Origin: a virus
IMG/VR virus record: IMGVR_UViG_3300033388_000615
Location: 1 to 64,000 of that record
Direction: 5' to 3' (one strand)
Length of the DNA stretch: 64,000 bases
Position 1 is the first letter of the stretch, and the number at the start of each line of letters is the position of its first letter. The notes below the pieces were generated by a model. It ran no database searches and had not been told where the DNA came from. It saw nothing but the letters and a program-made list of their open reading frames with translations. Shown one piece after another: positions 1 to 64,000 of this stretch. Position numbers and translations under genes: made by a program.

Positions 1-237
1 GATGAAGGAAATGACAACATTCACTTGTTGAAACTTTCTTGGGATAATCAACTTAAGTGGTTCTACCAAAATGGTACTATGGACTACATGGGAAGAACTC
101 AAGGATTTGCTTCTACTGGTCAGTTCAATGGATATAGAGTTTATATGACTCAGACCATGCCAGCTATATGGGTTAAGGATCCAACTAAAGTTCTTAAAAT
201 TGTAATGAGAAACCCTGTAACAGGAGGATCATTCTAA
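1..237 (+). CDS. C-terminal end of a virion protein, possibly the major capsid protein (partial)
   Basis: The reading frame is open from base 1 and ends in TAA at 235-237, so only the last 78 residues are present and the true start lies upstream. The segment is rich in aromatic and beta-type residues (KLSWDNQLKWFYQNG, then YRVYMTQTMPAIWVKDP). That pattern resembles the closing strands of a capsid-fold protein but is not diagnostic. A strong intrinsic terminator follows at once, as expected behind a highly expressed structural gene, and conserved crAss-like virion genes follow that. Identification as major capsid protein rests on position and general look; another head protein is possible. The TTG at 25 is an internal Leu codon, not a start. 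Confidence 0.45.
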   Translation, partial: DEGNDNIHLLKLSWDNQLKWFYQNGTMDYMGRTQGFASTGQFNGYRVYMTQTMPAIWVKDPTKVLKIVMRNPVTGGSF

Positions 238-250
238 GAACTATTTAATT

Positions 251-287
251 AAAAGGGGAGGTGGTTTATGCCTCCTCCCTTTTTTTA
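251..287 (+). terminator. Rho-independent terminator behind the partial capsid-type gene
   Basis: GGGAGG (256-261) pairs with CCTCCC (274-279). The stem continues as GG (263-264) with CC (271-272) across one mismatch and closes on a six-base loop, with seven T directly after. The A-tract before the stem can pair with the T-tract, so the hairpin may act in both directions. Confidence 0.8.
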
Positions 288-304
288 TTTTTTAACTAAT
301 AAAT

Positions 305-568
305 ATGGCAATCATGGCAGCACCAAAACAAATAACTAAGTTGAAGCAACAATTTGAGAGCCCTGCTTATGAAGGTGTATCAAGAGCAGAAACAGGAAAC
401 GCAAGACTACTGCATGTAAATGAAGTAATTTCTTGGGTACGTGATGTAGCTGTTTCAAGTTCTTATTTAGATAATGCTGCAGCAATTGCAGCTGGTTTAA
501 AAACAGGAGATATATATCATACAGAAGGCATATTAAAAATTGTTATTCCAGTAGTTGAGCAACAATAA
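305..568 (+). CDS. Small virion-associated protein with GDIYxTxGxLKIV-type C-terminus
   Basis: 87 residues, beginning at the first ATG after the terminator with an AT-rich leader and no Shine-Dalgarno. The C-terminal half (NAAAIAAGLKTGDIYHTEG, then LKIVIPV) matches a short motif I associate with the ends of many small phage structural or decoration proteins: an Ala-rich turn, GD(I/L)Y, a turn, then a hydrophobic strand. The function of that motif is not known to me. The gene stands alone between a terminator and a hairpin, suggesting its own transcript. It could be a head decoration or minor fibre component. No membrane segment or cysteine is visible. Confidence 0.6.
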   Translation: MAIMAAPKQITKLKQQFESPAYEGVSRAETGNARLLHVNEVISWVRDVAVSSSYLDNAAAIAAGLKTGDIYHTEGILKIVIPVVEQQ

Positions 569-581
569 AGTCAAAAACTTT

Positions 582-601
582 AGCAAGGGTAAAACCTTGC
601 T
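582..601 (+). terminator. Short hairpin after the 87-residue gene, weak terminator candidate
   Basis: AGCAAGG (582-588) and CCTTGCT (595-601) form a perfect 7-bp stem around a six-base loop. Only three T follow, so termination would be inefficient; it may instead be an mRNA 3'-end structure. Confidence 0.45.
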
Positions 602-627
602 TTAGAAATATTAGTAATAATAGATGC

Positions 628-643
628 GTATACTACAGTATAC
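628..643 (+). promoter_or_regulatory. Perfect inverted repeat GTATAC-TACA-GTATAC upstream of a virion gene
   Basis: Two identical self-complementary GTATAC hexamers are separated by four bases, 43 bases before the start at 687. The repeat overlaps a TATACAATTTG stretch that loosely resembles the Bacteroidota -7 element, with one base too many between TA and TTTG. It may be an operator or part of a promoter. Confidence 0.3.
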
Positions 644-686
644 AATTTGACTAGAGTAATAATTATTAATTTTTAAAAAAACCAAA

Positions 687-1706
687 ATGGAAGATTACAC
701 AATTGTTGAAAAGTATCAACAAACAAAAAAAAGTAGCACTATTGCTATAAGACCTTATTTTAATCCAAACAAGGAAAATATGGGTTTAGAACAATATGGA
801 TTAGCATTACATGATGGAGTATTTCATCAAGAGTCTTTAGCATGTTTAGAAATGAATGGTGTAAAAAGATATGTTACAGGATTAAATGAGTTTGCTCCTG
901 AAGTAAAAATGCTACCTCCAAAAGAAAAGAAAAAGAAAATTGCTGAAATCAGAAAAGTTGTTTCTGAACTAGAAGCAGAATTAGCGGCTAATTTAGTTGA
1001 TCCAGATGATAAAGAATTTTGGAATAAACTTACTATAATGAAACCTGATAATTCTAAATTTTGGGATAAGATACAATTAAGATGTGGAAATGATCCAGTA
1101 TTTTTAGATGCTGAGGTAGATCCATATGACAGAATAAAATTACATGCAATAAAAGCAGGAGGATTTTCTATTGTTGCTGCGTCATTAAAAGAAGCAAAAA
1201 GAGCACAAAATAATCCTAAATTTTATTTAGATACTGTTGAAGAAACTCTTACAACAAGAACTGAATTAACAAAATTAAAAAATAAAGCGTTATCAGCATT
1301 ACAAAGTTTATATGACACAAACCCTACAAAGTTAATGTATGTGGCTAAAGTAACTGATGTAGATAGTGTGCAGTATACTAAGAACACTCCTAATGATATT
1401 ATGTATGAAAATATGGATACATATATAAACGGTAATGGTGGAGAGTCAAATAAGAAAAGAGCTGCAAGTCAATTCTTAGAAGTTTCAAAATTAGGAATGG
1501 AAGAATTAAAAATTAGAGCATTAATTAAAGACGGTCTGTATTACAGATTCATAACAACAAAAGCAGGTGGTTGGATTGAACCTATTGATAGTGGTATTAG
1601 AATGGGTAAAAGACCAGCAGAAGTGCTTGAGTTCTTAATGAAACCTGATAATGAAGAACAGCTTCTTTCATTGATGGAAAAAGTAGAACCATATTGGAAC
1701 TCATAA
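687..1706 (+). CDS. Conserved virion protein, unknown role (339 aa)
   Basis: 339 residues with an ATG in an A-rich context (accaaaATGG). The body is soluble with no signal peptide or membrane span. Residues about 74-105 form a strongly basic, then acidic, helical stretch (PPKEKKKKIAEIRK onwards) likely to be a coiled coil. A second Lys-rich helix lies near residue 190. The lack of cysteines contrasts with the Cys-rich proteins downstream. The gene sits between a probable capsid gene and ring-type genes, 12 bases ahead of the next start, so the two are very likely co-transcribed. By position it is a head-completion, auxiliary capsid or neck protein; I cannot assign a specific function from sequence. 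Confidence 0.6.
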   Translation: MEDYTIVEKYQQTKKSSTIAIRPYFNPNKENMGLEQYGLALHDGVFHQESLACLEMNGVKRYVTGLNEFAPEVKMLPPKEKKKKIAEIRKVVSELEAELAANLVDPDDKEFWNKLTIMKPDNSKFWDKIQLRCGNDPVFLDAEVDPYDRIKLHAIKAGGFSIVAASLKEAKRAQNNPKFYLDTVEETLTTRTELTKLKNKALSALQSLYDTNPTKLMYVAKVTDVDSVQYTKNTPNDIMYENMDTYINGNGGESNKKRAASQFLEVSKLGMEELKIRALIKDGLYYRFITTKAGGWIEPIDSGIRMGKRPAEVLEFLMKPDNEEQLLSLMEKVEPYWNS

Positions 1707-1718
1707 ATATTATTACTA

Positions 1719-2423
1719 ATGGAAAATAGTACACTCTTAATTAAATTAAAACAAAGGCTAAATAAGCTTGATAGTCAAGACTATGATAATATAGAATGTT
1801 GGCAATTTGTTGAGGCTTTTAATAAAGCACAGATAGAGTGGTGTAGAAGAAATCTTCATGGAGGTAACATGTATAAGGAAGGTGATGAACTATCTAAAAA
1901 AAGAATAGATGATTTACAGCCTTTACTTAGAGAGTTATCTCTTACTGGAGCTGAGACAAATGATTATTTTGAATCAAACAATTTTCCAATAGATACATAT
2001 TTAGAATTTAAAAAAGTAACCACTCAAGCAAAAGATGATTGTTGTACACCTAGGTCAATGACAGTTTATTTAGCAGAAGAAGCTAATGTATCATTGTTAT
2101 TAAGGGATCCTTTAAAAAATCCAGACTTTGACTGGGGAGAAACATTTTGTACAATGCTGGGAAATACAATAAGAATATATAGGAATAGCAGTTTTAACAT
2201 TGTTAATCCTATATTGACTTATTATGAAAAACCTGTGCTTATTCAGGTAGAGGGTTGTATTGATCCTTATACCGGTATATTGAGTACTACAAATGTAAAC
2301 TGTCAATTTAAAGATGATCTTGTTGAAGTAATTTTAGATGATACAGCTGCATTGATTGCAGGAGATATAGAAAATATGTTTCAACAACAAAGAGGTACTC
2401 AAGCTGCAGAAAGAAATAATTAA
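1719..2423 (+). CDS. crAss-like conserved head-tail connector/ring-type protein
   Basis: 234 residues. The N-terminus (LKQRLNKLDSQDYDNIECW, then EAFNKAQIEWCRRNLHG) and the later AKDDCCTPRSMTVYLAEEA and WGETFCTMLGNTIRIY stretches are ones I recognise as conserved among crAss-like and other Bacteroidota podophage virion proteins next to the portal/neck. An all-helical N-terminal third is followed by a beta-rich core, which suits a small ring or adaptor protein. It lies 12 bases after the preceding stop and is the last gene before a promoter-like motif. In phicrAss001 several ring proteins stack under the portal; which ring this would be cannot be told here. Confidence 0.6.
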   Translation: MENSTLLIKLKQRLNKLDSQDYDNIECWQFVEAFNKAQIEWCRRNLHGGNMYKEGDELSKKRIDDLQPLLRELSLTGAETNDYFESNNFPIDTYLEFKKVTTQAKDDCCTPRSMTVYLAEEANVSLLLRDPLKNPDFDWGETFCTMLGNTIRIYRNSSFNIVNPILTYYEKPVLIQVEGCIDPYTGILSTTNVNCQFKDDLVEVILDDTAALIAGDIENMFQQQRGTQAAERNN

Positions 2424-2441
2424 TATATGATTTTAAACAAA

Positions 2442-2458
2442 AAATGTGTATATTATTA
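2442..2458 (+). promoter_or_regulatory. Candidate phage promoter, GTATATT motif, ahead of the 401-aa virion gene
   Basis: The core GTATATT lies at 2448-2454, followed by ATTATAG. The same core, usually preceded by T-runs and followed by A(T)TA, occurs in at least four other gaps between transcription blocks. The motif starts a 95-base leader containing three hairpins. Confidence 0.4.
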
Positions 2459-2460
2459 TA

Positions 2461-2534
2461 GTAACAAGGAAGTTACGGACAGAGTAAACTGGTAAAATCA
2501 TTTATTTATAACCAGTGAGGGTAATGGTCCTCAC
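2461..2534 (+). promoter_or_regulatory. Structured 5' leader with three consecutive hairpins
   Basis: GTAAC (2461-2465) pairs with GTTAC (2472-2476). ACTGGT (2488-2493) pairs with ACCAGT (2511-2516). GTGAGG (2515-2520) pairs with CCTCAC (2529-2534). The last two share bases 2515-2516, so they compete or stack. No T-tract follows any of them, so this is not a terminator. It may stabilise the mRNA or control translation of the following virion gene. Confidence 0.4.
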
Positions 2535-2549
2535 ACAAAATTAATAATT

Positions 2550-3755
2550 ATGGCTTATTTTAATCATGCGTTTAACAAGACGTTTATTGCAGATAGCACG
2601 CTAGATACAGCGGGTACTGCAACAAGTGCTCTTACTGCTGGTCAAGTAGCTTTAGTAAGTGATGCAACTTGGGCATCAGTAGCATTACCAGGAGCACCTG
2701 CAAAGGGAGCACTTGGCTACGTAGTTCAAGGTTCATTCTACTCTAAAGATACTATTGGAAACAATCCAGGTCACGGAGGGTACAAAGAATCTGTAAAATC
2801 TAAAGGGATTAACCCAAGATATATTACAAGATTATGGGATGCAACATGTCAATCAGCTGTACAAGCTACAGCAAGCTTATCTTTAGCTTCTGATTGTGCA
2901 CCATGTGGTAAAACACAATTTCTAAGAATTGATGTAAAAGGTTCACCAGCATTAAGATTCTTAAATCACAATGCATATGCAATTGCTGATTCAGCAAACA
3001 TTTGCTGTGTAGATGGACAAGAGTACATTGATCCAGTATTAGTATTAGCAACTATGGCAAAAATGGCTCTAGCTGATCCATTAATTAAGCCTTTTGTAGC
3101 TGAAGCTAGTGGTGGTGGTATTGTTGCTACAGTAGCAGGTGTTTCTACAACATACACTATTGAACAAGCATTAGACGGAACTTACGTACCTTCAACTGAT
3201 CCAGTTGCTGATCAAGTAAGTGCTGCTGCTAACTTTGTTGGTGCTTATGTAGACACTGTATTTGGTAACTGTTCTTTTGATACAAGAGATCACTTTAATG
3301 CTGAGCCTGTAGAAATTATTGTTTCTCAATTAGATGAAACAGGTGAAGTATGTAATGACTGTGGAGTTGCTTCAAGAACTCCTGGTATGATGCAACAAAC
3401 TCAAGGTGAAGAAGTAATTAGAGATTTAATTATGTCTGAAAGATACCGTCAGTCTCCTTACAATCAAGGAAATGCTGATAGTGCAAGATTCAGAGAAATT
3501 GAAATGTCTGATGAATTACTATCTGCTGTTGACAGAAGTGCAACTTACAAAGCATATTATATTCAGCATTCTGTGCCAAGATTCAACAATCCATCTGGAG
3601 TGTTTGATAATGATCAGTATGTATATAAGATTTTTGTAAAATGTTCTGATGCAGGTGCTCAAGCAGAAGTTGAAAAACTTATGACTGCTTTAGCAACATG
3701 GGCAGATTCAGCTGGTAATTTTGTTCCTTATGAGCAAGATATAGACGCAGTATAA
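2550..3755 (+). CDS. Conserved Cys-containing virion protein (401 aa), role uncertain
   Basis: 401 residues starting MAYFNHAFNKTF, an N-terminus I associate with a recurrent virion protein of marine and Bacteroidota phages. Conserved-looking stretches include GGYKESVKSKGINPRYITRLW, LRIDVKGSPALRFLNHNAY and, near the C-terminus, a block from YVYKIFVKCSDAG onward. It has paired and spaced cysteines (CAPC, CC, CNDC), suggesting disulfides or metal sites. It has its own promoter-like motif, a structured leader and a dedicated terminator, the arrangement expected for a protein needed in many copies. Some similar sequences may be labelled tail tube or sheath; in a podovirus-type block that label is doubtful, so it is left as a major structural protein of unknown position. 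Confidence 0.6.
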   Translation: MAYFNHAFNKTFIADSTLDTAGTATSALTAGQVALVSDATWASVALPGAPAKGALGYVVQGSFYSKDTIGNNPGHGGYKESVKSKGINPRYITRLWDATCQSAVQATASLSLASDCAPCGKTQFLRIDVKGSPALRFLNHNAYAIADSANICCVDGQEYIDPVLVLATMAKMALADPLIKPFVAEASGGGIVATVAGVSTTYTIEQALDGTYVPSTDPVADQVSAAANFVGAYVDTVFGNCSFDTRDHFNAEPVEIIVSQLDETGEVCNDCGVASRTPGMMQQTQGEEVIRDLIMSERYRQSPYNQGNADSARFREIEMSDELLSAVDRSATYKAYYIQHSVPRFNNPSGVFDNDQYVYKIFVKCSDAGAQAEVEKLMTALATWADSAGNFVPYEQDIDAV

Positions 3756-3779
3756 TCTGAGAACTCTATTTTAAATATT

Positions 3780-3815
3780 AGGGCAGGGGAGAAATCTCCT
3801 GCTCTTTTTATTTTA
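3780..3815 (+). terminator. Rho-independent terminator after the 401-aa virion gene
   Basis: The stem is AGGGCAGG...AGA against TCT CCTGCTCT, with one G-T wobble and a two-base G bulge, a small AA loop and a following TTTTTATTTT tract. Confidence 0.75.
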
Positions 3816-3828
3816 TATTGTCTGTAAT

Positions 3829-3846
3829 TTTTTGTATATTATCTAT
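3829..3846 (+). promoter_or_regulatory. Candidate phage promoter, TTTTTTGTATATTA motif
   Basis: The core GTATATT is at 3834-3840, immediately after a T-run, and lies between a terminator and the start at 3870. A TTG at 3818-3820 could be an upstream element but is not at a constant distance in the other copies. Confidence 0.45.
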
Positions 3847-3869
3847 ATAGTGTAATAAAGTACTAAAAA

Positions 3870-4445
3870 ATGGCAAGCAAACATATATTAAGTTTAGAAA
3901 TACCCACAGTATCTAACTGTGATTTATTGTGTATTAAAGATACAAGTCAATACAGTTCAGAACTTGCTGTAGATTGTGAAGAATTATTAATCACTCTTCC
4001 AGGTTTTTCTGTACCAGTACTTATAAAAGTTGACAAAGATTTTGATATGTGTCTTACAGCTTGTACACTGGCAATACAAAAATCAGACTGTGGTACAACA
4101 CAGGAAAAAATTCCAGATGGTGTTTATATTATTAAATATAGTGTATCACCAAACTCTAAAGTATATGTAGAATACAATCATCTTAGAGTAACTAGATTAC
4201 TTACTACTTATTATGAAGTACTATGTGATTTAGAAGTGCAAGCATGCCAACCAGATTCAGAAAAACAATCATTGTTAGCAGAAATGAGTTATATAAGAAC
4301 AGTAATTGATGCGGCTGTTGCTAATGTAGAATATTGTCAATCTGCAGCACATGGAATGCAATTATATAATTATGCTAAAAATAGACTAAATAAAATAGCT
4401 TGTCCATCAGGAAACTGCGGATCAAGTTCTCAATATTTAATTTAA
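3870..4445 (+). CDS. Conserved Bacteroidota-phage structural protein (191 aa)
   Basis: 191 residues. The middle (DGVYIIKYSVSPNSKVYVEYN, then HLRVTRLLTTYYEVLCDLEV) and the C-terminal helix pair (VANVEYCQSAAHGMQLYNYAKN) are familiar from crAss-like and other flavobacterial phage virion modules. An N-terminal beta sandwich-like half is followed by a helical half. Eleven cysteines suggest disulfide links or metal binding in the particle. It is co-transcribed with the zinc-ribbon gene 14 bases downstream. The product is probably a neck or tail component; the exact role is unknown. Confidence 0.6.
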   Translation: MASKHILSLEIPTVSNCDLLCIKDTSQYSSELAVDCEELLITLPGFSVPVLIKVDKDFDMCLTACTLAIQKSDCGTTQEKIPDGVYIIKYSVSPNSKVYVEYNHLRVTRLLTTYYEVLCDLEVQACQPDSEKQSLLAEMSYIRTVIDAAVANVEYCQSAAHGMQLYNYAKNRLNKIACPSGNCGSSSQYLI

Positions 4446-4459
4446 AACCAAAAAAAAAA

Positions 4460-4639
4460 ATGGCAAATTGTGCACACTGTAATAAGCAATTTACTTGCGG
4501 ATGTCAAAAAGCTTCATTAGGTAATGGAGTAATAGTATGCAAGCAATGTAAAGCAAAAGTTGATGCTGATGTTTCTACATCAAGTAATTTGAATAGAGAA
4601 TTAGCTAGACAGCAGATACAAGATTTAAGAAATAAATAA
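4460..4639 (+). CDS. Small zinc-ribbon protein
   Basis: 59 residues from the ATG at 4460, which follows an A10 tract. A longer reading frame opens at 4400 inside the previous gene, but its extra N-terminus is only that gene read out of frame, so 4460 is preferred. CAHC near residue 4, CGC near 13 and CKQC near 28 give two CxxC knuckles for one zinc. The C-terminal half is a polar helix (LNRELARQQIQDLRNK). It is tightly coupled with the preceding virion gene and ends one base before the next start. Small CxxC proteins at this place recur in related phages as I recall; the role may be structural or chaperone-like. Confidence 0.65.
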   Translation: MANCAHCNKQFTCGCQKASLGNGVIVCKQCKAKVDADVSTSSNLNRELARQQIQDLRNK

Positions 4640-4640
4640 C

Positions 4641-5183
4641 ATGGGTAAAGCAATAAGATCATTCTCTAATAGTGAAAAGGCAAAAGAACTTGCATTACTT
4701 AAAAGAATAAAAGTTGAACAAACTTTTGCTAAACAAGTATATGCAAATTTTCAGTCTATTAGATTTGGAATAGATGCTTGTTGTTATACTGATATGGAAT
4801 TAGCAGTATTAAGAAAAGATTTATGTGATTGGCAGAATTCAGCTAGTAATAAAGTTATAGCAGCAACAGAAACACCAGGTGTATTTGTTGAACCATTAGC
4901 AGAAATAAATTTAAAGGCCAGCATGAGTTGTCCTGAAACACCAAGTAGTGTTTGTACAGTTCTTGATTTAGAAGGTGTAGTAGCAGACCAAGGTACATAT
5001 ACGGAATGTTTTGAAGTAGCTTCATCTGTTTGGACTGTTACACATAATTTAGGAGAGTATCCTTCTGTTACAGTAATAGATAGTGGAAATACAGTAGTAG
5101 TAGGTAATGTAGAATATATAAGTTCACAACAATTAAGAATAACATTTGCAGCCTCTTTTTCAGGGTGCGTCTTTTTAAATTAA
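4641..5183 (+). CDS. Short tail protein with fibre-tip-type C-terminal domain
   Basis: 180 residues. The N-terminal half is helical (KAIRSFSNSEKAKELALLKR) with a CC pair near residue 48. The last 60 residues follow the pattern W-T-V-T-H-N-L-G-x-Y-P-S-V-T-V-x-D through a V-x-G-x-V-x-Y-x-S turn to L-R-I-T-F-x-x-x-F-S-G. That is a small beta domain widely found at the ends of phage tail fibres and appendages, likely for assembly or ligand contact. The gene closes the 3870-5183 operon, and the next gene is a large fibre 34 bases on, so this could be an adaptor that docks a fibre. Its many cysteines match its neighbours. Confidence 0.65.
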   Translation: MGKAIRSFSNSEKAKELALLKRIKVEQTFAKQVYANFQSIRFGIDACCYTDMELAVLRKDLCDWQNSASNKVIAATETPGVFVEPLAEINLKASMSCPETPSSVCTVLDLEGVVADQGTYTECFEVASSVWTVTHNLGEYPSVTVIDSGNTVVVGNVEYISSQQLRITFAASFSGCVFLN

Positions 5184-5217
5184 ATAACTAAAATAAATAA
5201 CAAATAAATAAAACAAA

Positions 5218-7623
5218 ATGGCAGTACAATTTTTAACAGGACTAGATGTCCAAGGAAATTTAAACCTGAATAATAACCAAATACAAAATGTTATTATTCA
5301 GCCTCTTGGCGCTGACCCGTCAGGAATTGCAGGTAAAATCTATTATAACTCTAGTACAAATAAACTAAAATTATATGATGGTTCTGCTTGGGTAGATATA
5401 ACAACAGGTACAGATGGTAACACAACTTATGACTTAACAGCAACAGGATCTGGTAACGGAACAGCAACATTAAATTTAGTTGCTTCAAATCCAGCTAGTA
5501 CTGATTCAATAGTATATACAGGTTCTGGTACAACTACAGTAACACGTGCCGGTTCTACATTCACTATTAATTCAGCTGATCAATACGTTGGTACAGTAAC
5601 AGATGTAAGTGAAGGTAAAGGAATTAGTATTACAGGTACGTCAACTGTAAACCCAACTGTAAATATTGATTATAACGGTGTAGATAATGCAATCTTAACA
5701 GCTGGTGATTCAGTTATTAAATCAGAAGATTATCTATGGTTTTCAGCTGCAGACGATAATAATATCTACAAGACCCCTCTTAATAAAATGCCAGGTTTTG
5801 GTAAAGATGGTACAGTTACTTCTGTAGGATCTGGAGCAGGTTTAACAGGTGGTGCAATTACTGCAGCAGGAACACTAGCAGTAGATTATGCAGGAACAGA
5901 TAACGTTGTATTAGCAGCTGCTGATGGAACAGCTGTTACTTTACTTGCGGATGATAAAGTTTTATTTTCTGATGATTCAGATAGCAATGCTAAATTTGCA
6001 AACTTATCTCAAGTAGCAACTTATATTAATGCAGGTGCAGGTTCTGTAACTTCTGTTGATGTTAGTGGTGGACTTACTGGTTTAACAACAAGTGGTGGTC
6101 CAATTACAAGTAGTGGAACAATTACTTTAGCTGGTACATTAAACGTAGTAAATGGAGGTACAGGATTAGCATCATATACCAAAGGAGATATATTATTTGC
6201 AGACGGTGCAAATTCATTAGCTACATTAGCAATTGGTGGAAATGGGCAAAGACTTGCTGTTTCTTCAACAGGTGTAGTAGAGTGGGTTAATGATTCTGGT
6301 TCAGGTGTAACAAGTATTGAAATAACAGAAACAGGTAATGCATTAACAATTACAGGTGGACCAATTACTACTTCAGGTACAATAAACATTGCAGGAGCAG
6401 GTTCATCAAGTCAAGTAATACTTGGTGATTTAACTTTAGGTACTTATACAACTGGTACAGTAAAAAGTGTTGCTACAGGAGCAGGTCTTAAAGGTGGAAC
6501 AATAACATCTACAGGTACAGTTGAAGTTGATTATGGTATAACTGGTCTTATAGAAGATGCTCCATTAATGGCACAAGTTCCACTGACTGATGACCTTATA
6601 TTAATACAAGATGCAGCAAGTGGTAAAGGAGAAACAGTTAAACAACCGCTTGGTAAAGTTTCATTATCTGTATTTGATGCACCTTCTGCTGATTTAAGTT
6701 TTGGAAATTTCAAACTTACAACTTTAGCAAATGGTACAGCATCAAAAGATGCAGTTAACTTAGGGCAAGTGCAAGCACTTGTAGCCGGAGTTGGTGTATT
6801 CCAAGGTGGATATGATGCATCAGCAAACTCACCAGCAATAGCAGGAGCAAGTAACATTGCACTAACAACCGGGGATTTCTTTGTTGTTACTAAAGATGGT
6901 ACTATATCATTTAATGGAAGTACTGTAGATGTAGAGGTTGGAGATACAATTTATGCTAATCAAGCAATTGCAGCAAGTTCTAATCCTCCAGCTTCAGATT
7001 ATGCTATTGTTATTCAAGATCAAAACATTGCAGGAGTAGGTGCTACAGATGGAGCAACTGAAAAAGGTGTTGCTGGATTTAGTAGTGCAACTTTTGCTGG
7101 TACAGCAACTGGATTTATTACTGTTAAAGCAGGTGGAATTAGTGATGCACAATTAGCAAGTACATTTAACAAACAGATTGGTACTAGTACAGATCTTGAT
7201 ACAAGTGATGTAGACGTTGTAGATCAAATTAATGTTACTGATGGTGTTATTACATCAATGAGTAAAAGAACATTGCCTAATGCTGCAACAGGATCAGTTG
7301 GTGTTACAGAGATAGCAACACAAGCTGAAGTAGATGCGGGAACAGATACATTTAGATATGTAACTCCAGCAACATTGGCAAGTGCTCAATCTAAAAGATC
7401 ATACACAGGTACTTATCCAGCAACTACTACAAACACCTTTAGTATTGCTACTGGTGTTCATGGATTAGCTAATGGACCTTGGATTATTCAAACTTATGAT
7501 TCTAAAGGAAATCAAGTATTTATGGATGTTGTTGCGAATACAGCTACAGGAACTGTAACATTTACTGCATCTTCTAATTTAGGTGCAAATAACATTACAG
7601 TAGTAATGCAGCTTGTAGGATAA
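5218..7623 (+). CDS. Large repeat-rich tail fibre protein (801 aa)
   Basis: 801 residues, strongly Gly/Thr/Ser-rich and low in charge, as in trimeric beta fibres. The N-terminus (QFLTGLDVQGNLNLNNNQIQ, then KIYYNSSTNKLKLYDGSAW) is a familiar fibre attachment and capping pattern. At least four copies of the fibre repeat GLTGGxIT-x-x-GT-(I/L) followed by VDYAG-type strands lie between residues about 200 and 440. Residues about 520-640 hold a compact domain (VFQGGYDASANSP, TTGDFFVVTKDGT, VEVGDTIYAN) common in phage fibres. The C-terminal 75 residues (RSYTGTYPATTTNTFSIATG onward) look like a beta-rich tip. It has its own terminator and is probably a host-recognition fibre. Confidence 0.8.
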   Translation: MAVQFLTGLDVQGNLNLNNNQIQNVIIQPLGADPSGIAGKIYYNSSTNKLKLYDGSAWVDITTGTDGNTTYDLTATGSGNGTATLNLVASNPASTDSIVYTGSGTTTVTRAGSTFTINSADQYVGTVTDVSEGKGISITGTSTVNPTVNIDYNGVDNAILTAGDSVIKSEDYLWFSAADDNNIYKTPLNKMPGFGKDGTVTSVGSGAGLTGGAITAAGTLAVDYAGTDNVVLAAADGTAVTLLADDKVLFSDDSDSNAKFANLSQVATYINAGAGSVTSVDVSGGLTGLTTSGGPITSSGTITLAGTLNVVNGGTGLASYTKGDILFADGANSLATLAIGGNGQRLAVSSTGVVEWVNDSGSGVTSIEITETGNALTITGGPITTSGTINIAGAGSSSQVILGDLTLGTYTTGTVKSVATGAGLKGGTITSTGTVEVDYGITGLIEDAPLMAQVPLTDDLILIQDAASGKGETVKQPLGKVSLSVFDAPSADLSFGNFKLTTLANGTASKDAVNLGQVQALVAGVGVFQGGYDASANSPAIAGASNIALTTGDFFVVTKDGTISFNGSTVDVEVGDTIYANQAIAASSNPPASDYAIVIQDQNIAGVGATDGATEKGVAGFSSATFAGTATGFITVKAGGISDAQLASTFNKQIGTSTDLDTSDVDVVDQINVTDGVITSMSKRTLPNAATGSVGVTEIATQAEVDAGTDTFRYVTPATLASAQSKRSYTGTYPATTTNTFSIATGVHGLANGPWIIQTYDSKGNQVFMDVVANTATGTVTFTASSNLGANNITVVMQLVG

Positions 7624-7638
7624 TAAAAAGTAGAATTT

Positions 7639-7685
7639 AAAGGGGGAGCATTTAAATCTAGAATTTAGTGTTTCCCCTTTTTTTT
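7639..7685 (+). terminator. Rho-independent terminator behind the 801-aa fibre gene
   Basis: AAAGGGG(G)A at 7639-7647 pairs with TCCCCTTT at 7673-7680. An inner AT-rich arm (CATTTAAAT against AATTTAGTG, partial) extends the stem. Eight or more T close it. Confidence 0.7.
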
Positions 7686-7687
7686 AA

Positions 7688-7704
7688 AATATGTATATTG
7701 CAAA
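7688..7704 (+). promoter_or_regulatory. Candidate phage promoter, ATGTATATTG motif
   Basis: The core GTATATT is at 7693-7699, directly downstream of the terminator T-tract and 21 bases ahead of the ATG at 7721. It is the same core as in the other block-initial gaps. Confidence 0.4.
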
Positions 7705-7720
7705 CAAAGAATAAAATGTC

Positions 7721-8671
7721 ATGGCTATAAGTTTTTTATCTTCAATAGAAATAGACGGATCATGTACTGTAACTAGTATAGCGAATGATAACAGTACATA
7801 TACTGGTATATTAGTATGGGATGGTTCAGGATTGAAGTACAGAACTAAAGCTCAACTTTTATCAGATATTGGTGCAGGTTCAGGAACAGGGACTGTGACT
7901 TCAGTTACTGTTACAGGTTCTAATGGTTTATCTGGTACAGGTACAATAACATCAAGTGGTACAATAACCTTATCAAATAGTGATAGAGGTTCAGCTCAAA
8001 ACATATTTAAAAATATTGCAGCAGCTGGTCAATCTAACATTGTTGCAGATAATAATAATGATACACTTACATTTAAAGCAGGTAGTAATATTACAATAAA
8101 GACTGATGCAAGTACAGATACTATTGAGATTACATCTAAGGATACAACAACAAACTATTATTTAAGTTCTGCATCTTTTGATACAAGTAATGGTGTATTA
8201 ACACTTAATAGATCAGGTCTTAGTGCAGTAACGGTTGATCTTGACGGAAGATATGCTACAAGCTCAGGTGTAACATCTATAGCTACAACAAATGGTATTA
8301 CAGGAGGTACTATAACAAGTACAGGTACTATTCAATTAGATAGCACAGTAGTAAGAACTTCAGGTGCACAAACTATTGGTGATGTAAAAACATTTTCAAG
8401 TAGAGCTGATTTTAGTAATGCAGATGGATTAAGAACTAATCAAGTAAGAACTTATGGTGGTCAACAACTTGTACTTAATGCAGGAGAATCATCTAGTTAC
8501 GCATCAGGACAAACAGGTGAGTTAGTTTATTTAAATGCTGAGTCAGGAATACAGATAAACTCTTCCCCTGATAATTGGAGTAGTAGCTGGGCAGGTAGAA
8601 AAACATCAACAATAAATGATTCAAGTGGTAATTCTACTTTTGCTAATAATATAACAGGATGCAACAAATAA
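7721..8671 (+). CDS. Tail fibre protein, upstream part of a frameshifted gene
   Basis: 316 residues before a stop at 8669-8671. It opens with MAISFLSSIEIDG, a fibre N-terminus of the same style as the 801-aa fibre. It contains fibre repeats GTGTVTSVTVTG, GTGTITSSGTI and NGITGGTITSTGTIQ. A segment with SASFDTSNGVLTLNRSGL and [11 protein letters not shown] is nearly repeated in the collagen-like fibre at 11152. The last coherent residues are NNITG; the final residues CNK are out of register. In the next frame the text continues as ATNKTYVDNAISNH, the usual fibre phrase after NITG. The gene was therefore probably one 7721-9242 unit of about 507 residues. The break may be an assembly error, a mutation, or a real +1 shift. 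Confidence 0.7.
   Translation: MAISFLSSIEIDGSCTVTSIANDNSTYTGILVWDGSGLKYRTKAQLLSDIGAGSGTGTVTSVTVTGSNGLSGTGTITSSGTITLSNSDRGSAQNIFKNIAAAGQSNIVADNNNDTLTFKAGSNITIKTDASTDTIEITSKDTTTNYYLSSASFDTSNGVLTLNRSGLSAVTVDLDGRYATSSGVTSIATTNGITGGTITSTGTIQLDSTVVRTSGAQTIGDVKTFSSRADFSNADGLRTNQVRTYGGQQLVLNAGESSSYASGQTGELVYLNAESGIQINSSPDNWSSSWAGRKTSTINDSSGNSTFANNITGCNK
8655..8671 (+). other. Apparent +1 frameshift joining two halves of a fibre gene
   Basis: The upstream frame reads ACA GGA TGC AAC AAA TAA. The downstream frame, open from 8655 after a TAA at 8652-8654, reads GCA ACA AAT AAA ACA TAT GTA from 8661. Removing one base around 8657-8660 restores a continuous ITG-ATNKTYVDN protein. No classical slippery heptamer is present, and the downstream frame lacks ATG near its beginning. 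Confidence 0.7.
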
Positions 8672-8744
8672 AACATATGTAGATAATGCTATAAGCAATC
8701 ATAGACCTGCAGCTCCAGGTGCTCCTACTAATGTATCAGCTTCA

Positions 8745-9242
8745 GTGGTTGGTCAAACAATAGAGGTTGTATTTGGTAAATCAAGTTCAAATAATATAGA
8801 TTACTATCAAGTTTGGTCATCAGATGATGGTGCAGACTTTGGTATTATAGGTCAAGTACCAATAGATGATTTTTCTGGCACAATGACTATTGTGGATACT
8901 ACATTTAATACTAGTGGTACAATGTCATATAGAATATATGCCGTTAAAGAAGGTGTATATTCAAGTCCTTCATTAGTAAGTCAAGTTTATACAGCAGGTG
9001 CGTTGTCTGTTATTAATATGTCAGTAATAGAATTACCTTCTGCATATTATGTTCAATATGATTTGCCTTTGTCAAGATTTATAGACCACATAGAAATATA
9101 CATGGATTCAGCAACAACTCAAGGTGCATTATCAAGATCTAATGCGTCATTGGTTTATAGCGGAATGAATTCATCTTATATGCATAGTGTAGGAGCAAGT
9201 AGGAATTTTCACCAGTTTTGGGTAGAAGTAATAACAACATAA
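8745..9242 (+). CDS. Tail fibre, downstream part with FnIII-like domains (frame open from 8655)
   Basis: The coding text begins at about 8661, before any start codon. The first possible start in frame is the GTG at 8745, which lies inside a recognisable domain, so independent initiation is unlikely. The full text begins ATNKTYVDNAISNHRPAAPG and runs into a fibronectin type III-like domain (APTNVSASVVGQTIEVVFG, YYQVWSSDDGADFG, GTMSYRIYAVKEG) of about 90 residues. A second, similar beta domain follows (VINMSVIELPSAYYVQYD, HIEIYMDSATTQG). It ends one base before the next gene. FnIII modules in tail fibres are generally linked to carbohydrate or surface binding. Confidence 0.65.
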   Translation: MVGQTIEVVFGKSSSNNIDYYQVWSSDDGADFGIIGQVPIDDFSGTMTIVDTTFNTSGTMSYRIYAVKEGVYSSPSLVSQVYTAGALSVINMSVIELPSAYYVQYDLPLSRFIDHIEIYMDSATTQGALSRSNASLVYSGMNSSYMHSVGASRNFHQFWVEVITT

Positions 9243-9243
9243 G

Positions 9244-9426
9244 ATGTCAGAAAGAGGAACTGAAATAACAGATGACAGACAATATTGGTTAGATTGTCTA
9301 GCTGAATTTGAAGAAGCATTGGCTGAAGAGTTAAACATGGTAAATGTAGCTCCAGCAGGTTCTAATGATAGTATGATTAAAATGTTACAATTTGAAATAC
9401 AAGAATGTTTAAAGCAACTAACGTAA
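9244..9426 (+). CDS. Small acidic protein between fibre genes
   Basis: 60 residues with an ATG one base after the previous stop. It is highly acidic and helical (QYWLDCLAEFEEALAEELN), and its 3' end overlaps the following gene by 22 bases. Position and size would suit a fibre-assembly factor or a small coiled-coil linker between fibre parts, but no family is recognised. The exact abutment on one side and overlap on the other argue that it is translated within the fibre operon. Confidence 0.5.
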   Translation: MSERGTEITDDRQYWLDCLAEFEEALAEELNMVNVAPAGSNDSMIKMLQFEIQECLKQLT

Positions 9427-11150
9427 GTAAAAGTGATATAAAATCCATTGTAGGATGTGCCTCTAATAATTATGGTGGGCAAGTAGCTATTGTACCTGTA
9501 ACTAAAAGAGGTATGAGTAATGTTACTGTGTCTTCTGGTAGTGGTGAATATGATGGTGGTGACAGACTTATTGGTTATACAACTGCTTTTGAAATAGATG
9601 GTGACTTACTTTTTACAGTTGGTTGGGGTGATGGTTTTGCTGTACGTAGACTAAATGATGATGGTACTATGACAAGGTTATTTTTTGACAGTAACTTTTT
9701 ATGGAGAGATACAACATCTACATACAACCATATACAATCTATTTGTATTGATAAAATAAACAAGAAAGGTGTAGTTATGACTTATAATGTTAATGGCTAT
9801 ACTACATTTGACTACAGTGGTCTTATGAATGGAGGATCAACCTTTGTTAAAGATCCAAGACCAACACACAGTAATCCTCAAATATATATAGGATCACAAG
9901 ATACTGGTGGAGGTTATGTAGAAAGCACAGGTCTATATTATGTAGGAGGCTTGTGTGCAGCAGGAGAATGGGCATATGCAAGTGACTATGATGCAAGACA
10001 TTATAAAAGATGTATGCGTAGAAACATGAAAACTGGTGTTGAAGAAAGATTATATATGGATGCCACAGCAGGAAATATAATGTTTGAAGGCTCCGAACCT
10101 GTAGATAGAAATGGATACAGAGGTTGGATTATGTATGATGAAATTAATGACAGAATATTATATGCTTATTACCATAATGCAAACTTTTCTCTAATATTAG
10201 ATGCATCTACAGCCAAACCTAAATCAGTTTATGTAGATATGGGAGATATAGGTCAGGGAGATGATGGTTATGAACAAGGATGGTTTATACCCGATCCAAT
10301 AAATGAACCTAATATATTTTGGGTTGGTGCGTCTGGTAGACATACTAAACTTGATGTGACTCCATGTTTTACTGGTAATAAAGCCACTGTTTTGCAAATT
10401 ACATATGAAGGTGCTACTAATCCAGGTAATAACTATGGTATTTTATTTAGAGCTGGAGTAAAGTATCAAGATGCTCAAGGTGGTAAACCAACTGATAGAA
10501 TGGTAGGTCATCCTAATTTTATTCCTACTGCAGCAGATAGAGGTGGAGCTATGATATCAGGATTCTTAGATCAAGATAATGATAGATATGTTGCTTTACG
10601 TAGACATGATACAGTTGTTGAAGATACAACAACTGGTGGAAGAGGAAGATCTTATAGAGCTGATTATGGATGTAACATTACTAGAATGTATTCTACAGGC
10701 GGTGTAGAATGGTGGATTCAGATGGGTTATGGATATGATGGACATGGTTTTAGAATATGGGATGCAAAATATGCTAATCATTTTATACCTAATTGGGAAA
10801 TAGTATATGGACCTTATATATTAGATAACTCAGCTTCTGTTGATTTTGTTTTTTGGAATAGAGTAGATTATTTTATTCCTAATGGTTGTACATTGGGTTA
10901 TTATGTGTCTAATGATGATGGAGCAACATGGGAAGTATATTCCGGTACTGATACTGGAGAACATACGTTTTCAAAACCAGGAAATAAACTTTTGTTAAAA
11001 TTATCTGCATCAGGTGACATATCTAGAAATGCATATAAGATGAGTGATTCAGAAGATTTTATGATGTGTGGAACTAAGTATGCATCAGAAATGGATCCTG
11101 CTATTAAACAAAAAATGACTAAGTTTAAATTAAGAGGAAAAAAGAAATAA
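9405..11150 (+). CDS. Probable receptor-binding tail protein (581 aa)
   Basis: 581 residues, rich in aromatic residues, Gly and Asp, with recurrent strand-turn-strand units ([63 protein letters not shown]) that suggest a beta-propeller or beta-helix adhesin. The N-terminus [20 protein letters not shown] resembles openings I associate with flavobacterial phage tail-tip proteins, so the ATG at 9405 is kept despite its overlap with the preceding gene. The C-terminus is strongly basic ([14 protein letters not shown]), perhaps for contact with acidic surface polymers or for anchoring. The gene lies between two fibre genes and abuts the collagen-like fibre. Receptor binding is inferred from composition and context. 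Confidence 0.6.
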
Positions 11151-11151
11151 T

Positions 11152-14142
11152 ATGGCAACAATAACTGGCTCACAAAGATTATTATCTTTAGAAGGTAACA
11201 CTGTAGATACTACTGTTTCTTTAGGGGCAGGTGGTAGAATATTAGATAGTAGTGGATCTGCTGGTACTAATGGTCAAGTTCTTAGTACTACAGGTACAGC
11301 TGTAAAATGGATTGATGATCAGACAGGTACAAATAACTATGTATCAGGTATAAGTTTTAATACAACAAATGGAGTTCTAACATTAACACGTTCAGGTCTG
11401 GGAGATCTTACAGTAGATTTAGATGGTAGATATTTAACCTCTGCTTCAAACTTTTATCTTGATGGCATAACTAAATCAGGTAACACACTTACATTTAGCG
11501 TTAGTGGTGCTACAAATCAAACATATACATATGGAAGTAATGCATTTAATAGTTCTACTATTTATGCTGAGCCAGGTATATTTAGTGGTGGTGGTACACC
11601 AACTTTAGCCTCCGGAGTAACTGGAGCAGAAGTAAGGACATTAATTGGAGCTGGAACTGGTTCAGGAACTATGACCTCTTGGACAATAAAAGAAGGTAAT
11701 GGTACCGAAACAGCTAAAGTATCTAATGGAGAGATTTTTACTATTGCTCAGGGTGTAGGTATTACATCTGAGATGACATCAACAAGTAGTGGTGGAACTA
11801 TAACTATTACTAATACATTACCAGATACTGGTAGACCTGCAATATTATCTGATGGCACAAGTCCAACTCTAAATACAGGGATAAGTGCAGCAGAGGTAAG
11901 ATCTCTTATAGGAGCAGGAACTGGTTCTTCCAACTTAGTTATTGGTACAACAGCAACAACTGCAATGGCAGGTAATACAACAACTATTACTTCTACACAA
12001 GCAACTGCTATTGTAAATAATACTAAAAAAGTAACAGATAGTGGTGTACCAGCAATACTTTCAAATGGAACTACACCTACACTTAATTCAGGAATTAGTG
12101 CTGCAGAAGTTAGAACATTAATTGGTGCAGGTACTAGTTCAAGCTCAGGTGTAACAAGTGTTGCATCTGGAAATACAAATACATTAACTAAGACTGGTAC
12201 AACATCAGTAACACTAACACCAAAAACTGCTGCTGTAACTTCTTCGTCTTCCAATCTTGCAACAGGTGCTCAAATACAAAAAGCTATTAATGATGCTTTA
12301 ACTGGAGTATTACAATTTGAAGGTACATGGAACGCTAGTACAAATTCACCAAGTCTTGCAAGTAATGTAGGTACATCAGGAGATTATTATATAGTGTCTG
12401 TTGCAGGTAGTACAAATTTAAATGGTATTACAGATTGGCAAATAGGTGATTGGGCTGTATTTGCTAATACAACATGGACAAAAGTAGATAACTCACAAGT
12501 TGGGAATATGTCTTCTTGGACTATTAAAGAAGGAAACGGAACAGAAAGTACAACTGTTACAAATGGTGAAACAGTAACAATAGCACAAGGTAGTGGTATA
12601 CAATCAGAAATGACTTCTACATCTAGTGGAGGTACTATAACTATTACAAATACAGATAGAGGTTCTTCTCAAGATATATTTAAAAACGTAACTAATGGTA
12701 AAGGTCTTATTAAAGCGGGTAGCAATAATGATACTTTAACTTTAGTAGGTTGTAAAGGAACAAATGTAGAAGTTGATGAAGAATCAAGAACTGTTACTAT
12801 TTGTGCAGATCAACAAACCCTTTCTGTAGTAGGTCAAACACTTACAATTAGTGATGGTAACTCTGTAACAATGCCAACTAATACGGGACCACAAGGCCCT
12901 AAAGGTGATCAAGGTATTCAAGGTATTCAAGGTGTTAAGGGAGATACAGGATCACAAGGTATACAAGGTATACGTGGATTAACTGGATCAGCTGGTGCAA
13001 AAGGTGATACAGGTGATACAGGAGCTACAGGAGCAAGAGGACCTGCAGGAGCCGCTGGAGCTGCGGGTGCCAAGGGTGACACTGGAGACAGAGGTCCTCA
13101 AGGTTTACAAGGTATTCAAGGTAATCCGGGAGCCGCAGGAGCTAAGGGAGATACTGGAGCAAGAGGTCCAGCGGGTGCAGCTGGTGCAGCCGGAGCAAAG
13201 GGGGATACTGGTGCACAAGGTCCAAAAGGTGATACTGGTTCACAAGGTCCAGCCGGACCAAATGGTGGGACATATCATTATACTAATTCAGGTGATAACC
13301 CAAGTAAATATAGATTTTGGGGTACCTCATCTACTTATGGTATAGGAATGCAATCTGGTCAAAGCTATGGTTATTTGAATGACTACGCTACAGTATTTCA
13401 AATGAATAATGACGCAGACCGTGGATGGGTTTGGAAATATGAAGGTCAGTCAAATACTGATGGAGCTATGTCTTTAACTACTTCAGGTAACTTAAAACTT
13501 AAAGGAGTTGCAGATGTAGGATACGTTAGAATAAATGGTAATGATGTAATTAATGTTAAAGGTGAATGGGTTGGTTCACCAACTGGGCTACAAGGACCTA
13601 AAGGGGACACCGGGTCTCAAGGTATTCAGGGTATACAAGGTGCTACTGGTGCCCAGGGACCAGCTGGAGCTAAAGGAAATACAGGTGCTCAAGGACCGGC
13701 AGGAACTAATGGTACTGATGGTAATGATGGAGCACGGGGTGCAACTGGTCCTACTGGACCTAAAGGTGCAACCGGAGCAGCTGGAGCCACAGGTAGCCAA
13801 GGCCCGCAAGGTCCACAAGGTGATAAAGGACCAACTGGTAGTCAAGGACCAACTGGTGCTAGAGGACCTACTGGTAATACAGGTGCAACGGGAAGTCAAG
13901 GACCACAGGGAATACAAGGCCCTGCAGGGTCAAAAGGTGCTACAGGAGCAACTGGACCACAAGGGCCGCAAGGGCCAGCCGGAAAAGATGGTGCAAGTTT
14001 TCCAGTTTCACTTGACTTTAAAACTAGTGCAATTGCCAGTATGGACTTTTTTGTGGAAGGACAAAAATTTCCTATTATGCAGATAAGACTGGAAGATGGA
14101 ACAACTCTTTGTTTTAGTGCAGTAGACTGCCCTAGATTTTAA
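11152..14142 (+). CDS. Collagen-like tail fibre with two Gly-X-Y blocks (996 aa)
   Basis: 996 residues. Residues 1-575 are repeat-rich fibre: three copies of a unit of the type PAILSxGTxPTLNxGIS-AEVR-LIGAGT, and two copies of [11 protein letters not shown] followed by SGGTITITN. An in-between domain ([49 protein letters not shown]) is common in phage fibres. Residues about 579-705 and 812-947 are uninterrupted Gly-X-Y collagen repeats rich in KGDTG, GPAG and GIQ triplets. A globular insert (residues about 706-811) separates them, and a 50-residue tip ([20 protein letters not shown] onward) ends the protein. The Gly-X-Y blocks predict a trimeric triple-helical shaft. The gene is the last of the fibre operon and starts one base after the preceding stop. 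Confidence 0.85.
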
Positions 14143-14159
14143 TATTTAAACTAACTATT

Positions 14160-14609
14160 ATGGCAAAAAAGAAAAAAACATCAAGCAAAAAAGTAATTAA
14201 AAAACCCACTAAGAAAAAAGTAGTAAAAAAGAAGACTATTAAAAAAGTAGAGGCACCTGTAGTTAAAGAGCACTTATCTCAAAGATTTTATTTTGATATT
14301 GAGTCTTTAGTTACAGATGGCAATTCTTTAATAAAGGAGATAGTATTTACTTATACAGGTTCATTAGTAATACCCAAGTCATTAAAATCAACATATGAAA
14401 AAAAGAGTGTTACTGTACACGGATCATACATTGTAAAAGATACTGATGAAGGAGTTGTAGCAGAACGAGATTATAAATCATTATCTAAAAATGATGTAAA
14501 AACATTTTTAGTAAAGTATTTACGGGATGATTATATAACAGGAATGCAGAATATAATTAAGAAAGATCTATTACCTGATACAAATTTAGTTGTTGATCTG
14601 CCTTGGTAG
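14160..14609 (+). CDS. Protein with histone-like Lys-rich N-terminal tail (149 aa)
   Basis: 149 residues, ending in TAG. The first 32 residues are almost only Lys, Ser, Thr and Val (KKKKTSSKKVIKKPTKKK), a disordered tail able to bind nucleic acid or acidic polymers. Residues about 40-149 form a compact alpha/beta domain (QRFYFDIESLVTDGN, EIVFTYTGSLVIPKSLK, VTVHGSYIVKDTDEG, VKTFLVKYLRDDYI) that I cannot place. It follows the fibre operon by 17 bases. It may be a DNA-condensing or assembly-linked virion protein. No catalytic motif is visible. Confidence 0.6.
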   Translation: MAKKKKTSSKKVIKKPTKKKVVKKKTIKKVEAPVVKEHLSQRFYFDIESLVTDGNSLIKEIVFTYTGSLVIPKSLKSTYEKKSVTVHGSYIVKDTDEGVVAERDYKSLSKNDVKTFLVKYLRDDYITGMQNIIKKDLLPDTNLVVDLPW

Positions 14610-14632
14610 TTTAAAAAATATTATTATCTTTG
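14603..14632 (+). promoter_or_regulatory. Bacteroidota-type promoter TTG-N19-TATCTTTG
   Basis: TATCTTTG (14625-14632) matches the Bacteroidota -7 consensus TAnnTTTG. A TTG at 14603-14605, spaced 19 bases, fits the -33 element. Transcription would begin near 14640, 25 bases before the ATG at 14665. The element overlaps the end of the preceding gene. It suggests this transcript is read by unmodified host RNA polymerase. Confidence 0.5.
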
Positions 14633-14664
14633 AAGAGTATACAAATTTTTAAAAACCAATTATA

Positions 14665-14925
14665 ATGGCAAAATCAAAAAAGATTTCTAAAAAGGAATTG
14701 ACTGAAGTTAAAGAACTTCAACAACAAATAAATGCATTACTAATGAATATTGGAAATGCTGAGTTAGTTAAAAATCAACTAGTATCTTCACATGCTGAAC
14801 TGCAAGTACAATGGAAAGCAGTAAGTCAATCATTAGAAGAAAAATATGGTTCAGTTAATATAAGTTTAGAAGACGGAACTATTTCTGAGATAGAAGCAGA
14901 AGAAGAGCCATTAAAGAAAGCTTAA
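14665..14925 (+). CDS. Small coiled-coil protein with acidic C-terminus (86 aa)
   Basis: 86 residues. A basic N-terminus (AKSKKISKKELTEVKE) leads into a long amphipathic helix (residues about 12-65, with the LQQQINALLMNIGNAELVK and HAELQVQWKAVSQSLEEKYG stretches). A short beta turn (VNISLEDGTISEIE) and an acidic tail end the protein. The central pattern is one I remember from small hypothetical proteins of aquatic phages; no function is established. It has its own host-type promoter candidate and is followed by a 129-base gap, so it forms a one-gene transcript. Confidence 0.6.
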   Translation: MAKSKKISKKELTEVKELQQQINALLMNIGNAELVKNQLVSSHAELQVQWKAVSQSLEEKYGSVNISLEDGTISEIEAEEEPLKKA

Positions 14926-14989
14926 TACCTCCTTTCATAACTGTTTGCAAAATTTTTTAAAACTGGCATTAACTTGTTTGGTTTTAAAA

Positions 14990-15006
14990 AATTTTGTATA
15001 TTATAA
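14990..15006 (+). promoter_or_regulatory. Candidate phage promoter, TTTTGTATATTATA motif
   Basis: The core GTATATT is at 14996-15002 with a T-run before and ATAAAT after, 52 bases upstream of the ATG at 15055. The gap 14926-15054 holds nothing else except AT-rich partial palindromes. Confidence 0.45.
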
Positions 15007-15054
15007 ATGTATAGTTTACAACAGAGCAGTACATTATAGTAAAATAAAACATTT

Positions 15055-17301
15055 ATGATCCCAACAAATTCAAGCGGCTCCACAAATGGATGTGATAATA
15101 TATCTTCTAATTGTGTAATATGGCAAGGGCCAGATATTTCATGTATAGACCTATGTAACGGTGACTCAATTAGTGAAGTTGTATTTAAGCTTGCAACTAA
15201 AGTATGTGATCTTTTAGAAAGTGGTGTAGATGCTAATCCTAATTTAGAAGGATTAGATATTACATGTTTAAATGTTAAAGGAGCAACACCAACTGAGCTT
15301 GTACCAGTATTACAAGCAATGGTTAATCAAATATGTTTAAATGCATATAGTGGTGGTGGTGGAAATGAAAAATCTAGTTCTCTTCCTATAATGACATTAC
15401 CTGCATGTATGCAGTATGATGATAAAAGCGGTAACCCAGTAACTCAACTTCCTTTAGATCAATTTGCTACATTAATAGCAAATCAAGTATGTGATAATTT
15501 AGCAAGTATTAATACTATTAATTCTACATTATCAAGTCTTAATACAAGAATAGATGTATTAGAAGCATGTGTTTTACCTTGTTCAGGAGGTGTAGTAGAA
15601 GCTCAAATTGTACCATCATGTGTAAGTAATGTAGGTACATTAACTAATGTTTCAGTAGTTGTTTTAGCATTAGAAACTGCATTTTGTTCATTAAGAAACG
15701 CAGTTGGTTTTCCATCTGCTATTAATTCTGCAATTTCACAATCAGTAATAACAGGTTCATCATTAACTAGAACCTCATCATCTGTATCTTATGGATCTAA
15801 AACAGGATGGAATAATTCTGCAAGTACACTAGCAGAATCAGTTCAAAATGCTTGGATTGTAATAGATGATTTGTATACTGCTATAGGTAACATACAAACT
15901 AACTGTTGTCCATCAGGATGTGATTCAGTTATATTTGATTATGTAGCACAAGTTGTAACTGATTCACAAGGTTTAGTAACAGGAATTAATTTTAATTTCC
16001 AAGGATCTACAATACCAACAGGATTTGCTGATGTGACTGGATTTAGTAAAATTATTGTAACAGATATTAATGGTGTATCACTTAATCAAATATTTAGCGT
16101 TCAAGTAGAACAATCAACTTCAGGAGTATTATTTGATACTGCTGGATTAAATACTGCAAATGATTTAAATGTCAGTGTTCAATTTAATGTAAGTAATGGA
16201 ACAGATACATGTGAAACTGTATTATCAAGTGTACTAAACGGTGTTGTTCCTTGTCCATCACTTCAAATTAATCCAATAACAGAAGACGGTGTGACAGTAT
16301 CTTTTGCAAATAATTTAGGAACTACAGCCTCATATATAGTTAATGTAATTAATGCATCTACGGGTGTTGTAGCAGCAACTCAAACTGTTAATAATCCTGG
16401 CCCTACAGTATCAGCTGTATTTACAGGGTTAATACCTAGCACATCATATCAAGTTCAAGTTACTGTAAACTTTGCTGGTGCAACAAATTTATGTCCATTA
16501 TCAACTGTAACATTTAATACATTAGATGGAGACGCTCCATGTAGTAATGGTATGGATGTAGCATTTGTTATTGATTACACATCATCAATGGGAGGTGTAA
16601 TAGATACAGTTAAATCAGGTGCTGCAGGTTTAGTAAATACAATTGATACATCATCTGGTTCAAATAACTATAGAATTAGTTTAACTACAGTAGATGAATA
16701 TTCAGCATCTAATGTAGGTGGTGAACCTACTTATAAAGATTGTGCAGATTACATAGCTTTACCAGCATCACAAAAATCAATTCAACAAGGACCAACAGGA
16801 GCATATCAAGTATATACTGCTTGGGAAATGTTCCAAAATAATAATGGTTCAACATTCCAAACTCAAATTGCAAAATTAAACAAAGGAGTTGATGGAACAT
16901 GTGTGAATTTAGGTGCAGGAAATGGTGTTGCAGAACCTATGGATATAGCTATTCAAAATATTGTGAGTAGTTTAGCATTTACAGGATCATTTAGATCTAG
17001 TGTAGCAAAATATGTTATAGCAATAACAGATCAATTACCAGGTGGAGATGAAGATGTAATGAACAATCAATCTTGGGCTAGAATTCAAAATCTTATAACT
17101 ACATGTAGTGTACAAGGAATTAAAGTGTTTGTTTGTGGTGCTGGTGTAAATAGAGTATGGATAGATGATTTAGGTCAAACTATTTATCCATGGAGAGAGT
17201 TAGCAACAGGAACAAATGGTTCATATAACTCTGACCCTAACCCAACAACAATATCAAGTGAAATAGTAGCTGGATGTGGTGGATCAACACCTCTAACTTA
17301 A
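15055..17301 (+). CDS. Cys-rich adhesin with FnIII and von Willebrand A domains (748 aa)
   Basis: 748 residues. Residues 1-285 are Cys-rich (CDNISSNCVIW, CIDLCNGDS, CCPSGCD) and partly helical with a coiled-coil-like stretch near residue 150, a layout I associate with flavobacterial phage appendage proteins. Residues about 289-398 form a beta domain, and about 400-492 a fibronectin type III domain (VTVSFANNLGTTASYIVNVI, LIPSTSYQVQVTVNF). Residues about 501-745 form a vWA domain whose MIDAS motif is DYTSS at 507-511 (D-x-T-x-S); KYVIAITDQLPGGD supplies the later Asp. vWA domains bind protein ligands through a metal ion. This protein heads a two-gene operon with the next Cys-rich FnIII protein. 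It is probably a surface appendage for host adhesion. Confidence 0.75.
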   Translation: MIPTNSSGSTNGCDNISSNCVIWQGPDISCIDLCNGDSISEVVFKLATKVCDLLESGVDANPNLEGLDITCLNVKGATPTELVPVLQAMVNQICLNAYSGGGGNEKSSSLPIMTLPACMQYDDKSGNPVTQLPLDQFATLIANQVCDNLASINTINSTLSSLNTRIDVLEACVLPCSGGVVEAQIVPSCVSNVGTLTNVSVVVLALETAFCSLRNAVGFPSAINSAISQSVITGSSLTRTSSSVSYGSKTGWNNSASTLAESVQNAWIVIDDLYTAIGNIQTNCCPSGCDSVIFDYVAQVVTDSQGLVTGINFNFQGSTIPTGFADVTGFSKIIVTDINGVSLNQIFSVQVEQSTSGVLFDTAGLNTANDLNVSVQFNVSNGTDTCETVLSSVLNGVVPCPSLQINPITEDGVTVSFANNLGTTASYIVNVINASTGVVAATQTVNNPGPTVSAVFTGLIPSTSYQVQVTVNFAGATNLCPLSTVTFNTLDGDAPCSNGMDVAFVIDYTSSMGGVIDTVKSGAAGLVNTIDTSSGSNNYRISLTTVDEYSASNVGGEPTYKDCADYIALPASQKSIQQGPTGAYQVYTAWEMFQNNNGSTFQTQIAKLNKGVDGTCVNLGAGNGVAEPMDIAIQNIVSSLAFTGSFRSSVAKYVIAITDQLPGGDEDVMNNQSWARIQNLITTCSVQGIKVFVCGAGVNRVWIDDLGQTIYPWRELATGTNGSYNSDPNPTTISSEIVAGCGGSTPLT

Positions 17302-17327
17302 AATAATTAAAAATAAAAAAATAAACA

Positions 17328-17888
17328 ATGGCATGTAATTGTACAAAATGTAGTCAAAAATGTAGTTGTGCTGACACAGCAATAACTAACGCATGTACCT
17401 ATACTGATTGTAGTACAGGTAGTGAAAGATGTGATGATGTGCAGTGTGCTTCATGTGTAAGCTATTGTGGTACATCTTTTCAAATAGGTGAAGCTGGTGA
17501 ACGAATAGTTATAACCTCTGGTGAAAGATTAGATTCTATCATACAAAAGTTTTCTATGATTTTATCTAATGGCCTTGGAACATGTACTTCAAATGATGTA
17601 CAACATGATCCATACAATGTTTATGCAGGTACAGTAACAAGTAGTACTATTTCAGTTATATGGGATGGTATATGGAGTAACAGTACTGGTTTAAATGTAT
17701 ATATTGATGAACAAATAACACCTGTAGGATGGACATTAGCTAATCCATTAGGACCTATTGTTCCTACAGTAAATAATTTTACTATAACAAATTTAACTGC
17801 TAGTACAGCATATAAAGTTAAAGTTGTAGATGCTGGTAACACAGGATGTAAACCAATTGAAATACTTATTTCTACCCTGTCAGCATAA
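17328..17888 (+). CDS. Cys-rich small appendage protein with FnIII-like domain (186 aa)
   Basis: 186 residues. The first 60 hold 14 cysteines (MACNCTKCSQKCSCADTA, then RCDDVQCASCVSYC), a knot-like or metal-binding head. Residues about 58-88 (SGERLDSIIQKFSMILSNG) are helical and likely to oligomerise. Residues about 92-185 are a single fibronectin type III-like domain (SSTISVIWDGIWSNSTGLNV, NFTITNLTASTAYKVKVVDA). It lies 26 bases after the vWA adhesin with the same FnIII style, so the two are probably partners on one appendage. A strong terminator follows. Confidence 0.65.
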   Translation: MACNCTKCSQKCSCADTAITNACTYTDCSTGSERCDDVQCASCVSYCGTSFQIGEAGERIVITSGERLDSIIQKFSMILSNGLGTCTSNDVQHDPYNVYAGTVTSSTISVIWDGIWSNSTGLNVYIDEQITPVGWTLANPLGPIVPTVNNFTITNLTASTAYKVKVVDAGNTGCKPIEILISTLSA

Positions 17889-17936
17889 AAAAAACAACAA
17901 GTGGTGGTTTGTTGGTTTTCTACTACAAACGTTGGA

Positions 17937-17969
17937 AGAGGCTGGATTTATTCCAGTCTCTTTTTTTTT
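17937..17969 (+). terminator. Strong Rho-independent terminator
   Basis: AGAGGCTGGA (17937-17946) pairs with TCCAGTCTCT (17952-17961) over ten base pairs with one G-T wobble and a five-base loop, followed by nine or more T. Confidence 0.85.
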
Positions 17970-17971
17970 CA

Positions 17972-17979
17972 TATCTTTA
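17972..17979 (+). promoter_or_regulatory. Possible -7 element TATCTTTA ahead of the phosphoesterase gene
   Basis: It is one mismatch from the Bacteroidota TAnnTTTG element and sits directly after a terminator, 20 bases before the ATG. No matching -33 TTG is found at the usual distance. Confidence 0.3.
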
Positions 17980-17999
17980 CAATAATCAAAAAAATTTTT

Positions 18000-19223
18000 A
18001 TGGACAATTTAAAACAAAGAGTATTAGAATCATTAAAGTGGAAAAAACATCCTTCTATCAGTAGTGCAAGATTAGGTATCAGTGAAGAAAAATACCGGAA
18101 GATTAAAAATGAATTGTTAGCTGAAAGAAAGAATAAAAAAAAGAAATCAATATTTTTTAGTAAGGCAGCAGAAAATGCTCAAGTAGTAGAAGCTATTGAT
18201 TTAGAAAAGGGAGAAGGTAAGATATCAGGAACTTTTGATCATGAACCTAAAAGTGCAGAAGAAATAATTGAGCTATTAAAAATAGATACTGATAAATGGA
18301 AATTATCTCAGTATTGGAACAAACAAATGGGTGATCACTGGAGAGTGTCAGCATTAGTATCTCAAATTAAAAACCCAGAAGAAAAACTTTTTAAAGAGTT
18401 ATTGGAAAACTGGGAACCTAAAACTTACAAACTTCCTAAAGTAAATCTTAAAAATATTGTATCAGATGATCCTGTCTGTGGTGTGATATCATTACAAGAT
18501 ATTCATTTTGGAAAAGAAGGTAATGATACTATAGATAAAGATTTTGAAGATACAATAACATACTTAATACAAAAAGCAGCTCCAGTTAATTATATAGAAA
18601 GAATGTACTTTGTTGTAGGAGGTGATTTAATCAACATGGATACGTTTTCTGGGACTACTACTAGTGGTACCCCTTTAGATAATTGTATGAGTGCTACAGA
18701 GGCTTATATGCAAGCATTTGATGCAATGCATTGGGCTATAAATTATATTAAATCTTATTGTAAAGAATTGGTTATTGTATATGTACCTGGAAATCATGAT
18801 AGACTTTCTTCTTTTCATTTAGTGCATGCGTTGTCTAAATCTATTATTAGTGATGAAATTACATGGGATACTAAATATGAAGAAAGAAAAGTTCATGTAT
18901 GGCACAGCAACTTTAATGCTTTTGAGCATGGAGATAAAAGAAGTAAAAATAATCCATTGATATATGCCTCAGAGTATCCAAAAGAATGGGGAGCTACAAC
19001 TAACAGAACATTATTTAAAGGTCATATACATACAGATAGGAAAGTAGAATATATGACATCTAATGAAACAGCGGGTTTTATTGAAAAGACTTTGCCCAGC
19101 TTAGGTAAGACAGATTATTATCATTATAGTAACAAATATGTGGGTAATAGAAGATCTGGTAAATTAGAATTACAACACCCAACAATGGGTAATATATGTG
19201 AATTAACCTATCAAGCTTTGTAA
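18000..19223 (+). CDS. Calcineurin-like metallophosphoesterase (407 aa)
   Basis: 407 residues from the ATG at 18000. A longer GTG start at 17901 would run through the terminator hairpin and encode a meaningless leader, so it is rejected. The N-terminal 100 residues are basic and helical (LKWKKHPSISSARLGISEEK), possibly a nucleic-acid-binding helix-turn-helix. The catalytic domain shows the two-metal motifs in order: SLQDIHFG (D-x-H), VVGGDLINMD (GD), VPGNHDR (GNHD), FEHGDKR (H) and FKGHIH (GHxH). The family includes phosphatases, nucleases of the SbcD/Mre11 type and nucleotidases; the substrate cannot be read here. A terminator on each side makes it a monocistronic insert in the virion block. 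Confidence 0.85.
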   Translation: MDNLKQRVLESLKWKKHPSISSARLGISEEKYRKIKNELLAERKNKKKKSIFFSKAAENAQVVEAIDLEKGEGKISGTFDHEPKSAEEIIELLKIDTDKWKLSQYWNKQMGDHWRVSALVSQIKNPEEKLFKELLENWEPKTYKLPKVNLKNIVSDDPVCGVISLQDIHFGKEGNDTIDKDFEDTITYLIQKAAPVNYIERMYFVVGGDLINMDTFSGTTTSGTPLDNCMSATEAYMQAFDAMHWAINYIKSYCKELVIVYVPGNHDRLSSFHLVHALSKSIISDEITWDTKYEERKVHVWHSNFNAFEHGDKRSKNNPLIYASEYPKEWGATTNRTLFKGHIHTDRKVEYMTSNETAGFIEKTLPSLGKTDYYHYSNKYVGNRRSGKLELQHPTMGNICELTYQAL

Positions 19224-19225
19224 AG

Positions 19226-19261
19226 ACCTCACTTTTAATTTCATTAAGTGAGGTTTTTTTT
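19226..19261 (+). terminator. Strong Rho-independent terminator after the phosphoesterase gene
   Basis: ACCTCACTT (19226-19234) and AAGTGAGGT (19246-19254) form a perfect 9-bp stem with an 11-base loop and a following T-run. Confidence 0.85.
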
Positions 19262-19275
19262 GTAAATTATAAATA
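19258..19275 (+). promoter_or_regulatory. Variant of the GTATATT promoter-like motif (GTAAATTATA)
   Basis: TTTTTGTAAATTATAAATATA starts within the terminator T-tract, 15 bases before the ATG at 19283. It differs from the core by one base. The position, just after a terminator, matches the other copies. Confidence 0.3.
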
Positions 19276-19282
19276 TAACTGT

Positions 19283-19849
19283 ATGATCAACAATTTCAAA
19301 AAACCTGATTTAAAAGCTCCTAGATATAGAGAGAAAAGAATGGGGTTATTAAATGAAGAAACAATCAAAGAGTTTAAAGATAAAAAACCTTTATACTCAG
19401 ACATAGATAACGTTAAATTAAAAAAGATAATAAAGATATACAATGTTAGACTTTGGAATGCTGTAGTAGAGAATAGAGATGGTGTAGAATTACCTGATTC
19501 ATTAGGGTATTTATTTATAGGTACATGCCCTTCTTCAAAATCAGTAAACACGAACTATGCATTATCTAATCAATATGGTAAAGTATTACAAAATAAAAAT
19601 TGGGAAACAGATGGAAATTTAGGTAAAATATTTTATACAAATTACTCAACTAAATATAGATTTAAAAATAGAGAGTTGTGGAGATTTGTAGCATGTAGAG
19701 ATTTTAAAAGATCTGTTGCAAAAACTTACCCTACCAACTGGACCAAATATGTAGTAATGAAAAATAAATATAAGGTGGCTCATCTTTATGATGAAAACCC
19801 AGAAGAAACCAACAAAGCATTAAAGTATTATAATGAATTTGAAAAATAA
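19283..19849 (+). CDS. Conserved crAss-like hypothetical protein (188 aa)
   Basis: 188 residues beginning MINNFKKPDLKAPRYREKR, an N-terminus together with ENRDGVELPDSLGYLFIGTC and FYTNYSTKYRFKNRELWRF that I recognise from conserved proteins of crAss-like virion blocks. It is basic and alpha/beta, without cysteine pairs or membrane spans. The YRFKNRELWRF block looks nucleic-acid or phosphate binding but that is a guess. Immediately downstream lie two ring/adaptor genes with short gaps, so it is likely co-transcribed with the neck and tail genes. No function is known to me. Confidence 0.6.
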   Translation: MINNFKKPDLKAPRYREKRMGLLNEETIKEFKDKKPLYSDIDNVKLKKIIKIYNVRLWNAVVENRDGVELPDSLGYLFIGTCPSSKSVNTNYALSNQYGKVLQNKNWETDGNLGKIFYTNYSTKYRFKNRELWRFVACRDFKRSVAKTYPTNWTKYVVMKNKYKVAHLYDENPEETNKALKYYNEFEK

Positions 19850-19854
19850 AAGAC

Positions 19855-20529
19855 ATGTCAACAATAGCAGAAACAATATCTAGAATAAGAGGTCAAGTAA
19901 AAGCAGGAGTTCAAGATGCCTTTGTTACTGATAGATATATATACAGCTTAATAGAAAAATATGCTCAGTTTTTAATGAGAAGACAAGACTATGCTAATAA
20001 GTTATTAAAGTTTAATTCAGTATGGAAAACATTACCATATGTAGAATTAATAGATGTAGATAAAGTAGAAGCACATTGTGCTGGTATACAAAGTGGATGT
20101 ACAATAAAACGTACAAAGGTGAGATTGCCGTCAATGTTTGAAGGCTATTGGGGTCCACTAATCCGTACTATTAGTTCAATAGATGGATCACAAGAATTAC
20201 AAGGAACTCAACCGGGTACATATACTTCATTAACAAAATCAACTTCATTTAAATATAATAAGACAAAATACTTTTGGTGGTTAGATGGATATATTTATTG
20301 TCCAAACATTGAGTGGGATGCAATAAAAGTAGAAGGTGTATTTGATTCAGATATTACAAAATGGAATTGTGATACTGAAGATGATTGTACTCCAAGATAT
20401 GAACAAGAAATATATATACCAGAAGCATTGTTTGCAGAAATAGAAAGTCAAGTTATTGCTACTATGTCAGGTACATTAAAAATACCATCTGAAGACTCAG
20501 ATAATAAACGCAATCTAGCAAGAACTTAA
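19855..20529 (+). CDS. crAss-like neck/ring (tail adaptor) protein (224 aa)
   Basis: 224 residues. The N-terminal stretch (MSTIAETISRIRGQVKAGVQ, DAFVTDRYIYSLIEKYAQ, FLMRRQD) is a conserved opening of crAss-like neck proteins: a helical part that in head-tail adaptors packs against the portal. A beta-rich body follows (FEGYWGPLIRTISSIDG, KYFWWLDGYIYCPNIEWDAI). The ORF ends 11 bases before a second conserved ring gene and then the giant tail gene, the order seen in phicrAss001, where ring proteins precede the muzzle protein. Assignment to a numbered ring is not possible by eye. Confidence 0.65.
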   Translation: MSTIAETISRIRGQVKAGVQDAFVTDRYIYSLIEKYAQFLMRRQDYANKLLKFNSVWKTLPYVELIDVDKVEAHCAGIQSGCTIKRTKVRLPSMFEGYWGPLIRTISSIDGSQELQGTQPGTYTSLTKSTSFKYNKTKYFWWLDGYIYCPNIEWDAIKVEGVFDSDITKWNCDTEDDCTPRYEQEIYIPEALFAEIESQVIATMSGTLKIPSEDSDNKRNLART

Positions 20530-20540
20530 AAATTATAATA

Positions 20541-21479
20541 ATGGGGGTATCACAAAAATATAGAACATTTAGTCAATTGATGGAAGACGTATCTATTGAT
20601 TTTTCTACGTATGCGTTAGAAGGAATGATAGAACCTGCTCAACTAATTAAAGTTGCACAAAGAGTTAATTATGATTTAGGTTTACGCATTCATAGAACTA
20701 AAGAAGTTATTATAGATATAGAACATGGAAGAGGTCAATTACCTTTTGATTTTCAATATTTAAATTATGCATTTAGATGTGGGGAATATACTGTAAATAA
20801 CTCTATGCCATCTGGTACTCACGTTGAAACCTTTAATGATGTACCCTATGTCCCAGCACCTAATGATGCTGAACCATGTAAAGACAGTGATACATGTAAA
20901 GATGTATGTGTAGTTAAAACATGTGATAATAAGAATGAATATCAACTAGTACAAAGAATTGGTGGTGGACAATTCAGAAGTTTTACAACATGGACTGAAT
21001 TAAGAATAAAAGATGTAAATGATAAAGTTTGTTATTGTCCAAGTTTAGGTGCACAAGCATTAGATATAGCAGAAATAAAAGATGGGTTTTTGGTAACTAC
21101 TTTTACAACAGGGAAAGTGTATTTAAGTTATCAAGGTGCTATGGAAAATGCAGAGGGAGATTTATTAGTTTTAGATCAACCCTATTGCAATGAATATTAT
21201 GAGTATGCAATAAAACAAAGAATATTAGAAAATATGGTTTGGAATGGTGAAAATGTATCTCAGCAGTTGCAACTTGTAGAAGGCAGATTAAGAGGTGCAA
21301 GAAATAATGCATTAGGATTTGTTAATACACCAAACTTCCAAGAAATGAGAAAAGTGTGGAATATGAATAGAAGAGCACAATATCATAATTATTATAATAT
21401 GTTTTTAAGTTATGCACCAGCTAATCCACAAGTAGTAGCTGCGCCTACTACATCATCTAGTTCATGCCCAACTTGCTAA
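20541..21479 (+). CDS. crAss-like ring protein next to the muzzle gene (312 aa)
   Basis: 312 residues. YRTFSQLMEDVSIDFSTYAL, EGMIEPAQLIKVAQRVNYDL and GLRIHRTKEVIIDIEHGRG form an N-terminal signature I know well from crAss-like virion genes. The fold expected is a helical N-terminus followed by a beta domain, then C-terminal helices (ILENMVWNGENVSQQLQLVE, RRAQYHNYYNMFLSY). An inserted Cys-rich loop (CKDSDTCKDVCVVKTC, residues about 113-128) may bind metal or form disulfides. Its place directly before the giant tail protein corresponds to ring protein 1 (gp43) before the muzzle (gp44) in phicrAss001, as I recall that genome. The tail is Ser/Thr and Cys-rich. Confidence 0.65.
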   Translation: MGVSQKYRTFSQLMEDVSIDFSTYALEGMIEPAQLIKVAQRVNYDLGLRIHRTKEVIIDIEHGRGQLPFDFQYLNYAFRCGEYTVNNSMPSGTHVETFNDVPYVPAPNDAEPCKDSDTCKDVCVVKTCDNKNEYQLVQRIGGGQFRSFTTWTELRIKDVNDKVCYCPSLGAQALDIAEIKDGFLVTTFTTGKVYLSYQGAMENAEGDLLVLDQPYCNEYYEYAIKQRILENMVWNGENVSQQLQLVEGRLRGARNNALGFVNTPNFQEMRKVWNMNRRAQYHNYYNMFLSYAPANPQVVAAPTTSSSSCPTC

Positions 21480-21493
21480 ATAGATAATATATT

Positions 21494-24400
21494 ATGGCTA
21501 AAAAGAAAAATCCATCTCAACCACAAAGTTCTGGTTCATCATCAGTAAATATAAATACGTTTACTAAAGGGATGAACAAAGATGTTGCTCCTTCATTTGA
21601 AGGACAACAAGCATGGTGGCATGCAAGAAATGCAGCTAATAATTCTGAAGATGGTGATCTAGGAATGATTGGTAATGAGCCTTCAAATTTATCATGTGGT
21701 GTCATACCTTATACTGTTATAGGTGCTATACATAGATATGGTGATGAATGGGTTGTATTTTCTACAGATAACGTTAGTTCTGAAATAGGTAGATTTGATG
21801 ACAGCGAATGTAAGTATACTACATTAGTTAATGATCCTTGTTTAAACTTTAGTAAAAAGCATTTAATTGTTGGTGCAGCAAAAGAAAATTTTGATTGTAC
21901 ATGGGAAGTATATTGGGATGATGCAAACAATCCATCAAGAGCTCTAAATATAGATGATATACCTTGGAAAAAAATTCAAATATCTGGTCCAGATATAGAT
22001 GGTTCTGACTGTGTAGAATATGAAATTATTGAACCAAAATCATTAGACTGTGAGCAAATAAGGTTAGCACCTCTTTTAGATACACCCTGCATTACTTTAG
22101 AAAAGTCTATTGATGGCGGAATGTTGGCTAATGGTGCTTATCAAGTTTTTGTAGGCTATACAGAAAATGAACAAAGAGTAACTGATTATATAGGTATATC
22201 TAATATTCAGACACTATGGAATCATGAAGGAACTGGAGGATCATTGGACATAAATTTTTCTAATTTAGATTTAGACTATGATTATTTTGAGTTAGTTATA
22301 TTAAGAAGAAATCAAGGGCAAACCTCAGCAAAAAGAATTGGTTTATATAGTACTCAAGTAAGCACAATAAACATTGACTTTATAGACGAGTCATTATCAG
22401 CTATAGATTTAAAATTGATACCTCTTAGAAGTCCAGCTTATGAAAAGTCTGAATCTATGTTTGTGGTTAATGATTGGTTAATAAGACAAGGACCAACAGA
22501 ACAATTTGATTTTAATTATCAACCTATTGCAAATGAAATAAAAACAAATTGGGTAATTAATTCTGTACCATCTACATATTATTCTAAAGGCGGTAATAGA
22601 ACAGGGTTATTGCGTGATGAACAATATGCATTCTTTATAAGATGGATATATAACACAGGAGAAAGATCTTCATCATATCATATACCAGGTAGAGCACCTG
22701 AAATGTATAATGGGACAATGGAGAACGAAATTATAAATGGTAATAATGTACTAAACCCAACTGGAGATCCTCTTTTTAAAGTATACAATACAGCTTCAAT
22801 TACTTCTACTGCAATAACCGCTTTACCTGATGAAACTAAAATTACTGGTAGAGGTGAAATGGGGTATTGGGAATCAACAGAACTTTATCCATCAAATAGA
22901 CCAGATATATGGGGTGACTTATGTGGTAAACCAATAAGGCATCATAAAATGCCTGATGAATCAATAGGAGGTAATACTTCTCCATTGCATTTAACAAGCT
23001 CAAATGGAGACGAAATAAATATACTAGGGGTTGAGTTTAGCAATATTGGGAGACCTAAATATAATGATGGATCTTACATAGAAAATGTAGTTGGTTATGA
23101 AATACTACGTGGATCTAGATTAGGTGCAAAATCTATTTTAGGAAAAGGTTTATTTAGAAACATGCGTAAGTATACTGTACCAAATGCAGAAAATTTAATT
23201 GGTGGAGATGTACAAGGTTTATATCCTAATTATCCATATAATGATTTAAGACCAGATGTATATTTCCATAAAGGCGGAAATAATATACTAAATAGAACTG
23301 ACGGTGTTCATTCATTTGGTGAATCATTAGATGATTATAAAGCATTAGGAGATGAACCAGATATTAATGGTGAGCCAAGTGGATATTCAAGAAAAGTTTT
23401 TACTTTTTCTTCACCAGAGCTTATGTTTACTAAACCTTTTTTGAATGCATATGAAACTAAAATATACGGTCAGTTATCAGGTAGTGCAAGTGGAACATTT
23501 CAACCATCCGAGGATCATCCTCAATTTAAATTATTAAGAAATGGTGCAGCTATAATATCTGGAGTTATAGGATTAGGTTATGCAATAAGACAAGTAAGGG
23601 GTACTAAAAATGTTAGAAGGGTTGGTGCTGCTGGTAATATGACATCACAGTCAGGATCCTTTGGAGGATTAGCTGGTATTGGTAATCAACCAGGTTTTGC
23701 ACAAGCAGCATATTCTTTAGCAAATGTTGCTGCTAATACTGGTCAATCAGTTATATCAGTACTTCTTGAAGCTTTATTAGATTCAGCTACTGGTGTAGCA
23801 GACTTATGGGTGGGTGGTGCTGCTAATTATGCTACTGAAAAAATTCAGATGGGTTTATCACAAGCTATAGGTAATTTGCCAGGTATGCGTGGTGGTAGTG
23901 AAGAAATAGCATGGACATCAGATAACAACTTTTCATCAATACCTATATTTTTAAAAATATGGATGTCAGCTCAAACTTCTAAAGCTAATATAGCAGCTGG
24001 AGGTAATGAGTTTTTAGAGCTAATATATAACATGCAGTCATCAAATAGTTTTGTCTTAAAACACAATTCATTTGGGTTCTTTAGTAATTTTAATAAGCAA
24101 ACAAATGGTTTATGGAGAATTAAAAATTCAGACTCTAACTATATTGGACAATCATTTCAGACATTTGATAATGGTAACTATAAAATTAATAATTTATTTA
24201 GACCTTCTACAGTAGCTGTAAGTTTAGAAAAAAGTCTTACTGATCCTGATGTAAAAGATAAATCAAGATATACTATAGGTGGATCATTAGATGTATCATT
24301 AAGCTCAGCTGGAGTATATCAAAACTCAAACCCTGCACCACATAGTAACTCATATTTTCAAAAATATAAACAAGCAAGAAAAAGTAATATATCTGCATAC

Positions 24401-27400
24401 TATGGTGCTCTTAAATTTAATTTTGATAATCAGTATGGTCAACTAGATGGTATAAAACAAATACCAATGAGATCTTGCATTCAATTGTTAGATTCAACAT
24501 TACCAAATCAATATATGTATACTAGTGATCCAATTTTTAGTGGAGACACATTTATAGGTAGATATACTGAAAAAACCATAATGCCTATTTTTACAAGATT
24601 TTTATTAGGTCAACCTGATGGTTATACTTTTGATTATTCATTATATGTAAATATACCATATCCAAGATACTGGTTAAACTCACAAAGATTTGATTTAACA
24701 CCTTTAGCACAAAAGTTTGTTACTCTTGGATTAGGTAGTTCAAATGCTGCTACAGCATTGATGCCAAATGATTTATTTTATTTAGATAGAACAAGTAATT
24801 CAACAAACACCTCTTGGGGTAGTATATTTAATAATGGTAGTGATCCTAATCCTGCATTGTCTATGGCATTTGCATATATTTATTCTCATGTAAATGGAAT
24901 CTTAGATTTTTATGTTGAATCAGAAGTAAATTTAGATCAAAGAGATTGGGAAGATGAACCTAAAAAAAGAATCTATAATGTATATGATTATAATGATTTA
25001 AATGAGCTCTTTCATGCAAGAATAGAAAAAGATGATAATTTTTACAAGTATGATGAATCATTAAGTCCAAGTAGATTCCCTACTCAAATGTCATCTTTTG
25101 GTCAAATTCAACCTAGAGATTATGATCCCTATGTTGCAGCAAATTGTTTTGTTAGTTATCCAAAAAGATTAATTTATTCATTACAAGCGCAAGAAGAATC
25201 AAAAAGAGATTATTGGAGAGTATTTTTAAATAACAATTACAAAGATTTTAAAAATGAAGTAAGTGTAATTAAACCTATAAACAAAAGTGGTGCATTAGTA
25301 TTTTTCCCATACTTATCTCCACAAATGTTTCAGGGTCTTGATACACTGAAAACTCAATTAGATACAAAGCTTACTATAGGTGATGGAGGTTTATTTAGTC
25401 AACCGTTTCAAAATGTAGCTAATGCAGACATATCAAATGAATATGGTTCATGTGAGAGTTTAAGAGGTGTTATTAATACACCACTTGGATTATTCTTTAT
25501 ATCTCAACAACAAGGTAAAATATTTCAGTATGGAGGTAAAGGTTTAGATCCTATATCTAATAACGGAATGAAATGGTGGTTTGCTAAATATTTACCTTCT
25601 AGATTTATAAAACAATTTCCAAGTTCAGAAAATACACAATGGACAGATAATCCTGTAGCAGGAGTAGGATGTCAAGTAATGTATGATTCAGTAGATGATG
25701 TAGTCTACTTTATGAAAAAAGATTATCAATTAAAACCTGATTATATTGGTCAAGCAACATTTGTTGATAGACCAGTTAGACCAATAGAGATAAGAGGTGA
25801 GGCAAGAGTGCCAGTAAGTATTGATATTGGTGATCCAATATATTTTGATGATTGTTCATGGACTATTAGTTATGACCCAAAATCTAAAGCATGGATATCT
25901 TTTCATGATTGGCATCCTGAGTTAGCTTTACCAAGTATAAATCACTTCTTTACTACAAAGACTGTTGAGACAACTGTTCCGCAATGTCCTCCGGGTTATA
26001 ATTTTAATCCTAGTACAGGTTTATGTGAAATAGGAATTAATACAACAGAACTTGCAGAAGTTATTGTAGATAACCGTGACTCAATTATATCGGGAGGTCC
26101 TCAAGCATGTCTTATTGATATTGTAGTAGCAATGGATACTTCTGGTAGTACGGGTAACCCACAAAACAATGGGACTAGAGCTTTTGCACAGTTACAATGG
26201 GTGATGTCTTTTGTTGATCAACCAGAAATACAAAATGCATTAAACGGAGGTTCTATGCAAATTGGTTTTACAAGTTGGTCTGGTAATAATCAACAAAGAA
26301 GTTGGACAACTGGAAATGGAGCATTTATTAGCCCTGTTTCAATGTCAGATAATGTTAGTTCTGCTAATGTACAAACTTGGTACATAAATAATTGGTATGG
26401 TGGTAACACTGCAACAGCTGCAGGTATGAACCAGGCAATTAGTTTAGCTCAACAAACGGGATCATCAAGTTTAGCAGCAAATTATCCAGCAAGACAAAAT
26501 GATCCAAGCTATAGAAGAATTGTTATTACTGTTACAGATACTGGTAATAACCCAGGTCCTCAATGTAATTTGCAATCTCCAACAATTCAAACAGTAAGTA
26601 ATGCTGCTCCTAATTTTCAATTTATGTATACTGTATTTTGTGGAGTTAATTCACCTTATCCAGGAGGACCCGGTCAACCTCAAAGTGCAGCTTTAAACAA
26701 TATAGTTTGTCAATATGGTCAAAATATTACTATAACTAGTGGTACAGCTGGATCAACAACTAGTGCTTATATATATGGGATTCAATCTAATATAAATGCA
26801 AATTATCCTATTTCTAATTGGGATGTTGTTGCTCAAGAAATAACATCAAGTATATGTGGTAGTGATTTTGTTTGTGAATGTCCAACAGGATATACATTAG
26901 TTTATCCAGATGCATCAAATGGAAATGTATATGATCAGGCTAGTGGAACATGTAGTGATCTAGAAAATGAAAGACCGATATGTAGGAAAGTTACATGTGA
27001 ATGTCCACCTTCTACTGTACCGGGTTCTGTTTTAACTGAGACAGGTGAATGTCCAGATACACCACCTTTACTTTATCAGATTGGAAATCCAGATTTTGTT
27101 CAATCAAACCCTAAGCAGTGTAACTATTTTTATTATGATTCTTTACAGCCTAATTATAAAGTGGGTGGTTTTTGGAGACACAATGTAAGATGTGACTCTT
27201 TTGCAAATTATTATGGTGAAGACTACCCATGGGAAATAGATTTGATATCTAATACTGGACAAGCGGTTAATACCATAAGAAGTTTTGAATATCAATTAGA
27301 AACTTATGTATATAAAGGAGATCCACAATACAACATGTGTGGTGGAGATAAATGGGAAGATTTAGATTTTAACTTTGATGCTTCTATTATTTATAATAAT

Positions 27401-27781
27401 GATCAAACATCAGGTTTACTATTACTAAATCCACAACCGGTTAACAGCCCTTGGACTAATTTAGATTTTCCTTCTATTGGATTTAATGGTATACAAATAC
27501 TAGTTTCTAAAGTAGAACATAAATTTAGATTTAATCAATTCTGGGATGTGACTAATGATAGAGGTGAGTTTACAAATGCAGAACAACCAATATTTGACAC
27601 ATCATGTAATGGATATATTAGACCTTTAAATCAAACTAACATTAATTACGGTAAAAGTCAAACGGAACGTAAGAAGTTTAGACACTACTCTAATAATGTT
27701 ATTTTACGTAGGAATGTATCAGGCAACAGAAAAATGCTGCTTAGACTTAATAATACTAAACTTTTACTATCACAAAGATAA
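21494..27781 (+). CDS. Giant tail stabilisation/muzzle-type protein with inserted vWA and EGF-like segments (2095 aa)
   Basis: 2095 residues. The N-terminus (NINTFTKGMNKDVAPSFEGQ then WWHARNAANNSEDGDLGMIG) is the conserved opening of the crAss-like tail stabilisation family, in which a beta-propeller-like nozzle forms the tail end. The body to about residue 1490 is beta-rich and aromatic. Residues about 1495-1512 (CPPGYNFNPSTGLCE) look EGF-like. Residues about 1537-1790 are a vWA domain with MIDAS DTSGS at 1548-1552, GGNTATAAGMN as the Thr loop and VITVTDTGNN as the Asp loop. Residues about 1790-1855 are again Cys-rich and EGF-like (CECPTGYTL, CECPPSTVP). A beta-rich 240-residue C-terminus follows. 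It overlaps the next start by one base (TAATG). Probably a tail nozzle that also carries adhesion modules. Confidence 0.75.
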   Translation: MAKKKNPSQPQSSGSSSVNINTFTKGMNKDVAPSFEGQQAWWHARNAANNSEDGDLGMIGNEPSNLSCGVIPYTVIGAIHRYGDEWVVFSTDNVSSEIGRFDDSECKYTTLVNDPCLNFSKKHLIVGAAKENFDCTWEVYWDDANNPSRALNIDDIPWKKIQISGPDIDGSDCVEYEIIEPKSLDCEQIRLAPLLDTPCITLEKSIDGGMLANGAYQVFVGYTENEQRVTDYIGISNIQTLWNHEGTGGSLDINFSNLDLDYDYFELVILRRNQGQTSAKRIGLYSTQVSTINIDFIDESLSAIDLKLIPLRSPAYEKSESMFVVNDWLIRQGPTEQFDFNYQPIANEIKTNWVINSVPSTYYSKGGNRTGLLRDEQYAFFIRWIYNTGERSSSYHIPGRAPEMYNGTMENEIINGNNVLNPTGDPLFKVYNTASITSTAITALPDETKITGRGEMGYWESTELYPSNRPDIWGDLCGKPIRHHKMPDESIGGNTSPLHLTSSNGDEINILGVEFSNIGRPKYNDGSYIENVVGYEILRGSRLGAKSILGKGLFRNMRKYTVPNAENLIGGDVQGLYPNYPYNDLRPDVYFHKGGNNILNRTDGVHSFGESLDDYKALGDEPDINGEPSGYSRKVFTFSSPELMFTKPFLNAYETKIYGQLSGSASGTFQPSEDHPQFKLLRNGAAIISGVIGLGYAIRQVRGTKNVRRVGAAGNMTSQSGSFGGLAGIGNQPGFAQAAYSLANVAANTGQSVISVLLEALLDSATGVADLWVGGAANYATEKIQMGLSQAIGNLPGMRGGSEEIAWTSDNNFSSIPIFLKIWMSAQTSKANIAAGGNEFLELIYNMQSSNSFVLKHNSFGFFSNFNKQTNGLWRIKNSDSNYIGQSFQTFDNGNYKINNLFRPSTVAVSLEKSLTDPDVKDKSRYTIGGSLDVSLSSAGVYQNSNPAPHSNSYFQKYKQARKSNISAYYGALKFNFDNQYGQLDGIKQIPMRSCIQLLDSTLPNQYMYTSDPIFSGDTFIGRYTEKTIMPIFTRFLLGQPDGYTFDYSLYVNIPYPRYWLNSQRFDLTPLAQKFVTLGLGSSNAATALMPNDLFYLDRTSNSTNTSWGSIFNNGSDPNPALSMAFAYIYSHVNGILDFYVESEVNLDQRDWEDEPKKRIYNVYDYNDLNELFHARIEKDDNFYKYDESLSPSRFPTQMSSFGQIQPRDYDPYVAANCFVSYPKRLIYSLQAQEESKRDYWRVFLNNNYKDFKNEVSVIKPINKSGALVFFPYLSPQMFQGLDTLKTQLDTKLTIGDGGLFSQPFQNVANADISNEYGSCESLRGVINTPLGLFFISQQQGKIFQYGGKGLDPISNNGMKWWFAKYLPSRFIKQFPSSENTQWTDNPVAGVGCQVMYDSVDDVVYFMKKDYQLKPDYIGQATFVDRPVRPIEIRGEARVPVSIDIGDPIYFDDCSWTISYDPKSKAWISFHDWHPELALPSINHFFTTKTVETTVPQCPPGYNFNPSTGLCEIGINTTELAEVIVDNRDSIISGGPQACLIDIVVAMDTSGSTGNPQNNGTRAFAQLQWVMSFVDQPEIQNALNGGSMQIGFTSWSGNNQQRSWTTGNGAFISPVSMSDNVSSANVQTWYINNWYGGNTATAAGMNQAISLAQQTGSSSLAANYPARQNDPSYRRIVITVTDTGNNPGPQCNLQSPTIQTVSNAAPNFQFMYTVFCGVNSPYPGGPGQPQSAALNNIVCQYGQNITITSGTAGSTTSAYIYGIQSNINANYPISNWDVVAQEITSSICGSDFVCECPTGYTLVYPDASNGNVYDQASGTCSDLENERPICRKVTCECPPSTVPGSVLTETGECPDTPPLLYQIGNPDFVQSNPKQCNYFYYDSLQPNYKVGGFWRHNVRCDSFANYYGEDYPWEIDLISNTGQAVNTIRSFEYQLETYVYKGDPQYNMCGGDKWEDLDFNFDASIIYNNDQTSGLLLLNPQPVNSPWTNLDFPSIGFNGIQILVSKVEHKFRFNQFWDVTNDRGEFTNAEQPIFDTSCNGYIRPLNQTNINYGKSQTERKKFRHYSNNVILRRNVSGNRKMLLRLNNTKLLLSQR

Positions 27782-30700
27782 TGGGAAAAAGAAAGAGCAT
27801 AGGATTACCAGGAGGACCAAATGAGTTCTTAATAGATATAACACAATATATATCTGTAGATGGGTATAGAAATGATAGCCCAGATAAAACCAATCCGGTT
27901 AATTTCATTCCGTCAGGAAACATAAGCATGAAAGATGTAGACTTTCCTATTATGGGTGTAGATAACCTTGGTAATTCACAAATGATGATGCCTGAAAATG
28001 AATATCAATTTCCAGGTGATATGGTAATGGAAACGCCTATGGCTCAAAATGGTATTGAAGTACCTAAAAGACAAGGTGCTAGAAAAAATCCTGATGGTAG
28101 TGAGTCAACACACCTTATGGCTACTGAAACTTTAGATGGAAAGAACTGGTTTTCATTTCCAACATTATTCCAAGATCCGGATGGTACTTGGGTTGATATG
28201 TCTAATAAACCTTGGAAAGAAGCATATGAAGAAGCTAAAAGAAGAGGTGAGCTTATAGACTTTGGAGCAGATAAAGAAGCTGCTATAAAGTTTGGAGAAG
28301 GTTCTTGGAAACCTAAATTTCAGTTAAGGGGTGAAGTAAATGATATTAAAGGAGTTGTACCTAATCAAGAAAGTGTTGATAATTCATTTCAAAGACAATG
28401 GTTAGATTCACCCATGTATAAAAAAATATTAGCAAATGAAGTTGGTCCAAATGATGATGCTGAATTTATAACTAATAGTAGAATAGGTAATTTACAAAAC
28501 GTACCTATAATAGTAAATCCTAATACACACGAAGATGAAGGTGTAGGTGCAACATCTTGGAGTAAGAATGGTGAACTTGAATTTTTTAAACCATCACATA
28601 CTGATCATGAAGGGCATGTTTATGAAAACACTTTTGAACATGAAGTAGGCCATAGTGGAGATAGAGTTGGAAAAGATACATTAAAAAGATATAAAGATAA
28701 CTTAAGCATTGGAGATAAAATTGCTTTAGCAAATGCTTCACTAAGTACTAGACCAAGCAGTGTAGTTTTACCAAACTATGTTGCTTTGGCAAATCAAGCA
28801 TATAATTATATTACTGGCCAAGAAACAAACGATCTTGAAGATAGGGCTATACAGATATATAAAAACCTTAATTCAGATAGACTTATACCTCAAAAAACTA
28901 TTAAAAGATTTGAAGACGAAAGGGTTAATATAGAGGGGTATGATGATGATGGAAATCCTATAATAAATAATATTGATATAGCAAGCTATGGAACCTATGA
29001 TGCAGATGGTAATCCCATAGTAGCTTTTAATAGAGATGGGTCTGTAAAAGAAGGACAGATAGAAATAGAGAGAAGCCCCTGGGGAGATTATGTTTCTGAT
29101 CCTACTGAAGCTAGAACTAGATTAAATACAATTAGGTCAGCAGCAAAAGATCTAGGAATATATGATCCTATGACTGAGCCATTAACTAGAGAAAAATTTC
29201 AACAAATAATTGATAGAACTTCAGAGTTAAACAGAGGAGAGTCAGATGGTTACAATCCATTAATGCAATTACAGGATGTATATAGTAATGATGAGATTTT
29301 TAATCAATTAAATGAGATTTCATCTGCAGATGACAGCAAAGATAAATTACGGTATGCTCAATCTGGTCTTGAAGTGCTAAATAGATTTTATACACCGGAT
29401 GAAAATGTAAACATTAGATATAATGAGGATGATGTATATGAATCAATATTTGACCCAAGAGTAAGAGAAAAACAATTAGAAAATGATGCAGCACGTAAGG
29501 CTTATCAGATAGAATTGAATAAAAGAAATCAAAGCATAGCAGATATAGAAAAAGCAAAAGAACTTTATAAAGATGTTTGGTATAATCAATATAAAGACAC
29601 AACTTTTAATACAGTTAAAGAAAGAGAAAATTGGCAGGAGAATAATCCGGATTGGCAAAATGCAATACAAACATTAGGAAAGTATGGTAAAGCTAAAGTA
29701 GGTGCAAATCCTGGAGTCAGCAACAAAAGTAACTTAAAACATATACCATACTTTGATCCAGCAGCTGATTTATCAGATCAATATCCTGAGATGCCTGTTT
29801 TAAAATTACCGCATGATATTAAATATAATTTATCAGACTTACCATCTGATGTAGATGAAAGTGTATTTAGACAATGGATAAACAAATATTATCCAGATTA
29901 TGCTGAAAATAACAAAATTGATAGTTTTACATCTATTAAAAATAATGACACTATTAAAAGTGCATGGTATGAACTTGGACATCAATTTATAGAAAAGCCA
30001 GAGTTAAAACCTTTACAAAAGCTGATGTCTGATTTTGACATGAATGATAAGCCTCCACTTTCAGAACCTGTAAAAAAATCTAAAAGTCAATTAGTATCTA
30101 TAAAAACAGGTGACGGAAGGATTATAGTGCGTGATATAAGTACCGGTGGAACTATAGGAATATATGATTCTGAAGAAAAGGCTAAGCTTGCTATGAGCGG
30201 AGTAGACAATGAAGATATAATAGATTATTATGGTCCATCAAAATGGAAACCCAATAGCAAACAAATAGATACACAGCAAAGAATTAATAAACTCTACCAA
30301 AGAGGAGGTAATACATTAGATGATGCAGTAATACCAGTTTTAAAAGGTGCTGCTGAAAAAGCAGATAGCTTTAATGATTGGTTAGGTAAAAAAACTAAGG
30401 ACATACTTAATCCAGAACTTGATCTTGAAACTAGATTTAAAATATTTCAAGAAGTAAGACCTGAAAGTTATCCTGGTTTTGGCAGCATTACTAAAGAAGC
30501 ATTTGGTGCAATAGGTAATGCACTGGGTATAACAGAACCAACAAAACCCTTGTTTGATTCTGATGGTGATTATGATTTTTCTGAAGAAGCATGGGCACGT
30601 GCGCTTGGTCTTAATCCTAAAGAAAAATATATACAAAAGCAAACAGAATATTCACCAACCAATTCAAAAGAGGAAGGAGTGCAATATTATAAAATATCAG

Positions 30701-33700
30701 ATGATATACTTGATAGAGAAAGTATGATATCAGACTTTAAAGATCTCCCTATAGGATATAAAGAAACTGTTGATGGCTTAGCGGGTTACATGAAAGAAGA
30801 TTATTGGAGTAAAACTGAAGATGGTTCTGATGGTAAAGTAACACCAGAACAATTTATGAATATTGATCCATTACAAAATTTTCAAGTTGAGGTAGGTTAT
30901 GACAAAGCAAAAGATCAGAAATATCTTTCTATATATGATAAGTATGATTTTAACAGTATAGCAAATGCAGCCATAAAACCATATGAGTTTTATGATAGAA
31001 TCTATATCCCTAAAGACTCTGATAAAAAGGTAGAAAATAAAAATAGTATTAACCCTAATCTATTGTATAAGCAAGCTTTTGTTGAATCTAACTTAAATCC
31101 AAAAGCTAAAAGTAGTGCAGGTTATATGGGTCTTGGTCAAATAGGAGATAGTCTTATAGCAGATTATAAGAAAGCAAAAAATGTTAAAGAAATAGATCCA
31201 TATGATCCTGAACAAAATCATGATGTCCAAGAATGGTCTATGAATGAATTGTATAACTCATCATTTATAAATAAGGAAAATCAAGATCAAGATGTAAGAT
31301 TGATTAAAACACTAGCAGCATATAACTGGGGTAGAGGTAATACAAGAGATTTGCTAAATGAATTAAAAGAAGAAGGTCTGGATATATATAATGATGTTCA
31401 ATGGGTTTCTAGATTACCTAAAGAAACTCAAGATTATATTGATATGATTTTGTTTGATAAAAATACAGAAGGCAGACCTAATGTACAGGAAAATTTTCTA
31501 AAGACAACTACTGATGAAGCATATGATTACTATAAGCAATTATATAAATATCAAGATGATCTTCCTGAAAAACAATTTGCTGGACCTGTGAGAGAAAATG
31601 AGCAAGAAGGTTATGACTATAGTCAATTATGGATGCCATCTAATTATGTTGAAGAACTTCCAGAATTAAACTCTTCTTTTGTTGGCCCTTTACGTGAACC
31701 AGAAAAACAAAATGAAAAACCAAAAGAAGAATTAAATATATACACTGTAAAGTCTGGAGATAACTTAACTAGAATAGCAGATAAATATGGAACTACTGTA
31801 GATGAGATAGCTGAGTTAAATGATATAGCTAATCCGAGTAAGATTTCAATAAATCAAGAAATAAAATTACCAAAGAGTAAAACTAAATATGCTTTTTATG
31901 ATGTAAAGTCTGGTGATACTCTTGGAAGAATAGCAACTAAATATGGTACAACAGTAAGAAAGTTAGCACAAGAAAATGATATATCTAATATTAATGAAAT
32001 TTTTGTTAATCAAGAACTAAGGATACCTCAAGATTCATATGAACCAGTAGATGAAATTGAAGAAACTTGGCAAGATGTTGAGCTGTTGGATCAGGATAGA
32101 AGAAATATTAATGATTCATCTGATGAAGATATTATAAAAAAATCACAAATGGTTAATGATCCAAATGGTCATTATGTTATAGTAAACAAAAAAACAAAAA
32201 GATTAGAAGTTTGGAGGGGTGGCAAACCAGTATTAGATTTTGAAGTTCTTACAGGTGCTAATGAAGGTGATGCTTTAACTGTAACAAAAATGTGGGATTT
32301 GAATAATGATGGACAAATAACAGATGAAGATAAAAGAAATGGTAAGTGGATTCCTAATTGGAGTGCCGGTAATAAAAATACAGGTGCTGGTAAGTATTAT
32401 ATAAAAGAAAGTTATGCTGATTCACCTGATAAATATGGTGGTAAAGGTGTTCCTTCATTTAATTTATATACAGATGGTACTGATATAGATGTAGCTACAG
32501 CTATTCATGGACCCACAAAAGGTAGAAAAGGTTTATTTGATGATGGTAATATAGATAATAATAGAGCAAGTAATGGCTGTGTAAATGGTCAATGTAGTGA
32601 TTTGCAAGCATTATATGATTTAGGAATGCCAGCAGGTACAGCAGTATATATATTACCAGAAGATGAAGGTAATAATTTCCAATGGGTTGATGGACAAGCT
32701 GTATTAAAAATGTCTAAAGATAATAGAGAAAAATATGCATCTAATTATATTGACTCTAAAGGTAGTGAGCAAACTCAACAAGGATCTAACTATACTGTAA
32801 ACACATTAAACTATCAACCTATACGTCCAGTGTTTGATCAACAGGCTTTTGAAGAAGATGTGTATAATGAAACAGGAGGTTTAAAATCTGTTGGTAATTT
32901 CTTTACGTCAGATACATCAGATAAAGAAGAACAAGAAAATTCAACAAAGCCATTTATAAATGCTTTAGTAAATAACAAGAAACAAATAATGCAAGAAGCA
33001 GGTATACCTAGTGATGTATATAATGATATTGCTAGAATTGCTTTTGGTATTTATGGTAATGAATCTAATTTTGGTGACACGCATAGTAAATCAGGTAACC
33101 TTTTAAGAGGAGCCAACAAATATGTTGCTGACCTAAATAAAAAAGGTCAATTGCCAGTAGTAGGTTCAACTAATCTGTTACCTACTGTAACTTCATCTCC
33201 TGATGTGTTTAAAAAATATGAAGGTTTTACATTAGATACCACTAATCAGTTATCAAATGTTTCTCCTTTATTAGCAATTGCAGCACAATCATCAAATATT
33301 AACTTACCAACTTATTCTAAAAGTGCACAAGAAGATTATAATAGTGTTGGGTTAACTCAGCTTAGATGGGAAAATATAGCTAAAGAAGATAAAAACTTAC
33401 CAGAAAATAAAAAACAAATAAATATTTTAAAGAAATTTGGAATAACATCTAATAAAGATTTGTTAGATCCTGAGAAAGCAGCAATTGCTACTGTGTTAAG
33501 ATTAGCATTTTTAGCTAACAATAGAGAAGGTGTAGATAGAAATGATTTGTTTAATACTCTTCCTAAACATTGGGGTGGTTCAAGCAAAGATGACGGTAAG
33601 ACATATACTGAAGGAGTTAAGAAAAATGCTAAATATTTGAAATTTCAGCAATTGGGTAAGTACATGCCAGATTATAAAATAGGTGGAGAAAAGAAAAAGC

Positions 33701-33867
33701 TTCAGATGTATAAAGATTATATGGATGGAATATATGATGGTACTAATGAAGAAGCTAAAGCTAAAAGTATATATGATAAATTAAATAGAAAACATTATAA
33801 AGATGCAAAAGAGTTAGGAAACATGTCTCCACCAAATTATATTTTGACTCATCTTTATAAAGCTTAA
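27781..33867 (+). CDS. Virion cell-wall multi-enzyme: zincin motif, transglycosylase, two LysM, L,D-transpeptidase, second lysozyme-like domain (2028 aa)
   Basis: 2028 residues. Residues about 75-185 hold a conserved crAss-like segment (STHLMATETLDGKNWFSFPT). HEVGH at 287-291 is an HExxH zinc-peptidase motif. Residues about 1088-1230 form a lytic transglycosylase/lysozyme fold with putative catalytic Glu1102 (FVESNLNPKAK), GYMGLGQ and AYNWGRGN. LysM repeats are at about 1321-1364 and 1372-1416 (YTVKSGDNLTRIADKYGTT and FYDVKSGDTLGRIATKYGTT). A YkuD-type L,D-transpeptidase domain at about 1464-1627 has IHG with His1576 and SNGCVNG with Cys1600. Residues about 1735-1930 hold a second lysozyme-like domain (IYGNESNFGD with Glu1761, SVGLTQLRW). 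It is translationally coupled to the muzzle gene. Likely role: local peptidoglycan binding and cutting during genome entry. Confidence 0.85.
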   Translation: MGKRKSIGLPGGPNEFLIDITQYISVDGYRNDSPDKTNPVNFIPSGNISMKDVDFPIMGVDNLGNSQMMMPENEYQFPGDMVMETPMAQNGIEVPKRQGARKNPDGSESTHLMATETLDGKNWFSFPTLFQDPDGTWVDMSNKPWKEAYEEAKRRGELIDFGADKEAAIKFGEGSWKPKFQLRGEVNDIKGVVPNQESVDNSFQRQWLDSPMYKKILANEVGPNDDAEFITNSRIGNLQNVPIIVNPNTHEDEGVGATSWSKNGELEFFKPSHTDHEGHVYENTFEHEVGHSGDRVGKDTLKRYKDNLSIGDKIALANASLSTRPSSVVLPNYVALANQAYNYITGQETNDLEDRAIQIYKNLNSDRLIPQKTIKRFEDERVNIEGYDDDGNPIINNIDIASYGTYDADGNPIVAFNRDGSVKEGQIEIERSPWGDYVSDPTEARTRLNTIRSAAKDLGIYDPMTEPLTREKFQQIIDRTSELNRGESDGYNPLMQLQDVYSNDEIFNQLNEISSADDSKDKLRYAQSGLEVLNRFYTPDENVNIRYNEDDVYESIFDPRVREKQLENDAARKAYQIELNKRNQSIADIEKAKELYKDVWYNQYKDTTFNTVKERENWQENNPDWQNAIQTLGKYGKAKVGANPGVSNKSNLKHIPYFDPAADLSDQYPEMPVLKLPHDIKYNLSDLPSDVDESVFRQWINKYYPDYAENNKIDSFTSIKNNDTIKSAWYELGHQFIEKPELKPLQKLMSDFDMNDKPPLSEPVKKSKSQLVSIKTGDGRIIVRDISTGGTIGIYDSEEKAKLAMSGVDNEDIIDYYGPSKWKPNSKQIDTQQRINKLYQRGGNTLDDAVIPVLKGAAEKADSFNDWLGKKTKDILNPELDLETRFKIFQEVRPESYPGFGSITKEAFGAIGNALGITEPTKPLFDSDGDYDFSEEAWARALGLNPKEKYIQKQTEYSPTNSKEEGVQYYKISDDILDRESMISDFKDLPIGYKETVDGLAGYMKEDYWSKTEDGSDGKVTPEQFMNIDPLQNFQVEVGYDKAKDQKYLSIYDKYDFNSIANAAIKPYEFYDRIYIPKDSDKKVENKNSINPNLLYKQAFVESNLNPKAKSSAGYMGLGQIGDSLIADYKKAKNVKEIDPYDPEQNHDVQEWSMNELYNSSFINKENQDQDVRLIKTLAAYNWGRGNTRDLLNELKEEGLDIYNDVQWVSRLPKETQDYIDMILFDKNTEGRPNVQENFLKTTTDEAYDYYKQLYKYQDDLPEKQFAGPVRENEQEGYDYSQLWMPSNYVEELPELNSSFVGPLREPEKQNEKPKEELNIYTVKSGDNLTRIADKYGTTVDEIAELNDIANPSKISINQEIKLPKSKTKYAFYDVKSGDTLGRIATKYGTTVRKLAQENDISNINEIFVNQELRIPQDSYEPVDEIEETWQDVELLDQDRRNINDSSDEDIIKKSQMVNDPNGHYVIVNKKTKRLEVWRGGKPVLDFEVLTGANEGDALTVTKMWDLNNDGQITDEDKRNGKWIPNWSAGNKNTGAGKYYIKESYADSPDKYGGKGVPSFNLYTDGTDIDVATAIHGPTKGRKGLFDDGNIDNNRASNGCVNGQCSDLQALYDLGMPAGTAVYILPEDEGNNFQWVDGQAVLKMSKDNREKYASNYIDSKGSEQTQQGSNYTVNTLNYQPIRPVFDQQAFEEDVYNETGGLKSVGNFFTSDTSDKEEQENSTKPFINALVNNKKQIMQEAGIPSDVYNDIARIAFGIYGNESNFGDTHSKSGNLLRGANKYVADLNKKGQLPVVGSTNLLPTVTSSPDVFKKYEGFTLDTTNQLSNVSPLLAIAAQSSNINLPTYSKSAQEDYNSVGLTQLRWENIAKEDKNLPENKKQINILKKFGITSNKDLLDPEKAAIATVLRLAFLANNREGVDRNDLFNTLPKHWGGSSKDDGKTYTEGVKKNAKYLKFQQLGKYMPDYKIGGEKKKLQMYKDYMDGIYDGTNEEAKAKSIYDKLNRKHYKDAKELGNMSPPNYILTHLYKA

Positions 33868-33894
33868 ACCATAAAGATTAGTGAATCTCCCTAA

Positions 33895-33911
33895 TTATTT
33901 GTATATTAATA
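33895..33911 (+). promoter_or_regulatory. Candidate phage promoter, TTATTTGTATATTA motif
   Basis: The core GTATATT is at 33901-33907, 20 bases before the GTG at 33928, in the only sizeable gap between the wall-enzyme gene and the cargo genes. Confidence 0.45.
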
Positions 33912-33927
33912 ATATAATATTATCAAC

Positions 33928-36729
33928 GTGGATTTAAACAAAAAAAGTGTAAAACAACAAGGAGGTGCAATGATGCCTGGTCAACCTGGAATGCAACAGC
34001 AGCCTCAAGTTGATCCACAAGTTATGCAAATAACTGAAATATTTTCTACATCTATTGATGAGGGTAGACAACCTCAAGAAGTATTAATGGGATTAATGCA
34101 ACAAGAAGTAGATCAAAATCTTATAGGTCAAGCACTTATGCAACTTGGTTATGAAGAGGAAGCAATCATTCAATTGTTTGAAGAAGTTCAAAGGATGCAA
34201 CAACCAAAAGAACCCAGCCCTCAAGAAATAACAAATAATCCTCAACAACTAGCAAGAGCAGAAGAAATGCAAGAACAAGCTCCTGCTATGGATATGGATA
34301 TTACATCTATTGATCAAGCTAAATCTGGTATAGAAATTAAACCTGAAAATAAAGGTAAGTTTACTAGATGGGCTAAAGCAAGAGGTATGTCAGTATCTGA
34401 AGCTTATAACAAAGTTATGAGTAACACGGATAATTATCCACCATCAGTAGTAAAAATGGCAAACTTTGCTAAGAATGCTGCTGGATGGAAGAAGGAAGAA
34501 GGTGGTGAATTTGAGCCACACTTTATGTATAAAGGTGATAGAAAGATTAGAGCAAGGGATCATGAAGCTCACCTTAGATTAAAGAAAGCCGGATATACTC
34601 ATGATGCACCTAAAGCACAAGAAGGAAAAGAAACATCAAACTCTGCTGGCACAGATAACTTAGACATGATGAATTCTTTTGCAAATGCTGCAAAGAATAG
34701 TAATATAGATATTTCTGGTAATAATGTAAAAGTCACTGATCAAGATAAAAATGTAATTAAAGATTATGTAGATCAAAATGACAATGGATATATAAATCCA
34801 GATCCTTTTATGTTTAATCCTGCTTTATTTAAAACAAGCAGTGGTTTAAATTTGGGTAAAACTCTTAATGCAATTAGTTCAGTAGGAAAAGATTTATTTA
34901 GCGGTAAAGATGAAGATGGTGATGGTGTAAAAGATGGCAGTTTTAGAGATTGGAAAGGAAGAAGAATATCTAATCAATTACAAAAAGCAGCAGATACTAA
35001 ATATAAATTTGAATTTGATTTAAGTGATGAAAATAAAAATGCTGCAGCTAAATGGTTTGAACAATTTAAAATTGAAAATCCAGAACTAGATCAACAGAAA
35101 GATGCATTAGGAAATATTATAAAAACAGAAGCAGATAGAATACTAGATGATGTAAATGCTCCAAGTGCAGTAAAAAAAATCTCTGATGATCTGCTAAAGA
35201 AATGGCAAACAGGAACAGCAGAAACAAAAGCATATATTGAATCTATATTAAAAAAGAAAGGACAAGAAATACCAACTGAATATCAAGTAGATCCAATGTC
35301 TGCTGAAGGTAGGTTTCCTGCTACTGAAAAGAAAGATCCACAAGAAGTAGATTTAGATCCTGAATTTAATCAAGGACCTGGTGAAGATGCTATTGAAGGT
35401 AATGATCCGAATTTTGATATGTTTATACCAAAAGACTATGATGGTCCTTTAGACCCAAAGTTTGAAAAAGGCCTTCCTTATCTTACAGACTTTCAAGAAA
35501 TGTTTGCTATGTATGGAGCAGAGCTTCCTATTAAACAGTATGCAGGTTCAGCTGGAGGTCCGGTAGCAAATGATAAGCTTACCTTTAAGGAATGGGTGGT
35601 GCAAGACCCTGTTACAAGAGGTGGTGCCAATGCTCAACAGCTGTATGCAGAATATGAAGAACAGTTTGATAATCCTTTTAATCCAAATCCAACAGAAGAT
35701 CAAACAAATAGTCAACCTGCTCAAAGAACAGCAGCAGATTTATTTGGAGATATAAATCTTCCTACAGCCAAAAAGGATAAAAGTCCTAATGCTTTACTTA
35801 GTAATTTTAATAATAGCTTACTAAGATTTCCAAATACAATAGGTGGTAGATTATTTGGTGATTTATCTAATGCAGCAGTTCAAACAGCTGATATTTTTAA
35901 TGATATTTACCAGCAAAAAGAATGGAATAATGCTTATGCAGATATGCGTGGTGATGTAGTTGCAGATAATTTATATGGAACTACTACTGATGCATTTAAT
36001 AAGAGGGGGACTTTTGATGTAAACACCGGACTAATGGGTAGTGAGGGTGATAGAACAACAGGATTATATATGAGTAAAGAAGGTGGTGGTGTAAACAATC
36101 CTGGCTTTAAAGCATTGCCTCCAGAAGCACAGCATAACATACTTAGTAATATGGCATATGGTGGAGCTAAAGGAGAAGAAGCATACTTAGCAAATAGAGA
36201 TAGAGTTATTAAAAGAGAGTTAGCTAAAGCTCAAGATGCTGGAGAAACAAGAAAAGAAAGAAAAGAAAGAATTAAAAACTATGATCATAATTATCTACAA
36301 GAGTATATAGAGTTATTTAGAGATAAAAACAAAAATGATAAAACTGCTATAAAAGATATTATGTCTCAAATGGGAGTTACTGAAAATGATACACTGTTTA
36401 TAGGTAATAGCAATAACTTAAGTGGTGCTAGAATGTTTCCTGAGTTTAAACTACAACAATACTTAGCATCACAAATTGATCCTGAAGCATATAATGCAGG
36501 TCAACCTGTTAATGTAAATTATAAAAATAAAGCTCCTTATTATACTTCAGATCCAAGTGAAGATGGTAGATCATATGATTTTAAGACCGCTGATTATTAT
36601 GATGATGACAATGGTTACATTCATTTGATTAAATCAAAAAAACAAAATGGAGGAGAGCAGACTGTAGAAGTTGATTCAAGAATGTTGGCAAAACTAATTG
36701 CAGCTGGAGCTGACATAGAAAAATTATAA
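33928..36729 (+). CDS. Internal (cargo-type) virion protein, Gln/Met-rich N-terminus (933 aa)
   Basis: 933 residues from GTG at 33928. An in-frame ATG at 33970, preceded by GGAGG, is an alternative, but those bases also encode Gly-Gly in a QQGGAMMPGQ context typical of this protein class, so the longer form is preferred. The N-terminus is Gln/Met/Pro-rich and helical. The block FTRWAKARGMSVSEAYNKVM, PPSVVKMANFAKNAAGWKK recurs in Bacteroidota phage internal proteins. Two Asp-rich stretches (KDEDGDGVKDGSFRDWKGRR; DPEFNQGPGEDAIEGND) may bind calcium or be flexible linkers. No enzyme motif is seen. It is followed two bases later by another cargo-type gene. Probably packaged and injected, judging by position between the tail proteins and the RNA polymerase. 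Confidence 0.6.
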   Translation: MDLNKKSVKQQGGAMMPGQPGMQQQPQVDPQVMQITEIFSTSIDEGRQPQEVLMGLMQQEVDQNLIGQALMQLGYEEEAIIQLFEEVQRMQQPKEPSPQEITNNPQQLARAEEMQEQAPAMDMDITSIDQAKSGIEIKPENKGKFTRWAKARGMSVSEAYNKVMSNTDNYPPSVVKMANFAKNAAGWKKEEGGEFEPHFMYKGDRKIRARDHEAHLRLKKAGYTHDAPKAQEGKETSNSAGTDNLDMMNSFANAAKNSNIDISGNNVKVTDQDKNVIKDYVDQNDNGYINPDPFMFNPALFKTSSGLNLGKTLNAISSVGKDLFSGKDEDGDGVKDGSFRDWKGRRISNQLQKAADTKYKFEFDLSDENKNAAAKWFEQFKIENPELDQQKDALGNIIKTEADRILDDVNAPSAVKKISDDLLKKWQTGTAETKAYIESILKKKGQEIPTEYQVDPMSAEGRFPATEKKDPQEVDLDPEFNQGPGEDAIEGNDPNFDMFIPKDYDGPLDPKFEKGLPYLTDFQEMFAMYGAELPIKQYAGSAGGPVANDKLTFKEWVVQDPVTRGGANAQQLYAEYEEQFDNPFNPNPTEDQTNSQPAQRTAADLFGDINLPTAKKDKSPNALLSNFNNSLLRFPNTIGGRLFGDLSNAAVQTADIFNDIYQQKEWNNAYADMRGDVVADNLYGTTTDAFNKRGTFDVNTGLMGSEGDRTTGLYMSKEGGGVNNPGFKALPPEAQHNILSNMAYGGAKGEEAYLANRDRVIKRELAKAQDAGETRKERKERIKNYDHNYLQEYIELFRDKNKNDKTAIKDIMSQMGVTENDTLFIGNSNNLSGARMFPEFKLQQYLASQIDPEAYNAGQPVNVNYKNKAPYYTSDPSEDGRSYDFKTADYYDDDNGYIHLIKSKKQNGGEQTVEVDSRMLAKLIAAGADIEKL

Positions 36730-36731
36730 TT

Positions 36732-39695
36732 ATGGCAAAAATTAAAATAAACAAATTACCGCAAGGTTTCAGCATCCGTAATGGAAAAGTTGTTGAAGAT
36801 GCAAAGTCTATGAGAGATGGTGGTATGACAACAGGTGATCAAGCTGATTATGGTTTGGTTACAACTCCACAAGCATATTATGGTAGCACTAACTTTAATA
36901 ATTCACAAGATGAATCTGTTAGATATAGTTTATCTAGTGTACCTAGAGAAGATGCTAACTTAGAAGCAGAAGGTGGAGAAACAGTATTAACTGATTTAAA
37001 TGATGATGGAACATTTGGTTTATATGATATAACAGGACCAAGACATAGTAGTGGTGGTGTACCAATGTTTTTGCCAGAACAATCTTTTATTTTTTCTGAT
37101 ACAAGAAAACTTAAACTTTCAAAAGATGAAATGAGTGAGTTTGGATTAGGAGGAAGTAGAAAAACCCCAGCTAAAATTTCTAAAAAGTTTGGGTTGCAAG
37201 ATTATTATGCAGAATTAGATTCACAATATGCAGATAATATTTCTGCTACAAGTGCAGAGCTTATGCTTAAAAAAAATATGAATGATTTATCTAAACTTGC
37301 CTTTATACAAGAAGCTAAAAAAGATTTTTCAGATGGGGTGCCTTTAGCATCTCATCCATACTTGGTTTCTATTGGCGAAGACCCAATTGAGTTTACTGCT
37401 AAAGTAGAAGAGATATCAAGAAAAGAAGCAGAAGCCAAAGCATTTGCATCATTACCATTAGAGCAACAGCAACAAATAATGATGTTGCAAGAAATGATGG
37501 CTCAACAAATGCAACAACAAGATATTCAACAACAAATGCCACAACAAGGAATGCCTGCACCAATGGATGCATTTATGCCACCTGCAGGTGAACCAGGATT
37601 AGCTATGGAAAATAATGCTATGATTGGCAATATGGCTCAATTTGGTACTGAGCTGGGTGACTTTTTAATTAAAGCAGGAGAAGGTAAAGAACTAGAAAGC
37701 TATCAAAAGAAAGGTGAAACTGCTAGACAGTATTATAAAAGAAAAAATCTTGGTTATCCTAAGAACATGAAAGATGCTACTTGGGATGGTAAAGCTTGGT
37801 ATTTAGAAGATGGCTCTGATCCTATTCCTAAATCAGAATTGAGAAGACAAGCTATTGCTGCAATTCAAAATGGTCAAGTACCTGAAGAATACAGAATTAC
37901 AGAAGATGTAACTGAGACAGTAACAGAAACTGAGGCAGAAGCTGTAACAACTGATAAGCAAGTAGGAGCTACTGACAAACAAGTAGAAACTGTTGTAGAG
38001 TCTGGTGGTAATAAAAATCCATATGCAGCAGGAAGTGAAAAGGCTAAACAATATGATCAATATATAGCAGATGGATATATTCCTACTGTAGTAAAGAAAG
38101 ATGGTAAAAACAAAATATCTTTTGTAAGAGAAGCTGTTGATGGTAGAACCATGAAAGAAGGCACTAAAGTACAAGTATTTGATCAAGATAAAATAGCAGG
38201 TTCAGGAGCTCTTGCAGATACATATACACCAGATATAAGAACTCAGCAAGAATTAAATGAGGATCCTAATGTAGGTGATATAGCAACTTTTATAAGTGGT
38301 AAGTATTCTGGTAATCAATTACCTGATGTTCAAGCTGTAAATACAGATAATTTTGGCTATGGTTCAAATGTTTTTTCTAGTGAGGATTCTGAAAAAGATT
38401 TTTATTACAGAAATAAAGCAGTCATTGATGCAATGAAAGAAGAAGAGGGGGTTGACTTTAAGTTTAATATGAAAATGTCAGATCCGGATTATGATAAAAA
38501 CTGGAGAACATTTCAAAATAAATATGAAGAAAAAAGAAAAGAATACTTTGACAAAAAAGGTGTTCAATATATTCCTTACTTCTTTACAGATGAAGTATTA
38601 GCAGAAAGACTTAAAAATGATCCTGCTACATATGATAAGGATGGAGATGGTAAGCTAGATAAAGAATGGAAAAAAAGAAGATTTGATGGTAAGAGAGGTG
38701 GTTATACTGTAAATGCTCCTGGTTTTGATATGAACTATCAACCAAGAGATGAGAAGTTTATGGATTTACCAGATGATCCAGAAAAGATTACAAAGAAACC
38801 AGCAGTACAACCTAAACCAGAAGTAGATCCACAATGGTGGCAACAAGATATAAATAACCTTATTGCACAAAATAATATAAAAGATAATCTATATCTTCCA
38901 TTTGCTCCAGTATTAGAGGATCAAAAAATTGATTATGTATTAGATGACTATACTGGTAGAGTAAATGCTAATCTTGCTGCTCAAAATACAATGGCGCAGG
39001 CACTAGGTGCTTATGGTCCACAGGCAATTGCACGTAGTAACATTCAAGGTAAAACTTTAGATGCTAATGCTAAAGCTATTAATCAAGTTAATCAGAACAA
39101 TGTCAGAACTATGAATCAAGTTGCAACTATGCAGCCTCAGTTAGACATGAAAGTTGATCAGTTAAATAATGCAACAACCAAAAAACTATATGATGATACA
39201 GTTACTGCATTGCAAAATGCCGATAACTTTAAGAATTGGCAAACTGCAAAAACAAATGAGTTATATAATGCAGGACTTACCAATATGGCTAATACATATA
39301 ATATGAATCAACTGTATGATTATTATAATGTTAATCCATCTAGAGCAGGTATAGTAGAATTTGGTCCAAATGGCAAAAAATTAATGAAAGATAATCAAGG
39401 AGATCAAGTTCAATCAAATATAGAAAAGTGGCAAAGACTGCAAGAACTTGTTGGTAAAGATGAAAAGGGTAATCAAAGGGAAGTTACAGAAAGCATGTGG
39501 GAAAGAATATATGGTCCTGTAAGTTCTTCTACTAATACTCAAAGAACATATGGTCAAAATGAACTTAACACTCAAGGAGCACCAGTAGGATATGATGCAG
39601 CTAGGAATACAATAACTAGATCACAAAAAGGAAAAGAAATAAAAAAGTTATCAAAGTGGGCAGTACCATTTTACAGTGGTAAGATGGGAATGTAA
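36732..39695 (+). CDS. Conserved crAss-like cargo-type virion protein (987 aa)
   Basis: 987 residues. Residues about 70-170 carry a highly recognisable block: NLEAEGGETVLTDLNDDGTF, GPRHSSGGVPMFLPEQSFIF, SRKTPAKISKKFGLQDYY. It is followed by LMLKKNMNDLSKLAFIQEAK and SDGVPLASHPYLVSIGEDP, all familiar from crAss-like virion genes. Residues about 237-280 are a poly-Gln/Met tract. The C-terminal third has a long helical Asn/Gln-rich part (LAAQNTMAQALGAYGPQAIA). The sequence is soluble, with no cysteines and no enzyme motif. It lies in the same operon as the preceding and following large genes. The role is inferred as an ejected internal protein or part of the cargo body that accompanies the RNA polymerase. 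Confidence 0.65.
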   Translation: MAKIKINKLPQGFSIRNGKVVEDAKSMRDGGMTTGDQADYGLVTTPQAYYGSTNFNNSQDESVRYSLSSVPREDANLEAEGGETVLTDLNDDGTFGLYDITGPRHSSGGVPMFLPEQSFIFSDTRKLKLSKDEMSEFGLGGSRKTPAKISKKFGLQDYYAELDSQYADNISATSAELMLKKNMNDLSKLAFIQEAKKDFSDGVPLASHPYLVSIGEDPIEFTAKVEEISRKEAEAKAFASLPLEQQQQIMMLQEMMAQQMQQQDIQQQMPQQGMPAPMDAFMPPAGEPGLAMENNAMIGNMAQFGTELGDFLIKAGEGKELESYQKKGETARQYYKRKNLGYPKNMKDATWDGKAWYLEDGSDPIPKSELRRQAIAAIQNGQVPEEYRITEDVTETVTETEAEAVTTDKQVGATDKQVETVVESGGNKNPYAAGSEKAKQYDQYIADGYIPTVVKKDGKNKISFVREAVDGRTMKEGTKVQVFDQDKIAGSGALADTYTPDIRTQQELNEDPNVGDIATFISGKYSGNQLPDVQAVNTDNFGYGSNVFSSEDSEKDFYYRNKAVIDAMKEEEGVDFKFNMKMSDPDYDKNWRTFQNKYEEKRKEYFDKKGVQYIPYFFTDEVLAERLKNDPATYDKDGDGKLDKEWKKRRFDGKRGGYTVNAPGFDMNYQPRDEKFMDLPDDPEKITKKPAVQPKPEVDPQWWQQDINNLIAQNNIKDNLYLPFAPVLEDQKIDYVLDDYTGRVNANLAAQNTMAQALGAYGPQAIARSNIQGKTLDANAKAINQVNQNNVRTMNQVATMQPQLDMKVDQLNNATTKKLYDDTVTALQNADNFKNWQTAKTNELYNAGLTNMANTYNMNQLYDYYNVNPSRAGIVEFGPNGKKLMKDNQGDQVQSNIEKWQRLQELVGKDEKGNQREVTESMWERIYGPVSSSTNTQRTYGQNELNTQGAPVGYDAARNTITRSQKGKEIKKLSKWAVPFYSGKMGM

Positions 39696-39717
39696 ACCTA
39701 AAGGGTTTATACAAAAC

Positions 39718-39738
39718 ACTTTGTAAACTTATATAATT
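39718..39738 (+). promoter_or_regulatory. Weak variant of the GTATATT motif (TTTGTAAACTTATATAAT)
   Basis: It lies 17 bases before the ATG at 39755 in a 59-base gap. It shares the TTTGTA start and a TATA-type second half with the other sites. An AAACCTAAAGGGTTT inverted repeat at 39694-39708 precedes it. Confidence 0.25.
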
Positions 39739-39754
39739 ATATTAATTTTACATT

Positions 39755-42700
39755 ATGGCAACATACGTTAAAGGAGCAGATACTTATTTACCAGACATTA
39801 AACCGTTTACACCGGATTATAAATTCTTGTCTGCTGTTCTACAAACTAGAACTGATAAGTATGATGCTAATTACAAAGCTACAAATGACTTATATAATAA
39901 AGTTGTTTATGCAGACTTATCAAGAGAAGATACTAAAGAGAGGAGAGATCAATATGCTGAGCAAATTGCTCCTCAAATAGAACAAATATCAGGATTAGAT
40001 TTATCATTAGCTTCTAATGTAGATGCGGCTAAAAGTGTTTTTGCACCATTCTATGAAGATGATATTACTGTAAAGGATATGGTCTATACCTCAAGGTTTA
40101 GAGATCAATCACAAAGAGCACAGAACTTATTAAATTCTCCTGATCAAACGGTACAAGAAAAATACTGGGATGTTGGAATGAGAGGCATGCAATATAAAAT
40201 GGATGAGTTTATTAATTCTGATCCAGAAGATGCATTAAGAATGTCTTTGCCTGATTATGTGCCTAAAGCTAACTTATTTAAAATGAGTCAGCAAATGTTG
40301 GCTAACATGGATCCACCATTGAAAATGAAAATGGATAGGTTTGCTAAAGTACCAAACCCAAACTTTGATCCTAATAAACCTGTATCACGTGAAAATAGAA
40401 AAGAAATAGCCAACACTGATTGGATTATTACTGAACAAAATGGTTCTTTGGTTACTGGTGCAGCACTACAACAGATTAGAAATAACCTATTAGATAATCC
40501 TTCTGTACAAAAAGCTTATCAAATGGAAGCTTATGTTGCAGGGATGGACTTTGCAACTGATGCTGTTAATAATGGTGCAGCTGCATCTCTTAGTAACGGT
40601 CAAGAAATGTGGGCCAATGAAACTATTAGAAGAATAGAAGCTAGAAATTCTGCTGAGTTAAATAATGATGTAGAAGCATTACGTAAAGCAGAAAATTCTG
40701 CTGTTACATGGTCTAACTATAAAGCTAAAAATGGTATTGTACCGGGTAGTGGTCTTGATAAACTAGACAGAGAGCAACTATCTGATATAGAAAAGTATAA
40801 ATTAGATATAGAAGCTAAAAAACAAATAGCACAAGAAGTCAATAGACCTACTCCTACAAATCAGAATGTTATAAATAAAGCATATAACTTGTATATGCAA
40901 AGTAACATTATAGATGATATGAAAGAATCTGCTCAAGCATGGAGTGCTAGAGACTATATCTTTGAAATGAAACCTAATGAATTTGCTGTTAAGGAAAAGG
41001 AGTTTAAATATAACATGGCAGAAATTCAAGCACGTGCTACTAATGAATTTAACCTTGCAGCATATAAAGCAAATAGAAAAGATGATAATACTTTATTAGA
41101 GAAAGGGTATAAGTATGACAAGGAAGGAAACCTTGTTGCATTACCTTGGGCTGAAGGATCTGCTGCTGCTGGTGGTGGTTTTTTTGGTGATTTAGCATCT
41201 ATGTTAAATGAACCTGTGTTTAGTCTTTCAGATGCAAATACTATAACTGGTGCAGTAGATGAAGATGGTAATTTTACGGCTAATTCAGATATTGTAGGAA
41301 CTACACAAAAAGCTTATGCGGAACATTTACAGTCTACTGCTGTAGATTATGTTGGAGCAATATTGGGTACAGATAACCAAAGCGGAATGCTGCAGCTAAT
41401 GTACCCTAAAGGAAATACAAATGCTGAAGATCAAACCTATAGTATAAATATTAAAGGCAGAGGAGAAGTAAATGGAAGTATTAGTGATTTAAGAAGAATA
41501 TTAAGTACTCCTGCTAATTCAGATGGAACTGGAGGGTTAAAATATATAGATGCTATCAAAGAATTATATAATACAAATAAAGCTGCATTTATAGATACTA
41601 GACAGGTAACTAAAGATAATATACCTACTACTCAAGATCAGTCAACACAATATGATGCTTTGTATAATAGAATGGTTGGGGTTAATGGTATAGATACAAA
41701 AGCAAAAGCAGGTGATATAATTATTCAAGAAGCATATAGAACATATAAAGAGGCTTATGATAACAATGATGTTTTGAATACTGTTACATCTGGGTCTACT
41801 GAAGCTACAAATATAAAAGGCATGTTAGAAGCTGGTATGCCAGGTTTGTTTGATGAGAATGGTGTACCTTATGGTTCTAGAGAGGCTCATTATCAAGAAG
41901 CTTTAAAAAGGGCTAGAGCAGGTGAGTTAATTAATACAGATCAATCATGGGTTGTTGATGGCGGTACTGATAAAAACTATAAGTTCAAATTTACAATGAG
42001 CAGAAATGACATGGTAAAAGTTAGAGAGGCTTTTAATAGTTCTACGCCTTTGTTCTATGTAGATAGTCCAGATCAAGATGGAACAATGTTTACAACAGAA
42101 AATACAGGAAAACCTGCTGTACAAGCAATAAGAGGTGATAGACCTATAAACATACCCCACGTTGCAAGACGCATTAACAAAGAAGAAATTAGAGACGAGG
42201 CAAACAAAGTTTATGATGCTTTGGCATTAGAATTAAATGCTGCTTTAACAGATCAAAGAGATGCTAACACTGCGTCAGCTTCATTTGAATCTATTAAGAA
42301 TGGTGTCCAAGGTGGCTATGCAGATATAGTAAATAATCCTACATATACATATGAATTTAATCCGTTATCACCAAGCCCCAATGCATTTGGAGAAATGCAA
42401 AACATGCTTGGTCAATTAAAGTACTTAAAAGAAAACGGTATTCCATTTGGTATAGGTACTGGTACATTGAAAAATGAAGATCAACTTCTACAGAGAGATG
42501 GTCTTGGTACTAAGGTTTTGGATCTATTAATAAAAGATACACAAACTTGGCTTAATAATCCTAAAAGATCTAATACAGCAGCAATTGCTCCTATATTTAG
42601 ACTTTCATACAAATCTGTTTTTGATATAGCATCTAAGGCAGACAAAACGCATGCTGGTTTTGAAATAGATAATATGTCTGAATGGTTAGCTTCAAAAGTA

Positions 42701-43213
42701 AAAGGACCAACATCAGACGTTACAAAACAATTTGGTGCATTAACTACTGATGACATTGCTTTATTAAAAGGAGCCGGTGAGGATGATCAAGGAACGGGTA
42801 TATTTCTTGTCTTTGATCAAAAGTATGATCTAAACCCTAAAGCTAGAAAAAATGATTATTTTTCTTCTACTGAAATGGATATATTAGGAGGAGATAATAG
42901 TACTTATCATGATTATGTTGTTCCTAATGATGATGGAATTACAAATACAGGTACTTTTAGAATTACTAAAAATGGAACCGGTGACTATGATATGATATAT
43001 GAAATTAATAGATATAATCCTAAGCCAACAGATCCAGCTGAACAAGCTAATTGGACTGAATATACAACTTCAACTGGCTCAGAGAAAATGGATTTTAGCC
43101 AAGGTTTAATGGGTATTGATCAGCAAACAATGAAGATGCAGGAACTCTTAGAAAATATTAGAACTAATAATAGAGCTTTGCAGAAAAAAGATAAAGCTAT
43201 ACACGGTAAATAA
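39755..43213 (+). CDS. Cargo-type virion protein (1152 aa)
   Basis: 1152 residues. The N-terminus (YVKGADTYLPDIKPFTPDYK, FLSAVLQTRTDKYDANYKAT) is conserved in the large internal proteins of crAss-like and related phages. The first 200 residues are helical, with RERRDQYAEQ-type charged repeats. The middle contains long helices of the type EMKPNEFAVKEKEFKYNMAE, and the last 150 residues are beta-rich (GTFRITKNGTGDYDMIYEIN). There are no cysteine pairs, membrane spans or catalytic motifs. It lies 14 bases ahead of the RNA polymerase gene, so both are made together, which fits a structural partner or packaging scaffold for the polymerase. Confidence 0.6.
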   Translation: MATYVKGADTYLPDIKPFTPDYKFLSAVLQTRTDKYDANYKATNDLYNKVVYADLSREDTKERRDQYAEQIAPQIEQISGLDLSLASNVDAAKSVFAPFYEDDITVKDMVYTSRFRDQSQRAQNLLNSPDQTVQEKYWDVGMRGMQYKMDEFINSDPEDALRMSLPDYVPKANLFKMSQQMLANMDPPLKMKMDRFAKVPNPNFDPNKPVSRENRKEIANTDWIITEQNGSLVTGAALQQIRNNLLDNPSVQKAYQMEAYVAGMDFATDAVNNGAAASLSNGQEMWANETIRRIEARNSAELNNDVEALRKAENSAVTWSNYKAKNGIVPGSGLDKLDREQLSDIEKYKLDIEAKKQIAQEVNRPTPTNQNVINKAYNLYMQSNIIDDMKESAQAWSARDYIFEMKPNEFAVKEKEFKYNMAEIQARATNEFNLAAYKANRKDDNTLLEKGYKYDKEGNLVALPWAEGSAAAGGGFFGDLASMLNEPVFSLSDANTITGAVDEDGNFTANSDIVGTTQKAYAEHLQSTAVDYVGAILGTDNQSGMLQLMYPKGNTNAEDQTYSINIKGRGEVNGSISDLRRILSTPANSDGTGGLKYIDAIKELYNTNKAAFIDTRQVTKDNIPTTQDQSTQYDALYNRMVGVNGIDTKAKAGDIIIQEAYRTYKEAYDNNDVLNTVTSGSTEATNIKGMLEAGMPGLFDENGVPYGSREAHYQEALKRARAGELINTDQSWVVDGGTDKNYKFKFTMSRNDMVKVREAFNSSTPLFYVDSPDQDGTMFTTENTGKPAVQAIRGDRPINIPHVARRINKEEIRDEANKVYDALALELNAALTDQRDANTASASFESIKNGVQGGYADIVNNPTYTYEFNPLSPSPNAFGEMQNMLGQLKYLKENGIPFGIGTGTLKNEDQLLQRDGLGTKVLDLLIKDTQTWLNNPKRSNTAAIAPIFRLSYKSVFDIASKADKTHAGFEIDNMSEWLASKVKGPTSDVTKQFGALTTDDIALLKGAGEDDQGTGIFLVFDQKYDLNPKARKNDYFSSTEMDILGGDNSTYHDYVVPNDDGITNTGTFRITKNGTGDYDMIYEINRYNPKPTDPAEQANWTEYTTSTGSEKMDFSQGLMGIDQQTMKMQELLENIRTNNRALQKKDKAIHGK

Positions 43214-43227
43214 TAAATCAAAATTAG

Positions 43228-46200
43228 ATGGAAAACGAATCTAACAAGCCATTACAGCAAGAGATTAGAAATCAAGAAAGACCTGCCCCAAGCATTATAC
43301 CTGAAGGGCAGTTCCGCTTTGAGCCTATGGCAGAAATGTTTGAAACTCCTGAAGAAAACTTTAATGACTATTTGCTAAGTAGTGGTTTAGCAGCAGATGA
43401 TATTTCCGGTGTTAATGAATATAAAGCAGATATAGATAAGTATGGTATAGGTGCTATGGCTTCATTAGGAGTTGGTGTACCTAGTTTTGCAACTGATACA
43501 TATAATCCAATAACTCAAGATATACCTAAAGAAAATGACTATACAAAAGTTAAGAACGTATTAACTTTAGATCCAAAACCATTTGTTGATAGCAAGATAA
43601 CTCCTGTTTTTTCTGGTATGAGGCAGGGTCAATTTTTGAGATATTATAATCATCCTGAATTTGATAAGTTAGGTTATACACCATATTCTAATATGGAAAA
43701 CTTTTATAATGCAAACTCTACTATCTGGGATGACATGGCTAGAATGAGAGGTCAATGGATGTCTCTTGCTGGCACTGGTTTAAACTCTGTATATGAGTTT
43801 GCTACAGGAGGAGATTACTTAGCTCCTGATTTTGAATCTGCAACTGAGTTTGAAGATACCATGGGAATTGCTTCATCAACCAGAGGAGGTGCTGGTGCTT
43901 TCTTTAATAATTTAGCAGCTAACTCTGCATATACATTTGGTATATTAAGTTCTATTGTTGTTGAAGAAATTATCCTAGCTGGTATTTCTGGTTTATCTGG
44001 AGGTACCCTTGCTCCAGCTGCTGGTGCAAAAACTGTTGCAAATGTTGCTAAAGCAGGAAAAGCTATATACAGTTTTAGCAAACTGTTTGATAGAACAAGA
44101 AAGATACTTCAAAAAGCAAAACAGCTTGAAACAGCAAGAGATTTTTATAATGCTTCTGTTACAGGTGGAAAAATGGTGATTAATACATTAGGAAAAGGGT
44201 TTACACCAAACACAGTAAAAGCATTCCAAAACATGAAGACAGCACAAAATGCTGGGCAAAACATGACTAATCTTGCTAAAATGAGTTCTGGCTTTGGTGG
44301 TTTCTATAGAGATCTTAGAGCTGTAAATTTAGCAATGGCTGAAAGTAAATTGGAATCAGGTATGGTTTACAACAAGGTTCTTAAGCAAGGTCTTACAGAT
44401 GCTAATAACTTTAGTGGCGGACAAGGTATTACTGATGGTAGAGATGTATCTAATGCTGCTAATCAAGCTGCATTTAAAACATTATTGGGTAATGCACCTC
44501 TTATATATGCTAGTAACTGGTTTGTTATTGGTAATGCTATGGGTGGTTTTCAAAGAGGAATACAAAGGACTTTGGGTTCTACATTTCAGAAAGGCATAAA
44601 TAAAAATATTGTTAACACCGCAGGTAAAAAAGTTATCAATGGTGCAGGTGAAGTAATTAAAAGCCCATTTAAATATGTAAGTGGTGGATTCAAAAACACT
44701 TTAGCAAAAGTTAAAGCAGGAGGTTTTAAAGGTATTGTTGGTTCGGGTGGTATAGCTATGCTTGATTATTTTGCAGCCAATGTTGCTGAAGGTATACAAG
44801 AAATTGGACAGGAAGCTATTTCTGCAGCAACAGTAGGTTACTATACAGAAGTACTTAACAATCCAGCTCAAGGTGGTGAAGCACTTAAAAATCAAATGAT
44901 ACTATCAGCAATGGGTGATCAGTTTTCATCTGAGGGAGCAGGTGTGTTTTTATCTGGTTTTTTAATGGGTGGTTTAGTGCAAGGTCCTCAAAAGTTATTC
45001 TTTCAAGGTATACCTTCTATATATAACTATGGTCTTCAGGAAGCAGGTATAGGTTTAGCAACTAAGTCTCAAAAGGAAGCATATACAGAGTACAAGACTA
45101 ATAGAGAAAATATGATTCAAAAAGTTGTAGAATCATATAATAAATCTTGGGATGCGCAAGCAATAGATCCTTCTAGTTTATTTGATGTAAACAGATTAAA
45201 CTTTATGATTCAGAAAGAAGCAGCTGAAAACATAAAGGGTGCTCTTGATATATTTAATTTTGTTGATAGTGCTGATAGAGCTAAATTCCAACAATACTAT
45301 ACAATGTTTGCTGGTAATGGGTCACAACACTTTAAAGATCAATTAAGAGGGTTTTTAGAATTAACAGATGAAGAGTTAGCTCAAGCATTTCCAGGCGTAT
45401 CTAATAAAGATAAAAAAGATGGTAAGCTAAGAGGACGTATTAATGATATGCTTGTGGGTATTGATAAGATGGAGGAGTCTTATAATTTAAACAAGGATAA
45501 ATATAAAAACCCTTTTAACAAAAATAAATTTAATCCTAAGACTCAACAAAGAGAATACATTAGAGAAATGTTAAATGAAGAAGCATATGAACATGTGCGT
45601 TATTTATATATGTTTACTAATGATGGATTTACAAGAGCATTAGAAAGAGCAGATAGTATCTACACTAAATTACAATCTGATCCGCTATTTGATAAAATGT
45701 CAGCAAATGATATAACAAACTTGCTTGATGAAAAATCAATTCAGAATGAAATAGATATGCTTAACCTTGAGATTATTGCAACTGAAGGTTCAGATAAAGG
45801 TATTGGAGAATCTAATAAAACAAAAAAAGAAAAAATAAAAAGACTAAAAGCCATTCAAAAAATCATTACTGATCCAAAGAATAGATTTAAGAATGGAACC
45901 TTTAAAAGAAACAAACTTTTAAAAGGAAAGCTTAGAACTGAATTTAGAAACTATGTAAGATTCATGGCATCTGCTGCTGGTACATTTGCTGATGAATCAA
46001 AAATAGATGCAGCTCTTGAGCAAATTGTTGACTACGGTGCTTTAAAAGGAAGAGCACGTGTATATGATAAAGCTATTCAATACATGCAAAATCCAGAAAA
46101 GTTTTCTGAGATTCAACAAAGACAATACGAAGTAAACAAAGAGATTTATAATCAGCGTTCTAAGATAACTGAAGCAATGTTAAAGCAGTATGTAAGTATT

Positions 46201-49200
46201 GTTGAGGCAAATGAATTAATAAATCAGTTAGGTAAAATGGGCGTATACCCGGCTATTTCACAAACAAAAATGTTTTTGGAAACAGGTAATGTAACATTTT
46301 TACAGGACTTCTATGATGATAATGGTAAGGTTGTACCAGAAGTACATTCAGTATTATTTAAACAAATTCAAAGTCACCTAAACGTTTATAAAGAAACTAG
46401 AGCAGAAAGCACTCAACCTGAAGAAGTAAAAACAGAAGAAGAAATATCTATTGAAGAAAGTGAAGAAACTAGATCTGCACTAGATATGCTTTTAGATAAA
46501 GCGGGAATAGATATTAAAATTGATGTAAGTGTTAATAGCCCTTTATTAGTCAATGCTTTAAAAAGAAGTTATAATAAATATAGAGCAAAACAAGCAAGAT
46601 TAGGACAGCCTATTTTAGATAGCACTGAATGGATGAATACTGCAGAAGCAGTGAATATTAGAAATGTTGTTAATGCTATAAAAAAGGTTTGGGCATCAGG
46701 AAAACCTGAAGTAAATGTTGAGGGCATATTAGAGTTTATCAATCCGCTTGAAAAAGATGTAATAAAAAATGATACCGGATTTGAAGAGTTTCTACAAGAC
46801 CCTGAAGTTTTAATTAACAACCCTGTTATAACATCAATACTAAATCAATCAGGTGTTGAAATGTCTGATATTGTTGAAAGTAAGGATGTTAGTTTAGAAG
46901 AAGGGCAAGCGCTAGAAGATACACCTCAAAGAGTTTTCTATAAAGAAGGTGTTACTGCAGATATATATAAGATATCAGTAGTAGATAACCAAACAGGAGA
47001 AATTGTTGAAATGTATAAACTCCTGGATAAAAAAGGGAATGAGTTATCAGATGATATCTTAGACTTTATAGATACAAATTTTAAATCAGTACAAGGAGTA
47101 TTTTTATCTGGACAAGGTAAAACAGCTAAACAAGCATTAGAATCTTTGAATGCAAATCTAGTAGACTCCACAACTCCATTTAGTTTTGATGGTGTTGATG
47201 GATTAACATATGGACAAATAGTATACAAAGATGGTGTAAAATATATAGTTGTTCAAGATCCAAGGTTTTCTAAAAAGTATGGAGAAAATCAAAAGCTTAA
47301 AGTAATTAAAGAATCTGATAATACAGGTCCTATTTCAGAAAGAAAGTTTTTGTTTATTCCACAAGGTGAGTTTAATGGCAAGTTTACTTTAGAAGAAACT
47401 ACATTTAACTTGATTCCGGATACAGTAACTAAGATTCAATTAAAAGATTTAACTTCATTCTATCCTCATGTAAACTATACTGAAGGTGGTGTGGGTACTG
47501 ATAATGCTAAAGCAATAGAAAGATATAATGCTATTCTTAGTTTGCTTTCTCCTGAAGAAATAGCAGGATTGCAATTGGTTGTTATGAGAACTTCTGATGG
47601 CGGTAACAATACAGGTGCTTATGTTGCTAAAAATAGAGATGGTGAAATATATAAAGAAGCAAACCCATTAATAGATAGATTAGTAAGTAAATACGTCATT
47701 GGTATAAGAGCAGCTACATCTGATTTACGTGATAGTATTAACATAAAACTAGTTGAGATGGGCATTGAACCATCCAATAGTGAGGAAGGAATTTTTGCTT
47801 ATATAAACAATGAATCTTTTTTAATTAGAGATCAACGTACAAACAGTCCTATAGATCCTAGATCTATGACTAGAGAACAAGCAAGCAATGTTATACTAGC
47901 AGAAAAAGGATTAAACAAAGAACAAAAAGCTGAAGCACTAGAGAAAGTGCACAGAGCGTTTGCAATAAATGCATTAATTGTACAAACATTTGATAATTTA
48001 AATATAGGTAGTGAGCCTTCATATTTTATGGCAGACTCTAAGGAGCTTCCTTTTAATATAAACTTAGTAGCCGGGGGTGGTCAAGTTGCATATGCTAAAT
48101 CTAGAGAAACGGTTTATCCTATATCAATGGATGCATTGCAGTACAATACAGCAGATCAAGAAGGTAACTTATTTGTATTTGATTTAAAATATGATAAAGA
48201 GACAGGTAAAAGAATTTATGACTTTACTACTAATTTAAAAGGTAAAGAAAGAGAGGCTTTAGAAGAAGCAATAGAGCAACAACTTAGAATGCAGAATCAG
48301 TGGGATAACTTACTGGATGCAGGAAAGGGTACTGACAGATATCTAGCTATGGTTAGGTTGCCAAATGGTACATACGCAAAAGTAAATTTAAAACCGGTTG
48401 AATATACTAATACTGAATTACAAGAATTATATGTAGATGTAGTTGAGGCAGCTAAAAGAATAGGTGCTATAAAAGATTCAGAAAAAAGTATGGAAGAAGC
48501 TGCAAAGTATAATGCAGAATTAAATGAAAGATTGTTTTTAAGTAGTTATTCGGGTAACTTAATAGAGTTAAATGTAGGACCTGACGGATCTATTTTTATT
48601 TCTTTAGATAATACAAGCACTAAAACAAGTTTAAATGTTGGTCTAAAACCAGAAGAAGTTGAAGCAAAAGAGTTTGCTAAAGATGTATTTGAAGACTTAC
48701 TTGCAAAGTATAATCAAGATAAAACAGTAGATGATTTAAATGCAGGATTAAAAAATAAAAACTTTAGAAAATCTTTTGCAACAGGTGTATCTCCTGATGT
48801 AATATATGAAAATAGTACTACTGAAGTTTTACCACAAGTAGTAAAAAATCAAACAGCAGAAGTTTCTGCTTCATCAGATTCTATACAATTATCACGTGAT
48901 ATTGCATATATTCCTAATACAGATAAAAGCAATGAGTTAGAAATGGAATCAGCAGTAGGTAGAGATAGACCTACATCTGCAGAAGCAGAGGATTCCGTAT
49001 CTGATATGGAAGAAGCTGAGTTTGATAAAATGGTAGATGATGTATCTAATAATAACTTTGGAGAATATCAAGAAAATATTGATCACATTTCTAATGCAAT
49101 ACTCAGAGGGATTGAATTAACTGAAAGAGAAAAAGAGTTAATGAAAGACTCAAACTTTAAACAGTTAGTTAACCTTATGGTGATTAAAGGTGGAGGAGCC

Positions 49201-52200
49201 GGTGCACTAGCTGTAGAAAAATCAGAAAAAGAAACTACTCTTGATAGTGTAAAAAATGAGCTTAGTGCTTTAAAGCAGAAGCTAGAAGAAGGCCTAACTA
49301 CCAAGAAGGATAAAATAAAAGCTATTAAAGAAAGCAAGGAGTACCAAGATTTATTAGCTAAAAGAAAAAAACTAGAAAGAGGAGCTAATAAGCTAGTACA
49401 AGCAACATCAGAAGTAGAGCGTATAGAAGACTACAATGAGTTTTTAGATTGGGCTAATGATAATTTACCAGATATAATTGGTGTAGAAGATCTTTTGGTT
49501 CTTGCTGACAATGGTATTTCTAAAGGATATGAAAGAGTAGGTTCTTTTGTATTAAATTTAGATAGGGTAGCTAATGGAGTAGATGTAAACGGTATTATAT
49601 ATACAAGCCCATTAAGCCCTTATAAATACCATGAGGCATTCCATAGTATATTTAGAACAGTTCTTACTCAAGGGCAGATTGATAGATATAGAAGCATTGC
49701 TAAAAAAGAATTAAAAGCCAAGTATGGATCTAAGTATAAAATAGAATTAGAAAAGTTTAAGAATTCAGCTGAGCAATATAAAGAAATGTCTCAACTTGAG
49801 TTAGAAAATGAGTTTGCTGAAGAATATATGGCGGATGAATTTGATGCATTCAAAATGAATCCAAGAAGCTCAAAAATAGATACAGAAATAAAATCATTTT
49901 TTACTAAGTTAATAGAGTGGATTAAAGCTGTATTTTCTAAGTACTCTTCTACAGAGTTACTAACGTTATATGAAAATATAGATTCAGGTAAATTTAAAAA
50001 TGCCCCTGTACAACTTAATGAATTTACACAACTTGATGACTCTTTAAGCGGTGCGTTTAGTATTGCCAATGCATTAGTTAGATATGACACAGCATCTAAA
50101 GCTGTAGAAAATGGTGAGCCTGCAGGAGAGCTATATGTTGACTCAGATGTAATAGATCCTTTAATTAGATCTATGGCTGGTATGTTTATAAATAGAGTAA
50201 ATGAATTATCATTAACTGAGAAGTCATATAACCCTACAAAAGTATATAATGATCTTGAAACAGATTTCATGATTATGCTTGATCCAGAGGGAGAAGCCAA
50301 CAAAGGTTTTTCTGGAACAAAGAAAGCATATCTTGAACAAATTGATATGGCATTTATAAATTATCCTGAAGACATTAAAAAAGAAGTGTTTGCTTTGATT
50401 AATGTTATTTCTGATATGGATCAGGCTAATCAATTAAAAATAGAAAATGTTGAAGAGACTTCAGGTATAAGAAGTACAAGTGACTTTAATAAAGATGCAG
50501 CAGAGATAGGTGGTTTTAACTCTTTATCATATAAAGTAAGATCATATATAGCTACTACAACAATGGTTGATACTGACTTCTTTGGTAAGACAGAATTAAC
50601 TGAGGGTGAAGCATTGATTGTTCCTGTTAAATTTCAAGAAGCATATACTAGCTTATTAAAATCAGTTTCAAATGAAAGTGATCCTGTAGTTATGCTTAAA
50701 AGAATGTATGCATATTCTAGATTAAATCCACAAGGTAAGGCGGTTGTAGATAAATTATTTAATGATACGGGATTAACAATAGAAGGTCTAACATCAGAGC
50801 AACCATTTAAAGATGTTAAAGATGGTTCATTATTGATATCAATATTAAAAGGATTTGAAAACTACAAGGTTGATTATCTATTTAATGAAAGAGATGGTAA
50901 TGGTAACTTATTAGTATATACTGCATCTGAAAGAGATGATATTAATGCTCAGTTAGATGAATGGGCTCAAGCATACATAACAAAAAGAAAACTTGCTGCA
51001 GCTAACCCTAAGAGATTAAAGCAATTCTTAAGCCTTACTAAAGATATGAAAGAGGCAATGACTTCATATCCAGAGTCAACATCTTTAGCATATCAAATGT
51101 CTAGAGAGTTTTCTCAACGCATGTTTGATCTAATAGGTATTAGATTAAGCCCTAACTACATTGCATATAGTATTGCTAAATCTAAAACAGAAGCTGACTT
51201 AAAAAACAGTCCTGAATTAAAAGCATTGTCAGATGGATATACAGAGGAACCAATAACAAATGATTTATTAGATCAATTATATTCTGGGTTTAGTACAAAT
51301 GCAAATATATATTCCACTAAACAGGATGGTATGGCATCAAGACTTACTAAGCTTAGTATTTCTAATGCTGCATTTGATGAAACAATTGGATCATCAACAT
51401 TTATAAATCCTAATGGTGATATTGTATATGCTCATCAATTACCTACATATCATTTAAAAAGCATTGGGTCATTAAATAACAGATCTAAAATTGAACAATT
51501 AAAAAGTGAAGACTTTTTATCAAATAATTATTTGCTTAATAGTGAAGCATTTTTAAACTTATCTGATCAGAATAGACTAAAAGTAATAAGAGTTGCTGGT
51601 AGTAAAATTAAAGAGCAAATTACAAACGCTGAAAATGATCAAGCTGTTGAAGATATATTAAATGAATCTATATCAAAAAATAAATCAACACAAAGTTTTG
51701 GAGAGTTTACGCCACAAGAGTTTGCTATAGCTATTATAAACAACTATGTTTCTAATTTTAACAGAAGAACGGGTAGAGTTGAAACTGTAGAAGGAAAAGG
51801 TGGCCAACAAGTTGCAATGGCTCCTGTATTTTTAAGAGTAATGGAAGCAGCTAACACTGGAGACCTAACAAGTTTGCCTGTTATTAAAGCAGTTACTGAA
51901 GTTAACGGTAATGTTGTTCTTACACCAGAAGCTATTAATGTATTTATAAATAGCATAGAGGCTGAGTTTGATAGAATTAGCAAAGAAACATTAGCATTTG
52001 AAAATGCACCTGGTGATATTCAAGGATTTAATAATGAAAAAAGTGATAGGTCTGATAAAGGCAGAGCATTCAAATTTACTAATAATGGATTATTGCTTTC
52101 TGAATCAACCAAAAAAGCATTAATACAAGTTGCTATTGATAAAGCTAAACAAGGAGAGACGGTTTCTTTTAAACAAGCTGTGTCACTAGCTGTAGGTGTA

Positions 52201-55200
52201 ACAAATGCATCTATTAGATCAGAAGTTAATAAAAGCTTAGAGCAAAGCTTTAAAGAATTTGATGATGTGATTACATCATTAAAAGCAAAAGATAATCTTT
52301 CTACGCAAGTATTAAACGGATTAACTATTGCATCTGGTGTTTCTAGAGGTGCTGTTGAATTATCACAACTTAAGTTAAATCTTACAAATGATTCAGCATA
52401 TAACTTAAAACAAATATTTTTTAACAACTATATCAATTCTAAGTCAATGAATGATTTACTGCTTGGTGATCAAGCTGTATCTTTAAAAGACATGGTTGAT
52501 AAAGTTAAAAGAGCAAAACTACAGAATGCCGCATACTATAGTGCCTATAGTGAAATTACGGATCTTAATAAAGGTATTACTCATTCTAGTACTAATTTTG
52601 ATTTATATCCTTTCCAAGATCCAACAGCTAAGTCTGATTTTACAGGTAATGATATTGAATTAGCAGATGCTCAAGTTTATATTACTACAAAAGGTATAAG
52701 ATATTCTACTTTTGCATTTGGTAGATTAAGTCCTGCAATGGCAAGTATGCTAGATAGCATTGATAAGGGTGAGTCTATAAATGCTGATAGAGCATGGGGT
52801 TCTGCTGAAAACTCTATTAATTTAGCAAAGCAACAGGACTTTATAAACTCTAAGAAGTTTGTATATATGGATGGTAAAACTGCTTTAAAAATGTCAGTTA
52901 CCGTTTTAACAAAAGAGTATACATCCAACTATAATCAAAAAACAGGTACGTGGGAGGCTAAACCTAACATGCAACAGCTTCATTATTTACGTGAACAAAT
53001 GGAAGCTAATGAAGAAGCAAATAAAAACTTTGCAATGGCGGCTCCAGTTTCAGCAATAAAAATGCTAAAACAGGGGATTAATTTACTTGAGTCAAATGTA
53101 TTTGATACAACACAAGATTTGCAATCTATTAATTTAGACACATCTTACTTGGGTCTTCAAGTTGTAAACCCTTCTAACAAGATTATAGTAACTGATATGA
53201 ACCAAATCAAGGAGCTTATAACTTCTGAACAAAGTGATGATGTAGAAATTACTATAGAAGGAAGCCCTGAGTTAAATACTGTAGGAAAAGTAAGAGACGC
53301 ATACAACAAAGCAGTAGGAGAAAGAGTAACTTTAAAATACAAAAACAAAAGAAATTTAGTATTTAGTTTTGACACGGCACTTGATGAGTTAGAATTATCA
53401 AAAGAAAAAGGAGCCATTACCCCAAATCTTGCTGCATTTTTATTAGAAGCACAAAAAGGTCTTATGGCTTCAGGAGCTGCATCAAACTTACTTGAGTTCT
53501 TTGGAGTTGAAGATGGTGTTCAAAAGTATAATTTAAACAGTCCGGTAACAGCTAAAAAGTTTGAACAACTTTTCTTGACTTATTTTAGCAAAGGCACACT
53601 AAGAGAAAAAGTACCTGGTACTTCAGTTGCATTACTATCTTCATTTGGTCATAAGGTTTACAGACGTGTATATGAAATGAAAAACGGTATGCCTATTAGA
53701 TCTGAGATTGTAAGAGAAAGTTCTTATAATGGAGAGAGCCTAGAAAATATAAATGATCTTGTTGATGGTAAACATGATGGCATTCTTGTTCTTGATGTTC
53801 TTAGAACAGGGGTTATGGAATACCAAAATGATGATGTTGTAAATGGGGAGCCTACAGGAGTAAGATATAGTGAAACTATTATGCCTCCTATGGATAGAAA
53901 TGTAATGGAGTTAATTCAAGAAAATTCAAATGCTTCAATACCAGATGCAGTAGCCAAGTTGTTTGGAGTACGTATACCAACACAAGATAAACATTCAGCT
54001 GTAAACATAAGAGTTGTTGATTTTATGCCTGTATATTATGGTTCAACAGCTATATTTCCAAAAGAACTTGTAGAAATATCAGGAGCGGATTTTGATATTG
54101 ATAAAGTATATGCATTGGCAAAAGAGTACTATTTAGATAGCAATAAAGAATTTAAAGCTTACGGTTCTGGTAATTCTTATTTTGAGTATATAAAGTACAT
54201 GAATCAAAAAGCTTCTGAACCTAATAATATTTATAGTACATCATCTTCTTTATACAAGGAGGAAACCTTGGCTATTAGAAGGGAAAACTCTTTGAGTGAT
54301 TCTGAACAAAATAGAGTTACAGATAAACAAGGTGTAAACAGTATATCAGAAGAAGCTCTTAGAGCAATGTTAATATTGGGTCTTCCTGTTACTAAAAAAC
54401 AATTTGAAGAATATTCTAAAAAGTTTGGATCACCTAATGAGGCGGTTTTAAACAATAACATTTTAGATTATAGATATGTATTAGCAGGTAATACTGGTGT
54501 AACAGGTGAAACACTAAAGACTATTGATCAAGATGCTGGTGAAGGTAAGTCTGATTTACCTATTGCTTATCAAGCAGCTGACTTAAAAATATTAGAGGAT
54601 TTATTTGATGAGCTTTCTAATGTTGAGGGTATAGAATTATTTGCAAGCAGAAAGGATTCTGATGTAGATATTGACACACTTCATGGAATGATAAAAGCCT
54701 TTGAAGCAAACAAAGGAGCTGCAATTGGTGCTATTGTTAAACCTAATTTAGCTTTAAGTTTATTGCGTGAGTACAATATTAAATTAGCTAGACCTATAAA
54801 ATTTAATAATAATACATATGATGGGTTTACTAAAGACAAAATAAATGGTGAAAGAATACAAGATATTATTTCTACTCTAGTAACAATGGAAACTGATAAT
54901 GCTAAAGAACGTTTAATAGCAAAGTTTGGACTTAATATTCATGCTGTTGGTTTAGTTGGTAATATGGTTTCATTGGGGATCCCACTAAGAACTTCAATTT
55001 TATTAGTAAATTCTGCTGAAATAAGAGACTTGTATGATCAAGCTTTAAATAAAGAGGACAAATTTGATGCAGGTTTAGATACTCTTTTAACAAAACGTAT
55101 TGGATCTTTAGCCTCATTAGTTGCTAAGGAAAAAGAAGGTGGCAATAAACCACCATTTGTAAAACTATCAGATGAGTTTTTAGAGACAGCTGTAGACAGC

Positions 55201-57051
55201 ACTGAAGATTTAACTAATAATGAAAGACTTCAAATACTATTTTTATTTGAAAGACTTAATAACATTAAAAACTTTACAGGTAAAATAAATAAAGTAACAA
55301 GTCTTACTCAAGGTCTACCTAGTTCAATACCAGAAATGAAAGATGCTATTGAGACAATTACTAGTTTGTTTGATAAGGAAGCACCTATGAATATCAGACC
55401 TATTTATGGTAAGAATAGCAAAACTTGGCAGAGTACTTATTTAGAAATATTTGGTCAAATACATAATGATCTTTTACCTAACACTATTTTAACTATGAGT
55501 CAGGACTTTAATGATATACTAGAGCCTACTTATAATCAAATGAATGTTGACTCAAGAGGTTTTGATAATGTAGCAAAAAATGGTATTGAACAAGATCTAT
55601 TATCTTATTTAACAATTAAGTCATACCAACATCTTCTTAATAATAGCTCTGGTAATTCTTCTGTAGAAAACACATTGCTTTATCCTGGTCCTGTAGGTAC
55701 AACTAACTTATCATTGATTAAAAAAATTGAAGATTTACAATTGCTAAGAGCTGAACAAGGTGCAGAGCCTAATTACTTCTTAGATAATTTTGTAGGTACT
55801 CAATATGCCGGAACTCAGGGTAATAACACAGGAATGAATTTAGTAAAAGCGGATACATGGAGAAGACTTAATGCATCTAATAAACTTGATTTACAAACAT
55901 CCTTTGCAAAACTATATGGTTCACTTGAGACAAGAGAAATAGCTGAAGACATTCTGCATTACATGATGGTTAAAGATGGATTGCAGCTTAAGTATGGAAG
56001 TCTTATGAGTGCAATGAGTCCTTTTATTATGAATAAATATCTTAAGAATGTTGGTTCTGTAGAAGCTGCACTTAAAGGACAAGTAGAATTTGAAAGTGTC
56101 TTTGGTATCTCTAAAGAAGAAGTGATGAAAGATTTTAAATATGGATACTTACAATCTAATGTTGTAGGACCATTGCTTGTCACTTATGATGCTTCTAGTC
56201 TTGATGAAGGCTTTACTTTTGACCCAGTTTCTAGACCTAATAAGTTTACTATTACTTCTGAGAGTTTTGAACATGTAAATGCAAAAGAGTTTGTAAGGGT
56301 TAAAGTTGAAAGACAAGGTAGAGATTTCTATGTTTTGTTTAGATTGCTTGCTAAAGATAATCCTAATGCAAAGGTAACTGAATACTTAGAAGTTCCTTCT
56401 ATGGGTTCTAATCAACAATTTGGTGGTGGTTTTGTAGGAGGACCTAGACTTACATATGATCAAGCAAGAAATGTAGGCAAAGGAACTACACAAAATAGTT
56501 TACCTCAAGATAGAGCTGCACAACTAGAACAACCAGCACAACAAACTAGTGAGGTTGAGTATCCTGTTGATACTAATCTTGGAGCTATACTAGAAGTTAA
56601 TGAAGTATTAAACTCTGACTCAGCAATAGTTAATCAAACTACAGATTCTGTAACAGTTAAAGCAGATATAGATGCAGCAGAAACAAATATATCTGATATG
56701 GCAAAAATAATGGCTGAGTTGTCTGCTAACACAGATAGTGCTATATTTGATGAGACAGGAAATGCTATTATAGAAGATACTGATATGAGCATTCCAGAAG
56801 CTACAGAACTTGAACAACAAGAGCAAGAACAACTAGAACTTGATCTTTTTGCTTCAGAAGAAATTTCAGAAGCTTCAAGTTTAGTAGAATGGTGGGATGC
56901 AAATGTAGAAGGTAATAGTGCTGCTTTAGAAAAGCTTTCTGGAGAAAATATAAAAACACTTGATGATGCAATAGCTTTATACGGTGATTTATTTTCACAA
57001 ACAGAAGAGGGAGAACAAGAAATAATTGAGAGACTTAAATGTCTTATATAA
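43228..57051 (+). CDS. Giant crAss-like virion DNA-dependent RNA polymerase with internal zinc-peptidase motif (4607 aa)
   Basis: 4607 residues in one uninterrupted 13.8-kb frame. DFDID at 3621-3625 (ELVEISGADFDIDKVYALAK) is the metal-chelating signature of crAss-like virion RNA polymerases, related to the DxDGD of cellular enzymes and to eukaryotic RNA-silencing polymerases. Flanking text (RIPTQDKHSAVNIRVVDFMP; LSSFGHKVYRRVYEMKNG) fits the double-psi beta-barrel surroundings. HEAFH at 2135-2139 with ENEFAEEYMADEF about 60 residues on is a complete gluzincin-type metal site. Residues about 230-265 and 420-440 are hydrophobic and could insert in membrane. The phi14:2 enzyme (gp66) has roughly 2,200 residues as I recall, so about half of this protein is additional. 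Expected role: injected with the DNA to transcribe early genes. Confidence 0.88.
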   Translation: MENESNKPLQQEIRNQERPAPSIIPEGQFRFEPMAEMFETPEENFNDYLLSSGLAADDISGVNEYKADIDKYGIGAMASLGVGVPSFATDTYNPITQDIPKENDYTKVKNVLTLDPKPFVDSKITPVFSGMRQGQFLRYYNHPEFDKLGYTPYSNMENFYNANSTIWDDMARMRGQWMSLAGTGLNSVYEFATGGDYLAPDFESATEFEDTMGIASSTRGGAGAFFNNLAANSAYTFGILSSIVVEEIILAGISGLSGGTLAPAAGAKTVANVAKAGKAIYSFSKLFDRTRKILQKAKQLETARDFYNASVTGGKMVINTLGKGFTPNTVKAFQNMKTAQNAGQNMTNLAKMSSGFGGFYRDLRAVNLAMAESKLESGMVYNKVLKQGLTDANNFSGGQGITDGRDVSNAANQAAFKTLLGNAPLIYASNWFVIGNAMGGFQRGIQRTLGSTFQKGINKNIVNTAGKKVINGAGEVIKSPFKYVSGGFKNTLAKVKAGGFKGIVGSGGIAMLDYFAANVAEGIQEIGQEAISAATVGYYTEVLNNPAQGGEALKNQMILSAMGDQFSSEGAGVFLSGFLMGGLVQGPQKLFFQGIPSIYNYGLQEAGIGLATKSQKEAYTEYKTNRENMIQKVVESYNKSWDAQAIDPSSLFDVNRLNFMIQKEAAENIKGALDIFNFVDSADRAKFQQYYTMFAGNGSQHFKDQLRGFLELTDEELAQAFPGVSNKDKKDGKLRGRINDMLVGIDKMEESYNLNKDKYKNPFNKNKFNPKTQQREYIREMLNEEAYEHVRYLYMFTNDGFTRALERADSIYTKLQSDPLFDKMSANDITNLLDEKSIQNEIDMLNLEIIATEGSDKGIGESNKTKKEKIKRLKAIQKIITDPKNRFKNGTFKRNKLLKGKLRTEFRNYVRFMASAAGTFADESKIDAALEQIVDYGALKGRARVYDKAIQYMQNPEKFSEIQQRQYEVNKEIYNQRSKITEAMLKQYVSIVEANELINQLGKMGVYPAISQTKMFLETGNVTFLQDFYDDNGKVVPEVHSVLFKQIQSHLNVYKETRAESTQPEEVKTEEEISIEESEETRSALDMLLDKAGIDIKIDVSVNSPLLVNALKRSYNKYRAKQARLGQPILDSTEWMNTAEAVNIRNVVNAIKKVWASGKPEVNVEGILEFINPLEKDVIKNDTGFEEFLQDPEVLINNPVITSILNQSGVEMSDIVESKDVSLEEGQALEDTPQRVFYKEGVTADIYKISVVDNQTGEIVEMYKLLDKKGNELSDDILDFIDTNFKSVQGVFLSGQGKTAKQALESLNANLVDSTTPFSFDGVDGLTYGQIVYKDGVKYIVVQDPRFSKKYGENQKLKVIKESDNTGPISERKFLFIPQGEFNGKFTLEETTFNLIPDTVTKIQLKDLTSFYPHVNYTEGGVGTDNAKAIERYNAILSLLSPEEIAGLQLVVMRTSDGGNNTGAYVAKNRDGEIYKEANPLIDRLVSKYVIGIRAATSDLRDSINIKLVEMGIEPSNSEEGIFAYINNESFLIRDQRTNSPIDPRSMTREQASNVILAEKGLNKEQKAEALEKVHRAFAINALIVQTFDNLNIGSEPSYFMADSKELPFNINLVAGGGQVAYAKSRETVYPISMDALQYNTADQEGNLFVFDLKYDKETGKRIYDFTTNLKGKEREALEEAIEQQLRMQNQWDNLLDAGKGTDRYLAMVRLPNGTYAKVNLKPVEYTNTELQELYVDVVEAAKRIGAIKDSEKSMEEAAKYNAELNERLFLSSYSGNLIELNVGPDGSIFISLDNTSTKTSLNVGLKPEEVEAKEFAKDVFEDLLAKYNQDKTVDDLNAGLKNKNFRKSFATGVSPDVIYENSTTEVLPQVVKNQTAEVSASSDSIQLSRDIAYIPNTDKSNELEMESAVGRDRPTSAEAEDSVSDMEEAEFDKMVDDVSNNNFGEYQENIDHISNAILRGIELTEREKELMKDSNFKQLVNLMVIKGGGAGALAVEKSEKETTLDSVKNELSALKQKLEEGLTTKKDKIKAIKESKEYQDLLAKRKKLERGANKLVQATSEVERIEDYNEFLDWANDNLPDIIGVEDLLVLADNGISKGYERVGSFVLNLDRVANGVDVNGIIYTSPLSPYKYHEAFHSIFRTVLTQGQIDRYRSIAKKELKAKYGSKYKIELEKFKNSAEQYKEMSQLELENEFAEEYMADEFDAFKMNPRSSKIDTEIKSFFTKLIEWIKAVFSKYSSTELLTLYENIDSGKFKNAPVQLNEFTQLDDSLSGAFSIANALVRYDTASKAVENGEPAGELYVDSDVIDPLIRSMAGMFINRVNELSLTEKSYNPTKVYNDLETDFMIMLDPEGEANKGFSGTKKAYLEQIDMAFINYPEDIKKEVFALINVISDMDQANQLKIENVEETSGIRSTSDFNKDAAEIGGFNSLSYKVRSYIATTTMVDTDFFGKTELTEGEALIVPVKFQEAYTSLLKSVSNESDPVVMLKRMYAYSRLNPQGKAVVDKLFNDTGLTIEGLTSEQPFKDVKDGSLLISILKGFENYKVDYLFNERDGNGNLLVYTASERDDINAQLDEWAQAYITKRKLAAANPKRLKQFLSLTKDMKEAMTSYPESTSLAYQMSREFSQRMFDLIGIRLSPNYIAYSIAKSKTEADLKNSPELKALSDGYTEEPITNDLLDQLYSGFSTNANIYSTKQDGMASRLTKLSISNAAFDETIGSSTFINPNGDIVYAHQLPTYHLKSIGSLNNRSKIEQLKSEDFLSNNYLLNSEAFLNLSDQNRLKVIRVAGSKIKEQITNAENDQAVEDILNESISKNKSTQSFGEFTPQEFAIAIINNYVSNFNRRTGRVETVEGKGGQQVAMAPVFLRVMEAANTGDLTSLPVIKAVTEVNGNVVLTPEAINVFINSIEAEFDRISKETLAFENAPGDIQGFNNEKSDRSDKGRAFKFTNNGLLLSESTKKALIQVAIDKAKQGETVSFKQAVSLAVGVTNASIRSEVNKSLEQSFKEFDDVITSLKAKDNLSTQVLNGLTIASGVSRGAVELSQLKLNLTNDSAYNLKQIFFNNYINSKSMNDLLLGDQAVSLKDMVDKVKRAKLQNAAYYSAYSEITDLNKGITHSSTNFDLYPFQDPTAKSDFTGNDIELADAQVYITTKGIRYSTFAFGRLSPAMASMLDSIDKGESINADRAWGSAENSINLAKQQDFINSKKFVYMDGKTALKMSVTVLTKEYTSNYNQKTGTWEAKPNMQQLHYLREQMEANEEANKNFAMAAPVSAIKMLKQGINLLESNVFDTTQDLQSINLDTSYLGLQVVNPSNKIIVTDMNQIKELITSEQSDDVEITIEGSPELNTVGKVRDAYNKAVGERVTLKYKNKRNLVFSFDTALDELELSKEKGAITPNLAAFLLEAQKGLMASGAASNLLEFFGVEDGVQKYNLNSPVTAKKFEQLFLTYFSKGTLREKVPGTSVALLSSFGHKVYRRVYEMKNGMPIRSEIVRESSYNGESLENINDLVDGKHDGILVLDVLRTGVMEYQNDDVVNGEPTGVRYSETIMPPMDRNVMELIQENSNASIPDAVAKLFGVRIPTQDKHSAVNIRVVDFMPVYYGSTAIFPKELVEISGADFDIDKVYALAKEYYLDSNKEFKAYGSGNSYFEYIKYMNQKASEPNNIYSTSSSLYKEETLAIRRENSLSDSEQNRVTDKQGVNSISEEALRAMLILGLPVTKKQFEEYSKKFGSPNEAVLNNNILDYRYVLAGNTGVTGETLKTIDQDAGEGKSDLPIAYQAADLKILEDLFDELSNVEGIELFASRKDSDVDIDTLHGMIKAFEANKGAAIGAIVKPNLALSLLREYNIKLARPIKFNNNTYDGFTKDKINGERIQDIISTLVTMETDNAKERLIAKFGLNIHAVGLVGNMVSLGIPLRTSILLVNSAEIRDLYDQALNKEDKFDAGLDTLLTKRIGSLASLVAKEKEGGNKPPFVKLSDEFLETAVDSTEDLTNNERLQILFLFERLNNIKNFTGKINKVTSLTQGLPSSIPEMKDAIETITSLFDKEAPMNIRPIYGKNSKTWQSTYLEIFGQIHNDLLPNTILTMSQDFNDILEPTYNQMNVDSRGFDNVAKNGIEQDLLSYLTIKSYQHLLNNSSGNSSVENTLLYPGPVGTTNLSLIKKIEDLQLLRAEQGAEPNYFLDNFVGTQYAGTQGNNTGMNLVKADTWRRLNASNKLDLQTSFAKLYGSLETREIAEDILHYMMVKDGLQLKYGSLMSAMSPFIMNKYLKNVGSVEAALKGQVEFESVFGISKEEVMKDFKYGYLQSNVVGPLLVTYDASSLDEGFTFDPVSRPNKFTITSESFEHVNAKEFVRVKVERQGRDFYVLFRLLAKDNPNAKVTEYLEVPSMGSNQQFGGGFVGGPRLTYDQARNVGKGTTQNSLPQDRAAQLEQPAQQTSEVEYPVDTNLGAILEVNEVLNSDSAIVNQTTDSVTVKADIDAAETNISDMAKIMAELSANTDSAIFDETGNAIIEDTDMSIPEATELEQQEQEQLELDLFASEEISEASSLVEWWDANVEGNSAALEKLSGENIKTLDDAIALYGDLFSQTEEGEQEIIERLKCLI

Positions 57052-57066
57052 TTAAACAATAATCAA

Positions 57067-60000
57067 ATGGCTAAATGTTATAATAGAAATGATCCGGGAT
57101 ACCAAGCATTAAAGGATGAATATGGTACTGATATCAAAACATCTAAAGTTATTAGTGACTGGCAACGTGTTAATGATTCTGATGCGTTTCCTAGTGTTGT
57201 CCAAGCTCAGACTATGGTTAAAGACCAAGATATTGCATTCTCATTAAAAAGAAAAGCATTTGGAGAAAGCGTGCTCAATAATTTAAGAAGAGAAAGAATA
57301 GGTAGCAATTTAGCAGGGCAGTTTTTAATTAATAATTCAAATCCTCAGACATTATCATATGATGAAGCTTTTTTACAAAGTAATCTAAAAAGGTTTTACA
57401 GATACTTAGAAATTAATAACATACCAAAAGATTCATTTACAGTAACAAGAACGCCAAAAAGCTATAAGATTGAACCTAACAATAATATGTTCTCTGCTAG
57501 AGATATACTTGAAAGTTCAAGATCATGGGACACCAATAGATCAAGAGCGGTTGTTATGCATCTTAAAAGAATGTTTCCACAGATACAAGTTAAAATGTTA
57601 TCTGTTGCACAAGCAAGAGTAATGTATGAATCATTACCAAAAACTAAAACCAATAACGTTCCTTTTAATGAGATAAATTCTTTTTATATGGATGGTGTAG
57701 CTTACTTAATAAAAGGTAGGGTCACAGATGAAATAGCAATTGAAGAAATGTTGCATCCTTTTATAGATGCAGTAAAGATGGAGAATGAAGAATTATTTAA
57801 CTCACTTCTTGATGAAGCAGTAAATAATTTTCCAGAACTATCAGCAGAAATTGAAGATGCTTACAATAGTAGTACAAGAAATTTTACAGATACAGAAAGA
57901 GATCTTGAAATTGTAACACAAGCATTATCAAGACACTTCAAAAAAGAATATGAAACAACACCTACAAAAGGATTCCTAGCAAAAGTTAAAGAACTTCTTG
58001 AGTGGTTTAAAGGAGTAATTGAAAACCTTAATAAATATATTACTGGTAGAGAGTTACCTGTATCTGCTATTAAACCGGGTACAAGTCTAAGTGATATTGC
58101 TAAACTACTTAATACGGAAGGCATTCAGTTTAAACTAGAAAAAAGAGTTGACGGTAAATTAAGATATAGTTTATCACCATCTAAAGAAATACAAATCAAA
58201 GATGCACTAGAAAGAGCTAATGATACGCAGAAGCCTATTATAATGCAGCTATTTAATGTAGCACAGAGTGAAAACTCTGGTCTTGTTGATTCTCTGTCAG
58301 CGTCAGTAAAAGATGCAGCTGCTGGAGATTCAATTGTAACACTTAATAAAGAAGATCATACATATATAAATTCTAATGATTCTGATAAAGTATATACATC
58401 AGTAACCACAGCTATAAAAGGAAAACTTTCACCAGATAAACAAGTTGCTCATAAGATTAACTTGGATATTGGTAATGAGGTTGACACACTATTAGATGGT
58501 GTTATTGCTAATCTTTCTTTTGAAGATGCATATGCTGCACTAGAGACAAATAACATATCTAAAGATAAAGCTAAAGATACTTTTGATACTCTTGCTAGTA
58601 TTATGGATAGTTTAAAAATGAAAGGTGCAATTGTGTTATCTCAAGTTGTTTTGTTTGATGAAGCTTCTAAGATGGCCGGTACTGCAGATGTATTTATTAT
58701 AGATCAACATGGTAGAATTAACATCATGGATCTTAAGACTACAAAAAATGAGTTAAGTAAAGAGGTAGCTTTAAATGATAAAAAAGGAAAGCGTATAGGA
58801 AATCAATATAAAGAAAGATTTTACGCCTTAGAACAAGACTCAGTGTTATATCAACAAGGATTAGCAAAAGAATTATCAACAGAGCAACAGCATAACTTAC
58901 AAGTTAATGTATATAGAAGAATGGCTGAAAATATGGGGTATGAAGTATCTTATGATGAATGGGCCACCTCTACAATACACTTTAAAGTTGGTATAGAAGG
59001 AACAGGATCTGATCAAGTGTTTGATGGATCAATTGAATTTGATAGATGGGTCCCTCATCCTGTAAGTCAAAATCTTAATTTAGTAGATGCTCTTGTACCA
59101 GAAGTAAGAAACTCCTATCAAAAAAGTAGATTAGAAAAAGATCAAGAAGGTTCATACAATAAAATATGGAATGGTAAAGACCAGAAAGAGGAAACAACTG
59201 AAGATGATAAAAAAGCAGCAGAAAACTATGATGAATATAATGCTGCAGCTGGTTTACTAGATACATATCAGAAAGCACTTATTGAGAAAAGGGATATGAT
59301 TCCTTTGTTGAAGTCTAATATATATATGGAATCAACAAAAGAAAATGAAATTGATCAAATATCTAAAACAATAGCATATATAAACTTAGCTATGGCTGGT
59401 AGTGTTAAAGGCCAATCAAAAGCTTTGTCTGAAGTTTTGCTTGATGCTTTATCTCAAATAAAAGATTTTAGAGCTTATGTAGAAAATCCTAAGAATATAA
59501 ATTCTCCTGAATATGTTTCTTATGTTTTAAACTTTGATAAGTATATGAAAACGTTTGAAGGGCTTTTTATACTTAAAGATTTAAAAGGTTTAAATAATAC
59601 TCAAAAGAATTTAATTTTATCATTACAACAACAACTTAATTTACTTAGTGGTGCTGGCACTGACACAGGAGGAATAGTAGGTGAAGCACTAAAAGACTAT
59701 GTTAAAGAAATGGTGAGGCTAAAATCAAATAGAGATTTTGGTGGTGAAAATAGTTTATATACTGAAAAAGACTTAGAGCTTTTGATGGAAAAAGCTGCAG
59801 ATATCAGTGACACTGAATATCAAACTAAAGATATGGCAACATCTCCAGATGTACTATTGGCTACAATGGATAAAATAAGAAAAGCCCAAAATCAAAAGCT
59901 ATTAGATCTTGTGGCTCAAAGAGAAAACCTTATAAGAACGGCTGGACAAAAGCTTGCAAAGTTATCACCTGAATTAAAACTTGACGAGTTATATAAATTC

Positions 60001-62844
60001 ATGTTAGAGTATGATGCAGACGGTACTTTTAATGGTAGATATGTAACAAAAATAGGAGAACAATATTGGGCTATACAAAATGAACTCAGAAGTCAACTTT
60101 ATGATAATGAAGGTACACCATATCAATACAGACCTGTTTATGATTTAGAAACAGCAAGTCAGGAAGATATAGAATACAATAAAGATCTAGCTGCTAAAAA
60201 GAAAGCATATGGAGATTTTTATATGGCTGAGCAAAAAAGAGATGATGGTACATTACGTCCTTCAGGTATGTATCACAAGTACACCCAAGAGTTTATTGAT
60301 ATCAGAAATAAATATGAAGTGTGGAGACCCGGTGCTGAAACTAATCAAAGAGGAAGTTGGGAAAAGAAAAAAAATATTTCAGATGCAGACTATGCAGCTT
60401 ATGTTGCAAAATATTATCAGCCGGTTGAATATACCAGAGCTGTAAGAATAAAGGGAGAGGCAACAGGACAAATTATAGAAGACCGTCAAGATATGATGGT
60501 GCCTAAAGCAGAGTATAGACAAATACTAGAAACTACCCTTGATGGACGTAATATGAGAAACGCCAAGTATGATGCCATAATGAGCGGTACTGACGCAAAA
60601 TCTGTAGCCCAAAGGGAGTTTTATCAATTATACATAGATATGTATGAGAATGACTTGCTTAAGAAAATACCTATTGGGCAAAGTGCACAAATGTTGGGTA
60701 GAGTTCCTTTAGTACAGAATAGATTGATGTCTGATGTAAAAGAGAAAGGAACTTTGTTTACCAAGCTATATGCTAGTATGACAGAGAGTAGGGCTTGGAA
60801 TATGTTTCAACAAACCTCTACTCAAAAAAATGTTATACTAGATAATGAGGGTTATATTATTGATCAAATGCCTATCTACTATACCGGTAGACCTAAGCTT
60901 GATACTGATATGGCTGATTTACAAAAAGAAATTGATCTTCTTAAATCAAAGTATAAAAAGAATGAAATCCAAGATCAACAGTATAAAAAGCAAATAGCTG
61001 TATTAAATGGTAAAATGGTAAGGCTCAGAGCAACACCAAGTAGAGGACAGATTAGCACAGATATGGCATCTAGTTTACTTAAGTTTAGTGCAATGGCTCA
61101 AAACTATGAAACAATGGGCGCTGTAGATGATACCTTAAAAGCTTTTGTTAAGGTAATTGAAAACAGAACATATACTCCTGCTCCTGGATTGAGATTAAAT
61201 CTAGTAGCAAAAGTAAAAGATAAAGTTGTAGATAATTTAGGTACTAAAGCTAATACAAGTACTCAAGAAAAAAATGTAGTACGTAGAGCAAAGAAGTTTA
61301 TGTCTATGATTCATTATGAAAATGAAAACATTACTAAGGGTGCTGTAGATAAAATTGCAGATGGTCTTATTCAGTTGTCTTCTTTATCATATGTAGCGTT
61401 TAACCCATTTGGTAACTTTAATAACTACTTGATTGGTAGAATAAATAACAATATTGAATCTATTGGTGGTAGATTTTATAGTCAAAAGGCATTTAAAAGA
61501 GCAACCTGGGAATTTAATAAGAGAGCTATTCCAGGATTAGTCAATAGAACAGCACATGGTGGTGCAGAAGATTTACTTGACGTAGTAACATTAGGTGTTA
61601 TACCAGGATTAGCTAAAGCTGACTATGATAAAAAATTACCTAATAGTAAGTATGAAGCTTTTGTTGATATGTTCAGAATGATGGATAGTATGTCTGATAT
61701 ACGTGAACAAAGTAGAGCTACTGAAGATGGTAAGAGTTGGTTTGATAGAGCAACTGAGTGGGGTTACGTGATGCAAGATGCTGCTGAATATAATTCACAG
61801 ACCAAAGTGGGTATGGCTATACTTATGGACACTATGATTAGAAATAGTAAAACAGGAGAAGAGCTGTCATTTTATGATGCATTTGAATACGATACAAAAA
61901 CACATAAGAATAAAATTAAAGATGGTTTTGATATAGTAATCAAAAGAAATGGACAAGAAGTAGCTTATAATGATGATATAAGATATGAAATTAGAAATGA
62001 GATTAGAGAAGTTAACAAACAAATTCATGGTAACTATGCCAAGGAAGATAGAATTGTTCTTCAGTCACATACACTTGGTGCATTAGCTATTCAATTTAAA
62101 AAGTGGTTGGCTCCAGCAATTAGAGCAAGGTATCAAAGAGAATACTTTGATGAAAATCTAGGATGGATGGAAGGTAGATATAGATCTGCTTTATCATTCT
62201 TAAATTTTGCAAGAAAAGAGTTGGCTCAAGGTAATATGAACTTTAGAACAATGGGTAAAGAATACCTAAACCAACAAGTCAGAGCATATACTAGTGAAAA
62301 GTTTGGAGAAGCAAGAGATTATGGTGGAGGGGGTAACATAGATCAAAGAGCTAAGAATAGACTATTTGGTTTCTATAGAAGTATGGGTGATTTAGGTATC
62401 ATGTTTAGTGTTATGTTTATTTCTTTGCTATTTGATGATTTATTATCTGGTGATGATGATGATAGTGATACTGAAAAGAGATTTAAAAATTTAACAAGAT
62501 ATCAAGCAGATAGAGTATATAAGGAACTTGTTTTATTCATGCCTTCTTTTGCAGGGTTTGAACAGGTAGAGCAAATGTTTAACTCACCTATTGCTGCATC
62601 AAGATCAGTAAGTGAAATGTCTGAAGCTTTTGAAATGATTTTTGTTGGAGGTTTCAAATATACAATGGCTAAAGCAACCGGAAATGAAGAAGCATTTTAT
62701 GCTAATTCTAATTATGTATATCAAAGAGGTAAAAGAAAAGGAGAATTAAAGGTATATAAAAACATTAAAGATGTATTCCCACTACTATATTCTATTCAGA
62801 AATGGGATTCATACCTTAAAAACTCTGATTTCTATATTAAGTAA
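57067..62844 (+). CDS. Giant virion protein with degenerate zincin-like and RecB-type nuclease domains (1925 aa)
   Basis: 1925 residues. Residues about 200-300 resemble the zincin region of the preceding gene, but the motif reads EEMLH (226-230), so the first metal His is lost; the helix with VTQALSRHF remains. Residues about 435-630 fit a PD-(D/E)XK nuclease of the RecB/Cas4 type: Asp541 in GTADVFIIDQHG, Asp555-Leu-Lys557 in INIMDLKTTK, and a QxxxY motif Gln612-Tyr616. The rest is long and helical. Near residue 1770 a hydrophobic stretch (GIMFSVMFISLLF) is followed by an Asp run. It follows the polymerase by 15 bases and is the last of the late block's giant genes. It is probably injected; the nuclease may process incoming or host DNA. 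Confidence 0.7.
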   Translation: MAKCYNRNDPGYQALKDEYGTDIKTSKVISDWQRVNDSDAFPSVVQAQTMVKDQDIAFSLKRKAFGESVLNNLRRERIGSNLAGQFLINNSNPQTLSYDEAFLQSNLKRFYRYLEINNIPKDSFTVTRTPKSYKIEPNNNMFSARDILESSRSWDTNRSRAVVMHLKRMFPQIQVKMLSVAQARVMYESLPKTKTNNVPFNEINSFYMDGVAYLIKGRVTDEIAIEEMLHPFIDAVKMENEELFNSLLDEAVNNFPELSAEIEDAYNSSTRNFTDTERDLEIVTQALSRHFKKEYETTPTKGFLAKVKELLEWFKGVIENLNKYITGRELPVSAIKPGTSLSDIAKLLNTEGIQFKLEKRVDGKLRYSLSPSKEIQIKDALERANDTQKPIIMQLFNVAQSENSGLVDSLSASVKDAAAGDSIVTLNKEDHTYINSNDSDKVYTSVTTAIKGKLSPDKQVAHKINLDIGNEVDTLLDGVIANLSFEDAYAALETNNISKDKAKDTFDTLASIMDSLKMKGAIVLSQVVLFDEASKMAGTADVFIIDQHGRINIMDLKTTKNELSKEVALNDKKGKRIGNQYKERFYALEQDSVLYQQGLAKELSTEQQHNLQVNVYRRMAENMGYEVSYDEWATSTIHFKVGIEGTGSDQVFDGSIEFDRWVPHPVSQNLNLVDALVPEVRNSYQKSRLEKDQEGSYNKIWNGKDQKEETTEDDKKAAENYDEYNAAAGLLDTYQKALIEKRDMIPLLKSNIYMESTKENEIDQISKTIAYINLAMAGSVKGQSKALSEVLLDALSQIKDFRAYVENPKNINSPEYVSYVLNFDKYMKTFEGLFILKDLKGLNNTQKNLILSLQQQLNLLSGAGTDTGGIVGEALKDYVKEMVRLKSNRDFGGENSLYTEKDLELLMEKAADISDTEYQTKDMATSPDVLLATMDKIRKAQNQKLLDLVAQRENLIRTAGQKLAKLSPELKLDELYKFMLEYDADGTFNGRYVTKIGEQYWAIQNELRSQLYDNEGTPYQYRPVYDLETASQEDIEYNKDLAAKKKAYGDFYMAEQKRDDGTLRPSGMYHKYTQEFIDIRNKYEVWRPGAETNQRGSWEKKKNISDADYAAYVAKYYQPVEYTRAVRIKGEATGQIIEDRQDMMVPKAEYRQILETTLDGRNMRNAKYDAIMSGTDAKSVAQREFYQLYIDMYENDLLKKIPIGQSAQMLGRVPLVQNRLMSDVKEKGTLFTKLYASMTESRAWNMFQQTSTQKNVILDNEGYIIDQMPIYYTGRPKLDTDMADLQKEIDLLKSKYKKNEIQDQQYKKQIAVLNGKMVRLRATPSRGQISTDMASSLLKFSAMAQNYETMGAVDDTLKAFVKVIENRTYTPAPGLRLNLVAKVKDKVVDNLGTKANTSTQEKNVVRRAKKFMSMIHYENENITKGAVDKIADGLIQLSSLSYVAFNPFGNFNNYLIGRINNNIESIGGRFYSQKAFKRATWEFNKRAIPGLVNRTAHGGAEDLLDVVTLGVIPGLAKADYDKKLPNSKYEAFVDMFRMMDSMSDIREQSRATEDGKSWFDRATEWGYVMQDAAEYNSQTKVGMAILMDTMIRNSKTGEELSFYDAFEYDTKTHKNKIKDGFDIVIKRNGQEVAYNDDIRYEIRNEIREVNKQIHGNYAKEDRIVLQSHTLGALAIQFKKWLAPAIRARYQREYFDENLGWMEGRYRSALSFLNFARKELAQGNMNFRTMGKEYLNQQVRAYTSEKFGEARDYGGGGNIDQRAKNRLFGFYRSMGDLGIMFSVMFISLLFDDLLSGDDDDSDTEKRFKNLTRYQADRVYKELVLFMPSFAGFEQVEQMFNSPIAASRSVSEMSEAFEMIFVGGFKYTMAKATGNEEAFYANSNYVYQRGKRKGELKVYKNIKDVFPLLYSIQKWDSYLKNSDFYIK

Positions 62845-62854
62845 GACAAATTAA

Positions 62855-62909
62855 CAGGTTTAAATCTATCATATGACATATTATTTAGTTATATTATAGT
62901 ATAAACCTG
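62855..62909 (+). promoter_or_regulatory. Long-loop inverted repeat between the giant gene and the holin
   Basis: CAGGTTTA (62855-62862) and TAAACCTG (62902-62909) are perfect complements around an AT-rich loop of 39 bases. ATCTATC and GATAGAT directly inside the left arm and outside the right arm are also complementary. There is no T-tract, so this is more likely an mRNA structure or regulatory site than a terminator. Confidence 0.35.
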
Positions 62910-62936
62910 GATAGATAAAGTAAATGAGATTTATAA

Positions 62937-63350
62937 ATGACAACTAAATTATTCATAGTGAGCATAACAGCATTTTGTACGTATTTATGTACGTACTTTT
63001 TTGATTTATCAATGGAAAACATGGAACAATACTTAGCTGTTTGTTCAGTATTATGGTTGGATGGCATTTTTGGAGTTTGGGCAGGCTGTAAAAGAGAAGG
63101 TTTTAAAACATATAAAGCATTAAGAATAACCAGAAACACGGCAGTATGGATAGCTATACTCACGGTTGTTCTTATGGTAGAAAGAGGCTTTGCAGGAACA
63201 GGTTGGCTATCAGAAGTAGTTGTAGTTCCTTTTATGATCTTACAACTTATAAGTGCTTTAAAGAATGCTTCAATGGCAGGTTTAATAAAAACAGAAGAAC
63301 TCAATAAAATTCTAGATAGAATTGATAACCATAAAGGATTAAGAAAATAA
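62937..63350 (+). CDS. Probable holin (137 aa, about four membrane segments)
   Basis: 137 residues with hydrophobic segments at about 4-23, 32-50, 68-87 and 93-111 and a charged, helical C-terminus (IKTEELNKILDRIDNHKG). The LDGIFGVWAGCKREGFKTYK stretch, a membrane segment with Asp-Gly then a basic loop, resembles the holin_4 family pattern. Size and topology are typical for holins, which form the membrane lesion that releases the endolysin. It is the last + strand gene of the late block, where lysis genes are expected. A separate endolysin gene is not seen in the window. A general small membrane protein is the alternative. Confidence 0.65.
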   Translation: MTTKLFIVSITAFCTYLCTYFFDLSMENMEQYLAVCSVLWLDGIFGVWAGCKREGFKTYKALRITRNTAVWIAILTVVLMVERGFAGTGWLSEVVVVPFMILQLISALKNASMAGLIKTEELNKILDRIDNHKGLRK

Positions 63351-63359
63351 ACTTAACTC

Positions 63360-63623
63360 TTATCCTAGCACTGTTCTAATAAGATGAACTGTCCAAGCAA
63401 TTAACCCGTTTATATTCAGAGCAACAAGATTCCATTGTTTACGTGATGATGTCTGTATAACTACACATATAAAACCTAGTATAAATAATCCCGGATGTAG
63501 TGTCCATTGACCTGCTATCAAAAAGCCTGCACCCATATAACCTATACGGGATGCAACCTTTTGATATGATGTAAGCTTATTTTTATAAGCTAGTAATTTG
63601 AGTATTCTTCTTTTAACCTTCAC
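63360..63623 (-). CDS. Small membrane protein downstream of ribonucleotide reductase (87 aa)
   Basis: 87 residues from a GTG start whose first codons overlap the end of the reductase gene by 11 bases, so translation is coupled. The first 25 residues are basic (MKVKRRILKLLAYKNKLTSY) and two to three hydrophobic spans follow (IGYMGAGFLIAGQWTLH, PGLFILGFICVVIQ, LVALNINGLIAWTVHLI). The inside-positive rule would put the N-terminus in the cytoplasm. No function is known to me. Its stop lies nine bases from the stop of the holin gene on the other strand, so the late and DNA-metabolism transcripts converge here without an obvious shared terminator. Confidence 0.6.
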   Translation of the reverse strand: MKVKRRILKLLAYKNKLTSYQKVASRIGYMGAGFLIAGQWTLHPGLFILGFICVVIQTSSRKQWNLVALNINGLIAWTVHLIRTVLG

Positions 63624-64000
63624 AACTTGAGCATTCTAAAATGTTACGTGCAAAATCCTGAGCTGAACTTTTGCTAAATTGATAGTATAAAGTTTTTACA
63701 CCTTCTTCCCAAGCGTACATATATAGTTTGTTTATATCTTTAGCTGAGACAGATGGATCTATCATTAAGTTTAATGACTGTGATTGATCAATATACTTTT
63801 GTCTCTGTGCCGCCTGCAATACAATCTCTTTTGGAGATATCTCAACAAATGATTTAAATACTTCTTTGGTAGGAAAGTCTAAGTGTTGTACACTTCCATC
63901 TTTCTTTAGAATGGATTTCCAGGTTTTGTCTGTATTTAGACCATACTTCTCAAGTTCCTCTTCTAAGAATGGGTTCTTATAGATAGTCTTAGACTTAGCA
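63613..64000 (-). CDS. nrdA: Class I ribonucleotide reductase, large (alpha) subunit, C-terminal part
   Basis: The frame is open to the end of the window, so only the last 128 residues are present; the TTG at 63817-63819 is internal. Family landmarks are NPFLEEELEKYGLNTDKTWK, ISPKEIVLQAAQRQKYIDQS followed by QSLNLMID, and WEEGVKTLYYQF, the usual end of the catalytic barrel. The C-terminus is ECSSCEG, with the CxxC pair that re-reduces the active site. The enzyme makes deoxynucleotides from ribonucleoside diphosphates for phage DNA synthesis. It is encoded opposite to the virion genes, the polarity split expected between replication and structural blocks in crAss-like phages. The small subunit is presumably outside the window. 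Confidence 0.9.
   Translation of the reverse strand, partial: AKSKTIYKNPFLEEELEKYGLNTDKTWKSILKKDGSVQHLDFPTKEVFKSFVEISPKEIVLQAAQRQKYIDQSQSLNLMIDPSVSAKDINKLYMYAWEEGVKTLYYQFSKSSAQDFARNILECSSCEG

Follow-up and report, generated by a model that had tools for sequence, protein, structure and literature searches.

Accounts of how phages enter their hosts usually mention only the cutting of the wall. Internal virion proteins of the T7 gp16 type (PHROG 342) are large, are encoded in the structural block, and contain an SLT transglycosylase domain; to our knowledge, T7 gp16 has this single wall enzyme and lacks YkuD, LysM, and a second lysozyme fold. Phages also encode polyvalent proteins, in which many unrelated enzymatic domains occupy one chain. 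YkuD L,D-transpeptidases (Ldts), including B. subtilis YkuD (1y7m), E. faecium Ldtfm (3zg4), and M. tuberculosis LdtMt2, are cellular wall-building enzymes. In B. subtilis YkuD, a LysM adjoins the YkuD domain, and we know of no lysozyme-like partner in the cellular enzymes. Among crAss-like phages, crAss001 gp45 (cargo protein C1), other post-muzzle proteins, and the csAssE-Sib "tail lysozyme" have their genes in the cargo or tail block, either immediately downstream of the muzzle gene or a few genes further on; gp45 is next after the crAss001 muzzle, gp44. Cryo-EM placed gp45 in tail and capsid, and it is proposed to be ejected first and to help form a transmembrane channel, with no wall enzyme mentioned in the description drawn on here (PMC10172136). 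Phage lytic proteins with a YkuD domain are already known, 10 being listed in PhaLP (PMC8310338).

The window analyzed here comprises the first 64,000 nucleotides of a 65 kb virus record (IMG/VR IMGVR_UViG_3300033388_000615), probably itself a fragment. It contains the ring and hub, muzzle, and RNA-polymerase-subunit relatives that mark the Crassvirales type. The muzzle protein, a tail-end gatekeeper of 2095 aa (21494–27781, + strand), matched the csAssE-Sib "Muzzle protein" and the MS/MS-annotated Cellulophaga phi4:1 gp042 by tblastn, and a muzzle profile built without isolates matched the two at E values of 1.3e-119 and 2.3e-120, respectively. Against crAss001, the window matched gp40 (4.3e-07), gp43 (3.2e-04), and gp49 (4.9e-23), with gp44 found only after iteration. 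The relative of gp49, an RNA-polymerase-associated cargo protein (57067–62844, + strand), serves as context only, its E value coming from a single-sequence profile with the database size set to 1000.

A single open frame of 2028 aa (27781–33867, + strand) follows the muzzle gene. The sequence-only reading had proposed that this frame chains a zincin motif, a transglycosylase, two LysM, an L,D-transpeptidase, and a second lysozyme-like domain. The single-ORF chain was borne out: the ORF is intact, full length, and 98.7–100% identical in three further IMG/VR contigs (L002–L004) with three metagenome ids, ruling out an assembly chimera. Profile searches recovered the SLT, both LysM, and the YkuD domain, whereas the second lysozyme-like domain and the zincin motif had no Pfam family. 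From the N-terminus, and all on the + strand, the protein has an anchor (GLPGGPN...GDxVxExPMAQxG; residues 1–91, 27781–28053), the zincin-type HEVGH (residues 287–291, 28639–28653), and a wall-cutting SLT domain (PF01464, 1.8e-15; residues 1083–1196, 31027–31368), whose catalytic-type Glu1102 is Glu in all 15 aligned copies. The SLT region also matched PHROG 342, "internal virion protein with endolysin domain" (1.1e-10). LysM (PF01476) was matched twice (9.1e-31), with the better copy at residues 1321–1364 (31741–31872) and the other at about residues 1373–1415 (31897–32025). There follow YkuD (residues 1464–1624, 32170–32652), a domain we call Lyz2 (residues 1736–1970, 32986–33690), and a C-terminal anchor (IYDKLNRxHYKDAK; residues 1972–2025, 33694–33855).

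Of 147 relatives the best 80 were kept, and the N-terminal anchor defined 58 representatives after clustering at 85%, with several loci being overlapping fetches of one contig. All 58 retain the first ~91 residues, and 47 retain the last ~55 as well, whereas the middle is exchanged (173–2688 aa). In 56 of 58, the gene is the next one downstream of the muzzle gene, at the point where the cargo genes start. A Leptolyngbya phage and phi4:1 gp040, a protein annotated from virion MS/MS, also have the anchor. Neither the anchor profile, the whole protein, nor its one-round profile detected sequence similarity to crAss001 gp45. From gene position and by analogy with phi4:1 gp040, we infer a location in the virion, and we consider it very probable that this is a virion wall-entry protein of a crAss-like phage.

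YkuD is present in 17 of the 58 representatives and absent from 41, and is therefore accessory; setting aside three found through the YkuD query only (L097, L099, and L104) and two isolates, it is present in 14 of 53. Lyz2 follows YkuD in every one of the 17, and likewise in 40/40 viral loci, a set fetched with a two-domain query and rich in near-copies (24 rows after de-duplication). SLT shares the chain in 7 of the 17 YkuD proteins, and ART-PolyVal appears in 2/58 representatives. What sets the cassette apart from polyvalent proteins is its wealth of wall enzymes and its place behind a constant N-terminus in the post-muzzle gene, and for crAss-like genomes of this kind that gene can serve as a readout of the wall-entry toolkit. 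In six loci, YkuD-Lyz2 belongs to a protein without the N-terminal anchor; in one of these, L176, the next gene is a gp49-like RNA-polymerase cargo gene, the other five being unplaced.

By tblastn, the YkuD-Lyz2 part had no copy in 50,697 isolate-phage records or in 72,556 plasmid records. The whole protein matched 180 isolate-phage records, through the LysM stretch among the 40 matches listed, and a LysM-YkuD query matched 126, again through LysM among the 40 listed, with some reaching the start of YkuD. Among the papers listed by our literature searches, none described a phage combining cutting domains, LysM, and YkuD. The earlier statement that no described phage system with this combination is known stands for the literature listed and the isolate phages searched, but YkuD by itself has precedents in phages.

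For the YkuD domain, Pfam PF03734 matched at 5.3e-10 (40.5 bits against a curated cut-off of 23.4), the predicted model aligned with B. subtilis YkuD 1y7m (Z 12.1, rmsd 2.2, 110 residues), and Foldseek returned an Ldt (E 7.3e-05). His1576 (32506–32508) and Cys1600 (32578–32580) fall exactly where the sequence-only reading had placed them, SNGC1600 fits [S/T]xGC, and both residues are kept in 40/40 viral loci. Together, the E value, fold match, and catalytic residues rule out a chance match; a single-sequence search of the PDB gave only a weak, apparently spurious xylanase match. The domain shares its fold and His/Cys center with the cellular Ldts. In comparison with three close homologues that are related to one another, YkuD had the lowest dN of six regions (0.036–0.045, with dS 0.49–0.51), whereas against three more distant homologues dN was lower in the N-terminal anchor (3/3) and in the C-terminal part (2/3). 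An EF-hand-like loop, DLNNDGQITDED (residues 1506–1517, 32296–32331), lies within the domain, and 10 of the 17 phage copies have a similar loop.

LD-carboxypeptidases and an exchange enzyme likewise have YkuD folds, and the main rival to a transpeptidase here is a stem-trimming hydrolase, either an LD-carboxypeptidase or an endopeptidase acting on 3-3 links, that would aid the glycan cutters. Structural matches to the YkuD model include Csd6, Pgp2, and Bd1075, and the remaining recognized catalytic parts of the chain are wall cutters. These three enzymes act as LD-carboxypeptidases, as shown in vivo and in vitro for Bd1075 (PMC8938487), and a YkuD fold with LD-carboxypeptidase and exchange activity is also found in Tlde1a, a T6SS effector that is delivered into rival bacteria (PMC9638812). 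Tlde1a resembles the phage protein in carrying a YkuD fold into another bacterium and altering its wall, but it is a toxic effector used outside any virion and has no glycan-cutting partner as far as described there (PMC9638812). In the structural comparison, however, B. subtilis YkuD and several mycobacterial Ldts scored as high as or higher than Csd6, Pgp2, and Bd1075, and the fold therefore does not discriminate between transpeptidase and hydrolase. The residue two after the catalytic Cys is Ala in Csd6, Pgp2, and YafK-like enzymes and Val in Bd1075 (PMC8938487). Neither occurs here: the position is Asn (Asn1602, in SNGCVN) in 39 of 40 viral loci and Arg in one. Asn is found at this position in the genuine transpeptidase Ldtfm, which reads SHGCIN; Ldtfm was the sole hit of a profile search of the PDB by sequence, a weak one (E 0.34, no stretch significant alone) used only for this residue. 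The Csd6/Pgp2/Bd1075 group carries a C-terminal NTF2-like domain; here, YkuD is followed by a probable lysozyme-like domain. We regard the hydrolase as unlikely, and tentatively take the domain as a true L,D-transpeptidase that would re-link stems by 3-3 links around a cut.

The second lysozyme-like domain of the earlier reading, Lyz2, found partial support. Its predicted structure aligned best with MltC, Slt, Tse3, and a GH23-type chitinase (Z 9.5 to 8.2), and of its best 40 structural matches, 39 were lytic transglycosylases, lysozyme-type effectors, chitinases, or endolysins, the other being an unnamed phage protein. The match to MltC (Z 9.5 over 134 residues) falls in the doubtful range, under about 13 in helical models, where by the tool's own warning such a Z can reflect merely a common arrangement. 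Foldseek with Lyz2 alone gave nothing under E 1, Pfam gave no match over about residues 1736–1970, and hhalign of Lyz2 against SLT was not significant (probability 0.8%, E 0.07). Lyz2 is thus a probable member of the lysozyme superfamily on its modeled fold, with Glu1761 its putative catalytic residue by analogy. This Glu, in an ES..G ... GxTQ setting, is present in 40/40 viral loci and in 22/22 rows from Bdellovibrionota, marking a family that has no Pfam entry, has its own invariant Glu, and is conserved across phages and bacteria.

Outside phages, YkuD-Lyz2 was found only in Bdellovibrionota, home of Bdellovibrio-type predators, in profile searches of this phylum and of one control phylum (not of Bacteroidota, the likely host phylum), and in a scan of all species genomes with two short patterns, which diverged copies would escape. 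A phage-only profile matched 28 of 280 Bdellovibrionota genomes, 11 over both domains and 17 not covering both, against 1 of 289 control genomes, the one being a mis-binned phage contig. The proteins, from Halobacteriovorax and relatives, are about 940 aa long and look exported, with signal peptides judged by eye. They have the same two domains in the same order with a homologous linker, and the three aligned copies share the catalytic motifs of the phage proteins; phage anchors were absent from the copies searched. The 22 rows are the best-scoring ones, with L114 and L119 being duplicates; in eight of the 22, the YkuD catalytic pair is missing and Lyz2 is retained. In a tree without an outgroup, from which the direction of transfer is therefore not readable, one 100/100 branch separates 24 phage rows from 17 Bdellovibrionota rows, ruling out a recent transfer from a predator. 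The pair outside phages, the constant YkuD-Lyz2 pairing, and the swappable cassette behind a conserved N-terminus are observations beyond the sequence-only reading.

In Bdellovibrio, a review describes a prey entry pore that gains a peptidoglycan collar and is sealed, with LD-transpeptidases reinforcing the prey (PMC10482364). The Bdellovibrionota pair proteins are uncharacterized and may differ from the LDTs studied in Bdellovibrio. The sequence-only reading had offered hydrolysis, resealing, or covalent attachment, and the sequence does not decide among them; the Asn at Cys+2 shared with the E. faecium Ldt and the presence of YkuD-Lyz2 in Bdellovibrionota lean toward transpeptidation and bracing or resealing. 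Our best explanation of the whole, to which we give somewhat less than an even chance, is a wall-cutting entry protein, ejected from the virion, in which YkuD re-links stems bordering the cut. One or both conserved ends would hold the protein in the virion, from which it would pass into the host periplasm before the DNA does. There, the LysM repeats may dock it on peptidoglycan, and SLT and Lyz2 would cut glycan strands so that the ejection channel passes. YkuD, beside Lyz2, would act on peptide stems, most likely re-linking them round the cut, and the hole would stay small or close so that the cell survives to be infected. Possible, if more doubtful, is the broader reading that the phage carries a wall-mending enzyme and that YkuD-Lyz2 is an invasion unit common to crAss-like phages and predatory-type bacteria, housed in an exchangeable post-muzzle slot, with a small port cut and then braced or closed by L,D-transpeptidation, much as Bdellovibrio-type predators do. 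If true, wall joining by a virion would matter for the question of how a large podovirus can get through a thin Gram-negative wall and leave the cell unburst, and the entry of phages would be connected to that of predators by an enzyme unit that both share and that can be tested.

LD-crosslinks hinder lytic transglycosylases and not lysozyme or a muramidase, and more of them led to fewer lambda and P2 plaques, not P1, T4, or T5 (PMC11390936). YkuD could accordingly toughen the infected cell's wall against competing phages that use lytic transglycosylases, as a form of superinfection exclusion. This is improbable, as cargo copies are few (up to 12 estimated for crAss001 gp45; PMC10172136), in our view too few for a rapid change across an entire sacculus. 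LD-crosslinks would also hamper the SLT of the protein itself, which counts against our best explanation as well: in the 7/17 chains that carry SLT, re-linking would be self-limiting or self-defeating. We also weighed a late, endolysin-like lysis enzyme, as endolysins too contain LysM, transglycosylase, and YkuD domains; the post-muzzle position, the N-terminus common to phi4:1 gp040, and the place of the L176 pair before a cargo gene make this quite improbable. Ldts attach Braun's lipoprotein to a diaminopimelate residue in enterobacteria, and a protein amine can be the acyl acceptor in YkuD chemistry. An enzyme fused into the chain might thus modify that chain itself, attaching the ejected channel or particle covalently to a diaminopimelate residue, but no observation here favors this, the anchor-less Bdellovibrionota copies speak against it, and we think it very improbable. 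The slimmest chance goes to a catalytically dead YkuD that only binds stems, a reading suggested by some Bdellovibrionota copies that lost His or Cys and kept Lyz2, given the intact pair in 40/40 viral loci and the low dN against the close homologues.

An AQxG-type motif considered as a possible protease site was recurrent, but its occurrences were scattered. The zincin claim held at the level of the motif: HExxH occurs in 22 of 58 relatives, some of them mutually related, against a mean of 0.48 and a maximum of 3 in 500 shuffles, whereas segments of the window protein, L020, L097, and L009 had no match to a metallopeptidase Pfam family. DUF6782 metallopeptidase matches were found in two of the 58 representatives.

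The protein under study is encoded on the plus strand by a single ORF of 2028 aa (27781-33867), within a virus record of 65,034 bases that is probably a fragment. A sequence-only reading had assigned it a transglycosylase, two LysM domains, and an L,D-transpeptidase, and Pfam found all of these: SLT at residues 1083-1196 (1.8e-15), two copies of LysM (9.1e-31), and YkuD at residues 1464-1624 (5.3e-10, exceeding the curated cut-off). The proposed YkuD residues, His1576 and Cys1600, lie exactly where they had been placed. The predicted structure of residues 1439-1975 (pLDDT 74) aligned with B. subtilis YkuD (Z 12.1, rmsd 2.2, 110 residues aligned) and also with mycobacterial Ldts. A second lysozyme-like domain had been proposed as well. 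This C-terminal domain, which we defined as residues 1736-1970 and term Lyz2, matched no Pfam family, gave nothing significant by Foldseek alone, and had no significant similarity to SLT by profile comparison. Modelled separately (pLDDT 76.6), Lyz2 aligned best with MltC (Z 9.5, 134 residues), followed by Slt, Tse3, and a GH23-type chitinase, with Z values of a size for which the structural tool issues a warning on helical models. Wall- or chitin-cutting enzymes made up 39 of the top 40 rows of structural matches, the other being an unnamed phage protein. The models thus give moderate support to a lysozyme-like fold.

The gene begins on the last base of a 2095-aa crAss-type muzzle gene (21494-27781, plus strand), the profile of which matched the csAssE-Sib "Muzzle protein" (1.3e-119) and Cellulophaga phage phi4:1 gp042 (2.3e-120), whose annotation derives from virion MS/MS. 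The match of this muzzle to its crAss001 equivalent, gp44, was obtained only by iterated search; other genes in the window matched crAss001 gp40 (4.3e-07), gp43 (3.2e-04), and the RNA-polymerase-associated gp49 (4.9e-23). In crAss001, the gene next after the muzzle encodes cargo protein gp45, described as located by cryo-EM in tail and capsid alike and proposed by its authors to exit first (PMC10172136). No similarity was detected between gp45 and the window protein. The N-terminal 91 residues of the window protein (N-anchor) are also found in phi4:1 gp040, likewise annotated by MS/MS, and in the gene immediately 3′ of a Leptolyngbya phage muzzle. Because of this shared N-anchor and the post-muzzle position, the window protein is likely to be in the virion. 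The Leptolyngbya phage, cyanophage isolate Lbo-JY46, encodes a crAss-type muzzle and then the N-anchor protein (L105:16566-18053), which has a weak C-terminal transglycosylase-like match; the slot therefore extends beyond phages of Bacteroidota.

Relatives were gathered using the whole protein, the N-anchor (best 80 of 147 relatives), and LysM-YkuD as queries, together with isolate regions. This yielded 105 N-anchor ORFs (the same contig sometimes repeated), 93 of them complete, which clustered into 58 representatives (lengths 173-2688 aa). All but two lie directly 3′ of a muzzle gene (56/58), the exceptions being phi4:1, with one intervening gene, and L069, with no muzzle within reach. A C-terminal anchor (residues 1972-2025) is present in 47, and the contents between the anchors vary. 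Our own profiles detected SLT in 15, LysM in 23, and YkuD in 17; Pfam gave 15, 23, and 16, respectively, along with PG_binding_1 (6), ART-PolyVal (2), DUF6782 (2), and Phage_lysozyme (1). The 17 of 58 for YkuD includes three proteins retrieved solely by the YkuD query, and becomes 14 of 53 once these and two isolates are removed. One short relative (L009, 409 aa) shares 84% identity over 86 N-terminal residues and carries an HExxH motif, but no notable Pfam domain. The zincin motif previously noted in the window protein is present as HEVGH at residue 287, in a region with no Pfam family match. HExxH occurs in 22 of the 58 relatives, whereas 500 shuffles gave 0.48 on average and 3 at most; a metallopeptidase-like part therefore recurs among these proteins. 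The sequence around the motif is of several kinds (e.g., L076, L038, and L064), a sign that metallopeptidase-like domains of several types may also be swapped in the slot.

Within this variable middle, YkuD and Lyz2 form a constant pair. Lyz2 was next downstream in all 17 YkuD representatives, 77-103 residues after the YkuD match, and three others (L048, L058, and L084) had a partial Lyz2 match without YkuD. A scan with the two-domain alignment returned 40 viral loci, near-copies included (24 phage rows in the de-duplicated tree set), and both domains were present in every one. The N-anchor was detected in 31 of these; two more lay right behind a muzzle ORF, one was cut by the contig end, and six were anchorless pair proteins (five of 615-661 aa and one of 1850 aa), one of which, L176, lies directly 5′ of a gp49-like gene. 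His1576, Cys1600, Glu1761 of Lyz2, and a Gln were invariant across the 40 loci, and Asn1602, at Cys+2, was found in 39. Of six regions compared with L017, L020, and L021, which are close and mutually related, YkuD had the lowest dN (0.036-0.045; dS 0.49-0.51). With the distant L033, L061, and L097, the N-anchor had a smaller dN than YkuD every time, and the C-terminal part did so twice. Of the 17 phage copies of YkuD, 10 have an EF-hand-like loop as an insertion (DxNxDGxIxxxD type; window 32296-32331); the three aligned Bdellovibrionota copies showed none. If calcium acted through this loop, the enzyme could switch on outside the producing cell.

Tblastn of the YkuD-Lyz2 unit against isolate phages (50,697 records) and plasmids (72,556) gave no match. 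A pattern scan of a species-genome collection found five loci: four in Bdellovibrionota (Halobacteriovorax, a Bacteriovoracaceae, a Bdellovibrionales, and a Bdellovibrionaceae MAG) and one on a crAss-like phage contig. The latter (L110; WLWP01000004.1, 114 kb), at face value a Pseudomonadales locus, carries the muzzle and both anchors and was probably mis-binned. YkuD, a homologous linker, and Lyz2 lie within one protein at three of the four Bdellovibrionota loci, the fourth having Lyz2 alone, and the two complete frames (948 and 940 aa) have N-termini resembling signal peptides. A phage-only profile matched 28 of 280 Bdellovibrionota genomes at 1e-10 or better. In 11 of these, a single frame matched over portions of YkuD and of Lyz2, and most of the remainder matched over Lyz2 only. 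In the phylum to which the Pseudomonadales MAG is assigned, one of 289 genomes matched, and this was the phage contig. With Bdellovibrionota rows added, the profile matched 68 of 290 versus 1 of 299 control genomes, many matches spanning Lyz2 without full YkuD. Among the 22 best-scoring Bdellovibrionota rows (one a duplicate), the Lyz2 Glu was present in 22 and the YkuD His/Cys pair in 14. In a 41-sequence tree, a single branch with 100/100 support separates phage from Bdellovibrionota, which points to an old divergence of a shared unit and away from a recent transfer. The hosts of these phages are likely Bacteroidota.

How might such a protein act? Freed together with the first cargo, it would dock through LysM, and SLT and Lyz2 would cut glycan strands; YkuD, in the same chain as these two cutters, may act as a transpeptidase. 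LD-crosslinks are reported to make two exogenous lytic transglycosylases, among them the lambda endolysin, about half as active in vitro, with no such effect on lysozyme or on a muramidase (PMC11390936). In Bdellovibrio, a peptidoglycan collar is described as reinforcing the entry pore, the pore is sealed, and prey is strengthened by LD-transpeptidases (PMC10482364). On these grounds a transpeptidase beside two cutters could confine the hole, a reading we hold tentatively, at somewhat below even chances. Against it, YkuD is dispensable, being absent from 41 of the 58 representatives, and SLT accompanies it in only 7 of the 17 YkuD proteins. Alternatively, YkuD may be a hydrolase that trims stem peptides, which we consider less likely. 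Ala or Val at Cys+2 is reported for LD-carboxypeptidases and lipoprotein-cleaving relatives, and Arg for most LD-transpeptidases (PMC8938487); the phage Asn differs from Ala/Val and is shared with the E. faecium transpeptidase (SHGCIN), which argues against trimming. The hole-confining role likewise depends on a YkuD activity that is predicted, and its parallel in predators on proteins whose function is putative.

YkuD is rare but already known among phage lytic proteins, with 10 recorded in PhaLP (PMC8310338) and further examples described (PMC5017753, PMC13284279). Among the papers listed by searches of an open-access collection, no title or abstract opening named a phage virion protein with this domain combination, and "crAss-like" and "transpeptidase" occurred together in no paper of that collection. 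To a specialist, the surprises would be the combination itself, the constant YkuD-Lyz2 pairing, and the link to predators.

Other features of the window were also observed. By eye, residues ~1538-1788 of the muzzle protein resemble a von Willebrand factor A domain (DTSGS, MIDAS-like) and may serve as an adhesin. A 4607-aa ORF (43228-57051), with neither a Pfam nor a PHROG match, lies between the post-muzzle genes and the gp49-like gene; in crAss phages, this part of the genome encodes giant cargo proteins. Finally, positions 11152-14142 encode a 996-aa tail-fibre-like protein with PHROG matches to collagen-like and other tail-fibre proteins.
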